From assembly GCF_002300555.2 (NCBI RefSeq), contig NZ_NTHN02000006.1:1-64000 (forward strand): a stretch of 64,000 nucleotides of DNA, given 5' to 3'. The translations under genes were made by a program, and so were the position numbers. Under the pieces are notes generated by a model, which worked only from the letters and a program-made list of their open reading frames with translations, did no database searches and was not told the DNA's origin. Positions 1 to 64,000 of this stretch are shown here, in pieces. Position 1 is the stretch's first letter. The number at the start of each line of letters is the position of its first letter. The DNA comes from Alloyangia mangrovi. Lineage in GTDB: Bacteria; Pseudomonadota; Alphaproteobacteria; Rhodobacterales; Rhodobacteraceae.

Positions 1-819
1 GTGTCCGGACGCCCTCCGCCCCCCCAGCCTCAGCCGGACGAGCCCGCCGCGACCCCGCGCCACCTGATCACCCGCCGCGCCACGCCGCAGGCCGAGGCGC
101 TGTGGGACCGGCTGCAGGTCTTCGAGATCGACACCAGCCATCTCGAGCGCAACCGCATCATCACCGCGAGCCGCGAGGATCCGGCCCATGCCGCCTTCGA
201 CGTGCTGCGCACCCGGCTGACCCAGGCGCTGGCCGAGAACGGCTGGACCCGCGTCGGCATCACATCGCCCAGCAAGGGCTGCGGCAAGACCTTCACCGCC
301 GCCAACCTCGCCATCTCGATGTCCCGGCAGGAGGGGCTGCGGGCGCTTCTGATGGACCTCGACCTGCGCAACCCCTCGCTGCACAAGGTCATGGGGGTGC
401 GCGCACCCGGTGCAATGGGAGCCCTGCTGCGCGGCGTGATCCCGCCCGAGGCGCATCTGATGCGCATGGGCGAGAACCGCATCCACGCCGGGCACAACAT
501 CGCCTTCGGCTTCAACGAGGTGGTCGAGCCCTATGCCGCCGAGCTGCTCAACGCGCCCGCCACCGCCGAGGTGATCACCTCGATCGAGGCGCGGCTGCAG
601 CCCGACGTGATGCTCTTCGACCTGCCGCCGGCGCTTTACTACGACGATGTCCTGGCCTTCCGGCCGCAGATCGACGGTGTGCTCATGGTGGTCGGCGGCG
701 GGCTGACCACCGAACGCGAGATCCGCGAGGTCGAGCGCCGCCTCGGCACCGAAACCCCGTTGCTCGGCATGGTGCTGAACAAGGCCGAGGGCACCAACCT
801 CAAGAAATACCAATACTGA
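1..819 (+). CDS. CpsD/CapB-type (BY-kinase) tyrosine kinase of exopolysaccharide export
   Basis: Cytoplasmic ATPase/autokinase domain that in this family partners a Wzz-type membrane protein to control polysaccharide polymerisation and export. Visible: Walker A SPSKGCGKTFTAANLA (about residues 90-105), Walker A' LMDLDLRNP (about 117-125) and Walker B DVMLFDLPP (about 202-210). The C-terminus has only two tyrosines (KKYQY) instead of a long Tyr cluster. The frame is open from the first base, a GTG, so the true start may lie upstream. A C7 run at 19-25 sits in the proline-rich N-terminus, and runs of this length break frames elsewhere in the window, so the first ~8 residues are doubtful. The convergent neighbour is the matching chain-length protein. 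Confidence 0.85.
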   Translation: MSGRPPPPQPQPDEPAATPRHLITRRATPQAEALWDRLQVFEIDTSHLERNRIITASREDPAHAAFDVLRTRLTQALAENGWTRVGITSPSKGCGKTFTAANLAISMSRQEGLRALLMDLDLRNPSLHKVMGVRAPGAMGALLRGVIPPEAHLMRMGENRIHAGHNIAFGFNEVVEPYAAELLNAPATAEVITSIEARLQPDVMLFDLPPALYYDDVLAFRPQIDGVLMVVGGGLTTEREIREVERRLGTETPLLGMVLNKAEGTNLKKYQY

Positions 820-820
820 G

Positions 821-846
821 AAAGGCGGGCCCCTGGCCCGCCTTTT
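821..846 (+). terminator. Rho-independent terminator after the BY-kinase gene
   Basis: A 10-bp GC stem (822-831 with 835-844) has a 3-base loop, is preceded by AAA and followed by TT. It lies between convergent genes and could serve both strands. Confidence 0.7.
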
Positions 847-880
847 CACATCGGCTCGCCCTATCGCCGGGTCTGGCCGC

Positions 881-2191
881 CTAGGCGCCGACCCGCGGCA
901 GGAAGCGCTCGATCATCGGCAGCCGGTCGCCAAGCAGGCGCAGCACCCCGAAAAGCACCGCCCCCACCGCCAGCACCAGCGCGGCGATGCCGAGCCCCTT
1001 GCCGCGGCGGTCGCGGCGGCTCTTGACCGGCGGGATCGCCACAATCGGCTGGATCCCGAGCACCCGCTCCATCTGCGCCGCGCTGCGCAGCGCCGGGTTC
1101 ATCAGCTCGGCGGCAAAGGCCGAGATCAGCCCGGCGATCAGGCTCGCCACGGCGCCCACGGCCACCAGCTTGCGGCGGCTCTGCGACGCCGAGACCTCGG
1201 GCACCAGCGCCGTCTCGAGCACCTCGAAGCGGTCCGACTGCTGCCGGTCCTCGAGCATCTGGCCCATCTCGGCATCCGCCTTGCGGCGGGTGATCACGCT
1301 GTACTGGTCCTGAAGCTGGGTGCGCTCGCGCTCGAGCCCGCTGAGCTCGCGCTCGACCTCGGGGGCGCGGCGAATGGTGTCCTCGATGCCGTCGATGCGC
1401 ATGGCAATCAGCTGCTTCTGCTCCTGAAGCAGCGCAAGCTGCCGGGCCTGCACGTCTTCGCGCTGGCGGGCGGAATTGGCCTGCAGCGCGACGATGTCCC
1501 GGTCAAGCTGCAGCTTGTTGTCCTCGAGCGTGCCGAGCTGGTCGCGCATGGCGGTGAGCCCGGAGGGCAGCGCCTCGGAGTTCTGCTTCTTGAACTCGGC
1601 GATACGGCCATCCATCGCCTCGATCTCGGTTTCGACCCGCGCTTCCTCGGCCTCGAAGAAGGCCAGCGCATCGCGCGCCCGCGTCTCGCTGCGGCTGCGC
1701 GACATCTCGATCACCGAGTGCATGAGCTCGTTGGCCACGTCCGCGGCCTTCTGCGGATCGTCGAGCCGCACCGTGATCATCAGCCCCGAGGGCTGGTTCT
1801 GCGGCGCGTAGACATTCGGATTGGCGCGGATTTCCTGGATCGAGGCGGACTCGCGCATACGGAAGACGCGCTCGTTCATCGGCATCTCGGGAACGGTCAC
1901 GAAGAGCCCGTGCTCCTGCATGATGCGCACGAGGTTGTCGCGCGACATGATCCGCTGCTCGATGAGCTGCACCCGGCGCGAGGCGGTCTCGGCCGCGCTG
2001 GTGGCGCTGGTCGGGTTGGGCGCGACCTGCGCCTCCTCGATCTGGACCACCGCCGTCGCCTCGTAGAGCTTGGGCTGGTTCAGCGCGAAGAACACGGCGA
2101 TCGCCGTGCCGACCACGAAGGTCAGGACGATCAGACCGAAACGGCGGCGCACTGCGGAGAGCACCTCGGAAAACGACTGTAACTGGTTCAC
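881..2191 (-). CDS. Wzz/GumC-type polysaccharide chain-length determinant protein
   Basis: Inner-membrane polysaccharide co-polymerase. It has an N-terminal transmembrane segment (about residues 15-37, GLIVLTFVVGTAIAVFFAL), a long periplasmic region with coiled coil (about 160-330, rich in E/R/Q heptads such as LSGLERERTQLQDQY), and a second membrane helix near the C-terminus (about 398-415). A further hydrophobic segment near 345-362 (LVAVGAVASLIAGLISAFAA) is also present. GTG at 2191 is preferred because GGGAG lies 7 bases upstream; an ATG 20 codons earlier lacks a site. It probably works with the BY-kinase encoded convergently. About 436 aa. Confidence 0.85.
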   Translation of the reverse strand: MNQLQSFSEVLSAVRRRFGLIVLTFVVGTAIAVFFALNQPKLYEATAVVQIEEAQVAPNPTSATSAAETASRRVQLIEQRIMSRDNLVRIMQEHGLFVTVPEMPMNERVFRMRESASIQEIRANPNVYAPQNQPSGLMITVRLDDPQKAADVANELMHSVIEMSRSRSETRARDALAFFEAEEARVETEIEAMDGRIAEFKKQNSEALPSGLTAMRDQLGTLEDNKLQLDRDIVALQANSARQREDVQARQLALLQEQKQLIAMRIDGIEDTIRRAPEVERELSGLERERTQLQDQYSVITRRKADAEMGQMLEDRQQSDRFEVLETALVPEVSASQSRRKLVAVGAVASLIAGLISAFAAELMNPALRSAAQMERVLGIQPIVAIPPVKSRRDRRGKGLGIAALVLAVGAVLFGVLRLLGDRLPMIERFLPRVGA

Positions 2192-2412
2192 AACAAAACT
2201 CCCGCAATGGCCCCCAATGCGATCGGAAAGCGGCACCCCTGCCCCGGCCAATTTGGGGTTGGGACCGGAAGCAGGCGCGCCGCTTTCATGACAAAATCTA
2301 GCAATTTTGCCCGGTTTACGCCATGTTTATACGGAGCCATTCGGGAAACACTTCGTGTCCGATGTGGGGATCGCGAACACATTTGCGCCATAAATCCGGG
2401 ATTTTTCGCCTA

Positions 2413-3069
2413 TCAGCCGTGACGCAAGGCGCAAACCGACAAAATAAGGTCAAAATCCGCGAGCTGAAGCATGGGCAGACCCGCCCCCGCGCCAAGCCCC
2501 AATTCCGCCACCATTCGCATCGCGCCAAGCGGCAGGTGTGATTCCATCGCCTCGAAACCGAAGAGCGCCCCGGTCAGCGGGTACTGCGCCTTGTAAGCTG
2601 CCTCCTTGGCGCTGAAGATTCGCACCCCGGCGCGCGAAAAGGGCATGGGCGAGAGCCGCGCCAGCTCGGTCACGCTGGCAATGCTGCCGAGCAGTTCGGC
2701 ACGCATCGGCCGGTCGAGTTCAAGATCGATCCCCAGGCCGCGCCAATCCTGCGCGCGCGCCGCCATGGCAAGGCAGAGCCCCTCGGTGTGGGTGATGCTG
2801 GCGACGACCCCCTCGGGCCAGACCGGCGCGCGATCCGCGCCCTTGGGAATGGCAACGCCCGGCAGGCCGAGCTGGCGCAGCGCCGCGCGGGCCGCCAGCC
2901 GCCCGCCGGCAAATTCCGCCTGCCGCTTGGGGACCGCGCGAGAAATGCAGTCGCGTTCCTCGGGGAAGAGCTCAGAGAGGTCCTGCACCGGCTCGGACAC
3001 GGCCCAGACAATCCCCTTCGGCAGCGCGGCCCTGCACAGCAGGTCCCGGAGTTCCTCGGGCCGGGCCAT
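2413..3069 (-). CDS. 4'-phosphopantetheinyl transferase (Sfp/EntD type)
   Basis: Transfers phosphopantetheine from CoA to the serine of carrier-protein domains, here presumably the PCP and ACP of the two megasynthases upstream in the same operon. Diagnostic motifs are GIDLE (about residue 112, Mg-binding) and FSAKEAAYKAQYP (about 152-164), with the arginine-rich N-terminal CoA-binding part (FAGGRLAARAALRQLG). At 218 aa it has EntD-like size. The ATG follows the NRPS stop by one base (TGAGATG), so translation is almost certainly coupled. It is the last gene of the operon. Confidence 0.92.
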   Translation of the reverse strand: MARPEELRDLLCRAALPKGIVWAVSEPVQDLSELFPEERDCISRAVPKRQAEFAGGRLAARAALRQLGLPGVAIPKGADRAPVWPEGVVASITHTEGLCLAMAARAQDWRGLGIDLELDRPMRAELLGSIASVTELARLSPMPFSRAGVRIFSAKEAAYKAQYPLTGALFGFEAMESHLPLGAMRMVAELGLGAGAGLPMLQLADFDLILSVCALRHG

Positions 3070-3070
3070 C

Positions 3071-7762
<4,692 letters not shown>

Positions 7763-7763
<1 letters not shown>

Positions 7764-8776
7764 CACAGTCTCTCCGCGTTCGTCTCCGCGCTGCCTGTCC
7801 CCGCGGGGACGGCACGCTCCGGCGAGGGCCGGAGCAGGGCGCGGAGGTCATGGGATATCAGGTCGTGCAGGAAATGCGCGGGATCGGCGGCGGGCTTGCG
7901 CTGGATCACCCGGCGCAGCCGCCAGAGCAGGCCGCCGCAGGCATGCGACAGCGTCGCCAGCGCGGCGTAGCACCGCCCGTGGGTCTTGGCAAAGTAGTGC
8001 CAGCGGCTGTCGAGCCAGAAGGTGGGGATGCGGGTCCAGCGCTTCATCCCGGTCGAGACCGAGCCGATGTGCATGACATCGCTGCCGCGCACGTAATGTG
8101 TCTGGTGCCCGGCGCGTGCGGCGCGGTGGCAGAGCTCGGTTTCCTCGAAGTAGAGGAAGAATGTCTCGTCAAAGAGGCCGATCTCGTCCAGCACCGCCCG
8201 CCGCAGCATCAGCGAGGCACCGGCCAGCCAGTCGACGCGCTGCGTCCCCGCGGGGACGGGCATCGGCACCGCCTTGCGCTTGAGCAGCCGCGAGACCGGG
8301 CCGAAACGGGCGGCGCCTTCAAATTCCGACGCGATGGAGGGGAAGCGGAAGGCGGTCATATGCGCCTCGCCGTCCTGGCCATGGAGATAGCTGCCGGCAA
8401 GGCCCGCCTCGGAGTGCGCCTCGAGATGCGCGACCAGCGCGCGGATCGCACCCGGCGCGGGGAAGGCGTCGGAGTTCAGCAGGTAGACGTAGTCGGGGCA
8501 GCTGCCGTCCGACATGCCGGCGCGGATGCCGATGTTGTTGCCCGCGCCGAAGCCGCCGTTGTGGTCCGAGCCGATCAGCCGGATCGGCGCGCCCTTCGCC
8601 CAGTCCTCGGCCGCGAGCGCTGCCTTCATCTCTTCGTAGGATCCGTCGCCGCTGGCGTTGTCGACGATGACGAGCTCGGCATCGAGTCCCTGCATAGCGC
8701 GAAGCGCCGCCTGCACCGAGCGCAGGGTCATCTCCGCGGTGCGGTAGTTGAGCGATATGACGAGCACGCGCGGCAT
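7763..8776 (-). CDS. GT2-family glycosyltransferase in the PKS/NRPS operon
   Basis: GT-A fold enzyme resembling rhamnosyltransferase-type family 2 proteins. The N-terminus VLVISLNYRTAEMTLRSVQ is the nucleotide-sugar Rossmann start; VIVDNASGDGS and LLNSDAF (DXD-like) follow, then GASLMLRR and the FFLYFEETELCHRA acceptor region. The ATG at 8776 starts 4 bases after the PKS stop, and its own stop overlaps the NRPS start, so it is an integral gene of the biosynthetic operon. It may glycosylate the operon's product or an intermediate of the neighbouring polysaccharide pathway; the sequence does not decide which. About 337 aa. Confidence 0.87.
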
Positions 8777-8780
8777 CGGT

Positions 8781-11700
8781 CTACTCCGCGGCACGGGCAG
8801 TGAACGGCGGCGCCTCGCCCGGCGCCGGAGCCACCTCGGCCTCGGCAATGGCCTGCCGCATCAGCGCCGCCAGCACCCGCACGTTGGGTTCGAGCACCAT
8901 GGAGTCGTGATCGCCCGGCACCTCGTGCACCTCGACCCCGGGCACATATTGGCCCCAGTCGTTGTCGGCCAGCACGTAGGCGCGCTCCGAGTTCACCATG
9001 CGACCGCCACCGACCTGCCACTTGCCGACCAGCGGCGGGCGGTAGAGCACCAGGCGCCCATCCCACGGGCGGACATTGTACCGCGCCACGGCCTGCAGGA
9101 AGGCGGCCTCGATCTCGGCATTGTGGAAGGCGTGTTCGGCGCCGGTGACCGCGCTGGCGCGGCGCTTGGCGATCTCCCAGCGCAGGCGGTTGCGGGCCCA
9201 GACCAGCGGATAGAGCGGACCCTTGTCCCTGGCCTCATGCCACTGGATACGCAGCCGGTCACCGCGTTCGAGCGGGCGGCGCGTCGGCAGCGGCGTGTCG
9301 AGCAGCACGCAGAGCGCGACCTCTTCGCCCATGGCCCCGAGCTGGCGGGCGATCTCGTAGGCGGTGATCCCTCCGCCCGAGAAGCCGCCGAGCATGTAGG
9401 GGCCCTCGGGCTGCACCTGCCGCATCTCGGCGATGTAATCGGCGGCGGCAGCCTCGATGGTCGCATGCGGCGCTTCGCCGCCATAGAGCCCCTTGGCCTG
9501 CAGCCCGTAGCAACGCCGGTCGGCGCCCAGCAGATGTGCGAGGTGTCGCAGGTTGAGCACGTTGCCGAACATGCCCGCCACGAGGAAGAACGGCCGGCGC
9601 GGCCCACCCTCGCCGTCGTGCATCGGCACAACGTGGGTGAAGCGGCGCTCGGGCGTCTTCGGCGCTTCGCTCGCGGCTTCACCCGCATGCCCCGTGCGCT
9701 CGGCGATGAGCGCGGCGCAGCGGCGGATGGTCGGCGCCTCGAAGAGTACCGAGATCGGGAAATCGACGCGGAAGGCCTTGCGCACCATGGCAAAGAGCCG
9801 CACGGCGATCAGGCTGTGCCCGCCGAGATCGAAGAAGCTGTCCTCGGCCCCCACGCTCTGCACCCCCAGAAGCTCTTGCCAGAAGCCTGCCAGGGTGCGT
9901 TCGATCTCGCCCTCGGGGGCGACGTAGTCACTGTCGAGCTGCGGCCGCTCGAAACTCTGCCCCTCGGGTTTCTCGAGGCTCATGGCGGCACTCTGCCGGG
10001 TGAGCTGGTCGAGATCCACGGACGAGACCACCACCTGCGGCAGGCCGAGCCGCAGCGCACGAGCAAAGGCCTCGATGCCTTCCTCGGGCAGGATGCCCTG
10101 CGACAGGCTGTCGGCGAGCCGTTCCTCGGCGGGCGAGAGTGGCTGCGCGGCACCGTCGTCCTCGGTCTCCAGCTCGGCGGCGGTGAGCCGCGGCGCGGCC
10201 TGCAGCTGCTCGGGCGTGTCGAGACGGCGCAGTGTGAAGCCGTCGATCTCGACCAGCACGCTGCCATCGGGCGCGCAGAGGGTGACGTCGAAGCTGGCGG
10301 ATCCGCTCTCGGCCTGGGTGTCCACGGCAGTGCGAACCCAACTCACGATCCGCCCCGGCAGCGGCGCGTGTACGCGGACTCGGGAATAGGAAACCGGCAC
10401 CCAGAGGTGGGTCGGAGCCCAGCCCGCGATCAGCGCCATCGCCCAGCCAGTGGCAATGTCGCACAGCGCCGGGTGCAGCAGGCAGCCGTCCCGCGCCGCC
10501 TCGGCCGGCAGCGAGAGATCGGCGATCCCCTCGCCCTGCCCCAGCGCCGCGGCGTCGAGCACCTTCCAGCGCGGGCCGAAGGCGAGCTGCTCTTCCTGTG
10601 CGGCGGCAAGCTTGCCGCCGCGCGGCGCGCGCTCGGGGGCGGCGCAGCGGGCGCGGAGTGCTTTCAGGTCAAGCCGAGCAGGGCGCGGCAGCGGCAGGAG
10701 AGAGAGCGTGGCCTGCGCGGTGAGCGCAAAGCCGTGGCGTCCGTTCAGCGTGGCATCTCCCAGCACCTCGAAGCCGTATCCCTCGTCCCGGCGCGTGAGG
10801 CGCAGGCGGAGATCGCGGGGCCTCTCGTCGGTCACCCTCAGCGGGCGCAGGAAGGTGAGATCGCGGATCTCGAAGCGCTGCTCCTCGCGCTGCGCCTTCA
10901 GGGCATGGGCGGCGAGGGTCAGGTAGCCGGTGCCGGGCAGCAGCGCGTCGCCGGCGCGGGTGCGGTGCTCGTCGATGATCCAGTCAGCCGTCGAGAGCGT
11001 GCTGGTGAAGAGACGGTTGCCCCGTGCGTCGAACGTTGCCTCGCCGAGCAGCGGCAGGCCGGTGGGCTCCACCGGTTGCGCGGGTTGATCGCAGCTGCGC
11101 GCGGCGACGGCCTCGGCGGCCATGCCGACCTCGTTCCAGATGCCCCAGTTGATCGCCGTGACCTGCGTCTGCCCGCCGGCGCGGGCGCGGGCGAAGGCGT
11201 TGAGGAACTCGTTGGCGGCGACGTAATCCACCTGCCCCGCCGGGGCGGTGACGGTGGAGGAAGACGAGAAGAGCGCGATCCAGTCCGTGGACCCGTCGGG
11301 GAAGACCTCGCCCAGTACCTGCGTGCCGTGGATCTTCGGGGTGAAGACAGCCTCGACCGAGGCCGGTGTCTTGGTGAGCAGCGGCGCGTCGTCGATGACG
11401 CCCGCGCCGTGGATCACCCCGGTGATGCGGCCGAAGCGCGCTTCGGCTTCGTCCCGTGCGGCCTGAAGCTGGGCGCGGTTGCAGACATCGGCGGCGATCA
11501 CGAGGATCTCGGCCCCGGCCTCTTCCAGCGCCAGCACGGCACGGATGCGGCGCGCGATGGGGTCCTGCGGCGCGTGGCGGGCAAGGTATCCGGGCCAGTC
11601 CCCGCGCGCAGGCAGCGCGCTGCGGGCGACGAGGATCAGCTTTGCGCCATGCCGGGCGAAGGCCATGCCGAGCGTCAGGCCGATGCCTCCGAAGCCGCCG

Positions 11701-14700
11701 GTGAGCAGGTAGGTCCCCTGCCCCGGCGGCAGTGCGGCTTCGGGCAGCGGCACGGAGGCCATGATGCATTCATAGCGGCGGCCGCCGCGCAGGGCGGCAC
11801 TCGCATCCCCGGGCTCGGCGAGCAGGTCCTCGAGCACGAGATCGGTGAGCCGGGCGAAGGCCTGCGCGCGGGTGGCCTCGGCCTTGCGGCGGGTAAAAAG
11901 GGTGCCAGTGGCGGGCCCGGGCAGGACAAGGTCGAGCGTTTCGACACGAACACCGGGGAATTCGCGCGGGATGACCCGGGCGGGACCGGCGATGGTGGAC
12001 TTGGCGGGATGCACCAGCGGCTCGCCCTGCACCTGCGCGGCGCCGGTGGTCAACACGGTTATCTGCAGCGGGCGCGGCAAGGACTCCTCGGCCATGGCCT
12101 GCGCGAGGAAGAGCAGCGAGTAGAAGCCTTGCTCCTGCACCCGATGGAAGAAGCTGGAGCCGGGGCGGTGCCCCTCGCCCTCGGTGACCAGCCAGAAATG
12201 CGCAACTCGGGTGGGCACATGCCCGCGCAGGGCCAGATCCTGCAGCAGCAGGTCATAGCCCTCGCGGCCGCGTTCGGGCGGCAGGACATACGAGCTCTCC
12301 GAGAGGCGGATGAAGGCGTCGCCGGGGCGCACCTCGATCACCTCGTGCCCGGCCGCACTGAGCCGCGCCGCGCAGCGGTCGGCGAGCCCGGCCTCGTCCA
12401 TGAACATAAGCCAGACCTGCGGTTCGGCTTCCGAGAGCGCCTCGGTGACGTCCAGCGCGGCCTTGGCGGTGCGCGGGCGCCAGACCGGCTTCCAGCCCCA
12501 GCTGCTCAGGTCGTCGCTGCGCAGGAGGTGCTTCGGCGCGGGTTCGGCCTGCTTGCCGGGCGCGATGAAATAGGGTGCGCGCTGGAAGGCGTAGGTCGGC
12601 AGCACCACGCGGTTGCGGCGGGCCCCGCCCCAGACCTGCGCCCAGTCGATCTCGGCCCCGAGCGCCCAGAGACGGCCCAGAACCTCGAACATGTAGCGAT
12701 CGTCGGCGATCTCTTCGTCGGGGTGGCGCAGCGAACTCAGCACCTGCTGACCCGGCACCGCGGGGTGCTGGCCGGCGAGCGAGGAGAGCGCCTTGCCCGG
12801 GCCGACCTCGAGGAAGATGCGGCTCTGCTGCTCGGCAATCGTTGCCACGCAGTCGGCGAAATGGACGGTGCCGCGCAGATGCTCGACCCAGTAGTCGGGG
12901 CTTGTGGCCTCGTCGTCGGTCATCCAGCTGCCGCTGCGGTTCGAGGTCAGCGGAATGCGCGGCGGGCTGAGATCGATGGAGCGCAGGTAGGCGCGGAACT
13001 GCTCGAGGATCGGAGCGAGCATGCGGCTGTGCGCGGCGACGTCGATGGCGATACGCTGGCAGTCGATGCCGTCCGATATCAGTCTCTGTTCAAGCGAATT
13101 CAGCGCCTCTGCAGGCCCCGAGGCCACCGAGAGCTCGGGCGCATTGACCGCGCCGAGGTCGAGATCGTCACCAAGGTAGCCCTGCAGCGTCTCGGCGGGC
13201 AGGCTGACCGAGAGCATGCCGCCCGCGGGCACCGTGTCGAAGAGCCGTCCGCGCAGGTGCACGAGGCCGATGCAATCCTCGAAGCTCATCACACCCGCGA
13301 TGCAGGCGGCGGTGTTCTCGCCCATGGAATGGCCCGCAAGGGCGGCGGGCTCGATGCCCCAGCTCATCCAGAGCTTCGCCAGCGCCACCTCGGTCATCAG
13401 GATCAGCGGCAGTTGCAGGGAGGGCCGCTTCAAGGCCTCGTCGGCGGCGCGCTTCGCCTCGGGCGCGGGCAGCCAGAGGGCGCGGATGTCCTCGTCGGTG
13501 ATCTCGGCCAGCGCGGTCAGCCCGCGGTCCATCCAGTCGGCGAAAACAGGCTCTGTTTCATAGAGATCGCGTGCCATGCCGGCGTATTGCGCGCCGCCTC
13601 CGGGGAACAGGAAGGCGATGTCGGGCCGGTCGAGCGCGCCGTGGGTATGCACCCGGCGGGGGGGTGTTTTCCTCCAGCAGGCGCGCGGCCTCGTCATGGC
13701 TCGCGGCCACCACCACGCGGCGTTTCTCGAAGGCGCGGCGTCCCTCCTTGAGGGTGAAAGCTATGTCAGCCAGCGGCTGCTCGGGGTGGGCGCGCAGATG
13801 GGCGGCGAGGCGCTTCGCGTTCTCCTCCAGCGCCGCCTTGCTGCGGCCCGAGAGGGTGAGGATCTGGAACGGCCAGTCGCTCTGCTCCGAGGCTGGGCGC
13901 AGGGGCGCCTCCTGCAGCACGACATGGGCGTTGGTGCCGCCGACGCCAAGCGAGTTGACCCCGGCGCGGCGCGGGTGATCGCCGCGCGCCCACGCCGTCA
14001 GGGTGTCATTGACCACAAAGGGCGAGGTCTCGAAATCGATGGCGGGATTGGGTTTCTCGTAGCCCAGCGAGGGCGGCATCTGCCCGTGGTGCAGCGCCAG
14101 CGAGGTCTTGATCAGGCTCGCAACCCCGGCGGCAGTGTCGAGGTGGCCAATGTTGGTCTTCACCGAACCGATGCGGCAATGCCCTTGTTTAGAGCCGCTT
14201 GCCGAGAAGGCCTGGGTCAGCGCCGCGACCTCGATGGGATCGCCGAGATAGGTGCCGGTGCCGTGGCATTCGACATAGTCGATGCTGTCCGAGCCGACGC
14301 CCGCCACGGCCTGTGCCTCGGCGATGGCCTGCGCCTGGCCGTCGACCGAAGGCGCGAGATAGCCCGCCTTGCCCGCGCCGTCGTTATTGATCGCCGAGCC
14401 CTTGATGACCGCCCAGATGTGATCGCCGTCGGCAATGGCATCCCCGAGGCGGCGCAGCACCACGACCCCGGCGCCGGAGCCGAAGACCGTGCCCTGCGCG
14501 CGATGGTCGAAGGCGTGGCATTCCCCGTCGGGCGAGAGGATCTCGTTCTCGCGGTACAGATAGCCGCGCTTCTGCGGCAGCTCGATGGTCACCCCGCCCG
14601 CCAGCGCCATGTCGCATTCCCCTCCCAGAAGCGCCTGAACGGCGAAATGGGTGGCGACGAGCGAGGTCGAACAGGCGGTCTGCACGTTGACCGACGGCCC

Positions 14701-15234
14701 GTGCAGGTCGAGCACATAGCTCAGCCGGGTGGTCAGGAAGTCCTTGTCGTTGCCGGTATGGCGCAGCAGGAACAGGCCCGTATTGTCGACGAGATCGGGG
14801 TTCGAGCAGAGGTTGACGTAGAAATAGCTGCCCATGCCGACGCCGCCGAAGACGCCGATGGCGCCGTCGAAGTTCTGGGGCACGTGGCCGGCGGTCTCGA
14901 GCGCCTCCCAGGCGGTCTCGAGGAACTGCCGGTGCTGCGGGTCCATGATCGCCGCGTCCTTTGGGGCGAAGCCGAAGAACTCGGCGTCGAACATCTCGAA
15001 GCCGTCCAGCGGCGCGCCGAAGGGCACGTAGTCGCGGTGACGCAGCAGGCCCGGGTCTTCGCCGGCGGCGCGCAGCTCGTCCTCGGTGAAGCGGCGGATG
15101 GCGCGGCGGCCTTCGCGCAGGTTCGTCCAGTAAGTGGCGATATCGGCGGCGCCGGGAAGATGCGCGGCCATGCCGACAATGGCGATGTCCGTCTCGGCGA
15201 TACCCGTCTCGGCAATGTCACGTTGACTGTCCAA
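8781..15234 (-). CDS. Type I modular polyketide synthase KS-AT-KR-DH-ACP-TE; one frameshift at a G7 run
   Basis: About 2150 aa after correction. KS: TACSTSL (Cys near 187), HGTGT and NIGH. AT: FPGGGAQY and GHSMGE (Ser near 635), with VAAHS at the extender-specificity site, so malonyl versus methylmalonyl is unclear. KR: GGFGGIG near 1174 plus SSSST...VDYVAANEF. DH: His and LPGTG near 1426 and HPALCD near 1590. ACP: FFDLGGHSLIAV (Ser near 1805). Type I thioesterase: GGFSGGG near 1951, DTPLP and GDHDSM. The frame breaks at 13658-13664, between KS and AT; six bases instead of seven restore it. A TTG at 15234 with GAGGAAGG 4 bases upstream fits better than the ATG at 15270. First gene of the operon; the TE implies product release here. 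Confidence 0.9.
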
Positions 15235-15271
15235 GAAGCCTTCCTCACTCGTACAAACCCGCGACCTCATG

Positions 15272-15294
15272 CTCCGTAAAGACCGATTACGGAG
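15272..15294. promoter_or_regulatory. Perfect inverted repeat upstream of the PKS operon
   Basis: CTCCGTAA (15272-15279) and TTACGGAG (15287-15294) are exact inverted copies separated by 7 bases. They lie just upstream of the PKS start in a 168-base gap between flippase and PKS. This could be an operator or a 5'-UTR hairpin. A second, weaker stem (ACTGTCC/GGACAGT, 15357-15378) lies farther upstream. Confidence 0.4.
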
Positions 15295-15438
15295 AAAATT
15301 GGGCGCAATTCGGCATGACGCACCGTCGCGGGAAACAAAGCGGGGCAGGCCTCGGCACTGTCCGCCGCGAAGGACAGTATCAGGCGAGCCCCCGGCTGTC
15401 TCGGGTGGCCGTGGCCGCAGGCGCAGGGGCGGCGGGAC

Positions 15439-16755
15439 TCACCAGCCCTGGGCGCTCAGCGCGGTGACGGCGGACCAGTTGAGCGTGATGGAAAGCGCCG
15501 CGAGCGCCGCGCCGAAAAGCGCGAAGCACAGGTCGTGCAGCGGGTCCCAGACGCCCATGCGTCGCGCCAGCCAGACCACGACCGGATAGGCCAGCGCGAA
15601 GGCCGCACCGTAGCCGAGCAGCGCGCCGATCAGCCCGTGGGTTTCCAGCCCGACGAGGATACAGCCCACCATCAGCAGCGCCCGCGCCAGCGCCAGCACG
15701 AAGAAGCTGCGGCTGTCGCCCGCCGCCAGTGCCGCCTGGTCGTAGGTCTGTACGATGATCTGCGGCATCTGCATGCAGGCGATGAGCACCGTCACCGCCC
15801 CGGCGGCGAGGTAGCGCTCGTCGTACATCAGCTCGACCAGCGCGTGGCCGCAGACGGCGAAGCTGGCGACCAGCACCAGAAGCGCGCCGGTCACCGAGAA
15901 GCGCATCTTGCGCAGGCGCAGGAAGTTCTGGCGGCTTTCGCGCGGCGGGCTCTCGCGGTAGATCGGGATCAGCACCTTGCGCGTCACTATGCCGCCCAGC
16001 AACATCGGGAAGGAGGCGAGGAAGTAGCCGATGTTGTAGACCCCGAAGGCGTCGAGGCTGAGGTACTTGCCGATCAGGATCTTGTCGCCCTGGCTGAAGA
16101 AGAAGCCGCAGACGGTCGACAGGAAGATCCACTTGCCGAAGTTCACCAGTTCGTGCCGCGCCTCGGGCTCCATGCGGAAGCGGTTGCGGCCCCCGGCGAG
16201 CAGCAGCGAGTTGGCGATCACCTCGAAGAGGCTGCTGATCAGCCCCGAGAGCACCAGCGACCAGACCGAGCCGGTGGCCCATGCCAGCAGCACCGCGCTG
16301 CCGACGCCGATGGTCTGCGTGGCCAGCTCGAGCAGGGTGACCCTGCCGAGCAGCAGGTGGCGGTTGGCGCTGTCCATGCGGGTCGGGCGAAAGCCGACGA
16401 TGAACAGCGACAGCCCCGCCACGGGCAGCAGGTGCAAGAGCTGCGGCTCGGCGTAGAAGAGCGACATCGGCCAGGCCAGAACGCAGGCACTGAGCCAGAG
16501 GCCGATGCCGCGCAGCACCTGGATGGTCCAGGCGGTGTCGAGGAAATCGCGGTCGTCGCCGCGCTTGCTCTGCAAGATCGCCGGGGTGACGCCCACGTCC
16601 GAGAACTGCATGAGCCCCATCAGGAAGACCGAGACCAGCGCCATGAGGCCGAAAGCCTCGGGGAAGAGCAGCCGGGTGAGGATCAGGTTGCTGCCGAGCC
16701 GCAGCGCCTGGGAAAAGCCGAAGCTGCCCACGGTCAGCAGCGACGAGCGCAGCAC
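15439..16755 (-). CDS. Polysaccharide flippase (Wzx / MATE-like MOP family)
   Basis: Multi-pass inner-membrane protein of about 438 aa with the typical start SFGFSQALRLGSNLILTRLLFPEAFGLMALVSVF and about a dozen hydrophobic segments. This family flips undecaprenyl-linked oligosaccharides across the membrane. GTG at 16755 opens the frame and no good ribosome-binding site is visible; it may be coupled to the upstream glycosyltransferase, which ends 46 bases earlier on the same strand. It sits between two polysaccharide glycosyltransferases and the PKS operon, so it is probably the exporter of this locus. Confidence 0.87.
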   Translation of the reverse strand: MLRSSLLTVGSFGFSQALRLGSNLILTRLLFPEAFGLMALVSVFLMGLMQFSDVGVTPAILQSKRGDDRDFLDTAWTIQVLRGIGLWLSACVLAWPMSLFYAEPQLLHLLPVAGLSLFIVGFRPTRMDSANRHLLLGRVTLLELATQTIGVGSAVLLAWATGSVWSLVLSGLISSLFEVIANSLLLAGGRNRFRMEPEARHELVNFGKWIFLSTVCGFFFSQGDKILIGKYLSLDAFGVYNIGYFLASFPMLLGGIVTRKVLIPIYRESPPRESRQNFLRLRKMRFSVTGALLVLVASFAVCGHALVELMYDERYLAAGAVTVLIACMQMPQIIVQTYDQAALAAGDSRSFFVLALARALLMVGCILVGLETHGLIGALLGYGAAFALAYPVVVWLARRMGVWDPLHDLCFALFGAALAALSITLNWSAVTALSAQGW

Positions 16756-16801
16756 CCGGGCGCGAGCGAGGCGCCGGAAAAGCGTCGGATCAGGGCGGTT
16801 G

Positions 16802-17668
16802 TCACCGGCTGCGGCTCCACTCCGGGCGGACCTGCGGCGTCAGCCGGACCAGCAGCGCGACGCCGCTGTAGACGGCAAAGCCGATCGGGTCGCGCAGCGC
16901 CATGCGCAGCTTCCCGATGGCCGAGAGCGGCAGCTTGTCGTCATTGCCCAGGAGCCGCGGGTAGAGCTTGCCGACCTCCGCCACCCCGGCGTCCTGCCTC
17001 CGGCGCACGCGGACCAGCGCGGCCAGCCCCTCGGCGATGGGCCATTCGTAATGGGCGGGCACCGAGGCGCGCTCGTCGGGGGTGAAGCTGAGCCGCACGA
17101 AGGTATCGTCCGAGATGATGTCGGGAAATTCCGGCCAGCGGGCACGGCCCTCGGCGTTGACCGCGAAGACCCCGCAGCCCGGCACACCGTCCGACATGAA
17201 GGGCACCTGCCGCCAGGTCCGGGCATAGGCGCGGGCGGCCCAGCCATGGGCGGTGATCCGCAGCCGTCCGCTGGCATAGCGCGCGCCGGGCCGGGACAGG
17301 GCGGCGTGGAGCTGCGCCAGCAGCGCCTTGCTGACCGTCACGTCGGCGTCGAGGTAGATGCGGATGCCCGACCCTGCCTCGGCGTCCCCGGCGTTGAGCG
17401 CGGCGAGCTTGCCGCCCTCTGCACGCTCGATCACCCGCAGGCTCCAGCCACGCGCGGCGAAACCCTCGACGAAGCCGCGGGCGCGCTCGGCGGTGTCGTC
17501 GATGCAGCCATTGGCTATGACGATGACCTCGGGCGCGGGGCTGTCCCCGGGCCAGTCCGAGGCCAGCAGGGCCTTAAGACACGCGCCGATCAGCGCGCTC
17601 TCGTTGCAAGCTGGCAGGATCACCGACACCGCGGGACTGCCAGGAAACTGATACTCGTCAGATGCCAT
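16802..17668 (-). CDS. GT2-family glycosyltransferase
   Basis: The N-terminal GT-A domain starts VSVILPACNESALIGACLKAL and has VIVIANGCIDDTA and YLDADVTVS (DXD-type metal/nucleotide-binding motif). A C-terminal basic and hydrophobic tail (GFAVYSGVALLVRLTPQ) may anchor it to the membrane. ATG at 17668 gives MASDEYQF and directly precedes the conserved domain; a start 7 codons earlier has no advantage. Same strand as the flippase, so likely one transcription unit. It is divergent from the GT4 gene across a 152-base promoter region. Confidence 0.82.
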   Translation of the reverse strand: MASDEYQFPGSPAVSVILPACNESALIGACLKALLASDWPGDSPAPEVIVIANGCIDDTAERARGFVEGFAARGWSLRVIERAEGGKLAALNAGDAEAGSGIRIYLDADVTVSKALLAQLHAALSRPGARYASGRLRITAHGWAARAYARTWRQVPFMSDGVPGCGVFAVNAEGRARWPEFPDIISDDTFVRLSFTPDERASVPAHYEWPIAEGLAALVRVRRRQDAGVAEVGKLYPRLLGNDDKLPLSAIGKLRMALRDPIGFAVYSGVALLVRLTPQVRPEWSRSR

Positions 17669-17820
17669 GATCCGTACCAAGGACGACACACATGCCTATG
17701 TCCTGCACCAGGACGGGGTAGCTTTGCCAGCAAACTATGGCCAAAGAATGATTTGAGGGAGTTTGTGGTTTAATTGTCGACGGCCGTCCCGGCCTGCCGT
17801 TCGACGCGTGGGGGGTTCCG

Positions 17821-19029
17821 GTGTCGCAAAACCTTCGGATCGGTTATCTCGTCCCCCAGTTCCCGGGGCAGACGCATATCTTCTTCTGGCGCGAGGTGCA
17901 GGCGCTCGAGGCGATGGGCCACGAGGTGCACCTTCTGTCGACCCGCGTGCCGCCCGCTGGGCTGATCGCGCACAGCTGGTCCAAGGAAGCCATCGCGCGC
18001 ACCACCTATCTTGGCGAGATTCGCCCGCTGGCCGCGGCCACCACGCTGGCCCGTCTGCTGCCGCGGGGGCTGGCGCTGGACCTCCTGCGCGAGGGGCCGG
18101 GCTTTGCCCGGGACACGGCCCTGACCCTCTCGGCCGCCGAGGCGCTGCGGGACTACACGCGCGAGCATCAGCTCGACCACGTCCACGTGCACAGCTGCGC
18201 CCGCGCCGCCCTGGTCGCCAATCTCGCGCAGAGACTCGGCGGCGCACCCTATTCGCTGACCCTGCACGGGCCGCTGTCGGATTACGGCCCCGGCCAGCGG
18301 GTGAAATGGCGGGAGGCGACCTTTGCCACGGTGATCACCCGCAAGCTGACGGATGAGCTGCATGCGGCGCTGGGGGACAACCTGCCGCCGCGCATGGTGA
18401 TCCGTCCGATGGGCGTCGACACCGAGGTGCTGCGCCGCGAGGCCCCCTATGTGCCACCCGAAAAGGGCCGGCCGGTGCGGCTCTTTTCCTGCGGTCGGTT
18501 GAACGTGGTGAAGGGCCACCAGGACCTGATGTCGGCGGTGCGCCAGCTGCTCGACCAGGGCGTCGACGTGCGGCTCGAGATCGCCGGCGAGGACGACGCA
18601 GGCGGCAGCGGCTACCGCGCCGAGCTCGAAGCGCATCTTCGCAAGCTGCGGCTGCGCGACCACGTGAAGCTCCTCGGGGCAATCGACGCGGGGGCGGTGC
18701 GCGACAAGCTGCTCTCGGCGCATGTCTTCGTGCTGGCCTCGTGGCACGAGCCGCTCGGCGTCGCCTACATGGAGGCGATGGCCTGCGGCCTGCCGGTGAT
18801 CGGCACCGACGCGGGCGGGGTGCGCGAGCTGATCGACGACGGGCATTGCGGCAAGCTGGTGCCGCCGAAGGACCCGACGGCGCTGGCAAGGGCGATCCGC
18901 GATCTGGCACAGAATCCCGAGACCGCGCGGCGCCTTGGTGCGGCGGGACGGGAACGCGTCGAACGGGACTTCCGCGCCAGCCTCGGCGCCGAGACGCTGA
19001 TCGAGGAAATCCTGCGCGCGCGGCAATAG
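17821..19029 (+). CDS. GT4-family glycosyltransferase
   Basis: GT-B fold enzyme of about 402 aa. The N-terminal domain carries RIGYLVPQFPGQTHIFFWREVQALEAMGHEV. The C-terminal nucleotide-sugar domain carries FSCGRLNVVKGHQDL, the E-x7-E region ASWHEPLGVAYMEAMACGLPVIGTDAGGVREL, and PKDPTALARAI, typical of family 4 exopolysaccharide transferases. GTG at 17821 has a G6 stretch 5 bases upstream as ribosome-binding site. It stands alone on the plus strand, divergent from the other locus genes. Confidence 0.87.
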   Translation: MSQNLRIGYLVPQFPGQTHIFFWREVQALEAMGHEVHLLSTRVPPAGLIAHSWSKEAIARTTYLGEIRPLAAATTLARLLPRGLALDLLREGPGFARDTALTLSAAEALRDYTREHQLDHVHVHSCARAALVANLAQRLGGAPYSLTLHGPLSDYGPGQRVKWREATFATVITRKLTDELHAALGDNLPPRMVIRPMGVDTEVLRREAPYVPPEKGRPVRLFSCGRLNVVKGHQDLMSAVRQLLDQGVDVRLEIAGEDDAGGSGYRAELEAHLRKLRLRDHVKLLGAIDAGAVRDKLLSAHVFVLASWHEPLGVAYMEAMACGLPVIGTDAGGVRELIDDGHCGKLVPPKDPTALARAIRDLAQNPETARRLGAAGRERVERDFRASLGAETLIEEILRARQ

Positions 19030-19053
19030 GCGCAAAAGCCTTCGATGGGTTTT

Positions 19054-19077
19054 GCACCTCTCTTCGAAGAGAGGTGC
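19054..19077. terminator. 24-base perfect palindrome between convergent genes
   Basis: A perfect 12+12 palindrome with centre TCGA lies between the GT4 stop and the secreted-protein stop. A smaller stem (CAAAA/TTTTG, 19034-19053) lies beside it. There is no T-run, but the position suits a bidirectional terminator. Confidence 0.5.
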
Positions 19078-19080
19078 GGC

Positions 19081-22073
19081 TCATAGACCGGCGGTGGGAA
19101 GTTCTGTCTCGGGCGCCGCTTCGAAGCTCAGCAATTCAACGGCGAAGAGCGTCACCCGGCCCTTGCCCCCCTCAGCGACCAACCTTCCCGCCGCATCGCG
19201 CGAAAAGGTGTAATCCCCCTGCGCCCCCGGCAGCAGCGCCCGGTCCTCGCCCGCGCCGCCGTTGAGGTGATCGTCGCTGCCCTTGCCGATCAGCAGGTCG
19301 TCCCCGGTGCCGCCAAGCAGGACGTCGGGCCGCGCACTGCCCTCCAACGTCTCGCCCCCGGGTCCGGCGCGCAGCTGCAGCCCGTCGTCGAAGGTGCTGG
19401 CGGCGCGCTCTTCCCAGCCGGTCGGCGCCGAGGCATTGTAGCTCATCAGCATGTCCCAGCGCGGATTCGCGTCATCGAGATGCCGCAGCCCGCCCCAGCT
19501 GCCCCATTGCGAGGCCGGGGCGACATCGACGAAGGCATTGAAGAGCGTGCCCCCCCGCCGCGATCCAGCCACTCAGCAACTGCTCGTAGAGTTTGGCCAT
19601 CTCGGGGCTGTAGTTGAACTGTTCGAAAAAGTCGGTGAGCCTCTCGTCCTGCAGCCGCTCGGCCTGCGCCGCGACATGCGTGCCGCCCTCGTACATCACC
19701 AGCCGCAGCCCCGCGGTTTCAGCGACTTCGGCGTGATAGGGCAGGATCTCTCCGGTCAGCTCGGCGAGCGAGCCCTCCTGCAGCGCCAGAGCCACGGGCA
19801 GCATGGCAGCGTCGAAACGGTGGTCTTTGACATATTCGCGCAGGGCGACGCGGCGCAGCCCTTGTTCTTCGCCCTCCTCCTGCGCCTGCATCTCGGCGCG
19901 CGCGAGCCAGTCGTCTACCTGCCCCGCCATCTCCGCACCGCCGAGCTCGTAGCCGAAGTAACCCGCGACGGCGTAGGCGTCGAAGCTCTGCTGCGGCGCA
20001 CGGCCGAGCGCCAGATAGGCCAGCGGTGCGGTGAGGATCTGCTCCTCGAGCCCCGGCCAGCCGGTGTGGGTGGAGATCACCCGCACGATCCGCTCGTCTG
20101 CCTCCGCGCCGTAGACCTCGCTCCAGATGTCCATGATCTGCGCGGCGCGCAGCGCGTAGAACTGGATCCAACCCGACTCCGAACGCCCCCAGCGCGCCTC
20201 GGCCTGCTGCGTCGCCCATTGCGCCTGCGGGAAGATGAAGTTCCAGACCTCGTTGGAATATTCGACATAGGCCTTGAGCCCCGGATCAAGTCGCGCCTTC
20301 ACCAGCTCGGCGAAATGCCGGACGTAGTCGTCATCGGCCATATGCGGCAGGGTGAACCACGGGTCGACGCCGACTTCGTTGGCGAGGGCGATCATCACCT
20401 CGGGCGGCACACCCCAGGCGGTCCAGGTGGCATCGCTGAGGCGCGGGCGGTCGTCCCAGCGCTGCACCGGCGAGCCGTTGGTCATCATCCAGTCCATGAA
20501 GCGCAGGCTGCGCAGGTCGTGAATGCGCGCCAGCCAGGCGGGGTTGAACAGCGCCCCGGCCTCGAAGAGCGGCATCTGATCCTCGCGCACCACGTGGATG
20601 TCGCGGATCGGATCGTCGGGCTCCGTGGCCGAGATCGAGATGCCCACCGAGCCCTCGCCCGGCGCGTAGTCGAAGAGCGCCCGGCCCTCCTCCATGCGCA
20701 CGCGGCTGGCGCGGCCGGTGAGCCGCAGATCGCCCTTGCCCTGCCAGAGCACCACGTAGGTGCCGCGCAGGTGCTGCGCGGCCTCGGGCTGGTCGGTGAG
20801 CAGCAGCGCTTCCAGACGCTCGACCCCGTCGGGGATGCGCAGCGGCCAGCCGTCCTCGTCCAGCGCGCCGAGGGCGCGGAGCGCGTCGATTTCCACTCCT
20901 CCCCATTGCCCGGGCAGGTGGCCGATCCACGGCCGCGAGGATTTCATCAGGTCGATGAACGGGTGCTGGGTGGACCAGTCAGAGAGCCCGTTGAGCCCCA
21001 TGGCCAGCGCCGGGGCACCCTCGGGGCGGGCCTCGGCGTCGGGCAACGCCAGATCGGGGCGCGGTGGCAGGGGCGCGGTGGCGGCAGGCAGCGGCGGCGG
21101 GTTCAACCCCGGCTTCGACGGCGGCCTGCCCGGGCGCTTCCGGCTGCGGCGCGACCGCAGCCTGCTCGGGCAGCCCCTCCGAGACCACCTGCCAGACGTG
21201 TGCGGCGATCTGCGGGTAGGCGGCGGTGATCTCGCGGTCGATCTCGGGCGGCGGCGCATAGCCTTCGGGCGGCGGCGCGCCATAGAGCGCGCTGTAGGTT
21301 ACCATGGCGGCGAGGAAGTAGAGCGAAGGCGTCCCGTGCGGCGCATCGTCGACGTAGAGCGCTTGCGCCGGCACGTCCTGCAGCGGCCCGCCCTCCTCGA
21401 GCAGCTCCGACAGGACGCGCGCCACGGGAATCAGCTGCACCGGTTGGCCAGGGCGCGCCGCGCGCAGCTTGTTCAGCAGGTCGTCGTACCAGACCCCGTA
21501 GGCGCCGAGCGTGTAGTCGTGGTAGCGCCGCATCCCCCGCGCCGAGGGCGGGTAGTCGCCGGCAACCGAGGCCATGTCGGGCCAGCCCTCGTAGATCCAG
21601 AGCGGCGTGCCGGGGGCATGGCCCTCGACCCAGTCGGCAACGGTGAGAATCGCATCCATCGGGCTGGTGCCCGAGGGGTTGTTGCCGGGATAGGGCGCGT
21701 CGGAGACCTGGTACTGCAGAAAATTCGCCGGGGTGATCAGCACCGCGTCAAAGCCCGCATCGCCGAAGGCGCCGCGCCCCGGGTCCCAATGATTGCTCAC
21801 CCCGGGAATCGTCCAGTTCGGCTCGGGCGGCAGGTTGTCGGAAAAGTCGCGCAGAAAGCCCCATTGCCCGTCGAGGGCAAGCCGCGCGCCATCCGCCTGC
21901 GCCAACTGCGCGAGCCAGTAGGGCGTGTTGCTATGCGCCTCCTGCCCGAGGAAATGCACCAGAGAATTGCCGAAGACATAAACCTCGCGCTCGGGGCTGC
22001 CGCCCTCCTGCGCCAGCGACGCCAGGGGCCAGCCGGCAGCCAGCAATGCTGCCCTCAGAAAACGCCCGACCAT
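19081..22073 (-). CDS. Secreted SGNH-like / glycosidase-like / RTX protein; two frameshifts
   Basis: Read as one ~996-aa protein. A signal peptide (MVGRFLRAALLAAGWPLASLAQ) precedes an SGNH/GDSL-like region (VYVFGNSLVHFL near the start, YVDDAPHGTPSLYFLA later), then a Pro/Ala linker. A large glycoside-hydrolase-like region follows (WSTQHPFIDLMKSSRPW, VEYSNEVWNFIFPQ, VMYEGGTHV), and a C-terminus with RTX-type repeats (GGTGDDLLIGKGSDDHLNGGAGED). The frame breaks in the linker (about 21075-21105, +1) and at the C7 run 19550-19556 (+1). The middle part has no signal peptide of its own, which favours a single gene. ATG at 22073 has GGGGGA 5 bases upstream. RTX repeats suggest calcium binding and type I secretion. 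A polysaccharide-modifying role is inferred from location only. Confidence 0.72.
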
Positions 22074-22206
22074 GAAAATCCCCCGAAACAACCCTGAACC
22101 AAACGGCTTTCCCGAAACATATGGGCACGCGGCGCGGTCACTCAAGCGGCACGAGGGGCGTGCTGCACTGCGGCGTAACTTTCCGCGCCTCGTGCGGTAT
22201 TTGCGG

Positions 22207-22234
22207 TTTTCATTTCGCTGCCGCTGCGTATAGT
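22207..22234 (+). promoter_or_regulatory. Probable promoter of leuL-leuA
   Basis: TATAGT at 22229-22234 fits a sigma-70 -10 box, and TTTTCA at 22207-22212 is a weak -35 with 16-base spacing. Transcription would start near 22241-22242, at or next to the leader peptide ATG. Confidence 0.45.
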
Positions 22235-22241
22235 CGCGGCC

Positions 22242-22331
22242 ATGATGACCCTTGGCCATATCCCCGCTGCTGCACGTGCATTCCGCGCGCCGGTTGCGCT
22301 TGGCCTGCGTCTAGTCCTAATCCGCCTCTGA
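22242..22331 (+). CDS. leuL: leuA leader peptide (LeuL), 29 aa
   Basis: The ORF starts with two consecutive ATG codons and ends LGLRLVLIRL-stop, with six Leu in 29 residues and five in the last ten. Two use CTA, expected to be rare in such GC-rich DNA. It sits 87 bases upstream of leuA, and its stop lies inside an RNA stem, as in ribosome-mediated attenuation. No ribosome-binding site is visible, and the predicted transcription start coincides with the ATG, so translation may be leaderless. Leu-rich leaders before leuA are known in proteobacteria; this one is called here from sequence alone. Confidence 0.7.
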   Translation: MMTLGHIPAAARAFRAPVALGLRLVLIRL

Positions 22332-22377
22332 GCGCGCATCTCGGCGCGACCGCTCAGAGGAGGACCGTTTCGCGCCG
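22286..22377 (+). promoter_or_regulatory. Attenuator with mutually exclusive stems upstream of leuA
   Basis: CGCGCCG occurs at 22286-22292 and again at 22371-22377, and both copies are complementary to CGGCGCG at 22342-22348, giving two competing pairings. A separate 10-bp stem joins 22325-22334 (overlapping the leader stop) with 22351-22360. A ribosome stalled at the Leu codons would cover the upstream copy. No strong T-run follows, so whether termination or initiation of leuA is controlled is unclear. Confidence 0.5.
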
Positions 22378-22417
22378 GCGAACCCTTTCCAGGACGACGA
22401 CTCAAGAGATCCGAAAA

Positions 22418-23983
<1,566 letters not shown>

Positions 23984-24029
23984 TCCGACCTGTGCCCATG
24001 GCATAACAGGCCCTTGGCGTGAGAGATCG

Positions 24030-24058
24030 AAGCCCGCTCCCTTTGGAGCGGGCTTTTT
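24030..24058 (+). terminator. Rho-independent terminator of leuA
   Basis: An 11-bp stem (AAGCCCGCTCC with GGAGCGGGCTT) has a 4-base loop and is followed by a T-run ending near 24058. Confidence 0.9.
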
Positions 24059-24118
24059 CTTGCGGTCCCCTCAAGGTGCATGGGGTACGTCCCGTCCATC
24101 GCCCCGGGGCCGCTTCAA

Positions 24119-25003
24119 TCAGGCGAAATGCCCGTCGAAAAGCGCCGCGTGCAGGAGCTGGCCGTGGTCGCCATGTCCATGCGGATCGGGCCGGTGCAGG
24201 GCGCCGTGATGCGTGGCCCCCTCCTCGGTATGGTCGAAATCTCCCGGCCCCTGCCAGCTGGCATCTCCATCGAAGAGCGCACCATGCAAAGCCGCGTATT
24301 GGCTTTCGAGGAACATAACCTCTTCCTGCGCCAGCACCGCCTGCGAGTGGTGTGACAGGCTGTCCTCCGCGCCGTCACTGGCGAAGACGAAGCCCTGGGG
24401 CTCGTCGTCCTCTGCCAGCATCTCCTCGAGAAAAGCGCGCCCGGCGTCGGAAGGCCCCTCGCCCTCGGTGCCCGCTGCGCCCTGCAGCCCGAAGGGATGC
24501 GGCACCGGGTCGCTCTGGGGCACATGTCCGCTCGCCTCGAGCCCCATGTCCTCGAGCGGGCCATCCACGGAAAGCTTCATGATTTCGGGAAGTCGGTCGG
24601 CCCAGCCGATGCGCCAGCTTTCCGCGTAGCCCGCCTCCGCGGGGGCCACCGCATTTCCCTCGGGCGCATGATGGAGGTCGAACCAATGGCCGATGCTGAT
24701 CACCGCGTTGCGCAGACCGCGCACGCTTCCATCGGTCTCGCCGCGCAGCAGCGCCAGCTTCGACTTCCGGCCCTGCGAGAGGAGCGCCTGCTCATGGGCA
24801 AGCGCATGTTCGGCAAGCGCATCCTCGACCCGCGCCTCGTCCAGCGCGTCTTCCCGCGCGACGATCGTCTGGTACCCGAAGACTCCCAGCGCGATGCCGG
24901 CGTCGACAAGCGCCAGGTCCTGGGCCGCGTGATTGTAAGGGGCGCCGTTGCCCATACCCCAGCCCTGCCCGGAGGACAGTCCCCGCTCCAATGTCCGCTC
25001 CAT
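24119..25003 (-). CDS. Uncharacterised protein, acidic with His/Asp-rich C-terminus
   Basis: I do not recognise this 294-aa protein. ATG at 25003 has GAGGGTG a few bases upstream. The first half is Ala/Glu/His-rich and probably helical (DALDEARVEDALAEHALAHEQALL). The second half has repeated acidic stretches and an alternating aromatic/small pattern (SQYAALHGALFDGDASW). The last 30 residues are rich in His and Asp (HRPDPHGHGDHGQL) and repeat the motif ALFDG. No signal peptide or membrane segment is visible. It stands alone between the leuA terminator and rfbD. Confidence 0.6.
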   Translation of the reverse strand: MERTLERGLSSGQGWGMGNGAPYNHAAQDLALVDAGIALGVFGYQTIVAREDALDEARVEDALAEHALAHEQALLSQGRKSKLALLRGETDGSVRGLRNAVISIGHWFDLHHAPEGNAVAPAEAGYAESWRIGWADRLPEIMKLSVDGPLEDMGLEASGHVPQSDPVPHPFGLQGAAGTEGEGPSDAGRAFLEEMLAEDDEPQGFVFASDGAEDSLSHHSQAVLAQEEVMFLESQYAALHGALFDGDASWQGPGDFDHTEEGATHHGALHRPDPHGHGDHGQLLHAALFDGHFA

Positions 25004-25143
25004 GGGTCACCCTCGTTCGCTTCGTTGCGATGCCGTCACAATCGCGCAATCAGGGGGCGGAAGCGGCGCGGAAACATGGCCGGAAAACGGAGACTTCCGG
25101 CGATTTTACGAGAAATCGAGAGGGTGCTGCGGGGCGGAGGGGC

Positions 25144-25998
25144 TCAGCCCTCCTCGGCCTGAAGCTCGGCGAGGATTGCCGCCAGACCCACCCGCCAGTC
25201 CGGGCGCGGCAGGCCGAAGGTGGCCTCGGTCGCGCTGTTGTCCATGCGAGAATTGGCCGGGCGCTTGGCCGGGGTCGGGAAGTCGGAGGTCGGGATGTCG
25301 ACCACCTCGCAGGTGATCCCCGACTGGGCGAAGATCTCGCGCGCGAAGTCGGCCCAGCTCACGTCGGGCCCGCCCGAGAGGTGGTAGGTGCCCGACTTCT
25401 CCGGCGCCTCGATGAGCTGGCTCGCCGCGGCGAGGCAAAGCTCGGCGATATCCGCCGCCGGGGTCGGCCCGCCGACCTGGTCGGCGACGATGGTGAGCCG
25501 GTCACGCTCGGCGCCGAGCTTCAGCATGGTCTTCACGAAGTTCTTGCCGTGGGCGGAGACCACCCAAGAGGTGCGGATGATCGCATGCGGGCCGCCCGCG
25601 GCGCGCACCGCCTCTTCGCCCGCCAGTTTGGTGCGGCCATAGGCGCCGAGCGGACCGGTGGGCGCATCCGGGGAAAAGGGCACGTCGCCCGTGCCGTCGA
25701 AGACGTAATCGGTCGAGATGTGGATGAAGGGAATGCCGAGATCGGCGCAGGCCCGGGCCATGGCGCCCGGTGCCTCGCCGTTCACCCGCGCGGCGGTGAT
25801 CTCGTCGCTCTCTGCCTGGTCGACGGCGGTATAGGCGGCAGCGTTGATCACCACGTCGGGGGCCTCGGCCCGCACCGCCTCGGCGCAATCGGCCGGATCG
25901 GTAAGGTCGACGTCCTCGCGGGACAGCGAGACGACGGGGGCGCGGCGCTCAATCTCGCGCGCGACCTGCCCCGTCGATCCGAACATCAGAATTCGCAT
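25144..25998 (-). CDS. rfbD: dTDP-4-dehydrorhamnose reductase
   Basis: SDR-type enzyme that reduces dTDP-4-keto-L-rhamnose to dTDP-L-rhamnose for surface polysaccharides. It has an N-terminal MRILMFGSTGQVARE Rossmann motif, INAAAYTAVDQAE, STDYVFDG, the YGRTK catalytic pair, and RTSWVVSAHGKNF. At 284 aa it is full length. No rfbA, rfbB or rfbC is visible in this window. It lies 46 bases downstream of the hydroxyacid dehydrogenase gene on the same strand, so the two may be co-transcribed. It may also supply sugar precursors to the 1-22 kb polysaccharide locus. Confidence 0.93.
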   Translation of the reverse strand: MRILMFGSTGQVAREIERRAPVVSLSREDVDLTDPADCAEAVRAEAPDVVINAAAYTAVDQAESDEITAARVNGEAPGAMARACADLGIPFIHISTDYVFDGTGDVPFSPDAPTGPLGAYGRTKLAGEEAVRAAGGPHAIIRTSWVVSAHGKNFVKTMLKLGAERDRLTIVADQVGGPTPAADIAELCLAAASQLIEAPEKSGTYHLSGGPDVSWADFAREIFAQSGITCEVVDIPTSDFPTPAKRPANSRMDNSATEATFGLPRPDWRVGLAAILAELQAEEG

Positions 25999-26044
25999 GA
26001 TCTATCCGTGTCTTTGAAGGTCTATGAAGTGCAGGGCGGGCGGT

Positions 26045-27031
26045 TCAGAGCATCGCCGGCACGACCTGGTCCGGCGGGCGGTGCCCGTCGGCGAAGGTCT
26101 TGACGTTGATGATCACCTTCTCGCCCATCTCGATGCGGCCCTCGAGCGTCGCCGAGCCCATGTGCGGCAGCATCGCGACGTTCGGCATGTTCACCAGCTC
26201 GGGGTTGCCCTTGATCTTGTGCTGGTAGACGTCGAGCCCGGCGCCGCCCAGCTCTCCGGCCTTGAGCATCCGGGTCAGCGCCGATTCGTCGATCACCTCG
26301 CCGCGCGAGGTGTTGATCAGCACCGCCGAGGGTTTCATCAGGCGCAGCCGCCGGGCGTTCAGCAGGTGGAAGGTCGAGGGGGTGTGCGGGCAGTTGACCG
26401 AGACCACGTCCATCCGCGCCACCATCTGGTCGAGGCTTTCCCAGTAGGTCGCCTCGAGCGCCTCCTCGGTCTCTTCGCGCAGGCGGCGGCGGTTGTGGTA
26501 GTGGATCTGCATGCCGAAGGCCGAGGCACGCCGCGCCACCGCCTGGCCGATCCGCCCCATGCCGAGGATGCCGAGCCGTTTTCCACCGAGCCGCGTGCCG
26601 AGGAAAGCGGTCGGGGCCCAGCCGGCCCAGTTGCCCTCCTGCATGGTGGCGAGCCCCTCCTGCATGCGGCGCATCACCGCCAGCATCAGCCCCATCACCA
26701 TGTCGGCGGTATCGTCGGTCATCACCCCCGGCGTGTTCGACACCATGATGCCCCGCGCCCGGGCGGTCTCCACGTCGATGTGATCGACGCCTGCGCCATA
26801 ATTCGCGATCAACTTGAGTCGCGGTCCGGCCTGGGCAATCAGCCCAGCGTCGATCTGGTCGGTCAGAGTCGGCACCAGAACGTCGGCCTCGGCCATGGCC
26901 GCGGTCAATTCCGCGCGAGTCATCGCGAGGTCGTCGGTGCGCAGTTTGACGTTGAAAAGCTCGCTCAGGCGGGTTTCCACCACCTCCGGCAAACGTCGCG
27001 TCACGACAACAGTCAGGCGTTTCTGCGGCAT
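26045..27031 (-). CDS. D-isomer 2-hydroxyacid dehydrogenase (glycerate/glyoxylate reductase-like)
   Basis: NAD(P)-dependent enzyme of the D-2-hydroxyacid family. NYGAGVDHID, the nucleotide motif GILGMGRIGQAVARR, the catalytic Arg in INTSRGEVIDE, the Glu in the following GLDVYQHKIKGNPEL region, and the catalytic His in LPHMGSAT are all present. The start MPQKRLTVVVTRRLPE at 27031 matches family N-termini; the frame is open farther upstream but over unrelated sequence. 328 aa. The precise substrate (hydroxypyruvate, glyoxylate or another) cannot be told from sequence. Confidence 0.9.
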   Translation of the reverse strand: MPQKRLTVVVTRRLPEVVETRLSELFNVKLRTDDLAMTRAELTAAMAEADVLVPTLTDQIDAGLIAQAGPRLKLIANYGAGVDHIDVETARARGIMVSNTPGVMTDDTADMVMGLMLAVMRRMQEGLATMQEGNWAGWAPTAFLGTRLGGKRLGILGMGRIGQAVARRASAFGMQIHYHNRRRLREETEEALEATYWESLDQMVARMDVVSVNCPHTPSTFHLLNARRLRLMKPSAVLINTSRGEVIDESALTRMLKAGELGGAGLDVYQHKIKGNPELVNMPNVAMLPHMGSATLEGRIEMGEKVIINVKTFADGHRPPDQVVPAML

Positions 27032-27137
27032 TCCGGTCAGGGCCTCCCTTTCCTTACGCTCTTTGCTTTGGCACACTGTCGCAAGCATGCACGGGGCACA
27101 AGAACCCCGGCGTAAAATCTCGAGCAGGACAGACACG

Positions 27138-27638
27138 ATGGTCAGGACTTCTGTGTTGGCGGGGCTGCTTGCCGCCCTGCTCTGCGGCGCGGCCGCGCAG
27201 GCGGCCGAAGAGCGCGGGCCGGTCACCAACCTGCCACTGCCGCGCTACGTGTCGCTGAAGACCAACGAGGGCAACGCCCGGCGCGGCCCCTCGCTCACCC
27301 ATCGCATCGACTGGGTCTACACGCGGCGCGACATGCCATTGGAGATCATCGCCGAATACGGCCACTGGCGCCGGGTGCGCGACAAGGACGGCGCAGGCGG
27401 CTGGATTCACTACGCGCTGCTCTCGGGGGTGCGCACGGTTCTGGTCGAGGAGGACATGCTCGAGCTGCACCAGCGCCCTGATCCGGGCACCCCGGTCGAG
27501 GCCAAGCTGGCGGTCGGGGTGATCGCCCATCTCGAGCACTGCGAGAAGGACTGGTGCGAGCTTTCCGCCGGCGGCTACGACGGCTGGGCGCCGAAGGCCG
27601 CTGTCTGGGGCGTCGATCCGGACGAGATTCTCGAATAG
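27138..27638 (+). CDS. Secreted SH3-domain protein
   Basis: 166 aa. A signal peptide (VRTSVLAGLLAALLCGAAAQAAEE) is followed by two bacterial SH3-like repeats: YVSLKTNEGNARRGPSLTHRIDWVY...EYGHWRRVRDKDGAGGWIHYALLSG and a second half ending CELSAGGYDGWAPKAAVWG. Proteins of this type bind cell-wall or periplasmic ligands. ATG at 27138 places the signal peptide at the N-terminus; an upstream in-frame ATG at 27087 would bury it. Divergent from the hydroxyacid dehydrogenase gene. Confidence 0.83.
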   Translation: MVRTSVLAGLLAALLCGAAAQAAEERGPVTNLPLPRYVSLKTNEGNARRGPSLTHRIDWVYTRRDMPLEIIAEYGHWRRVRDKDGAGGWIHYALLSGVRTVLVEEDMLELHQRPDPGTPVEAKLAVGVIAHLEHCEKDWCELSAGGYDGWAPKAAVWGVDPDEILE

Positions 27639-27644
27639 CCCCGC

Positions 27645-28079
27645 TCAGGGCTGCCAGCGGTAGAGAATGTCGAAGGGCTCCTCGCCCACCGGCTCGAAAC
27701 CGCAGGCGCGGTAGAAGCGGTTCGCCGGGCTGCCCTTGAGCGCCATGAGCCGGATCGGCACGCCCGCCGCCCGCGCCTCCTCCTGCAGCTCTTCCATCAC
27801 CCTTCGGCCAAGCCCGAGGCCGCGCGCCTGCGCGGCGAGGTATAGATGGTCGAGATAATGCTCTTCCGGGCGCCGGCGCAGGACGAAGAAGCCGGCGAGC
27901 TGATCGCCCTGCAGAAGGATGGTTGTCTCCGCCGGATCGAAGCTGTCGAGAAACCGCCGCCGCACGCGCTGCGGATCGAAACGGCCAAGCGCCTCGAGGC
28001 TCGGACGCATCGCCTCGGCCCTCAGCTCGGCCAGCTGCGGCGCATCCGAAGGCGTGGCGAAGCGGCGCGTGATCAACAT
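27645..28079 (-). CDS. GNAT-family N-acetyltransferase
   Basis: 144-aa acetyl-CoA-dependent acyltransferase. It starts MLITRRFATPSDAPQLAELR. The acetyl-CoA-binding A motif is DHLYLAAQARGLGLGRRVMEELQEEAR, and the typical C-terminal LKGSPANRFYRACGFEPVGEE follows. ATG at 28079 has GAGGA 8 bases upstream. The substrate is unknown. Convergent with the SH3 gene, with only 6 bases between stops. Confidence 0.85.
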   Translation of the reverse strand: MLITRRFATPSDAPQLAELRAEAMRPSLEALGRFDPQRVRRRFLDSFDPAETTILLQGDQLAGFFVLRRRPEEHYLDHLYLAAQARGLGLGRRVMEELQEEARAAGVPIRLMALKGSPANRFYRACGFEPVGEEPFDILYRWQP

Positions 28080-28323
28080 GTGGTGCGGTCCTCTTGCGAA
28101 AGGTGCCTTTCCATAGCGCCGCGGCGCGGGCACGCAAACGGCAAACCGCCGCTCTCGGGCCCTCTGCCGGAGCTGCGGCGCCACCCTTCTCGCGCTGACG
28201 GGCTGCTGCGCCGTCGCGGTTGGCCATCTGTGCCCCGCGCAGGCCCGCCCCTGCCGCGCCGCGCCATTGGACAAGACGGCGATTGCGGGATAACACGCGG
28301 GCATCTCAAGATCAGGGATCCCC

Positions 28324-29277
28324 ATGTCCGAAACCCCTTCCGACATCGCCCGCAAGGTGCTGGCCACCGAGACCGAGGCGCTGGTCCGCCTTTCCGACGA
28401 GCTGCCCGCGGCATTCGACGCCGTGGTCGCGCTGCTGCTGAGCATCCGCGGCCGGGTCATCGTCTCCGGCATGGGCAAGTCCGGCCATGTGGCCGCGAAG
28501 ATTGCCGCCACGCTTGCCTCGACCGGCACCCCGGCGCAATTCGTCCACCCCGGCGAGGCCAGCCATGGCGATCTCGGCATGATCACCTCGGCCGACGCGG
28601 TGATCCTGATCTCCAACTCCGGCGAGACCCGCGAGCTCGCCGACATGATCGGCTACTGCGCGCGCTTCTCGATCCCGATGATCGCCATCACCAAGCGCGC
28701 CGACAGCACGCTGGCCAGCGCCGCCGACCATATCCTGCTGCTGCCCGACGCCCCCGAGGCCTGTGCCATCGGCATGGCGCCCACCACCTCGACGACGCTG
28801 TGCATGGCGCTCGGCGATGCGCTCGCCGTGGCACTGATGAGCAACCGAGGCTTCGGCCGCGAGAGCTACGCGCATTTCCACCCCGGCGGCTCGCTCGGCG
28901 CAGCGCTGCTGCGGGTCTCGGCGGTGATGCACAAGGGCGACGAGCTGCCCGTGGTCACCCCCGACACGCCGATGAGCGAGGCGCTGGTGGTCATGTCGCA
29001 GAAAGGCTTCGGCGTCGCGGCGGTGGTGACCGAGGGCCGCGTCGCGGGAATCATCACCGACGGCGACCTGCGCCGCAACATGGAGGGGCTGCTGGAGCGC
29101 CGCGCGGGCGAGGTCGCCACGCCCGGCCCGCTTGTCACCCGTCCCGACACCCTGCTTACGGAGGCACTCGGCGTGCTCAACGCGAAGAAACGGACCGTCC
29201 TTCTGGTGGTCGACGAGGCCGAGCGCCTCGTCGGGCTGCTGCACATCCACGACGCGCTGCGGGCAGGTGTGGCATGA
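28324..29277 (+). CDS. kdsD: D-arabinose 5-phosphate isomerase (KpsF/GutQ family)
   Basis: Interconverts ribulose 5-phosphate and arabinose 5-phosphate, the first step of KDO synthesis for lipopolysaccharide. The SIS domain (about 1-180) has VIVSGMGKSGHVAAKIAATLASTGTPAQFVHPGEASHGDLGM, ISNSGETRE and the APTTSTT loop. Two CBS domains follow (about 200-317; VMHKGDELPVV, GIITDGDLRRN). Its stop overlaps the kdsB start (ATGA), giving a coupled kdsD-kdsB-kdsA operon. About 240 bases of gene-free sequence lie upstream. Confidence 0.95.
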   Translation: MSETPSDIARKVLATETEALVRLSDELPAAFDAVVALLLSIRGRVIVSGMGKSGHVAAKIAATLASTGTPAQFVHPGEASHGDLGMITSADAVILISNSGETRELADMIGYCARFSIPMIAITKRADSTLASAADHILLLPDAPEACAIGMAPTTSTTLCMALGDALAVALMSNRGFGRESYAHFHPGGSLGAALLRVSAVMHKGDELPVVTPDTPMSEALVVMSQKGFGVAAVVTEGRVAGIITDGDLRRNMEGLLERRAGEVATPGPLVTRPDTLLTEALGVLNAKKRTVLLVVDEAERLVGLLHIHDALRAGVA

Positions 29278-30062
29278 GCGCGGTCATCTTTATCCCCGCC
29301 CGCTACGCCTCTACCCGCTACCCGGGCAAGCCGCTGGTCGAGCTGACCGGTGCCACCGGCGAGAAGAAGAGCCTGATCCAGCGCGCCTGGGAAGCCGCGC
29401 TGACGGTCGAGGGCGTTTCGGCGGTCTACGTTCTGACCGACGACGCGCGCATCGCCGAGGCGGCGCGCGGCTTCGGTGCCGAGGTGCTGATGACCTCCTC
29501 CGAGGCCCGCAACGGCACCGAGCGCTGCGCCGAGGGCGTGGCGCAGCTGAGCGGCGAGCCGGAGATCGTCATCAACCTGCAGGGCGACGCGCCGCTGACC
29601 CCGCCGTGGTTCATCGAGGCGCTGATCGCCGCGATGCAGGACCCCAAGGTCGAAATGGCCACCCCTGTGCTGAAGACCGACCCCGAGACGCTGGCCAATT
29701 TCGTCACGGACCGCCACGCCGGCCGGGTCGGCGGCACCACGGCCGTCATGCGCCACGACGGCACCGCGCTCTATTTCTCCAAGGAAGTGCTGCCCTACGT
29801 CGGCAACCTCGAAACCCCGCCCGAGGTCTGGCACCATGTCGGCGTCTACGGCTACCGTCCCGACGCGCTGCGCCGCTACGCCGCCTGGGCCGAGGGCCCG
29901 ATCGAGCGCGCCGAGGGGCTCGAGCAGCTGCGCTTCCTGGAAAACGGCGGCACCGTCACCTGCGTGCCTGTCGAGGCGCGCGGCCGGGTGTTCTGGGAGC
30001 TAAACAACCCCGTCGACGTGGCCCGGATCGAGGCCGTTCTGAAGAAGGAAGGCATCGCATGA
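29274..30062 (+). CDS. kdsB: CMP-KDO synthetase (3-deoxy-manno-octulosonate cytidylyltransferase)
   Basis: Activates KDO with CTP. It starts VIFIPARYASTRYPGKPLVEL, the conserved nucleotidyltransferase loop, with TDDARIAEAA, NGTERCAEG, INLQGDAPLTPP and HVGVYGYRPDALRRY following. 262 aa, normal length. Start and stop each overlap the neighbouring kds gene by 4 bases. Confidence 0.96.
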   Translation: MSAVIFIPARYASTRYPGKPLVELTGATGEKKSLIQRAWEAALTVEGVSAVYVLTDDARIAEAARGFGAEVLMTSSEARNGTERCAEGVAQLSGEPEIVINLQGDAPLTPPWFIEALIAAMQDPKVEMATPVLKTDPETLANFVTDRHAGRVGGTTAVMRHDGTALYFSKEVLPYVGNLETPPEVWHHVGVYGYRPDALRRYAAWAEGPIERAEGLEQLRFLENGGTVTCVPVEARGRVFWELNNPVDVARIEAVLKKEGIA

Positions 30063-30889
30063 CCAAGATGAAACCCGTCGCCGTCAAATCCGTCACCTTC
30101 GCCAACGACGCGCCGCTGGCGCTGATCGCCGGGCCGTGCCAGCTCGAAAGCCTCGAGCACGCGCGCATGCTGGCCGAGAAGATCGCCGCCGCCGCCGAGG
30201 CCGCGCGCACGCCTTGGGTGTTCAAGGGCAGCTTCGACAAGGCCAACCGCTCCTCGCTCTCGGGCAAGCGGGGCATCGGCATGGAGGCGGGCCTGTCGAT
30301 CCTGTCGCAGATCGGCACCGAGTTCGGCGTGCCGGTGCTGACCGACATCCACACCGCCGAGCAATGCGCGACGGTGGCGCAGGCGGTCGACATCCTGCAG
30401 ATCCCCGCCTTCCTGTCGCGCCAGACCGACCTCTTGCTGGCGGCGGGCGAGACCGGCGCGGCGATCAACGTGAAGAAGGGCCAGTTCCTCGCCCCCTGGG
30501 ACATGGCCAACGTCGCGGACAAGATCGCCTCGACCGGCAACGAGCGGCTGCTGCTCTGCGAGCGCGGCGCGAGCTTCGGCTACAATATGCTGGTCTCGGA
30601 CATGCGCGCGCTGCCGATCATGGCGGAGACAGGATACCCGGTGCTCTTTGACGCCACCCACTCGGTGCAACTGCCGGGCGGACAGGGGACGTCGTCAGGC
30701 GGCCAGCGGCAGTACGTGCCGACTCTGGCCCGCGCCGCGGTCGCCGTCGGCTGCGCCGCGGTCTTCATCGAGACGCATGAAGACCCGGACAACGCCCCCT
30801 CGGACGGGCCGAACATGGTGCCGGTGGATCAGCTCGGCGCGCTCCTGACCAAGCTGCGCGCGATCGACGAGGTGGCCAAGGGGGCGTAA
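30059..30889 (+). CDS. kdsA: KDO-8-phosphate synthase
   Basis: Condenses phosphoenolpyruvate with arabinose 5-phosphate. The TIM-barrel motifs LIAGPCQLES, FKGSFDKANRSS, LTDIHTAEQC, FLSRQTDLLLA, NVKKGQFLAPWDM, CERGASFGYNMLVSDMR and FDATHSVQLPGG are all present. 276 aa. The Cys in IAGPCQLES suggests the metal-dependent subclass. Last gene of the kdsDBA operon. Confidence 0.96.
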   Translation: MTKMKPVAVKSVTFANDAPLALIAGPCQLESLEHARMLAEKIAAAAEAARTPWVFKGSFDKANRSSLSGKRGIGMEAGLSILSQIGTEFGVPVLTDIHTAEQCATVAQAVDILQIPAFLSRQTDLLLAAGETGAAINVKKGQFLAPWDMANVADKIASTGNERLLLCERGASFGYNMLVSDMRALPIMAETGYPVLFDATHSVQLPGGQGTSSGGQRQYVPTLARAAVAVGCAAVFIETHEDPDNAPSDGPNMVPVDQLGALLTKLRAIDEVAKGA

Positions 30890-30898
30890 GCGCCCCCT
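30880..30898. terminator. GC hairpin containing the kdsA stop codon
   Basis: GGGGGCG (30880-30886) and CGCCCCC (30891-30897) form a 7-bp stem whose loop TAAG holds the kdsA stop. It lies between convergent kdsA and lrgB. No clear T-run, so termination strength is uncertain. Confidence 0.4.
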
Positions 30899-30905
30899 CG
30901 TCCGC

Positions 30906-31622
30906 TCAGCGAAAGAGCTGAAGTACCAGCGGCGCGATGAGCCCGGTCAGCACCGCGTTCATCCCCATGCCGATGCCGGCAAAGGCCCCGGCGGTCGGAT
31001 GCACCTGCAGCGCCCGCGCGGTGCCCACGCCATGCGCGGCAACGCCGGTGGCAAAGCCCCGCCCACGCCAGTCGCGCAGCCCCAGCGCGTTCAGCATCGG
31101 CGTCACCGCGATCGCCCCGATCATCCCGGTCATCAGCACCAGCACGGCGGTCATCGACGGATCGCCGCCAAGCTTTTCCGAGATGCCGATCGCCACCGGC
31201 GCGGTCGCCGACTTCGGCGCCAGCGACGCCAGCAGGCCGAAATCCGCCCCCAGCAGCCAGGCCAGCCCCAGCGCCGAGACCACGGCGGTCCGCGAGCCCG
31301 CCAGCAGCGCCAGCGCCATGGGCAGCGCCGCCTTGCGCACCCGGCGCAGGTTGGCATGCAGCGGCAAAGCCAGCGACACCGTCGCCGGGCCGAGCATGAA
31401 GTGGACGAACTGCGCCCCCTCGAAATAGGTCTCGTAGGGCGTCCCCGTCGCCAGCAGCAGCCCGCCCAGCACGATCACCGACAGCAGCACCGGGTTGAAC
31501 CAGGGCTTGCCGTTCGACAGGCGGAAGATGCGGTCGCCGATCCAATAGGCGACCAGCGTGGCGGTGAGCCAGAGCAGCGGCCCGCTCTCGAGGTAGGACC
31601 AGATCAGCAGCGGGTCGGTCAT
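30906..31622 (-). CDS. lrgB: LrgB-family membrane protein
   Basis: 238-aa integral membrane protein of the LrgB/CidB family, with typical PWFNPVLLSVIVLGGLLL, FMLGPATVSLALPLH, APKSATAPVAIGISEKLGGDPSMTAVLVLMTGMIG and GVAAHGVGTARAL. These proteins work with LrgA partners; roles in murein hydrolase control or in organic-acid (pyruvate/glycolate) transport are reported for homologues. ATG at 31622 overlaps the end of lrgA by 4 bases. Convergent with kdsA. Confidence 0.9.
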   Translation of the reverse strand: MTDPLLIWSYLESGPLLWLTATLVAYWIGDRIFRLSNGKPWFNPVLLSVIVLGGLLLATGTPYETYFEGAQFVHFMLGPATVSLALPLHANLRRVRKAALPMALALLAGSRTAVVSALGLAWLLGADFGLLASLAPKSATAPVAIGISEKLGGDPSMTAVLVLMTGMIGAIAVTPMLNALGLRDWRGRGFATGVAAHGVGTARALQVHPTAGAFAGIGMGMNAVLTGLIAPLVLQLFR

Positions 31623-31993
31623 GCCTCGTCCTCCTCGTCGATGTTGCCGGTGAGCCGTGCCACGTGCTCGAAGGTCAGCGCGCCCACGCAGATCGCCAGC
31701 AGCGTGGAGCCGATCAGCGACACGCCGATGGCCAGAGCATGGGCCGAGAGATCCGACAGGCGCGCCACCGCCCCCACGCCCACCGGCACGAAGAGCAGCG
31801 AGAGGTTCTGCAGAAGGAAGCTCGCCACCGGCCGGACCAGCGCCAAGAGCCGCTCCGACAGCGCCATGCCGATGACCAGCGCCACCATTGCCAGAACAGG
31901 CCCCGGCAGCGGCAGGGCGAAGATGCGCGAGACCACCTCGCCGCAGAGCTGGAAGAGCAGAAGGACAATGATACCGGAGACGATGGCGGGCAT
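31619..31993 (-). CDS. lrgA: LrgA/CidA-family membrane protein
   Basis: 124 aa with four hydrophobic helices and the family pattern LPGPVLAMVALVIGMAL...ASFLLQNLSLLFVPVGVGAV. Holin-like partner of the LrgB protein encoded immediately downstream with a 4-base overlap. The ATG start gives MPAIVSGIIVLLLFQLCGE. The acidic tail NIDEEDEA is presumably cytoplasmic. Confidence 0.9.
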   Translation of the reverse strand: MPAIVSGIIVLLLFQLCGEVVSRIFALPLPGPVLAMVALVIGMALSERLLALVRPVASFLLQNLSLLFVPVGVGAVARLSDLSAHALAIGVSLIGSTLLAICVGALTFEHVARLTGNIDEEDEA

Positions 31994-32153
31994 GGGGCGA
32001 ACCTCTTTGCGGCGGGAGTTGCACCCAACCTGCGTCTGCCGCGAGGCCAAGTCGAGTGCTCGCGGCCACGCCGCCCCCCCGAAACCCTCACCCTGACGGG
32101 CACCGCGCCCCGAGCGCACACCAGCCCGCCTCGGCCAGGCACTGTCCGGCCAA

Positions 32154-32215
32154 TTCTTCTAGGTCCAAATATCCCGGGGGAGTCCGCGCAGCGGACGGGG
32201 GCAGAGCCCCCTCCT
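32154..32215. repeat. Intergenic repeat element, copy 1
   Basis: TTCTTCTAGGTCCAAATATC followed by CCGGGGG and two small stems (GTCCGC/GCGGAC and GGGGGC/GCCCCC). Related sequence occurs at 47355-47412 and, in altered form, at 63779-63853, each at the end of a gene or operon. Confidence 0.55.
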
Positions 32216-32233
32216 TCCAACCCCAGGCACCGA

Positions 32234-32262
32234 ACGAAAAAGGCCACCCGCAAGGGTGGCCC
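32234..32262 (-). terminator. Terminator of tRNA-Thr
   Basis: On the minus strand GGCCACCC and GGGTGGCC form an 8-bp stem with a 4-base loop, followed by TTTTT. It lies 30 bases beyond the tRNA 3' end. Confidence 0.85.
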
Positions 32263-32291
32263 TTTGTCTGATCTGGCCTTCGGGAAGACCA

Positions 32292-32367
32292 TGGTGCCGC
32301 TGAAGGGACTCGAACCCCCGACCCCATCATTACGAATGACGTGCTCTACCAGCTGAGCTACAGCGGC
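32292..32367 (-). tRNA. tRNA-Thr (anticodon CGT)
   Basis: 76 nt on the minus strand with an encoded 3' CCA. Acceptor stem GCCGCTG/CAGCGGC, D stem GCTC/GAGC, anticodon stem CGTCA/TGATG with loop TTCGTAA (CGT reads ACG), and a TTCGAGT T-loop are all intact. Confidence 0.97.
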
Positions 32368-32412
32368 ACTGGTGGGCGGCCTCTTAGCACCGGTGCCGCC
32401 GCAGGAAAAGGG

Positions 32413-33989
32413 CTATTTTGCCTTCGCGTGTTCAAGCTCGCCGTCGCTGCCTTCGACCGTGTCTTCAACGGTCTCGGCATCCGGCACGTCCCGCTTCAGG
32501 TCGGCAGAAATCTCGGCGCTGTCGACCGGGTCGACCGGCGTCTCGGGCGTGGGGGTCAGCACCTCGGGCGCCTCTTCCGCCTGTTTCGCGGCCTCGGCGT
32601 CAGCGCTTCGGTCCTCGAGCGAGCCGATGATCAGCGGCAGCATCTCGGCCCCGGCGGGGGCGACGTCGGACTGCGGCGGGCTGCGCCAGCTCAGCGTGTC
32701 GAAGCCCTCGCAATTGGCGCAGACCGGCACCCATTCGGCGTGGATGTGGTTGCACTTGTCGCAGACCCACTGCGGGCCGCGCGGCGCCAGCAGCGCCTTT
32801 GCGAGCCAGCCGCGCACCACCGGCTCGGCCGCGCCCTCGCCCTTGGCGATGGCCGCCATGACGGTCAGCACGCGGGCATCGGGCTCGGTCTCGGCGAGGT
32901 TGCCCACGGCGCGGCGCGCCTCGGGGAAGTCCTCGGCGGCGAGCGCCAGCTCGGCCTTGAGCAGCTTGGTCTCGCGGTGCTCGGGGTTGATCGAGGTGAG
33001 CGTGCCGAAGCGCTTCATCCGCGCCGCCGGGGTCTCGTCCGGGGCGATCTCGGCGAAGGCGGCGGCAAGATCCGGGTGCGGCTGCACCGACCAGGCCTTC
33101 TTGAGGATGCGGGTCGCCAGCTTGGGCTTTTCCTGCGCGATGTAGGAGCGCGCCGCCATGGCGGCGCCGGGGATCAGGTCGGGCGAGCCCTTCGATGCGG
33201 CGATCGCCGCCTCGCGGGCCTCGATCGGCTTGTCCTCGTCCATGATGTCCTTGGCTTCCGACAGGGCCAGGACGGCGTCGCGGCGGCGATAGACATCGCG
33301 CGGCAGGGCGCCGTGCTTGAGCTTGGCCGAGAGCGTCTTGCGCGCGCCCTGCCAGTCATGTTTCGAGGCCTGGAGCTGCAGCAGAAGGTCCTGGATTTCC
33401 TCGTGCTTGGGCTTCAGGGCGAAGGCGCGTTCGGCCAGCTTCAGCGCGGTATCCGTGTCGCCCTTGGCGAGCTTCTGCTTCATCATCCCGCGGATGCCAA
33501 CGAAGCGGGTCTGCTCGTTGGTGATGAGCTTCTTGTAGACCTCCTCGGCCTTGCGCGAATCGCCGGTCATCTCGGCGGCCTGCGCGGTCAGCAGCTGGGT
33601 CAGCTCGGGCTTGTGCAGGTAGCGCTCGGCCTTCTGCGCCTTGGCCATGGCCAGTTTTCCCTCGCCCGAGGCCAGCGCCAGCAGACCCTCGGACATGGCC
33701 TGGTAGCCCTTGCGCTCGCGGTTGCGGTCGAAATAGCGCGACAGCGCCGTGTCATCGCCATTGATGAACTTGAGGATCGCGATGAGCAGCGAGACCAGCT
33801 TGAAGACCACCCACAGCACGACGACCAGCACGATGGCGGCGATCACCGATTGCAGCGGCCCGAGGGTGAATTCCATCCCGCCGGCGTGACCTGCACCCCT
33901 CCCTGGCTTTCCATCAGGTAGCCTGCCCCGAGGGTCAGCCCCGCCACGGCGGCGACGAAGAGAACGATTTTCAGAAGTGACCAAAGCAT
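32413..33989 (-). CDS. hemY: HemY-like inner-membrane TPR protein; frameshift near the N-terminus
   Basis: Alphaproteobacterial HemY-like protein with TPR repeats. It is found in heme-gene operons and is not the oxygen-dependent protoporphyrinogen oxidase of the same name. Starting at ATG 33989 (LWSLLKIVLFVAAVAGLTLG) it has two membrane helices (about 1-22 and 45-67), then helical TPR-like repeats (about 90-400). A zinc-ribbon-like segment, WVCDKCNHIHAEWVPVCANCEGF, and an acidic tail follow. The frame breaks near 33884-33886 between VQVT and AGGMEFTLGP by one missing base (net -1), with no homopolymer. Third gene of the hemD operon. Corrected length about 525 aa. Confidence 0.85.
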
Positions 33990-34007
33990 GAAAACGATCC
34001 CTTACCC

Positions 34008-35525
34008 TCAGTTCTGGTTCAGTGTCTGTGCGACGGCATCGGCGCCGTCGAGCGCGGCCTTGCGCGCCTCGGCGCGGGCGGTCCAATCGGCCAGTTCGGC
34101 CTGCGCAGGTTCCGGCAGCGCCGCAAGCTCGTTCAGCACGCTGCCGAGATCGCCCGAGCGCAGCGCCGCCTCGGCGCGCGAGAGCACGGCGTCGGGGTCA
34201 TCCCCCTCGCGCGGCTCGACCGAGCGCGCGCCAAGCTGGTTGGCGAAGAAGGTGGTGACCCGGCTGGCGGTGTCCTCGGTGGTCGACTCCGCCCGGCGCG
34301 CGGCCGAGAGCGCATCGCGTGCGGCCGGCGGGAAGTCGGCCATCAGCTCGGCCTGGGTCGCGCGCCGTCACCGGCAGAGGCCGCGAGCCCCTCGGGCACG
34401 TTCACGCCATTGGTCTGCAGCACCTGCAGCGCCTCGGAATAGGGCGCTCCATCGCGCAGCGCGGTGTTGATGTCCGACAGCGCCGTGCGCGACTTGGCCA
34501 GCATCGCCTGGTCCGAAGCGCTCTGCTGCGCCGCCATGGCGTCCTGGGTCATCTGCTCGACCTCGGCGCGCTGCGTCTCGATCGCGGTGCGCACGTCGGC
34601 GAGTGCCTTTTCATAGGCGGCCATCGCCTCGGGCGAGACCGACTCGGACAGCCACTGGTTCTGCATGTTCTCGATACGGGTCTGAAGCTGCGCCAATTGC
34701 TCGGTGAGCGTCGCGGCCGAACCTTCGGCGGCCTGCATGCGCGCGCCGAGATCGGCGGTGGAGGTCTCGAGCCCCGACAGGTCGATGCCGCCCACCTGCG
34801 CCGCGGTCTCCGCGACGGTGCCGCTCAGCGTGTCGATCTTCTCGGATTGCGCCGCCAGCGAGGCCGCGGTCTGCGCCTCGAACGCGGCGCCACCATCTCC
34901 GAAGGGATAGCTGCCGGACTGATAGCTCGAAGCGCCCCAGCCGAGCGCCGCCGCGAGGATGCCACCGAGCGCCATGGGCACGAAGCCGCCCTTGCGCTCG
35001 ACCACCGTCTCGCGGATCACCTCGCGCGGCGGCACGGCCACGGCGGGCTCATGGGAGTCGGCCTGCGGCGCGATGGTATCCTCGCCCTCGGCGATCAGCG
35101 TGTCGGCGTCCTTGCCCACATCGGTGTCGCTGTCGAGTTCGACGGCCTCGCCCACCGAGTGGATCGTTTCCATCGAATTGGCCGGTTCCTGCGCCGCAGC
35201 ATCCTGTGCGACCGTGTCCTCGGACTCGGCGCTGAGGAGCGAATCCTCGGTCACGAAGGTGTCCGTGCCTTCGGCGCTTGCCATCGTGTCGGGCGCCTCG
35301 GCGGGCAGCGTATCGTCGGCAGCGGCCTCGAGGCTCTCCGCCCCGGCGGCGTTCTTCACCTCGTCGCCGAGCGTGTCCTCACCCTGCGGCGCGACGCTGT
35401 CAGCCGCTGTCGCGGTGTCGGTGCCTTCGGGCGTCTCGTCGAGGGTGGCTTCGGTCTCGGGGGGGGATCTTGCCCTCCTCCGGCTTGTCCTTGGCGTCGT
35501 CTAGAGGCTTCTTCTTGTCGGCCAC
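34008..35525 (-). CDS. Mitofilin-like membrane protein (COG4223 type); two compensating frameshifts
   Basis: Corrected length about 505 aa. GTG at 35525 (ADKKKPLDDAKDKPEEGK) is preceded by AAAGGGTGGA. A long acidic Asp/Glu/Thr-rich cytoplasmic part (about 1-160) precedes one membrane helix (GFVPMALGGILAAALGWGASSY, about 175-197) and a periplasmic coiled coil (about 210-350), ending in a helical mitofilin-like domain. The frame breaks at the G8 run 35459-35466 (+1) and again near 34355-34372 (net -1). Between them sits the main open stretch. The hemD - mitofilin - hemY order is typical for alphaproteobacteria; homologues are linked to inner-membrane organisation. Confidence 0.82.
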
Positions 35526-35538
35526 GCGGTCCACCCTT

Positions 35539-36339
35539 TCAATCTGTCGCTTGCGGATCCTTTCCGGATCTCGCGTCACTTTCATAACTTTTCACGGACC
35601 CGCCGCGCTCCACAAGCAATCGAGCGCATTCTAGGAGCTTTTCCACCGACTTACGCATGAGCCGGGCGTCGGGTCGCAAAACAATCTCTGAGTCGAGAAC
35701 ATAGAGGCCGGAGAGGGAGGCTTCCACCTCCGCGCTCATATATGCGGCGAAAAGCGGCGCGGTAGCGTTAACGTCCCGAGCAGCGGCGGCGAAGAGCGCG
35801 GCGCTGCGCGGTGAAAAAAGCGGCACGACCACCGGGAGTTGACCGCGCAGCGCCACGACCGCCTCGGCGCTGAGCGGGCGAGTCGGCTGGTCGTAGATCA
35901 CCGCCTCGGCGCAGGGCTGCCCGGCTGCGGTGAGTCGCGCGGCAAGATCGCCGCGCGCATGTGTGCCGCGCAGGTGCAGGAGCGCGCCGCCCGGCGAATC
36001 TTCAAGAACCAGCGCCAGCAACGCCTCGGCATCCCCCTGCGCCACCTTCGGCTTCATGCCGATGTGTCGCGCCGCGCGGGCCGTCGCCTCGCCCACGGCA
36101 TAGCACAGCGGCAGCGGCGCACCGCCCAGCTCAGCATAGGCGCGCACGCCATTGGCAGAGGTGAAGATGAGCCCCGTCACCCCGCTCATCTCCGGCAGCG
36201 GGCCGGTGGTCTCGACCTCGATCAGCGGGCTGAGGACCGGCGTGAACCCCGAACCGCCGCCGTCACGAAGCTCGCCGAGAAAGCGCTCGGAGGCCGCGCG
36301 CGGGCGGGTGAGCAGCAGGAGGGGCTGGGAATCTGGCAT
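35539..36339 (-). CDS. hemD: Uroporphyrinogen-III synthase
   Basis: Cyclises hydroxymethylbilane to uroporphyrinogen III. Family features: LLLTRPRAASERFLGEL near the start, PLIEVE, GLIFTSANGVRAYAEL, YAVGEATARAARHIGM, LLHLRGTHARGDLAARL and LFSPRSAALF. ATG at 36339 has GGAG 6 bases upstream; an open frame farther upstream overlaps the promoter region shared with tsaD. 266 aa. First gene of the hemD - mitofilin - hemY operon, divergent from tsaD. Confidence 0.93.
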   Translation of the reverse strand: MPDSQPLLLLTRPRAASERFLGELRDGGGSGFTPVLSPLIEVETTGPLPEMSGVTGLIFTSANGVRAYAELGGAPLPLCYAVGEATARAARHIGMKPKVAQGDAEALLALVLEDSPGGALLHLRGTHARGDLAARLTAAGQPCAEAVIYDQPTRPLSAEAVVALRGQLPVVVPLFSPRSAALFAAAARDVNATAPLFAAYMSAEVEASLSGLYVLDSEIVLRPDARLMRKSVEKLLECARLLVERGGSVKSYESDARSGKDPQATD

Positions 36340-36427
36340 CCTTGCTCCGGGATTGGAGGCCCCCGGGATTGTGAGGACCCTGCTCTGGTGGTAGCTGCAG
36401 GACCAAAGGGATGCAACGGATGTGCCG

Positions 36428-37507
36428 ATGCCTGAACTGACGATCCTCGGGCTGGAAAGCAGCTGTGACGACACCGCCGCCGCCGTGCTGCGCGGGCAGG
36501 AGATCCTGTCCTCGGTGGTGCTCGGACAGGCCGAGCTTCACGCGGCCTTCGGCGGCGTGGTGCCCGAGATCGCCGCCCGCGCCCATGCCGAGAAGCTCGA
36601 TCTCGCCATCGAGCAGGCGCTGGTGCAGGCCGGGGTGCCGGTGAGTGAGCTCGACGCCATCGCGGTGACCGCAGGGCCGGGGCTGATCGGCGGCGTGCTC
36701 TCGGGCGTGATGATGGGCAAGGGCATCGCCGCGGCCACCGGAAAGCCGCTGATCGGGGTGAACCACCTTGCCGGCCACGCGCTGACGCCGCGGCTGACCG
36801 ATGGGCTCGCCTATCCCTACCTGATGCTGCTGGTCTCGGGCGGGCACTGCCAGTTCCTGATCGTGCGCGGCCCGCAGGAATTCAAACGGCTCGGCGGCAC
36901 GATCGACGACGCGCCCGGCGAGGCTTTTGACAAGACCGCCCGCCTGCTCGGGCTGGCGCAGCCCGGCGGCCCCTCGGTCGAGGAGGCCGCGAAATCCGGC
37001 GACGAGAAACGCTTCCGCTTCCCGCGCCCGCTGCTCGACCGCGAGGGGTGCGATCTGTCCTTCTCCGGGCTGAAGACCGCGCTGCTGCGCATGCGCGACA
37101 AGCTGATCGAGGAACAGGGCGGGCTGCACCGGCAGGACGTGGCCGACCTCTGTGCCGGCTTCCAGGCGGCGGTGCGTGACGTGCTGGCGGAGAAGACCCG
37201 CCGCGCGATGCGAGCCTATCTCGAGGAAACTCCCGCCGAGCCCGCGCTGGCCGTGGCCGGGGGCGTTGCCGCCAACAAGGCCCTGCGCGGCGCACTCGAG
37301 GCGCTCTGCGCAGAGCATGGCGTGACCTTCACCGCGCCGCCGCTGCGGCTCTGCACCGACAATGCGGCGATGATCGCCTATGCTGGCGGCGAGTTGCTGG
37401 CAGCCGGAGAAATGTCCGACATGACCCTTGCCGCCCGCCCGCGTTGGCCGCTCGACAAGGCCGCCGCGCCGTTGCTCGGCTCGGGCAAGAAGGGGGCCAA
37501 GGCATGA
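36428..37507 (+). CDS. tsaD: tRNA N6-adenosine threonylcarbamoyltransferase TsaD
   Basis: Catalytic subunit for t6A37 modification of ANN-decoding tRNAs; works with TsaB, TsaC and TsaE (tsaE is also in this window at 51.9 kb). The ASKHA fold starts [18 protein letters not shown]. The metal-binding [53 protein letters not shown] and [12 protein letters not shown] motifs follow. A GTG two codons earlier (36422) is possible. The stop overlaps the gpsA start. Confidence 0.96.
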
Positions 37508-38463
37508 TCGGCGTTCTGGGCGCGGGCGCCTTCGGCACGGCGCTGGCCGTGGCGCTGGCGCAGGACGGTCGGAAAGTCATGCTCTGGGGCCGCAACGCGG
37601 GGGTTATGGACGAAATGGCGCAAAGCCGCCAGACCGCCCGTCTCCCCGGCGTGACCCTGCCCGAGGGCATCGAGATCACCGCCGATCTTGCCCGCGCCGC
37701 GACCGCCGAAACGCTGCTGCTCGCGGTGCCGATGCAGACGCTTTCCTCCGTGTTGGGGTCGATTTCCGACCCGCTCGAGGGGCAGAAGCTGGTCGCCTGC
37801 TGCAAGGGCCTCGATCTGGCCACCGGCGAGGGGCCGAGCCATGTCATCGCCCATGCCAAGCCCGGTGCCCTGCCCGCAATCCTCACCGGTCCCAGCTTTG
37901 CCGCCGACATTGCCCGCGGCCTGCCGACGGCACTGACGCTGGCCTGCGAGGACGCCGAGGCCGGTCTGGTCCTGCAACATGTGCTCTCGACCAAGACGCT
38001 GCGGCTCTACCGCAGCACCGATGTCACCGGGGCCGAGATCGGCGGCGCGTTGAAGAACGTCATGGCCATCGCCTGCGGCGCCTGCATCGGCGCCGGCTTC
38101 GGCGACAGCGCCCGCGCCGCGCTGATGACCCGCGGCTTTGCCGAGATGACCCGTCTCGCGGTGCACCTCGGCGCCAAGGCAGAGACGATCACGGGGCTTT
38201 CGGGCCTTGGCGACCTGGCGCTCACCTGCACCTCGGAGCTGTCGCGCAACTACCGCTACGGGCAGGCACTCGGCCGCGCGGAGGGGTTCGACCCCTCGGT
38301 CACCGTCGAGGGGGCCGCCACCGCCCGCGCCGTCGCCGCGCTTGCGGCCCGCGACGGGATCCCCATGCCGGTCTCGGGCGTTGTCGCCGCGCTGACCGAA
38401 GGCAAAGTCACCATCGCCGAAGCTCTGGAAGAGCTTCTGTCCCGACCCCTGAAGGAGGAATGA
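37504..38463 (+). CDS. gpsA: NAD(P)-dependent glycerol-3-phosphate dehydrogenase
   Basis: Makes sn-glycerol 3-phosphate for phospholipid synthesis. N-terminal [17 protein letters not shown] Rossmann motif, [37 protein letters not shown], the catalytic Lys in [17 protein letters not shown], and [20 protein letters not shown] are all present. 319 aa. The ATG overlaps the tsaD stop; YciI follows 2 bases after the stop. Confidence 0.96.
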
Positions 38464-38465
38464 CC

Positions 38466-38738
38466 ATGCTCGTCGCGCTTATTGCCAAGGACAAACCCGG
38501 TGCTCTCGACATCCGCAAGGACACTCGCGCGGAACATCTCGCCTATATCGACCGCACCGGCGTCGTGGCGCAGGCCGGCCCGCTGCTGGATGATGCCGGC
38601 GAGATGGCGGGTAGCCTGGTGATCCTCGACGTCGCCGACATGGCCGTGGCGCAGGACTGGGCCGACAAGGACCCCTACGCACTGGCAGGCCTCTTCGAGA
38701 GCGTCACGCTGACCGCCTGGAAAAAGGTCATCGGGTGA
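38466..38738 (+). CDS. YciI family protein
   Basis: About 90 aa, a ferredoxin-like small protein: MLVALIAKDKPGALDIRKDTRAEHLAYI with the conserved His-x-x-Tyr/Asp pair, GPLLDDAGEMAGSLVILDV and the DPYALAGLFESV signature. ATG at 38466 is chosen because AGGAGG ends 7 bases upstream; the in-frame ATG at 38460 is too close. Biochemical role unknown; it belongs to the tsaD-gpsA operon. Confidence 0.9.
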   Translation: MLVALIAKDKPGALDIRKDTRAEHLAYIDRTGVVAQAGPLLDDAGEMAGSLVILDVADMAVAQDWADKDPYALAGLFESVTLTAWKKVIG

Positions 38739-38742
38739 GCCG

Positions 38743-39162
38743 ATGAGATACTGGCTCTTCAAGTCCGAGCCCTCGACCTGGTCCTGGGAGGACCAGGTCG
38801 CCAAGGGCGAGGCGGGCGAGGAATGGGACGGCGTCCGCAACTACCAGGCCCGCAATTTCATGCGCGAGATGAAACTCGGCGACCGCGGCTTCTTCTACCA
38901 CTCGCAGAGCGAGAAGGCAGTGGTCGGCATCATCGAGATCTGCGCCGAGGTTCACCCCGACAGCAAGGCCGGTGATCCGCGTTGGGAATGCGTGGACATC
39001 AAGGCCATCGAGAAGCTGCCGACCCCGGTGACGCTCGACGAGATCAAGGGCGACCCGGCGCTCTCGGAGATGGCGCTGATCAAGCAGTCGCGCCTCTCGG
39101 TGCAGCCGGTGAGCGAGGCCGAGTTCTTGCACATCTGCGCCAAGGGCGGGCTGAAGCTCTGA
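38743..39162 (+). CDS. EVE (PUA-like) domain protein
   Basis: 139 aa, an EVE domain along the whole length: RYWLFKSEPSTWSWEDQVAKGEAGEEWDGVRNYQARNFMREMKLGDRGFFYHS, then GIIEICAEVHPDS and MALIKQSRLSVQPVS. Domains of this kind resemble PUA and YTH folds and are thought to bind modified bases in RNA or DNA. Starts 4 bases after the YciI stop; last gene of the tsaD operon. Confidence 0.92.
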   Translation: MRYWLFKSEPSTWSWEDQVAKGEAGEEWDGVRNYQARNFMREMKLGDRGFFYHSQSEKAVVGIIEICAEVHPDSKAGDPRWECVDIKAIEKLPTPVTLDEIKGDPALSEMALIKQSRLSVQPVSEAEFLHICAKGGLKL

Positions 39163-39234
39163 TCCCGCGCTGAAAGCCGCTAGGCAGCGCGCCGCCTTTG
39201 CGGCAGGCTTTCCTCCAAAGCGAGGGAGGCCCCC

Positions 39235-39627
39235 ATGGAATTCTTGAGCGTGATCGTCTCGGCGCTGGCCGGATGGCTGTTTGGCGCGGGTTGGTACATG
39301 ACGCTGTCGAAGCCCTGGCTGGTCGCCTCGGGCATTGAATGCGACGAAGACGGCAGGCCGAAGAACGCCAGCCCCCTGCCCTTTGCACTCTCGGCCATCG
39401 CCATGCTGCTGGTCGCGGGCATGATGCGGCACGTCTTTCACGAGGCGGGCATCTTCACCGCCGGCGCCGGGCTGCTTTCAGGGATGGGGGTCGGGCTTTT
39501 CTTCATCTCGCCCTGGATCATGATCAACAACGCCTACGGGCAGCGCCCCTTCAGGCTGACGTTGATCGACGGCGGCTATGCCACCTTTGGCTGTGCGGTG
39601 ATCGGGCTGGTGCTGGGGCTATTCTGA
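39235..39627 (+). CDS. DUF1761-type membrane protein
   Basis: 130 aa, four hydrophobic segments (about 3-22, 47-65, 73-95, 110-129). Typical start FLSVIVSALAGWLFGAGWYMTLSKPWL and central FFISPWIMINNAYGQRPFRLTLIDGGYA. Function unknown. It is separated by about 70 bases from the EVE gene. GAGG a few bases before the ATG is a plausible ribosome-binding site. Confidence 0.85.
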   Translation: MEFLSVIVSALAGWLFGAGWYMTLSKPWLVASGIECDEDGRPKNASPLPFALSAIAMLLVAGMMRHVFHEAGIFTAGAGLLSGMGVGLFFISPWIMINNAYGQRPFRLTLIDGGYATFGCAVIGLVLGLF

Positions 39628-39664
39628 GGACCGGCACCCGGAACACAAAGCGAGCCGCTTCGCC

Positions 39665-39700
39665 AATAAAACAGGGGTCCGCCAAGAGCCGGACCCCTGT
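39665..39700 (-). terminator. Terminator of the DUF2853 gene
   Basis: An 11-bp stem (39671-39681 with 39690-39700) is followed on the minus strand by TTTTATT. About 130 bases separate it from the DUF2853 stop. The 39628-39827 gap holds no other gene. Confidence 0.7.
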
Positions 39701-39827
39701 GCCACCCCGCGTGCTCCCACGCACGCTTCGGCGAAACTGGACCCGGCCGTTCTGGCCGAGCTTCGAAAATCGCACGTCCGCGGCGCCGGAGCAAAGTGGA
39801 AGTGCGTAGAATTGTAGTGGCCCGCCC

Positions 39828-40169
39828 TCAGGCGTAGGCGCCATCTTTGCCGAAGTGCTTCACCAGCATGTAATAGACCACCGCCCGGTACTTGTTGCGC
39901 TCGGAGCGGCCGTAGGTCTCGACCACGGCATTGATCGCCTCCATCAGCTCCGGCCCGTCCTCGAGCCCCAGCTTCTTGACGAGGAAGTTGTCCTTCACCG
40001 TCTCCAGCTCATGTTCCTGGCTGGCGGCGACGGTCGCCGCATCGGCATCGTAGATCGACGGCCCGCAACCGATGGTGACCTTGGTGAGCAGCTCCATGTC
40101 GGGCTCCATGCCGCACTTCTCGCGCAGGTCCGCAGCGTATTTCTCGATCAGATCGTCTCGCTTGCCCAT
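39828..40169 (-). CDS. DUF2853 family protein
   Basis: 113 aa, mostly helical and acidic: GKRDDLIEKYAADLREKCGMEPDMELLTKVTIGCGPSIYDADAATVAASQEHELETVKDNFLVKKLGL and a C-terminal YRAVVYYMLVKHFGK. ATG at 40169 has AGGAGAG 5 bases upstream; the frame runs on upstream over the promoter. Small stand-alone protein of unknown role, divergent from the universal stress gene. Confidence 0.88.
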   Translation of the reverse strand: MGKRDDLIEKYAADLREKCGMEPDMELLTKVTIGCGPSIYDADAATVAASQEHELETVKDNFLVKKLGLEDGPELMEAINAVVETYGRSERNKYRAVVYYMLVKHFGKDGAYA

Positions 40170-40432
40170 GTCACTCTCCTCCTGAACTGGGTGTCCGGGC
40201 GCGCCGGGCGCACCTTTCCTGCCAAGACTATAGTCGGCCTTCATTGTTGATAAAGAGGAGAAAATCGTTCTCTTTTTCTGCACAGCTTACCCTAGGGGCA
40301 TGGCGTTAATCTTTTTTTTAGTGACAAAGCCGTGACGCCGCCCGCAGCATGGGCGGGGGAGTGCATGGAGTGGCAGACCCGGAAAACGGGCATCACCCTG
40401 CTCTCTCAGACGCAGAAACCCGGGGAATTCCA

Positions 40433-40870
40433 ATGACAACAGAGACGTTTGTCGTCGCCTACGAGAACAAGGAAGGTGATGACGGCCTGCTCGATTACGC
40501 AATCGCGCGGGCCAAGAAGGACAATGCGGCCTTGCTGCTTGTCCATATCCTGGAATGGTCGCCCTACAAGTTCCTGACACCTCAGGAAATCGAAGAGCGC
40601 CATGCCCGCCGCAAGCAGGAACTGGCGCGGGCCAAGGAGGTGATGCTCGATCCGGCGCTCGCCAAGGTGCACGCGGCCGGGCTCGAGGGCGACTGCCGCA
40701 TCCGCTATGGCTCGGTCGTCGAACTGGTGGCCGAGATCGCCTCGGAGGCCAGCGCGAGCATGATCTTTGTCGGCAGGTCCGGCACTCAGTCCATGGCGGC
40801 CCGCATCTTCGGATCGGTGCCCCTGGGACTTGCGCAGGTCGCATCCGTGCCAACCGTCATCGTGCCCTGA
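40433..40870 (+). CDS. Universal stress protein (UspA family)
   Basis: 145 aa. It starts [39 protein letters not shown], then the family C-terminus [40 protein letters not shown]. The usual ATP loop GxxGxxxxxxxGSV is recognisable as [20 protein letters not shown] at 40433 has GGGGAA upstream. It is followed after 17 bases by the AGCS symporter gene and is probably co-transcribed; USP-transporter pairs suggest a role in regulating uptake (inference). The upstream gap holds a T8 run (40312-40319). Confidence 0.9.
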
Positions 40871-40887
40871 GCCGCTGGAGACCCCTC

Positions 40888-42453
40888 ATGAAACCCACCC
40901 AAATCGCCCTTCGTGCCGGCCTTCCGGCTCTCGGCGCGGCGCTCGCCGCCCTCCCTGCCCAAGCGCAGGAGACGGCGCATAGCATCGACGAGAAGATCAA
41001 CGAGGTCGTCGGCGCCGCCACCGGCCCCTTCGTCAACTTCATCTTCGCCCCCTTCCCCGGCACCTCCTTTCCGTGGATCGTGCTCTGGCTGGTGATCGCG
41101 GCGACGATCTTCACGCTCTATTTCGCCTTCGTGCAGTTCCGCGCCTTCCCGCATTCCATCGCGCTGGTGTCGGGCAAGTACTCCGATCCCGATGACGCCG
41201 GAGAGGTCAGCCACTTCCAGGCCCTCGCCACCGCGCTCTCGGGCACGGTCGGCCTCGGCAATATCGCCGGTGTCGCGGTGGCCGTGTCGATCGGCGGGCC
41301 CGGCGCGACCTTCTGGATGATCCTCGCGGGTCTCATGGGGATGGCGTCGAAGTTCACCGAGTGTACCCTCGGCGTGAAATACCGCAACGAATACGCCGAC
41401 GGCACCGTCTCGGGCGGGCCGATGTACTACCTCAGCAAGGGCATGGCGGAGCGCGGCTTTGCCGGTTTCGGCAAGGTGCTGGCGATCTGCTTCTCGATCG
41501 TCTGCGTGCTTGGCTCGCTGGGCGGCGGCAACATGTTCCAGGCCAACCAGGCCCATGCGCAGCTCGCGAATATCATCGGCGACTACCCGGGCTGGATCAC
41601 CGGGGTGATCTTCGCCGCCATCGTCTTTGCAGTGATCATCGGCGGGCTGAAGAGCATCGCCCAGGTGACCGAGAAGATCGTGCCCTTCATGGGCGTGCTC
41701 TACGTCGGCACTGCGCTGATCATCATCGCGATCAACTATGACCGGATCGGCTGGGCGCTCGGCCAGATCTTCGACGGCGCCTTCACCGGGCTTGGCGTCG
41801 CGGGCGGGCTTGTCGGCGCGCTGATCCAGGGCTTCAAGCGGGCGGCCTTCTCGAACGAGGCGGGCGTCGGCTCGGCGGCCATCGCCCATTCGGCGGTGCG
41901 CACCAAGGAGCCGATCACCGAGGGCTTCGTGTCGCTGCTCGAGCCCTTCATCGATACGGTGGTGATCTGCACCATGACCGCGCTGGTCATCGTGATCACC
42001 GGGGTGTTGCAGGTGGATGCGGAAACCGGCCAGTACATCTGGAACGCCGAGCTGGGCCGGGTCGAAACCCTCGGCGACGTTTCGGGCGTGGCGCTGACCT
42101 CGGCCGCCTTCGAATCCGCGATCTCGTGGTTCCCCTACGTGTTGGCCCTGGCGGTGATCCTCTTCGCCTTCTCGACGATGATCTCCTGGAGCTACTACGG
42201 GCTCAAGGCCTGGACCTATATGTTCGGCGAAGGCAAGTTCCAGGAACTGAGCTTCAAGATCCTGTTCTGCATCTTCGTCGTCATCGGCGCGGCGATGAAC
42301 CTCGGCCCGGTGATCGACTTCTCGGACGCGGCGATCTTCGCCATGGCGCTGTTCAACATCATCGGCCTCTACTTCCTGATGCCGATCGTGAAGGCCGAGA
42401 TGATCAGCTACCAGTCGCGGCTGAAGTCGGGCGAGATCAAGCGCTACGCCTGA
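40888..42453 (+). CDS. Sodium:alanine/glycine symporter (AGCS family)
   Basis: 521 aa, about ten or more membrane helices after an N-terminal hydrophobic leader ending ALPAQAQE. Family landmarks: [121 protein letters not shown] and [15 protein letters not shown]. Imports small neutral amino acids with sodium. Co-oriented with the universal stress gene; a strong terminator follows. Confidence 0.94.
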
Positions 42454-42473
42454 TCCCGGCCAAGGCCGTCGAC

Positions 42474-42502
42474 AAGGAGGCGCCCATCGGCGCCTCCTTT
42501 TT
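42474..42502 (+). terminator. Rho-independent terminator of the AGCS symporter gene
   Basis: A 9-bp GGAGGCGCC/GGCGCCTCC stem with a 4-base loop is followed by TTTTT. Confidence 0.92.
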
Positions 42503-42516
42503 CGTTCCGACGCGGC

Positions 42517-43866
42517 TTACTTCGCCGCCAGAAGTTCGGGCACCTCGAGAAGGATGAACTCGTTGTGCGCCGCCTCGCCCGGCACGCGCCCGCCCGAGAA
42601 AGGCAGGTTGTTGTCGTTGGCGACGAGGATGTGGGTGTCGTCCACCGCGATCACGTCCTCGATGGTGAAGAAGGGGAAGCTGAAGTGATCGCCTCCCGCG
42701 CCCATGCCCTCCAGCGCCTTCGCATCCGGATCGGCGATGTCGAGCAGGTCGATCTGGCCGATGCGGCGGATGAAGCCCTCTTCATCGGTGTCGCCCATGT
42801 CGACCAGAACGATGTTCTTCACCTTGGCGGGGTTCGGATAGCAGTCGGCGGTCTCGCTCGCGCCCTCGGCACAGGCCTGCGCCAGGTCGCCCTCGCCGTT
42901 GTCGCGCTCGATGACCAGCGCGCGGGTCTCGTCGATGAAATTGAAATCACCGATTGCGGTCGCGCCTTCGGCGAGCTGGAACTTCACGCTCTCGCCGGTC
43001 CATTCGCCCGCTTTGGGGTCGAAGGCGATGACCCGCAGGAAGGGCCCCTCGGTCTCGCCGCCCTCGATGAGGATCGGCTTTTCCAGCATCGCCCAAAGCA
43101 GGTTCGTGCCCGGCTGCAGCGCCATGCCCTCGTAGCCGCCCGAGCGCTGCACCTGGAAATCGGTGCCTGCGGTTGCCGGGACGAACACACTGTAGGTGTC
43201 GGGCCCGTGCAGCTCCTTGCCGTCGAGCTTGGTGGCAAAGACTTCCTTCACCACGCCGTCGAGACCCGCACGGATGATGTAGGGGCCGAACTCGTCGCCG
43301 ATCCAGATCTCGCCGTCCAGCACCTGGATCGACTCGGTGTCGAAATCAGCCCCGGTCAGATAGCGGCTCTCGGTGCCTTCGTAGGAGATGCGGAAGGGCA
43401 CCTTGTGGTCGGGGTCCGACAGGAACACGGTCTCGCGGCGCTCGACGGTGCCGGTCTCGAAATCGGGGGCCATGCGGTGGAAGAACAGCATCGCGTCAGG
43501 GGAGTTGCGCTTCGAGCCGAAGCCATTGTCGGTCAGCGTGTAGAAGCTGCCATCCTCGGCGCGAGTCATGGCAAAGCCCGACATGCCCTGCACCGGCTGG
43601 CCGATGAAAGGCAGCGAGATGCCGGTGCCGTGGTTGCCATAGTTCTTGCCGGTGTTGCCCTCGACACTCATCGCCTGCCCGTTGCGCGCGGCGCCGGTGA
43701 ACTTGCCCGACAGCCAGGCGTCGCGCGGCGCGTCGGCCGGCGGCTCGACCAGCGACAGCGCCGGCAGATAGGCGTGACCGGCGAGCTTGGCCGGGAAGAC
43801 TTCCTGGGCCGTGGCGGGCGCGGCAACCGCGCTGGCGAGGGCGAGAAGGGAAAGCGAAAGGCGCAT
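42517..43866 (-). CDS. Secreted phytase-like (esterase-like) beta-propeller protein
   Basis: 449 aa with signal peptide (RLSLSLLALASAVAAPATAQE). The body matches the phytase-like family: VQGMSGFAMTRAEDGSFYTLTDNGFGSKRNSPDAML, RYLTGADFDTESIQVLDGEIWIGDEFGPYIIRAG, GGYEGMALQPGTNLLWAMLEKPI and DDTHILVANDNNLPFSGGR. Acidic residues in these loops probably bind calcium. The true substrate is unknown; phosphatase or phytase activity is only a family suggestion. Stop 63 bases from the AGCS stop. Confidence 0.87.
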   Translation of the reverse strand: MRLSLSLLALASAVAAPATAQEVFPAKLAGHAYLPALSLVEPPADAPRDAWLSGKFTGAARNGQAMSVEGNTGKNYGNHGTGISLPFIGQPVQGMSGFAMTRAEDGSFYTLTDNGFGSKRNSPDAMLFFHRMAPDFETGTVERRETVFLSDPDHKVPFRISYEGTESRYLTGADFDTESIQVLDGEIWIGDEFGPYIIRAGLDGVVKEVFATKLDGKELHGPDTYSVFVPATAGTDFQVQRSGGYEGMALQPGTNLLWAMLEKPILIEGGETEGPFLRVIAFDPKAGEWTGESVKFQLAEGATAIGDFNFIDETRALVIERDNGEGDLAQACAEGASETADCYPNPAKVKNIVLVDMGDTDEEGFIRRIGQIDLLDIADPDAKALEGMGAGGDHFSFPFFTIEDVIAVDDTHILVANDNNLPFSGGRVPGEAAHNEFILLEVPELLAAK

Positions 43867-43971
43867 CGGGAACTCCTCGTGGATGCAGTGATGCGCCGCT
43901 GCTACGGGCCTTGCGTAACGCTCACGTGGCCGTGATGTGACGCCCCGGTGAAACCGCGCGCACCAAACGCA

Positions 43972-43999
43972 AGACGCCCCGCCAAGGGGCGGGGCGTCT
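43972..43999 (-). terminator. Terminator of ahcY
   Basis: A 12-bp stem (43972-43983 with 43988-43999) with a 4-base loop. On the minus strand it is followed by TGCGTTT and lies about 27 bases after the ahcY stop. Confidence 0.8.
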
Positions 44000-44025
44000 G
44001 CAATCAGCCTGAGTCAGGCTCTAAC

Positions 44026-45411
44026 TCAGTAGCGGTAATGCTCGGGCTTGAACGGGCCTTCCGGCGTCACGCCGATATAGGCCGCCTGCTCGGTCGAAAG
44101 CTGGGTCAGCTTGGCCCCGACGCGCTCGAGGTGCAGGCGCGCGACCTTCTCGTCGAGGTGCTTGGGCAGGATGTAGACCTTGTTCTCGTACTGGTCGCCG
44201 TTCTTGTAGAGCTCGATCTGCGCCAGCACCTGGTTGGTGAAGGAGGCCGACATCACGAAGCTCGGGTGGCCGGTGGCATTGCCGAGGTTCAGCAGGCGGC
44301 CTTCCGACAGCAGGATGATCTTGTTGCCCGAGGGCATCTCGATCATGTCCACCTGGTCCTTGATGTTGGTCCACTTGTGGTTCTTCAGCGAGGCCACCTG
44401 GATCTCGTTGTCGAAGTGGCCGATGTTGCCGACGATGGCCATGTTCTTCATCTCGCGCATGTGCTCGATGCGGATCACGTCCTTGTTGCCGGTGGTTGTG
44501 ATGAAGATGTCGGCGTCGGCAACGACGTCCTCCAGCAGCACCACCTCGAAGCCATCCATCGCCGCCTGCAGGGCGCAGATCGGGTCGGCCTCGGTCACTT
44601 TCACCCGCGCACCGGCACCGGCCAGCGAGGCGGCCGAGCCCTTGCCCACGTCGCCGTAGCCGCAGACCACGGCGACCTTGCCCGCCAGCATCACGTCGGT
44701 GGCGCGGCGGATGCCGTCCACGAGGCTCTCGCGGCAGCCGTACTTGTTGTCGAACTTCGACTTGGTGACCGAGTCGTTGACGTTGATCGCCGGGAAGGGC
44801 AGCAGGCCCTTCTTCTGCAGGTCATACAGTCGGTGCACGCCGGTGGTGGTCTCTTCCGACACGCCCATGATGTCGCCGCGGGTCTTGGTGAACCAGCCCG
44901 GGCTTTGCTCCATGCGCTTCTTGATCTGCGCGTGGATCACCGCTTCCTCTTCCGAGGTCGCAACGCCCAGATCCTCACCCGCCTCGGCGCGCGCGCCGAG
45001 CAGGATGTAGAGCGTCGCGTCGCCGCCGTCGTCGAGGATCATGTTCGCGCCCTCGGGGAACATGAACGAGCGGTCGAGGTAATCCCAGTGCTCTTCCAGC
45101 GTCTGGCCCTTCACCGCGAAGACCGGCGTGCCGCCCGCGGCAATCGCGGCGGCGGCATGGTCCTGCGTCGAGAAGATGTTGCACGAGGCCCAGCGCACGT
45201 CGGCGCCCAGCGCCTTCAGCGTCTCGATCAGCACGGCGGTCTGGATCGTCATGTGCAGCGAGCCGACGATGCGCGCGCCCTTGAGCGGTTGCGCCTCGCC
45301 GAACTCGGCGCGGCAGGCCATCAGGCCCGGCATCTCGGTTTCGGCGATGTCGAGTTCCTTGCGGCCAAAATCGGCCAGCGAGATGTCCTTGACGATATAG
45401 TCTTCAGCCAT
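44026..45411 (-). CDS. ahcY: S-adenosyl-L-homocysteine hydrolase
   Basis: Splits S-adenosylhomocysteine to adenosine and homocysteine, keeping methylation going. Landmarks: [75 protein letters not shown], the NAD-binding [27 protein letters not shown] and the C-terminal PEHYRY. ATG at 45411 gives the canonical [16 protein letters not shown]. 461 aa. A structured element lies about 25 bases upstream. Confidence 0.97.
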
Positions 45412-45436
45412 GGTCCGGCGCTCCAGTTCGAATATC

Positions 45437-45478
45437 GGGATTGCGGGGCTGGGTAGCATCCCTTGCTATGCCCCGCAA
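45437..45478 (-). promoter_or_regulatory. Pseudoknot-forming RNA element in the ahcY 5' leader
   Basis: In the minus-strand RNA a perfect 9-bp stem (45478-45470 with 45449-45441) encloses a perfect 5-bp stem (45468-45464 with 45458-45454). The inner loop's GGGA (45462-45459) is complementary to UCCC (45440-45437) directly after the outer stem, giving an H-type pseudoknot. It ends about 25 bases before the start codon. Compact leaders of this kind upstream of SAH/SAM genes can be riboswitches, but I do not recognise a known consensus. Confidence 0.45.
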
Positions 45479-45533
45479 CGTGCATCACAGTCCTGCCTAA
45501 ACGGAAGAATAATCCGCCGAAGGCAGCCGCAGC

Positions 45534-46214
45534 ATGGACCAGACCCCTCCCAGCAACGCATACGGCCGTTACTGCGTGCCCGCCGGGCTCGCCACGCGCC
45601 CTGCGGTGAGGGCCGTTCTCGCGGGCTTGATCTACGAGCCGCAGACCATCGCCTTCATGCGTGCCCACGCGGCGGGCGGGGACGTGATCCACGCCGGCAC
45701 CTTCTTTGGGGACTTCCTGCCCGGCGTCGCGGCGGCTCTGGCCCCCGGCGCCAGGCTCTGGGCCTTCGAGCCGAACCCCGGCAGCTACGCCTGCGCGGTG
45801 GAAACCCTCCGGCTCAACGCGCTCGAGAATGTCACCCTGACCAATGTCGGCCTGTCGAACGTCGAGGAGACGCTGCACTTCCGCACCCATGACGCAGAGG
45901 GCGCGCCGCTTGGCGGCCTCTCGCATGTCACCGAGGCGCCCGGCCCCGGCGTCACCGCGGTGCAGGCGGCGATGCTCGACTTCGCCATCCCCCGCGACCG
46001 GCAGGTCTCGATCCTGCAACTCGACGTGGAGGGCCACGAGAAGCGCGCGCTCAAGGGTGCCTATCACCTCATCCACCGCTGCCGCCCGATCCTGATCCTC
46101 GAGAACCACGGCAACGAAAGCTGGATCCAGCGCACGTTCCGCGGCCTCGGCTACCGGGTCTGCGGCAGGCTGCACGGCAATTTTGTCTACGCCACCGAAG
46201 ACCTGGACCTCTGA
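45534..46214 (+). CDS. FkbM-family methyltransferase
   Basis: 226-aa SAM-dependent methyltransferase-like protein: GGDVIHAGTFFGDFLPGVAAAL (motif I), LWAFEPNPGSYACAVETLRLN, NVTLTNVGLSNVEETL, and SILQLDVEGHEKRALKGAYHLIHRCRPILILE, the FkbM signature. The substrate is unknown; many FkbM proteins methylate sugars or polyketides. Divergent from ahcY and 2 bases upstream of the HD gene, so probably the first gene of a three-gene operon. Confidence 0.88.
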   Translation: MDQTPPSNAYGRYCVPAGLATRPAVRAVLAGLIYEPQTIAFMRAHAAGGDVIHAGTFFGDFLPGVAAALAPGARLWAFEPNPGSYACAVETLRLNALENVTLTNVGLSNVEETLHFRTHDAEGAPLGGLSHVTEAPGPGVTAVQAAMLDFAIPRDRQVSILQLDVEGHEKRALKGAYHLIHRCRPILILENHGNESWIQRTFRGLGYRVCGRLHGNFVYATEDLDL

Positions 46215-46216
46215 AG

Positions 46217-46820
46217 ATGCCCCCCATCCCCAAGCAACCCCGCGCCTGGCAGCGCATGCTCTCCGGCCGGCGCCTCGACCTGCTCGACCCCACCCCGGTG
46301 GACATCGAGATCGAGGACATCGCCCATGGCCTCGCCTTCGTCGCGCGATGGAACGGCCAGACCAAGGGCGACTTCCCCTATTCCGTCGCCGAGCACTCAC
46401 TGCTGGTCGAGACGCTGTTCTGCCGCCTCTGCCCCGGCGCCAAGCCCGCCGAGAAGCTCTTCGCCCTGCTGCACGACGCCCCCGAATACGTCATCGGCGA
46501 CATGATCTCGCCGGTGAAGGCGGCGGTCGGCCCGGGCTACGGCGAACTCGACAAGCGGCTGGCGGCGGCGATCCACATCCGTTTCGGCCTGCCCGCCGCC
46601 CCTAGCATCCGCCTCAAGAAACAGATCAAGAAGGCCGACAACGTCTCGGCCTGGATGGAAGCCACCCAGATCGCCGGCTTCTCCGAAACCGAGGCCTCGC
46701 GCTTCTTCAAGCGCCCCGAACCGGCGCTGATCGCGGGGCTCGACATCCACCTGCGCCCCCCCGGTCGAGGTCCGCCGTGCCTATACCGCGCGCCACGCCG
46801 AACTGCTGGCCGAGCTATGA
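46217..46820 (+). CDS. HD-domain phosphohydrolase (YfbR-like); frameshift at a C7 run
   Basis: Corrected length 200 aa. It starts PRAWQRMLSGRRLDLLDPTPVDIEIEDIAHGLAFVARWNGQT. The HD-fold metal ligands are visible in SVAEHSLLVETL, ALLHDAPEYVIGDM and the later KKADNVSAWMEA. The frame breaks at 46756-46762; with six C instead of seven it reads on as RPPVEVRRAYTARHAELLAEL and stops at 46818-46820, overlapping the GNAT start (ATGA). Without correction it fuses artificially to the GNAT protein. Nucleotide-phosphate hydrolysis is the family expectation. Confidence 0.85.
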
Positions 46821-47305
46821 GCGCGCCGATCACAGTCCGCCGCGCCGGCGCGCTCGATGCCCGGCCCATGGCCGAGCTGCTCAACGAGGTGATCGCCCGG
46901 GGCGGCACCACCGCGATGACCGCCCCGGTGAGTGCAGAGGACTTGCGCGGCTGGATGCGCGTCCCGCGGGCCATCTGGCATATCGCCGAGGACGATGCCG
47001 GCGCGCTGCTCGGCTTCCAATGGGTCGAGCCGCACACGAGGCTCGGCGACAGCGTCGCGCAGATCGCCAGCTTCGCACGGGTCGGGCGCACCGGGCTCGG
47101 CATCGGATCGGCGCTCTTCGAGGCCACCCGCGCCGCCTGCCGCGCCGAGGGCTATGCCTGGATCAATGCCGAAATCCGCGCCGACAACGAGGGCGGCCTG
47201 ATCTACTACCAGAGCCGCGGCTTCGAGGATTACGGCCATATCCGCGACTACCGCCTCGGCGACGGCCGCACCGTCGACAAGGTGCTCAAGCGCTACGATC
47301 TCTGA
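46817..47305 (+). CDS. GNAT-family N-acetyltransferase
   Basis: 162 aa, phosphinothricin acetyltransferase-like: TVRRAGALDARPMAELLNEVIARGGTTAMTAPVS, then the acetyl-CoA loop VGRTGLGIGSALFEATRAACRAEGYAWINAEIRADNEGGLIYYQSRGFEDYG. ATG at 46817 overlaps the corrected stop of the HD gene, the usual sign of coupling. Substrate unknown. Confidence 0.88.
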   Translation: MSAPITVRRAGALDARPMAELLNEVIARGGTTAMTAPVSAEDLRGWMRVPRAIWHIAEDDAGALLGFQWVEPHTRLGDSVAQIASFARVGRTGLGIGSALFEATRAACRAEGYAWINAEIRADNEGGLIYYQSRGFEDYGHIRDYRLGDGRTVDKVLKRYDL

Positions 47306-47354
47306 CCCCAGCTGAACACCCGAAAGCCGCGCCCCTTGCAAAGCACGGCCCCTG

Positions 47355-47412
47355 ATTTCTTCTAGGCAGAAATATCCCCGCCGGAGGCAGCGCCCGCGAG
47401 GGCGCTCCCCGT
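47355..47412. repeat. Intergenic repeat element, copy 2
   Basis: TTTCTTCTAGGCAGAAATAT followed by CCCCGCCGGAGG and a small stem (AGCGCCC/GGGCGCT). It matches the copy at 32154 in its TTCTTCTAGG core and AAATATCCC. It separates the GNAT gene from regA. Confidence 0.55.
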
Positions 47413-47966
47413 CACTTCGGCGAGCGCTTCGCGAGGATCCGCTGCAGCGTCCGGCGGTGCATGTTGAGCCTCCGCGCGGTCTCCGAGACGTTGCGGTCGC
47501 AAAGCTCGTAGACCCGCTGGATATGCTCCCAGCGCACCCGGTCGGCGCTCATCGGGTTTTCCGGCGGCGGCGGCAGGTCGTCACCGCGCGACAGCAGCGC
47601 ATTGGTGATGTCGGTGGCATCAGCCGGTTTCGACAGGTAGTCGGTGGCGCCGATCTTCACCGCGGCGACGGCGGTGGCGATCGCGCCATAGCCGGTCAGC
47701 ACGACGATCCGGCTGTCGGGGCGGCGCTCGCGAAGCACCTCGACCACGTCGAGCCCGTTGCCGTCCTCGAGCCGCAGGTCGACCACGGCATAGGCCGGCG
47801 GACGGGCCTTGGCGATGGCGGTGCCCGCCGCGACGGACTCGGCGGTCTCGACCTCGAAGCCGCGTTTTTCCATGGCCTTGGCCAGCCGCTTGAGGAAAGG
47901 CTCGTCGTCGTCGACCAGCAGGAGCGAGCGATCGTCGCCCAGATCGTCTTGTGTAAGTTCCGCCAC
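47412..47966 (-). CDS. regA: Redox response regulator RegA/PrrA/ActR
   Basis: 184 aa. The receiver domain has LLVDDDEPFLKRLAKAMEKRGFEV, the phospho-acceptor Asp in AYAVVDLRLEDG (about residue 63), VVLTGYGAIATAVAAVKIGA and DYLSKPAD. The linker has a run of four prolines, typical of RegA. The C-terminal Fis-type HTH is YELCDRNVSETARRLNMHRRTLQRILAKRSPK. It is phosphorylated by RegB and controls aerobic/anaerobic energy genes in purple bacteria and relatives. Downstream of senC on the same strand. Confidence 0.96.
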   Translation of the reverse strand: MAELTQDDLGDDRSLLLVDDDEPFLKRLAKAMEKRGFEVETAESVAAGTAIAKARPPAYAVVDLRLEDGNGLDVVEVLRERRPDSRIVVLTGYGAIATAVAAVKIGATDYLSKPADATDITNALLSRGDDLPPPPENPMSADRVRWEHIQRVYELCDRNVSETARRLNMHRRTLQRILAKRSPK

Positions 47967-48043
47967 GGAGGCCCCCGTCCTATGGACCGGCTTGAAGCGC
48001 CGTATGAGAAATTCTCTTATCCCGCCCGCGACATGCGGTCAAA

Positions 48044-48679
48044 TCAAGCCGGTCCCATGCGCTCGATGAAACAGGTGGCGCGCTCGGCCAGCTGCACCGG
48101 CGACACGTCGCGGCGGAAAAACTCTGCAAAGCCGATCCCGGGCAGGACGAGGTAGGTGAAGGCCGAGTGATCCACCGAGTAGAACTCGGGATCGTCGTCG
48201 TTCTTCTTGTAATAGGCGCGATAGGCCTTTGCGGCCTGCGCGACCTGCGCCTCCGAGCCGGTCAGTCCGATCATCTTGTCGTGGATGTTGGCGGCATACT
48301 GCCCCATAACCTCGGGCGTGTCCCGGGCCGGATCGACGGAGATCATCACCGGCGTCACCGAGTAGCCGGCCTCGGCCAGGAGGTCGACCGCATCGGCGTT
48401 GCGGACATTGTCGAGCGGGCAGATGTCCGGGCAGAAGGTATAGCCGAAATAAAGCAGCGTCGGCTCGGTGATCACCTCCGCATCGGTGACCGTCTCGCCC
48501 GAGGGGAGCACCAGCTCGAAGGGCCCGCCGATCGCCCCGGCCCCGCCAGCCACCACACCTTCTCGGCAGTCGGCGAAGGGATCGTCGCCGCGGCCCCATT
48601 GCGTCGCCACCCAGATTCCGGCGGAGAGGGCGACGAGACCACCGGCGGCAACGATGGCGACAAGCGTGGCGGGTTTCAT
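48044..48679 (-). CDS. senC: SCO1/SenC-family copper chaperone (PrrC-like)
   Basis: 211 aa: an N-terminal membrane anchor (LVAIVAAGGLVALSAGIWVAT), then a thioredoxin-like domain with the copper-binding CxxxC in YFGYTFCPDICPLDN and the conserved His in VDHSAFTYLVL. It serves cytochrome oxidase CuA assembly and, in the RegB/RegA locus, may feed signal to the kinase. ATG at 48679 has AAGGA upstream; the open frame continues over the divergent promoter. 77 bases upstream of regA. Confidence 0.94.
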   Translation of the reverse strand: MKPATLVAIVAAGGLVALSAGIWVATQWGRGDDPFADCREGVVAGGAGAIGGPFELVLPSGETVTDAEVITEPTLLYFGYTFCPDICPLDNVRNADAVDLLAEAGYSVTPVMISVDPARDTPEVMGQYAANIHDKMIGLTGSEAQVAQAAKAYRAYYKKNDDDPEFYSVDHSAFTYLVLPGIGFAEFFRRDVSPVQLAERATCFIERMGPA

Positions 48680-48821
48680 GGCGGGATCCTTCCAGGTCGT
48701 GATCGGGCCGGGCATCGGGGCAAGGCGCATTGCAAATCCCCGCCCCGGGCATGACACTCCCAGACCTAACGATTGCCCCCCGGGGCGCAAGCCAAGAAAC
48801 CACGCGAAAGATGACACCGGC

Positions 48822-50210
48822 ATGAGCCCGACGGACCTGGTCCTGCCCTGGCAGGAAGAACGCAGCACCTTCATCCGCCTGCGCACGATGATCCTGCTGC
48901 GCTGGGTGGCCATCGTCGGCCAGATCGCGGCGCTTGTGGTGGCGCAGTCGGTCTACGACCTGCAGCTTCCGCTCGGCCTGTGCTACCTCGCCGTGGGCAT
49001 CTCGGTGATGGGCAACCTTGTCGCCAGCCTGATCTTCCCGGAAACCAAGCGCCTGTCGGAAGCCGAGAACTTCCTCATGGTGATGTTCGACCTCTTGCAG
49101 CTGTGCTTCCTGCTCTATCTCACCGGCGGGCTGCACAATCCCTTCTCGGTCATGGTGCTGGGCCCGGTGACCGTCTCGGCGGTGATGCTGTCGTTGCGGT
49201 CGACCATCGTGCTCAACGTCACTGCCTTCCTTCTGATATCGGGCATGGTCTTTGCCCATGTGCCGCTACACACGGTCGACGGTCAGGTGCTGCAGATCCC
49301 CGATCTCTTCGTCTTCGGCCAATGGGTGGCGGTGACCATCGCGCTGGTCTTCCTGTCGGTCTACGCGCGCCGGGTCACCACCGAGATGAACGCCATGTCG
49401 GACGCGCTCAACGCCACGCAAATGGCCCTGTCGCGGCAGCAGAAGCTCAACGATCTCGGCGGCGTGGTGGCCGCGGCGGCGCATGAGCTGGGCACGCCGC
49501 TGGCGACGATCAAGCTGACCTCGGCCGAGCTGATCGAGGAACTCGACGACCGCCCCGAGCTGCAGGAGGACGCACGGCTGATCCGGGCGCAGGCTGACCG
49601 CTGCCGCGACATCCTGCGCTCCATGGGGCGCGCCGGGAAAGACGACCTGCACCTGCGCACCGCCCCGCTCACCGAGGTGATCCGCGAGGCGGCCGAGCCA
49701 CATGAGAACCGCGGCAAGCAGGTGAGCCTCGAGACGATCGGCGAGACCGACCTGCCGATGCCGCAGGTCCTGCGCCACCCCGAGGTGATCCACGGGCTGC
49801 GCAACCTCGTGCAGAACGCCGTCGATTTCGCCCGCAGCCGGGTCTGGATCGAAACCGGATGGGATGCGCAGAGCGTCACCGTACGGATCATCGACGACGG
49901 GCCGGGCTTTCCGCCGCACCTCATCGGCCGCATCGGCGATCCGATGATCCGCCGCCGCAAGACCGAGGCCGAGCGCCGCGCCCGGCCCGAATACGAGGGC
50001 ATGGGGCTCGGTCTCTTCATCGCCAAGACCCTGCTCGAACGCTCCGGCGCCGAGCTGAGCTTTGCCAATGGCTCGGATCCGACCATGCCCGAGCCCCCGG
50101 GCACGCGCCGGGGCGCGGTGGTCGAACTGGTCTGGCCGCGCGAGGCCATCGTCGCTCCCGAACTGGCGCCGGGCACCCCGCTCGGCAAGAACCCCGTCTT
50201 CGACGCCTGA
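48822..50210 (+). CDS. regB: Redox sensor histidine kinase RegB/PrrB
   Basis: 462 aa. Six N-terminal membrane helices (about 25-185) include the quinone-binding motif GGLHNPF. The H-box is AAAAHELGTPLATIKL (His near 225), and the redox-active Cys lies just after it in ADRCRDILRSMG (about 265). Then the N-box LRNLVQNAVDFA, G1 IIDDGPGFP and G2 GMGLGLFIAKTLL. It phosphorylates RegA. Divergent from senC-regA across about 140 bases, the usual arrangement. Confidence 0.96.
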   Translation: MSPTDLVLPWQEERSTFIRLRTMILLRWVAIVGQIAALVVAQSVYDLQLPLGLCYLAVGISVMGNLVASLIFPETKRLSEAENFLMVMFDLLQLCFLLYLTGGLHNPFSVMVLGPVTVSAVMLSLRSTIVLNVTAFLLISGMVFAHVPLHTVDGQVLQIPDLFVFGQWVAVTIALVFLSVYARRVTTEMNAMSDALNATQMALSRQQKLNDLGGVVAAAAHELGTPLATIKLTSAELIEELDDRPELQEDARLIRAQADRCRDILRSMGRAGKDDLHLRTAPLTEVIREAAEPHENRGKQVSLETIGETDLPMPQVLRHPEVIHGLRNLVQNAVDFARSRVWIETGWDAQSVTVRIIDDGPGFPPHLIGRIGDPMIRRRKTEAERRARPEYEGMGLGLFIAKTLLERSGAELSFANGSDPTMPEPPGTRRGAVVELVWPREAIVAPELAPGTPLGKNPVFDA

Positions 50211-50316
50211 CCCCGATCACCACGGAACGCCTCTCTTGATCGCTCGCTCAAGATTTACATTCTATTAACTATTAAGACCGTAATCTGGCCGAACGTCCTG
50301 CAATGCGGAGGCCAGA

Positions 50317-51823
50317 TTGGAGCTGACAATCGCGCTTGCCATCGGAACCGGCGCTGGAATCGCGGCGTTTTTCGGAACCTACGCCCTGCGCTCGCCTCGA
50401 CGGCGGGACGCCTCGGGGCAAGCCACCGAAACGCCGGGTTTCCGCAATAGTGAAACTGAGATATTGATGATCGGCGACCGGGTCGTCGATCTCACGGGCG
50501 CGGCGCGAAGCTTTCTAGAAACAGAGCCCGGCGACACGCCCGACTGGCCGTCGCTGCGACCACGGCTCGAGACATACTTCGGCCCGCTGCCCTCTCTGCT
50601 GCCCGCCGAGCCCGCCAGTTATCCCGCCCTCGGCGCAACAGGCGCCCGACTGCTGGTCCGCCCCGAGGGACGCGCGCTGCGGCTCTCGATCGAGGCAGAG
50701 CCCATGTCCGCGGGTACCCGGCTCAAGCTGCTGCAGGAGCAGAGCGAGCTGCCCCGCCTGCGCCGCGCCCTCGCGCTCGTGCCCTGCCCGATCTGGCAGT
50801 CCGACGAGACCAAGAACGTGATCTGGTGCAATGCCGCCTACGAGGATGCCTGCGCGCAGGTCGATGCCTCGCCGACCGGCCCCGCCCCCTTCGATCTGGC
50901 GGCCCCCGACGGCAGCGACACGCGCCGCAGCCGGACCGCGCTCGGCGCGCGCGGCGAGGACAGCCGCTATTGGTACGAGGTGCAGTCCCATCGCAACCGC
51001 GACGGCTGGATGCATTTCGCCACCAATATCGACGCCATCATCCGCGCCGAGATCAACCAGCGCAGCTTCCTGCAGACGCTGACCCGCATCTTCGCGCATC
51101 TGCCCATCGGCCTTGCCGTCTTCGACCGCGATCACCGGCTGGTGCTGTTCAACCCCGCGCTGATCGATCTCACCGGCCTGCAGGCCGAGTTCCTGAGCAC
51201 CCGCCCCAACCTGATGAGCGTCTTCGACACGCTGCGCGAGGGGCGCATGATGCCCGAGCCGAAGAACTACAAGTGCTGGCGCGACCACCTGACCGGGCTC
51301 ATCGCCGCGGCCTCCTCCGATCTCTACATCGAGACATGGGAGCTGCCCTCGGGGTTGACCTACCGGATCACCGGGCGGCCGCATCCCGACGCCGGGATTG
51401 CCTTCCTCTTCGAGGACATCAGCTCCGAGATCACCCTCACCCGGCGCTTCCGGCAGGAGCTGGAACAGGCCCATTCGGTGCTCGACAGCCTCGAGGAGGC
51501 GGTGGCGGTTTTTTTCGCCGCAAGGCGCCCTAAGCTTCTGCAACGAGGCCTATCGCGGGCTCTGGGGCGAGGATCCCGACACCTGCGTCGCCGATCTGTC
51601 GGTGACCGAGGCCACCGCCTCGTGGCAAGCCGCCTGCACCCCCAGCCCGATCTGGGGCGATATCCGCGATTTCGTGCTGAGCCTGCGGGACCGCGCCGCA
51701 TGGGAGGCACCGCTCGTCCTGCGCGACGGCCGGCCATTGCTCTGCAAGGTCAGCCCCATGGCCGGGGGTGCGACGCTGCTGCGCTTCGCCGCTGATCCCC
51801 GGATGGCGGACGTGCCGGGCTGA
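50317..51823 (+). CDS. Membrane-anchored PAS-domain protein; frameshift at a T7 run
   Basis: Corrected length about 501 aa. TTG at 50317 with GGAGG 5 bases upstream gives an N-terminal membrane helix (ELTIALAIGTGAGIAAFFGTYAL). PAS-like domains follow: ALALVPCPIWQSDETKNVIWCNAAYED (about 150-250), IFAHLPIGLAVFDRDHRLVLFNPALIDLTGL (about 260-375) and a third after the break (VLDSLEEAVAVFSPQGALSFCNEAYRGLWG). The frame breaks at 51509-51515; six T restore it. No kinase or cyclase domain follows. A sensor role next to regB is possible but unproven. Confidence 0.8.
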
Positions 51824-51871
51824 CGTCCCGATCCGGCTTGCGCGCGCGGGCGGGGATTGTATCTTCCCGCC

Positions 51872-52333
51872 ATGACGACGCGCGCCCTGTCCCTGCCCTC
51901 CCCAGACGCCACCTGCGCGCTGGCCGCCACGCTGGCCCCGCGCCTGCGTCCCGGCGACGTGCTGCTGCTGATCGGCGGCATCGGGGCGGGCAAGACCCAT
52001 TTCGCCCGCTGCCTGATCCAATCGCTGATGGACGAACCCGAGGATGTGCCCTCGCCCACGTTCACGCTGGTTCAGGTCTACGACGTGCCCACGGGCGAGC
52101 TTTGGCACACCGACCTCTACCGCCTCTCGGACCCCGACCAGGTGGTCGAACTGGGGCTGACCGAAGCCTTTGACGAGGCGATCTGCCTCGTCGAATGGCC
52201 AGACCGGCTCGAGGATCTCACCCCCGCCGCGGCGCTGACCCTCAGCTTCGAGGTGACCGGCGACGAGACCCGGCGGGTGACGCTCGACTGGCAGGACGCG
52301 CGCTGGGACAGCCGCCTGGAGGGGCTTTCGTGA
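51872..52333 (+). CDS. tsaE: tRNA threonylcarbamoyladenosine biosynthesis ATPase TsaE
   Basis: 153 aa P-loop protein that drives the TsaBDE complex in t6A formation. Walker A LLLIGGIGAGKTHFARCLIQ, SPTFTLVQVYD, the switch-like HTDLYRLSDPDQVVELGLTEAFDEAICLVEWPDRL. ATG at 51872 fits; a TTG five codons earlier is possible. Its stop overlaps the amgK start (GTGA). First gene of the tsaE-amgK-murU-addB-addA string. Confidence 0.93.
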   Translation: MTTRALSLPSPDATCALAATLAPRLRPGDVLLLIGGIGAGKTHFARCLIQSLMDEPEDVPSPTFTLVQVYDVPTGELWHTDLYRLSDPDQVVELGLTEAFDEAICLVEWPDRLEDLTPAAALTLSFEVTGDETRRVTLDWQDARWDSRLEGLS

Positions 52334-53289
52334 AAGAATTTCTGCTCACTGCGGGCTGGAGCGATGCCGTGGCGCAGCCGCTCGCCGGCGACGCCTCGTC
52401 GCGCCGCTATACCCGTCTGACACGTGGCGCGGAGAGCGCCATCCTGATGGACGACCCCGAGGGCGACGTGGCGCTCTTTGCCCGGCTCGCGCGGCACCTG
52501 CTGTCGATCGGCCTGAGCGCCCCGCGCGTGCTGGCCGAGGCCCCGGGCCTTCTGCTTTTGGAAGACCTCGGCGACGGGCTGTTGGCGCGGCTCTGTACCG
52601 ACGTCGAGAGTGAAAAGCGGCTCTATCTCGTGGCAACCGACGCGCTGATCGCCCTGCACCGGCACGCCCCGCCCGAGAATTTGCCCGTGGCCGACGCCGC
52701 GCACCTGTCGCAGATCACCGGCCTCGCCTTCGACGCCTACGTGCCCGGCACGGGTGCGCCGCAGGACCCGCAAACCCGCGACGCGGTCATCGCCGCGCTG
52801 CACGATCTGATCGCCGAGCACGCGCCGGAAACAGACGTGATGATCCTGCGCGACTATCACGCCGAGAACATCCTCTGGCTGCCCGGGCGCGATGGCGCCG
52901 CACGGGCCGGGCTTCTCGATTTCCAGGACGCGCTCAAGGGGCCCCGCGCCTACGACCTGATCTCGCTGATCCGCGACGCGCGCCGGGACGTCTCCGCCGA
53001 GACCGCCGAGGCCTGCATCAGGCACTATCTCGGGGAAACCGGCGCCGACGAGACCCGCTTCCGCAGCGCGCTGGCCGTGCTCGGGGTACAGCGCAGCCTG
53101 CGCATCCTCGGGATCTTCGCCTCGCTCGCCAAGACCCGCGGCAAGCCGCAGTACATCGACCTGATCCCGCGCGTCTGGGGCAACCTGCAGACCGATTTGG
53201 CGCATCCCGCCGTGGCCGAGCTGCGCGCCCTGCTTGCCCGCTCCCTGCCCGCGCCCACGCCCGAGACACTCGAAAGGCTGAAATCCTGA
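52330..53289 (+). CDS. amgK: AmgK-like anomeric N-acetylmuramate/N-acetylglucosamine kinase
   Basis: 319 aa aminoglycoside-phosphotransferase fold: PLAGDASSRRYTRLTRGAESAILMDDP (ATP-binding lobe), LLLLEDLGDGLLARL, the catalytic loop MILRDYHAENILWL and metal-binding LLDFQDALKGPRAYDL. Adjacent murU makes the cell-wall-recycling kinase AmgK the best assignment, by family and context. GTG at 52330 overlaps the tsaE stop, and its own stop overlaps the murU ATG by one base. Confidence 0.88.
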   Translation: MKEFLLTAGWSDAVAQPLAGDASSRRYTRLTRGAESAILMDDPEGDVALFARLARHLLSIGLSAPRVLAEAPGLLLLEDLGDGLLARLCTDVESEKRLYLVATDALIALHRHAPPENLPVADAAHLSQITGLAFDAYVPGTGAPQDPQTRDAVIAALHDLIAEHAPETDVMILRDYHAENILWLPGRDGAARAGLLDFQDALKGPRAYDLISLIRDARRDVSAETAEACIRHYLGETGADETRFRSALAVLGVQRSLRILGIFASLAKTRGKPQYIDLIPRVWGNLQTDLAHPAVAELRALLARSLPAPTPETLERLKS

Positions 53290-53963
53290 TGCCCCACGCC
53301 GTGATGCTCTTTGCCGCGGGCTTCGGCACGCGCATGGGCGCGCTCACCGCCGACCGTCCCAAGCCGCTGATCGAGGTCGCCGGAAAGCCGCTGCTCGACC
53401 ACGCGCTGGCGCTGACGACCGGCCTGCCCACCCGCATCGTGAATGCCCATTACCGCGCCGAACAGGTCGCAGCGCATCTCGACCGCAGCGGGGTCGTCGT
53501 CTCGGTCGAACAGCCGGAGATCCTCGACACCGGCGGCGGGCTGCGCCATGCGCTGCCGCTCTTGGGGCCGGAGCCGGTCTTCACGCTCAACACCGATGCC
53601 GTCTGGGCCGGGCCCAACCCGCTGGACCTTCTGGCCGAGGCCTGGGATCCCGCCCGCATGGACGCGCTGCTGCTCTGCGTGCCGCTGGCCCGCGCCGTGG
53701 GCCGCAAGGGTGCGGGTGACTTTACCCTGCAAGACGATGGCCAGCTGCGATGGAAAGGCGATCACGTCTACACCGGCGCGCAGATCATCAAGACCGAGCT
53801 GCTCGCCGAGGTGCCCGAGGAGGTGTTCTCGCTGCGCCTGCTCTGGCAGCGGATGGGCAACGAGGGCCGCCTGCACGGACTCGACTACCCCGGCCACTGG
53901 GCCGATGTCGGCCACCCCGAGGGCATCACGCTTGCCGAAGAGATGCTGGCCCGCCATGTTTGA
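53289..53963 (+). CDS. murU: MurU-like N-acetylmuramate-1-phosphate uridylyltransferase
   Basis: 224 aa nucleotidyltransferase: VMLFAAGFGTRMGALTADRPKPLIEVAGKPLLDHAL, the signature NTP loop, then VSVEQPEILDTGGGLRHALPLLG, FTLNTDAVWAG and HWADVGHPEGI. With AmgK it converts recycled MurNAc to UDP-MurNAc, bypassing the fosfomycin-sensitive MurA route in bacteria that have the pathway. Overlaps amgK by one base and addB by 8. Confidence 0.9.
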   Translation: MPHAVMLFAAGFGTRMGALTADRPKPLIEVAGKPLLDHALALTTGLPTRIVNAHYRAEQVAAHLDRSGVVVSVEQPEILDTGGGLRHALPLLGPEPVFTLNTDAVWAGPNPLDLLAEAWDPARMDALLLCVPLARAVGRKGAGDFTLQDDGQLRWKGDHVYTGAQIIKTELLAEVPEEVFSLRLLWQRMGNEGRLHGLDYPGHWADVGHPEGITLAEEMLARHV

Positions 53964-56887
53964 GCCCTCCGGCAGCCCCCGCGTCTTTGGCCTCGCCCCC
54001 GGCGTCGACTTCCCCGCCGCGCTGGTCGCCGGTCTGCGCGACCGCATGGCAGGCCGCCCGCCCGAGGAGATGGCTGGCGTCGAGCTGATCCTCAACACCA
54101 GCCGCATGGCGCGGCGGGTGAAGGCGATCTTCGATCAAGGGCCCGCGACCCTGCTGCCGCGCATCCGCCTGCTCACCGACATGGCCGACCCCGCCGCGCT
54201 GCGCGACCTGCCCGCGCCGGTACCGCCGCTGCGCCGCAGGCTCGAACTCACGGGATTGGTGTCGAAACTGCTCGACGCGCAGCCCGATCTTGCCCCCCCG
54301 CGCCGCGCTCTTCGATCTCGCCGACAGCCTCGCCACGCTGATGGACGAGATGCAGGACGAGGGTGTCTCCCCGGACCAGATCGCCGCGCTCGACGTCAGC
54401 GACGAATCCGGCCACTGGCAGCGCGCGCTCAGCTTCCTGAACATCGTGCAGCGCTACTTCGAGCAGGGCGAAGAGGCGCCGGACACCATCGCCTTCCGCC
54501 GCTACGCGCTGGAAGAGAGACTGAAACGCTGGCAAGAGACCCCGCCTGAGCACCCGGTGATCCTTGCCGGCTCCACCGGCTCACGCGGGGGTACGCATCG
54601 GCTGATGTGCGCGGTCTCGCGACTGCCGCAAGGCGCGCTGGTGCTGCCCGGCTATGATTTCGACATGCCCGGGCCCGTGTGGGGTGGGCTCACCGATGCA
54701 CTCTCGGGCGAGGACCACCCGCAGTTCCGCTTTGCAAGGCTGCTGCACGAGCTTGCGCTCGATCCGGTGACACTGCCGCATTGGCACGACCAACCTGCGC
54801 CCAGCGCCACGCGCAACCGGCTGGTCTCGCTCGCCCTGCGCCCCGCGCCGGTCACCGACCAGTGGCGCTCGGAGGGGGTGCACCTGCCCGAGCTGACCGA
54901 GGCAACCGAAAAGCTCACGCTGGTCGAGGCCAACTCCAAGCGCGAGGAGGCCATGGCCATCGCGCTGCGACTGCGGCAGGCGGCGGAAGAGGGCACCACG
55001 GCGGCGCTGATCACCCCCGACCGGATGCTGACGCGGCAGGTGACGGCGGCGCTCGACCGCTGGGACATCGTGCCCGACGACAGCGCCGGCATCCCGCTGC
55101 AGCTGACCCCGCCGGGCCGGTTCCTGCGGCAGGTGGCGGCGCTCTTTCAGCGCGATCTGACCGCCGAGAGCCTGCTGTCGCTCCTGAAGCACCCGCTGAC
55201 CCACAGCGGATCGGAGCGCAACACCCACCTGCGCGCCACCCGCGAACTTGAACTGCACATCCGCAAGAAAAGCTGGCCCTTCCCGCAGCCCGAACTGATC
55301 GAGGCCTGGGGCGAAGCCGAGGGCTTCCCCGACTGGGCGCATTGGGTCGCCGAGACCTTCTGCCAGCCGCCGCTTCATGGCACGCAGGCGCTGAGCGACT
55401 GGCTGATGATTCACGTGGAACGCGCCGAGGCCATCGCTTCGGGCCCTGCAAAGGGCGACTCCGAGCTCTGGAAGGAAGGCGCGGGCCGCAAGGCGCGGCA
55501 GGTGGTCGCCGAACTCGAGGGCGAGGCCAGCCATGGCACCGATCTCGACGCCCGCGACTATGCCGATCTGTTTGGCGCGATCCTCGCCAAGGGCGAGCTT
55601 CGCGATCGCGACGCACCGCACCCGCATATCCTGATCTGGGGCACGCTCGAGGCCCGCGTCATGGGCGCCGAGCTGCTGATCCTCGGCGGGCTCAACGAGG
55701 GCAGCTGGCCGGAAATCCCCGGCGCAGACCCGTGGCTGAACCGCCGCATGCGGCACAAGGCCGGGCTCCTGCTGCCCGAGCGGCGCATCGGTCTTGCCGC
55801 GCATGACTTCCAGCAGGCGGTCGCCGCCGACGAGGTCTGGATCACCCGCGCGCTGAAATCCGACGATGCCGAGACGGTGCCCGCCCGCTGGGTGAACCGC
55901 CTGATGAACCTGATGAACGGCCTGCCCGCGAAACAGGGCCCCGACGCGCTGAAGGCCATGCAGGCGCGCGGGCGTCACTGGCTGGCGCTGGCGCGGCAGG
56001 TCGAGGCACCGATCAAGGCGCCCTCGGCCGCCCGCCCCTCGCCGGTGCCGCCGGTCGCGGCGCGGCCAAGGCAGCTCTCGGTCACCGAGATCAAGACGCT
56101 GATCCGCGACCCTTACGCCATCTACGCCAAGCGCGTCCTGCGGCTGCGCCCGCTCAACCCGCTGCAACGTGCGCCTGACGCCTTGCTGCGCGGCATCCTC
56201 ATCCACCAGGTGTTCGAGGAATTCGTGCGCGAAACCGTCTCTGATCCGGGGCTTCTGACCGCCGAGGCGCTGCGCGCCAAGGCCGCGACGGTGATCGGCG
56301 ACCCCGCGGTGCTGCCCTTCCCGGTGACCCGCCATGTCTGGCAGTCGCGCATCTCGCGTATCGCCGAGTGGTTCACCCGCACCGAGACCGCACGCCAGCA
56401 GATCGCCCGCCCGGCACATTTCGAGACCAGCGGCTCGAGCGACATCGCGTCCCTCGGCTTCACCCTCAAGGGCACCGCCGACCGGATCGACATCGACGAG
56501 AAGGGCAACGCCCATCTCTACGACTACAAGACCGGCCCCGCCCCAACCGCCAAGCAGCAGAAGAATTTCGACAAGCAGCTCTTGCTGGAAGCGGCGATGG
56601 TCGAGCGCGGCGCCTTCCCGAACCTGCACCCGCGCCACGCCGCGCGGGCCGTCTTCGTCTCTGTCTCGGCCAATCCCAACGAGGTCGAGGCGCCGCTCGA
56701 CGAGGTGCCCCCCGCCAAGGTCTGGAGCCAGTTCGAGACCCTGATGACCCGCTGGTTCGAGCCGGATCGCGGCTATACCGCCCGCGCCGCCATGCTCAGC
56801 GAGAACGATTTTTCCGACTACGACCACCTCTCGCGTTTCGGCGAATGGGACGTGATCGACGCCGCCGAACGGGAGATGCTGGAATGA
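53956..56887 (+). CDS. addB: AddB, double-strand break repair helicase-nuclease subunit; frameshift at a C7 run
   Basis: Corrected length about 976 aa. It starts FEPSGSPRVFGLAPGVDFPAALVAGLRDRM inside the murU end. Alphaproteobacterial AddB features: LILNTSRMARRVKAIFDQGPATLLPRIRLLTD, VILAGSTGSRGGTHRLM (degenerate Walker A), LILGGLNEGSWPE, and a C-terminal RecB-type nuclease with LSVTEIKTLIRDPYAIYAKRVL, GTADRIDIDEKGNAHLYDYKTG. The frame breaks at 54293-54299; six C give DLAPRAALFDLADSL. It ends with a 4-base overlap with addA. Confidence 0.93.
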
Positions 56888-59800
56888 GCCGCAACGAGGC
56901 CAGCGAAAAGCAGGTCGAGGCCGCCCGCCCCGATGCCTCCACATGGCTCGCCGCCAACGCGGGTTCAGGCAAGACCCGCGTGCTCACCGACCGCGTGGCC
57001 CGGCTGCTGCTCGACGAGGTACTGCCCGAGCACATCCTTTGCCTGACCTACACCAAGGCCGCCGCCACCGAGATGCAGAACCGGCTGTTCAAGCGGCTCG
57101 GGGCCTGGGCGATGCTCGACGACGACCAGCTCATCGGCGAGCTGCGCCAGCTCGGCCTCGACGGCGCGCTGCCGCCCGAGCGGCTGCGCCAGGCCCGCAC
57201 GCTCTTTGCCCGCGCCATCGAGACGCCCGGCGGCCTGCGCATCCAGACCATCCACTCCTTCTGCGCGAGCCTGCTGCGGCGTTTTCCGCTCGAGGCCGGG
57301 GTCTCGCCGCAGTTCACCGAGATGGAGGACCGCTCCGCAGAGATGCTGCGCGCCGAGGTGCTGGAACGCATGGCAGAGGGCCGTGATGCTTGGCTGGTCG
57401 AGGCCATGGCCCCCTTCCTCGGCGAACAGCCCGAAGCACTGCTGGCCGAGCTTTGCGGGCGCAAGGCGGCCTTCTTGCCGCCGCGCAGCCCCGAAGACAT
57501 CCGCGCGCTCTACGGGCTGCCCGGTGACATGGACGAGGATGCGGTTCTGGCCGAGGTCTTCCTTGGCAGCGAAAGCGACCTCATCTCCCGGGTGATCCCG
57601 GTGCTGAAGGCGGGCAAGAGCACCGACCAGGGCGCAGCGGCCAAGCTCGAGCGCTTCACCGGGCCGGACATGGCCGGCATGCTGGCGCTCGAAGACGCGC
57701 TGCTCACCCAGAAGGGCACGATCAGCAGCCGCGTGCCGACCAAGGACAGCAAGCAGGCGCTCGGTCCCGACGCGCCGCGGCTGGAACAGCTGGCGCAGCG
57801 GGTCGAAAGTGCCCGCGAAAGCCGCCTCGCGGTCGAGGCGGTGAAGCGCGAGATCACCCTGCACCGCTTCGCGCAGGTCTTCCTGCCCGCCTACGAGGCC
57901 GAGAAGATGCGCCGCGGCTGGCTCGATTTCGACGACCTCGTGGTGCGTGCCCGCGACCTCCTGGCCGACGACCGGGTCGCCGACTGGGTGCTCTACCGGC
58001 TCGACGGCGGCATCGACCACATCCTCGTCGACGAGGCGCAGGACACCAGCCCGGTGCAATGGCAGGTGATCGAACGGCTCGCGCGCGAGTTCACCTCGGG
58101 CGAGGGCGCGCGCGGCGACGTGCGGCGGACGATCTTCGTGGTGGGCGACAAGAAGCAGTCGATTTACTCCTTCCAGGGCGCCGACCCGCGCGAGTTCGAC
58201 CGCATGTGCGACGATTTCGCCGAACGGCTGCAGGGCACCGAGGCGCCGCTGTCACGGATGATGCTGGAATATTCCTTCCGCTCCGCCGGGCCGGTGCTGA
58301 AGCTGGTCGACGCCACCTTCGAGGGCCGCGAGGAGTCGGGCTTTTCCCCGGAACAGAGACACAAGGCGTTCAAATCCGAGATGCCGGGCCGGGTCGATCT
58401 CTGGCCCCATATCGAGCCCGCCAAGGAGGAAGAGGACGACGCCGAGTGGTACGAGCCGGTCGACCGGGTCGGCGCGCAGCATCACACGGTGCGGCTGGCC
58501 AACCGCATCGCGGGCTTCATTGCCGAGACCATCGGCAAGCCGCTGCCCGTCGAGATCGGCTTCTCGGGCCAGTACAAGGCCCGCCCCGCCCATGCCGGCG
58601 ACTTCCTGATCCTCGTGCGGCGGCGCGGCACGCTCTTCACCGAGATCATCCGCGCCATCAAGGCGCGCGGGTTGCCCATCGCAGGGGCCGACCGGCTGAA
58701 GGTCATGTCGGAACTGGCGGTGAAGGACATCGGCGCGCTGCTGGCCTTCCTCGCCACCCCGGAGGACGACCTCTCGCTCGCCACCGCGCTGCGCTCGCCG
58801 CTCTTCGGGCTGACCGAGAAGGCGCTGTTCGACCTCGCGCACGACCGCAAGCCCGGCAGCTATCTCTGGGTCGCCCTGCGCGAGCGGCGCGAGGAGTTTC
58901 CCGCCGTGCTGCGGGTGATGGACGACCTGCTCGGCAAGACCGACTTCCTGCGCCCCTACGACCTGATCGAGCGCATCCTGACCCGCCACCGCGGCCGCCA
59001 GAAGCTGCTCGGCCGGCTTGGCGAAGAGGCCGAGGACGGGATCAACGCGCTGCTGCAACAGGCGCTGGCCTACGAGCAGAGCACCGTGCCCTCTCTCACC
59101 GGCTTCCTCGAGTGGATGCAGTCCGACGATCTCGAGATCAAGCGCGCCCCAGACAGCGCCGGGGCGCGGATCCGGGTGATGACGGTGCATGGCTCGAAGG
59201 GGCTGGAAGCGCCGATCGTGATCCTGCCCGACTGCGCCCAGCCCACCAAGACCATCCGCGAGCGCCTCCTGCCCGCCGGGGAGGGCGAGACCGCAGGCAT
59301 GGTCTGGCAATCCAGCGCCGCGTCGCAGCCGCAGGTGCAGGCCGAGGCGCTGGAGCGTGCCAAGGCCGCCGCCGAGCGCGAGCGCGACCGGCTGCTCTAC
59401 GTCGCCCTGACCCGCGCCGAGAAATGGCTGGTGGTCGCCGCCGCCGGGAACCTCGGCAAGGACGGCAGCGCCTGGTTCGACCAGGTGCAAAAGGGCATGG
59501 AGCGCGCCGGGGCGGAGACGGTCGGCTACGATTTCGGAAGGTGGGGCTCGGGCGAGGGCCTGCGGCTCGGTCAGGCGGACTGGTCGCACCTGCCCTTCGA
59601 GCAGGTCACGGCGCAGGCCCCGGTTCTGCCCGAGCTGGAGCCGCACCTGCTGACCCCCGCGCCCCTGCCCGCGCCGCCTCCCGAGAGCCGCTCGCCCTCG
59701 GACCTCGGCGGTGCCAAGGCGCTCTCCGGGATAGAAGGGCTCGACGAGGAAGAAGCCAAGCTGCGCGGCACGGTGCTGCACCTGCTGCTCGAACATCTCG

Positions 59801-60258
59801 CCCCGCTCGATGCCGCCGCGCGGGCCGAGGCCGTGCCGCATGTGCTGACGCTCGCCGAGGAGCTGCCCGAGGAAACCGAGACCATCGTCGCCGAGGCGCT
59901 CGCGGTGCTCGGCGCGCCGACGCTGACCCCCGTCTTTGCCGTCGACGCCCTCGCCGAAGTGCCGATTTCCGCCGAGATAGAGCCTTTGGGCCGCATTCAC
60001 GGGGTCATTGACCGGCTGCTGGTCACCCCCGAAAAGGTCATCGCGCTCGACTTCAAGTCGAACCGCACCGTGCCCGGTTCCCCCGCCGATGTGCCCGAGG
60101 GCCTGCTGCGCCAGATGGGCGCCTATGCCGCCGCCTTGACGCAGGTTTTCCCGGGGCGCAGCATCGAAACCGGACTGGTCTGGACCGCCACGCAGGAACT
60201 GATGGTCCTGCCACACGATCTGGTGTCTGCGGCCCTTTCGAGAACTACACCAACTTGA
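56884..60258 (+). CDS. addA: AddA, double-strand break repair helicase-nuclease subunit
   Basis: 1124 aa UvrD/RecB-like helicase plus nuclease. Walker [60 protein letters not shown], Walker [66 protein letters not shown], and the C-terminal nuclease [23 protein letters not shown]. Processes DNA ends for RecA. The start overlaps addB (ATGA). Longest uninterrupted gene of the window. Confidence 0.97.
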
Positions 60259-60352
60259 CGACTCCCCGGGGGGTGCCTACCTTCGCCCCCCGAACACCGG
60301 GTGCGCCTCTGCCGCGCGCCCTGCTGCCAAACCCCTGCCAAGGAGACCTCCC

Positions 60353-60673
60353 ATGGCCACCGTCCCCGTCACCGACGCGACCTTCGACGAAGAAGTGAAG
60401 AACTCCGACATCCCCGTTGTGGTGGATTTCTGGGCCGAATGGTGCGGCCCCTGCAAGCAGATCGGCCCGGCACTCGAAGAGCTGGCCGCCGAGTATGAAG
60501 GCAAGATCAAGATCGCCAAGGTCGATGTCGACCAGAACCCGAACACCGCCGCCATGATGGGCGTGCGCGGCATCCCCGCGCTGTTCATCTTCAAGGACGG
60601 CCAGGTGATCTCGAACCGCGCCGGCGCCGCCCCCAAGGCCTCGCTGGCAAGCTGGATCAACGAGTCGATCTGA
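60353..60673 (+). CDS. trxA: Thioredoxin 1
   Basis: 106 aa, complete thioredoxin with the active site [38 protein letters not shown] (conserved cis-Pro) and C-terminal [12 protein letters not shown] at 60353 has AAGGAG 8 bases upstream. About 95 bases after addA; may have its own promoter. A strong terminator follows. Confidence 0.98.
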
Positions 60674-60697
60674 GCCTTCGGCACTTGCGAATTCGCG

Positions 60698-60729
60698 AAA
60701 TGCGCCTCCCGAGCGGAGGCGCATTTTTC
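60698..60729. terminator. Bidirectional terminator between trxA and the phosphotransferase gene
   Basis: A 12-bp stem (60698-60709 with 60715-60726), 5-base loop, followed by T's on the plus strand and TTT on the minus strand. Confidence 0.92.
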
Positions 60730-60746
60730 TTTGTGCCGCACCAAGC

Positions 60747-61719
60747 TCAGAGGCCGGGAAACACCCGCCCCGCCAGCGCCTGCACCCCGGCCCAGCGCCG
60801 CGCCTGTGCAGGGCCGCGGTCCTCGGCCTTCGCCGGCAGCCCCCACCATTCTGCCAACACCCGGTTGCGCAACAGGAGTTGGACCGAAGGGTCCTCCGCC
60901 GGGACAAGCCCGTAGCCCTCGAAGAAGGCACCTTGCACCTCGGGCGGCAGCACCTCGCCCTCGGGGATGGCTGCTTTCGGTGCATGCAGAATGGCGTAAT
61001 CCCCCAGGAGCCGGGCGATGTCGTGCCCCACGGGCACCACGCGCCCCCCCGGCGAAATCGAGGCCCCAGCAGCGCCTTTCATCCATCACGACGTTGCGCA
61101 GGTGCAGATCGCCATGGGTCTGCGCGGTGATCGTCTCGCGCCCTTCGTACAGGGCCTGATCCGCGCAGAACGCCCCGGCGCAGGCGAGGAAGCGCTGCGG
61201 GTCCGCCACCCGCCGCTCGCCCGAAACAACCTCCGCGATCACCCCGCGCAGGAACCGCAGCGTGTGCCTCGGCTGGAACACCCGCCGCTCGCCGGAGAGC
61301 GCCCGATGGAAGCCGTCCATCCACGCCCCCGCCCGCGAAAGCAGCGCCCCCTGCGCGGCCAGCGGCGCGCCCTCCAGCAGCCCCGACAGCGGCCGGGCCT
61401 CGAGATACGCCATGACGCAGGCCCTCCGCGCGACATCAAACGCCAGTACCTCCGGCACGCCCCGCGCATAGACCTCCTGCACCGCCAGATGCGCGGCCAT
61501 GGCGGCCGCGAACTTCTCCGGGTCCTCCGGCCGCGCCTCGTGCTTCATGACCAGTCGCGCGCCACCGGGCCCCTCCATCCTCAGCAGGATCCGCGCCACC
61601 CGCCCATCCTCGCGCCGGGCCAGCGGGGCGGCGCGCCAAGACGCGGGGTCAAGCCCCAGCTCCCGGGCAAGAACCGGCCAATGCGCCAGCGCCGCCGCCG
61701 CCAAATCCCCCGCGATCAT
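60747..61719 (-). CDS. Aminoglycoside-phosphotransferase-like kinase; frameshift at a C7 run
   Basis: Corrected length about 323 aa. APH/choline-kinase fold: [23 protein letters not shown] (ATP-binding Lys), [16 protein letters not shown], the catalytic loop [28 protein letters not shown] and, after the frame break, [20 protein letters not shown]. The break is at 61044-61050; six G on the coding strand restore the frame exactly at the metal-binding DFAGG. ATG at 61719 has AGGAA 6 bases upstream; an ATG 2 codons earlier is too close. Substrate unknown; divergent from hslV. Confidence 0.83.
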
Positions 61720-61765
61720 TCCCATTTCCTGCCCCCTGCGCTATCTGCCCCAGCAAGGGCGGCGC

Positions 61766-61794
61766 CTTGCGGGGGGACATCTGAGCCCCCATAT
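61766..61794 (+). promoter_or_regulatory. RpoH (sigma-32)-like promoter of hslVU
   Basis: CTTGCGG (61766-61772) and CCCCATAT (61787-61794) are separated by 14 bases, close to the heat-shock consensus CTTGAAA-N13-15-CCCCATNT. Transcription would start about 20 bases before the hslV ATG. Confidence 0.6.
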
Positions 61795-61819
61795 GGCGCC
61801 CAGCAAGAAAGGAAAGACA

Positions 61820-62377
61820 ATGTCCGATCAGGAATTTCCGGGCTGGCACGGCACCACGATCATCGGCGTCCGCAAGGGCGGCCGGGTGGTCGTCGCGGGT
61901 GACGGGCAGGTGAGCCTCGGCCAGACCGTCATCAAGGGCACCGCGCGCAAGGTGCGTCGGCTGGCGCCCGGCGGTCACGAGGTGGTCTGCGGCTTCGCCG
62001 GCTCCACCGCCGATGCCTTCACCCTGCTCGAGCGGCTGGAGGGCAAGCTCGAGAAATCCCCCGGCCAGTTGCAGCGCGCCTGCGTCGATCTCGCCAAGGA
62101 CTGGCGCACCGACAAGTACCTGCAGAAACTCGAGGCGATGCTGATCGTCACCGACGGCCGCGAGCTCTATGTCATCACCGGCGCCGGTGACGTGCTCGAG
62201 CCCGAGCATGACATCGCCGCCATCGGCTCCGGCGGCAACTTCGCCCTCGCCGCCGCGCGCGGGCTCTACGACTACGAGGAAGACGCCGAGAAGATCGCCC
62301 GCCGGGCCATGGCAATCGCCTCCGACATCTGCGTCTACACCAACGGCAAGCTGACCGTTGAGACCATTTCGGCTTGA
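61820..62377 (+). CDS. hslV: HslV peptidase subunit of the HslUV protease
   Basis: 185 aa proteasome-like N-terminal threonine peptidase. [47 protein letters not shown] places the catalytic Thr after [29 protein letters not shown] and [15 protein letters not shown] follow. ATG at 61820 has AAGGAAAG upstream; an in-frame ATG 9 codons earlier is less likely. Followed after 22 bases by hslU; heat-shock-like promoter upstream. Confidence 0.96.
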
Positions 62378-62399
62378 AACAGAGCCTGAAAGGACGACC

Positions 62400-63707
62400 A
62401 TGACTGACCTGACACCCCGGGAGATCGTCTCGGAACTCGACCGCTTCATCATCGGCCAGCAGGACGCCAAGCGCGCCGTGGCCGTGGCTCTGCGCAACCG
62501 CTGGCGCCGCAAGCAGCTGAGCGCCGACCTGCGCGACGAGGTCTACCCCAAGAACATCCTGATGATCGGCCCGACCGGCGTCGGCAAGACCGAGATCTCG
62601 CGCCGCCTTGCCAAGCTCGCTCGCGCGCCCTTCATCAAGGTCGAGGCGACCAAGTTCACCGAAGTGGGCTACGTCGGCCGCGACGTCGAGCAGATCATCC
62701 GTGACCTCGTCGATGCCTCGATCGTGCAGACCCGCGAGTGGATGCGCGAGGACGTGAAGGCCGCCGCCCACAAGAACGCCGAGGAGCGTGTGGTCTCTGC
62801 GATCGCCGGCGAGGACGCGCGCGAAGGCACCCGCGAGATGTTCCGCAAGAAGCTCAAGAGCGGCGAGCTCGACGACACGGTGATCGAGCTCGACGTGGCC
62901 GAGACCGCCTCGCCCTTCCCGATGATGGAGATCCCCGGCCAGCCCGGCCAGAACATGGGGATGATGAACCTCGGCGACATCTTCGGCAAAGCCTTCGGCG
63001 GGCGCACCACGCGCAAGAAGATGACCGTGGCCGAAAGCTACGAGGTGCTGATCTCGGAAGAAGCCGACAAGCTGCTCGACGACGAGCAGGTCAAGCTCGC
63101 CGCCATCGAGGCGGTGGAGCAGAACGGCATCGTCTTCCTCGACGAGATCGACAAGGTCGCGGCGCGGCAGGAAGCCCGCGGCGGTGACGTGTCGCGTGAG
63201 GGCGTGCAGCGCGATCTGCTGCCGCTGATCGAGGGCACCACCGTCAGCACGAAGCATGGCGCGGTGAAGACCGACCACATCCTCTTCATCGCCTCGGGCG
63301 CCTTCCACATCGCCAAGCCCTCGGACCTGCTGCCGGAGCTGCAAGGGCGCCTGCCGATCCGGGTGAACCTGCGGGCGCTGACCGAAGAGGATTTCGTCCG
63401 CATCCTGACCGAGACCGACAACGCCCTCACCCGCCAGTACACGGCGCTGATGGCGACCGAGGAGGTCACCGTCAGCTTCACCGAGGAAGGCATCCACGCG
63501 CTGGCGAAGATTGCCGCCGAGGTCAACGAGAGCGTCGAGAACATCGGCGCGCGGCGGCTCTACACGGTGATGGAGCGGGTTTTCGAAGAGCTGAGCTTCA
63601 CGGCACCCGACCAGCCGGGCACCTCGATCACCGTCGACGAGGGTTTCGTCGAGAAGCACCTCGGCGAGCTCACCCGCTCGACGGACCTCAGCCGCTACGT
63701 GCTCTGA
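62400..63707 (+). CDS. hslU: HslU ATPase subunit of the HslUV protease
   Basis: 435 aa AAA+ unfoldase: [34 protein letters not shown], Walker [22 protein letters not shown], the pore motif [12 protein letters not shown], Walker [44 protein letters not shown], and the C-terminal tail SRYVL that docks into HslV. A middle intermediate (I) domain occupies about residues 100-230. Second gene of hslVU. Confidence 0.97.
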
Positions 63708-63716
63708 CACGCCGGA

Positions 63717-63853
63717 TGCGGGGGGTCCGGTCCCCCGCACCGAACATCCCTGCGGGGGGCCAGCCCCCCGCACCCCCCGGCGTATTTTCAAAGAGAAGAA
63801 GGGCGGCGCACCCGCGGCTTCTTCTCTTTCCAAATACGCCCGCCGGAGGCCTC
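63717..63853. repeat. Hairpin cluster and intergenic repeat, copy 3
   Basis: Three inverted repeats follow hslU: an 8-bp stem (63717-63724 with 63732-63739), a 10-bp stem (63751-63760 with 63763-63772) and a 23-base near-perfect inverted repeat (63779-63801 with 63818-63840, 21 of 23 paired). The right arm and its flank (CAAATACGCCCGCCGGAGG) resemble the elements at 32 and 47 kb. Probably a terminator region built from repeat elements; no gene in the 212-base gap. Confidence 0.6.
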
Positions 63854-63919
63854 CGGCCTCTACCGCCCCGCGCCTTCCCCGGATATGTTCGCGCCAACAT
63901 TCCAAGGAGGACGCCCCCG

Positions 63920-64000
63920 ATGAAACGCTCCCACGTCAACGAGATCCTGCGCGCCAGTGACGCGTTCATCCGCAGCCACGGCTACACCCTGCCGCCTTTC
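63920..64000 (+). CDS. D-lyxose isomerase-like sugar isomerase, N-terminus only
   Basis: 27 codons before the window ends: KRSHVNEILRASDAFIRSHGYTLPPF. This resembles the N-terminus of D-lyxose/D-mannose ketol-isomerases (cupin type). AAGGAGG lies 10 bases upstream of the ATG. Only a tentative call, because the catalytic part is outside the window. Confidence 0.55.
   Translation, partial: MKRSHVNEILRASDAFIRSHGYTLPPF

What the first reader, a model, noticed from the sequence alone, without database searches (positions are those of the whole stretch)
2413..15234. Self-contained PKS - glycosyltransferase - NRPS - PPTase operon inside a polysaccharide locus
Seen: four same-strand genes with junctions of 4 bases, a 3-base overlap and 1 base. 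There is one PKS module with its own thioesterase, one NRPS module with no functional condensation domain, a GT2 enzyme between them, and a dedicated phosphopantetheinyl transferase. Inference: the NRPS primes the PKS with a formylated, oxidised aminoacyl unit. The KS elongates it, KR and DH reduce and dehydrate it, and the TE releases a small product that may be glycosylated. I know no characterised product with this gene set.
Basis: partly seen in the sequence, partly recalled or inferred. Interest (0 to 1): 0.82.

Follow-up and report, generated by a model that had tools for sequence, protein, structure and literature searches.

The report
Assembly-line operon tied to surface polysaccharide
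A four-gene enzyme assembly line, common in marine roseobacter-type bacteria and without a known product in the reports seen, probably turns glycine and malonate into a small acyl unit for one particular surface polysaccharide; in this assembly two of its genes have a broken reading frame.

Summary
The operon is real: PKS, GT2, NRPS and PPTase, minus strand, 2413-15270. It is the four-gene roseobacter PKS/NRPS cluster already in print, product unknown (PMC4337385, PMC5014874; passages). Here PKS and NRPS each carry one frame break (near 13,660 and 5,885). In 122 of 127 non-redundant related loci both are single reading frames, and both sides of each break look selected: the breaks are recent or artefacts.

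New here: (1) The NRPS is formyltransferase, condensation-domain remnant, glycine-type adenylation domain with a monooxygenase inserted between a4 and a5, carrier. Its code is one residue from that printed for glycine-oxidising MOX modules. (2) Of 198 family genomes, 63 carry this locus's Wzz and all 63 carry the NRPS; a control gene shows no association.

Best reading: glycine is formylated, oxidised at C-alpha, extended once with malonate, reduced and dehydrated; the C4 acyl unit goes to a specific Wzx/Wzz-type polysaccharide. Co-inheritance is shown; chemistry and transfer are inferred. 'Self-contained' is wrong.

The parts
13558..15270 (-). PKS, first reading-frame piece: ketosynthase and KS-AT linker
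   Evidence: PF00109/PF02801; aligns to residues about 8-544 of relatives' single PKS ORF
8781..13697 (-). PKS, second reading-frame piece: AT-KR-DH-ACP-TE
   Evidence: Pfam AT, KR, PKS_DH_N/PS-DH, PP-binding, Thioesterase; frame switch near 13,660
7763..8776 (-). GT2 glycosyltransferase
   Evidence: PF00535; LLNSD motif; between PKS and NRPS in 121 of 127 loci
5637..7766 (-). NRPS, first reading-frame piece: formyltransferase, C-domain remnant, N-terminal part of A domain
3071..6088 (-). NRPS, second reading-frame piece: rest of A domain with inserted luciferase-like monooxygenase, carrier domain
   Evidence: TIGR04020 453.8 bits, cut-off 244.45; PF00501, PP-binding; frame switch near 5,885; code DILQFGMIWK
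2413..3069 (-). Sfp-type phosphopantetheinyl transferase
   Evidence: 4PPT_N and ACPS; GIDLE and FSAKEAAYK motifs
881..2251 (-). Wzz-type chain-length determinant
   Evidence: PF02706; 63 of 63 genomes with a match also carry the NRPS
1..819 (+). Wzc/ParA-type ATPase, at the contig start
   Evidence: PF01656; the matching relative in L034 is annotated CpsD/CapB tyrosine kinase
15439..16755 (-). Wzx-type flippase
   Evidence: PF13440/PF01943; 65 of 71 genomes with a match also carry the NRPS
16802..17689 (-). glycosyltransferase family 2
   Evidence: PF00535
17821..19029 (+). glycosyltransferase family 4
   Evidence: PF00534

Best explanation
This is the conserved roseobacter PKS/NRPS cassette, working as part of one particular Wzx/Wzz-type surface-polysaccharide system. 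Proposed steps: the PPTase activates both carriers (inferred from family). The A domain loads glycine on the NRPS carrier (predicted from the code). The formyltransferase puts a formyl group on the glycyl nitrogen, and the monooxygenase embedded between a4 and a5 hydroxylates the alpha carbon. This leaves N-formyl-alpha-hydroxyglycyl thioester, or, if the carbinolamide falls apart as in myxothiazol, a glyoxylyl thioester (inferred by analogy). The KS takes that unit, the AT supplies malonate (malonate is assumed), KR reduces and DH dehydrates, giving a C4 enoyl acyl with a masked or free aldehyde at C4 (inferred). The TE releases it or hands it to a sugar or lipid-linked glycan, with the GT2 acting on the same repeat unit before Wzx exports it (inferred). 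Shown: domain content, kept catalytic residues in relatives, gene order, tight co-inheritance with Wzz/Wzx. In this assembly the PKS and NRPS frames are broken; intact copies exist in relatives.
For: Domains. FT Asn92, His94 and Asp130 invariant in 52 of 52; in the wider set Asn 132, His 131, Asp 131 of 132; FT fold by AF2 and PDB search. A-domain code: window DILQFGMIWK; of 132 relatives 33 read DILQLGMIWK and the rest differ mainly at position 299. PMC12283262 (passages) reports four MOX-bearing glycine A domains, all DILQLGMIWK. PMC10204066 (passage) describes the monooxygenase between a4 and a5 of glycine A domains of myxothiazol and melithiazol and the glyoxyl thioester left behind; PMC11342130 (passages) agrees on glycine and T-bound glyoxylate. 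A4-to-A5 distance is 474 residues in the window and 474 at the median of the 131 of 132 relatives measured. PKS active-site residues kept in 123 of 123. Polysaccharide link: 63 of 63 Wzz genomes carry the NRPS against 10 of 135 Wzz-less ones, p = 1.7e-41; Wzx 65 of 71 against 8 of 127, p = 8e-36; control Na:Ala symporter 24 of 61 against 49 of 137, p = 0.64. Polysaccharide genes (Wzz/Wzy class left out) in the fetched stretch of 115 of 127 loci.
Against: No step of the chemistry has been assayed. Nothing in the sequence shows transfer to the polysaccharide; the TE could simply hydrolyse. Co-occurrence partly reflects physical linkage (Wzx within 30 kb of the NRPS in 49 of 64 genomes compared) and shared ancestry, which the Fisher test ignores. 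8 of 73 NRPS genomes lack the Wzx match and 10 of 73 the Wzz match at the cut-offs used; 6 of 71 Wzx genomes lack the NRPS. The window's code differs at position 299 from the printed MOX code. KR stands before DH, not the usual modular order (recalled), so the programmed reduction is less certain. Two frame breaks may mean the pathway is off in this strain.
Confidence: 0.5

Rival explanations
1. The operon makes a small diffusible, glycosylated metabolite (signal or antibiotic); its place in the polysaccharide locus is mere genomic company.
For: PKS with its own TE; a GT2 in the operon; the roseobacter reports list the cluster under secondary metabolites. 6 of 127 loci have another gene order.
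Against: Among the ORFs scanned from base 1 to 19,029 the only export-type protein is the Wzx flippase and no regulator was matched. Tight co-occurrence with one Wzz (63 of 63) and not with an unrelated gene.
Confidence: 0.25
2. The PKS product is a lipid-like anchor or primer for the polysaccharide, as proposed for the rhizobial capsule gene rkpA (recalled, not checked here).
For: A PKS that recurs inside polysaccharide loci.
Against: One extension module with TE and an aminoacyl-type starter; no enoylreductase family among the Pfam matches. Nothing suggests a long saturated chain, although iterative use cannot be excluded.
Confidence: 0.1
3. The monooxygenase oxidises the glycine nitrogen, giving an N-formyl-N-hydroxy unit for metal binding.
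For: Formylation and oxidation occur together; hydroxamates are common in siderophores (recalled).
Against: The a4-a5 insertion and the glycine code match modules reported to hydroxylate C-alpha. No siderophore receptor family was matched among the window ORFs scanned.
Confidence: 0.08
4. In this strain the operon is a dying pseudogene: the two frame breaks are real and the pathway is off. (This concerns the strain only and can hold together with any reading above.)
For: Two breaks in about 13 kb. Two relatives, L071 and L099, also have PKS and NRPS that are broken or incomplete by an ORF-length test.
Against: dN/dS on both sides of both breaks is 0.11-0.23 against two close relatives, as in the intact neighbours (0.16-0.24). 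The PKS break lies at a run of C, a kind of place prone to sequencing or assembly error (recalled).
Confidence: 0.4

Closest known systems
Conserved roseobacter PKS/NRPS four-gene cluster (Martens et al., not seen; described in PMC4337385 and PMC5014874, passages seen)
   Same: Same four genes; loci from strains named in those papers (Leisingera sp. ANG-Vp L119, Leisingera sp. JC1 L129, Ruegeria sp. ANG-S4 L162) came up as relatives
   Different: Here the PKS and NRPS frames are broken. The passages seen do not report the polysaccharide co-inheritance or the glycine/MOX reading; the rest of those papers was not read
Glycine-MOX modules of the myxothiazol and melithiazol synthetases (PMC10204066, PMC11342130, PMC12283262; passages seen)
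   Same: Glycine-type A domain with a monooxygenase inserted between a4 and a5; code nearly identical
   Different: Those end the chain and take an upstream peptide; here the module starts the chain, a formyltransferase supplies the N-acyl group, there is no active C domain, and the carrier is followed by a PKS
Linear gramicidin LgrA formylating initiation module (PDB entries such as 6mfz)
   Same: Formyltransferase fused upstream of A-T at the chain start (LgrA architecture recalled)
   Different: In LgrA the FT adjoins the A domain and there is no monooxygenase (recalled); here a C-domain remnant and a monooxygenase are present
PuwE luciferase-like monooxygenase (PDB 6ket)
   Same: Same monooxygenase family (E 1.1e-92)
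   Different: Substrate and reaction of PuwE were not looked up; only the family match is used

Membership tests
Conserved roseobacter PKS/NRPS cluster | Four genes: NRPS, PKS, glycosyltransferase, PPTase together | tested here: met
   in relatives PKS>GT2>NRPS in 121 of 127 and PPTase next in 106 of 127
Conserved roseobacter PKS/NRPS cluster | Sequence relatives in strains of the published reports | tested here: met
   L119, L129, L162
Myxothiazol-type glycine-MOX module | Glycine code DILQLGMIWK | tested here: inconclusive
   Window DILQFGMIWK, 9 of 10 positions; exact in 33 of 132 relatives; code source PMC12283262 (passages)
Myxothiazol-type glycine-MOX module | Monooxygenase inserted between a4 and a5 | tested here: met
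   TIGR04020 at residues 206-556 of the 3071-6088 ORF, FDISV at 164 and YGPTE at about 638
Myxothiazol-type glycine-MOX module | Upstream peptide delivered through a C domain, and a following TE that hydrolyses glyoxylate | tested here: not met
   No HHxxxDG (0 of 132 relatives); no TE on the NRPS. So it is not filed as a member, only as working alike
LgrA-type formylating initiation module | FT domain with its conserved residues fused to A-T | tested here: met
   Asn/His/Asp invariant in 52 of 52; FT fold; that these are catalytic is recalled
LgrA-type formylating initiation module | FT directly followed by the A domain | tested here: not met
   About 200 residues lie between; the last 70 or so match the end of C domains (8hlk, E 1.3e-9)
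cis-AT type I PKS module | KS, AT, ACP with active-site residues | tested here: met
cis-AT type I PKS module | DH before KR | tested here: not met
   KR 661-856 precedes DH 882-1163; usual order recalled
Wzx/Wzy-dependent polysaccharide locus | Wzx, Wzz, glycosyltransferases | tested here: met
Wzx/Wzy-dependent polysaccharide locus | Wzy polymerase and priming sugar transferase | tested here: inconclusive
   Not matched among the window ORFs scanned; the contig starts at window base 1. Weak Wzy_C matches beside the cassette in three relatives (L033, L034, L036), below the cut-off

The most novel reading that the evidence does not exclude
The formyl group is sacrificial. It acylates glycine so that the embedded monooxygenase can split the carbinolamide, releasing formamide and leaving a glyoxylyl thioester, a polyketide starter made from glycine. 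One malonate extension with KR and DH gives a reactive 4-oxocrotonyl (or masked aldehyde) group, and the TE sets it on a roseobacter surface polysaccharide, where it could cross-link or bind amines on surfaces and algae.
Probability: 0.13. Interest if true: 0.85.

Novelty: new member of a known kind. Interest (0 to 1): 0.58.

Why it matters
PMC4337385 (passages) counts this cluster in 28 of 57 previously sequenced roseobacter genomes, and a relative of its NRPS is in 73 of 198 family genomes here. Its product is called unknown in the reports seen. Tying it to one polysaccharide system and naming a testable starter unit turns an orphan cluster into a concrete experiment on the polymer rather than on culture extracts. 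If the acyl reading is right, an assembly line decorates a bacterial polysaccharide in a family that lives in algal biofilms.

Tried and rejected
A unique, self-contained operon: rejected, the cassette is widespread. Two separate genes each as the normal state: rejected, relatives read through as one ORF. Programmed frameshifting: judged unlikely, because relatives have single frames; not tested further. RmlD as part of the same profile: only a weak association (60 of its 141 genomes carry the NRPS, p = 0.009).

An early query for the NRPS C-part was out of frame; its rows there are void and repeats the work in frame. The 'Wzz/PCP' class contained hypothetical proteins, two of which turned out to be weak Wzy_C matches and one had no match, so one search also counts without that class. 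Query categories that hit few loci (XrtD, export, O-antigen ligase, rml, GMC oxidoreductase) carry no weight.

The model tests the formyltransferase part. The 297-521 part was barely tested by the fold search, and its own prediction did not run to an end. The C-domain remnant therefore rests on sequence only: a PDB profile match of its last 70 or so residues and Condensation matches in 2 of 50 members, best E 0.037, none for the window's own member. A first count with the shorter pattern HHxxxD found 6 of 132 with a hit anywhere before the A3 motif; four of them were printed before the script stopped with an error. The full motif HHxxxDG between FT and A gives 0 of 132. In one search my pattern for the TE histidine hit another place; one search gives the right one. 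The window's code was not printed because of that error; one search gives it. MIBiG and antiSMASH were not available.

Ten paper searches gave no product for the cluster; the library holds only open-licence papers, and only passages of papers were read. Passages of PMC9765074, PMC12971057, PMC9396620 and PMC10608839 were seen but carry no claim here.
Full report
What is there. On the minus strand of a Rhodobacteraceae contig (G000:C136, window = its first 64 kb of 142.5 kb) lie a PKS (13558-15270 and 8781-13697), a GT2 (7763-8776), an NRPS (5637-7766 and 3071-6088) and a PPTase (2413-3069). The nearest named relatives of the NRPS first part are Alloyangia pacifica KcN7-14 (87 percent) and DSM 26894 (82 percent), then Salipiger species. 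The PKS reads KS-AT-KR-DH-ACP-TE and the NRPS FT - C remnant - A with inserted monooxygenase - T. Upstream are a Wzx and two glycosyltransferases; downstream are a Wzz and a Wzc/ParA-type ATPase. To the right the window turns mostly to housekeeping genes.

The breaks. The PKS and the NRPS are each in two overlapping frames. Single-ORF proteins of five relatives align across both places, switching frame near 13,660 and 5,885; the first place is a run of C on the coding strand. Against L101 and L102 dN/dS is 0.11-0.23 for every piece on both sides, as for the intact GT2, PPTase, Wzz and Wzx (0.16-0.24). The breaks are therefore recent or artefacts; which of the two cannot be told here.

Distribution. 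The first 529 residues of the NRPS match in 73 of 198 genomes of the family at E 1e-20, a few of these short or partial, and in 10 of 385 genomes of the class at 1e-40, of which 5 are in the same family, own genome included. I collected 146 loci (6 plasmid records, 60 stretches from family genomes, the best 80 of a named genome collection). They were picked by likeness to the NRPS, so they lean towards the same architecture. After removing 7 duplicates 139 remain, and 12 shorter than 19 kb are left out. Of the 127 kept: KS present in 127, order KS>GT2>NRPS in 121, PPTase next in 106, both big genes single ORFs in 122, the block Wzx>PKS>GT2>NRPS with Wzz and Wzc downstream in 53, and polysaccharide machinery in the stretch in 115 (121 if the Wzz/Wzy class is counted). 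The six other orders: PKS divergent in L037 (Aminobacter) and L038 (Shinella), no GT2 match between in L078 and L081, PKS downstream in L079 and L098. The five without two single ORFs: L071, L079, L098, L099, L138.

Known or not. PMC4337385 (passages) describes these four genes in 28 of 57 roseobacter genomes, crediting Martens et al., product not characterised; PMC5014874 (passages) repeats this for Leisingera sp. JC1. Loci of Leisingera sp. ANG-Vp, Leisingera sp. JC1 and Ruegeria sp. ANG-S4 are among the relatives. PMC4062626 (passages) lists PKS/NRPS tags PGA1_c04930 and c05350 for P. inhibens DSM 17395, and PMC10984933 (passages) gives the chromosomal exoY as c05320 in its methods and c05260 in its table, the same stretch of locus tags; the words polyketide and NRPS do not occur in its main text. 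I did not read the P. inhibens locus itself.

What the PKS does. KS Cys and both His, AT Ser, KR Ser/Tyr/Asn, DH His and Asp, ACP Ser, TE Ser and His are kept in 123 of 123 non-redundant relatives; neighbouring motif letters vary. The role of each motif is recalled. Direction NRPS to PKS follows from the missing C domain on the NRPS and the TE on the PKS. Solved structures close to the KS include hybrid NRPS/PKS proteins, though not as the top rows: weak support.

The polysaccharide link. In the same 198 genomes Wzz (881-2251) is matched in 63 at 1e-40 and all 63 have the NRPS; Wzx (15439-16755) in 71 at 1e-60, 65 with the NRPS. Wzx without NRPS: 6 genomes; NRPS without Wzx: 8; NRPS without Wzz: 10. 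A symporter from the same window is in 61 genomes, 24 with the NRPS, as expected by chance; RmlD in 141, 60 with the NRPS, a weak association. In 49 of the 64 other genomes with both, Wzx lies within 30 kb of the NRPS; in 2 it is over 1 Mb off on the same contig and in 13 on another contig, some of these perhaps other Wzx proteins. Shared descent and linkage are not removed by these tests.

Verdict. A member of a known orphan cluster, here with broken frames, reinterpreted as the acyl-making arm of one polysaccharide system. Steps shown: architecture, conservation, co-inheritance. Steps inferred: glycine loading, formylation, C-alpha oxidation, single extension, transfer to the polymer.

Noticed in passing
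G000 contig C55, 333-1568: A second NRPS with a condensation domain over the Pfam cut-off in the same genome, near a contig end.
   Followed up: no
window 28324-30889 (+): SIS-CBS protein (KdsD-like) followed by a DAHP_synth_1 protein (KdsA-like), perhaps Kdo pathway genes, near the polysaccharide block; the Kds names are recalled.
   Followed up: partly
window 19081-22259: Long overlapping ORFs on both strands; the four scanned (19472-21283, 20979-22259, 19451-21229, 20760-22097) have no Pfam match, and tblastx of the region found nothing in 13 related loci held; those loci may simply end before this region.
   Followed up: partly
L037, L038: In Aminobacter and Shinella the PKS is divergent from FT-NRPS-PPTase and no GT2 lies between, still near polysaccharide genes.
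   Followed up: partly
L071, L099: Two relatives in other genera in which both PKS and NRPS are broken or incomplete by ORF length, hinting at repeated loss.
   Followed up: no
L039, L040 and other rhizobial plasmid hits: Formyltransferase-bearing NRPS relatives on Sinorhizobium, Bradyrhizobium and Rhizobium plasmids; the two opened (L039, L040) lie beside other NRPS genes or transposases, not in this cassette.
   Followed up: no
L036, 1-2552: A Paracoccus locus carries another NRPS beside WecB/TagA and a flippase, close to the cassette.
   Followed up: no
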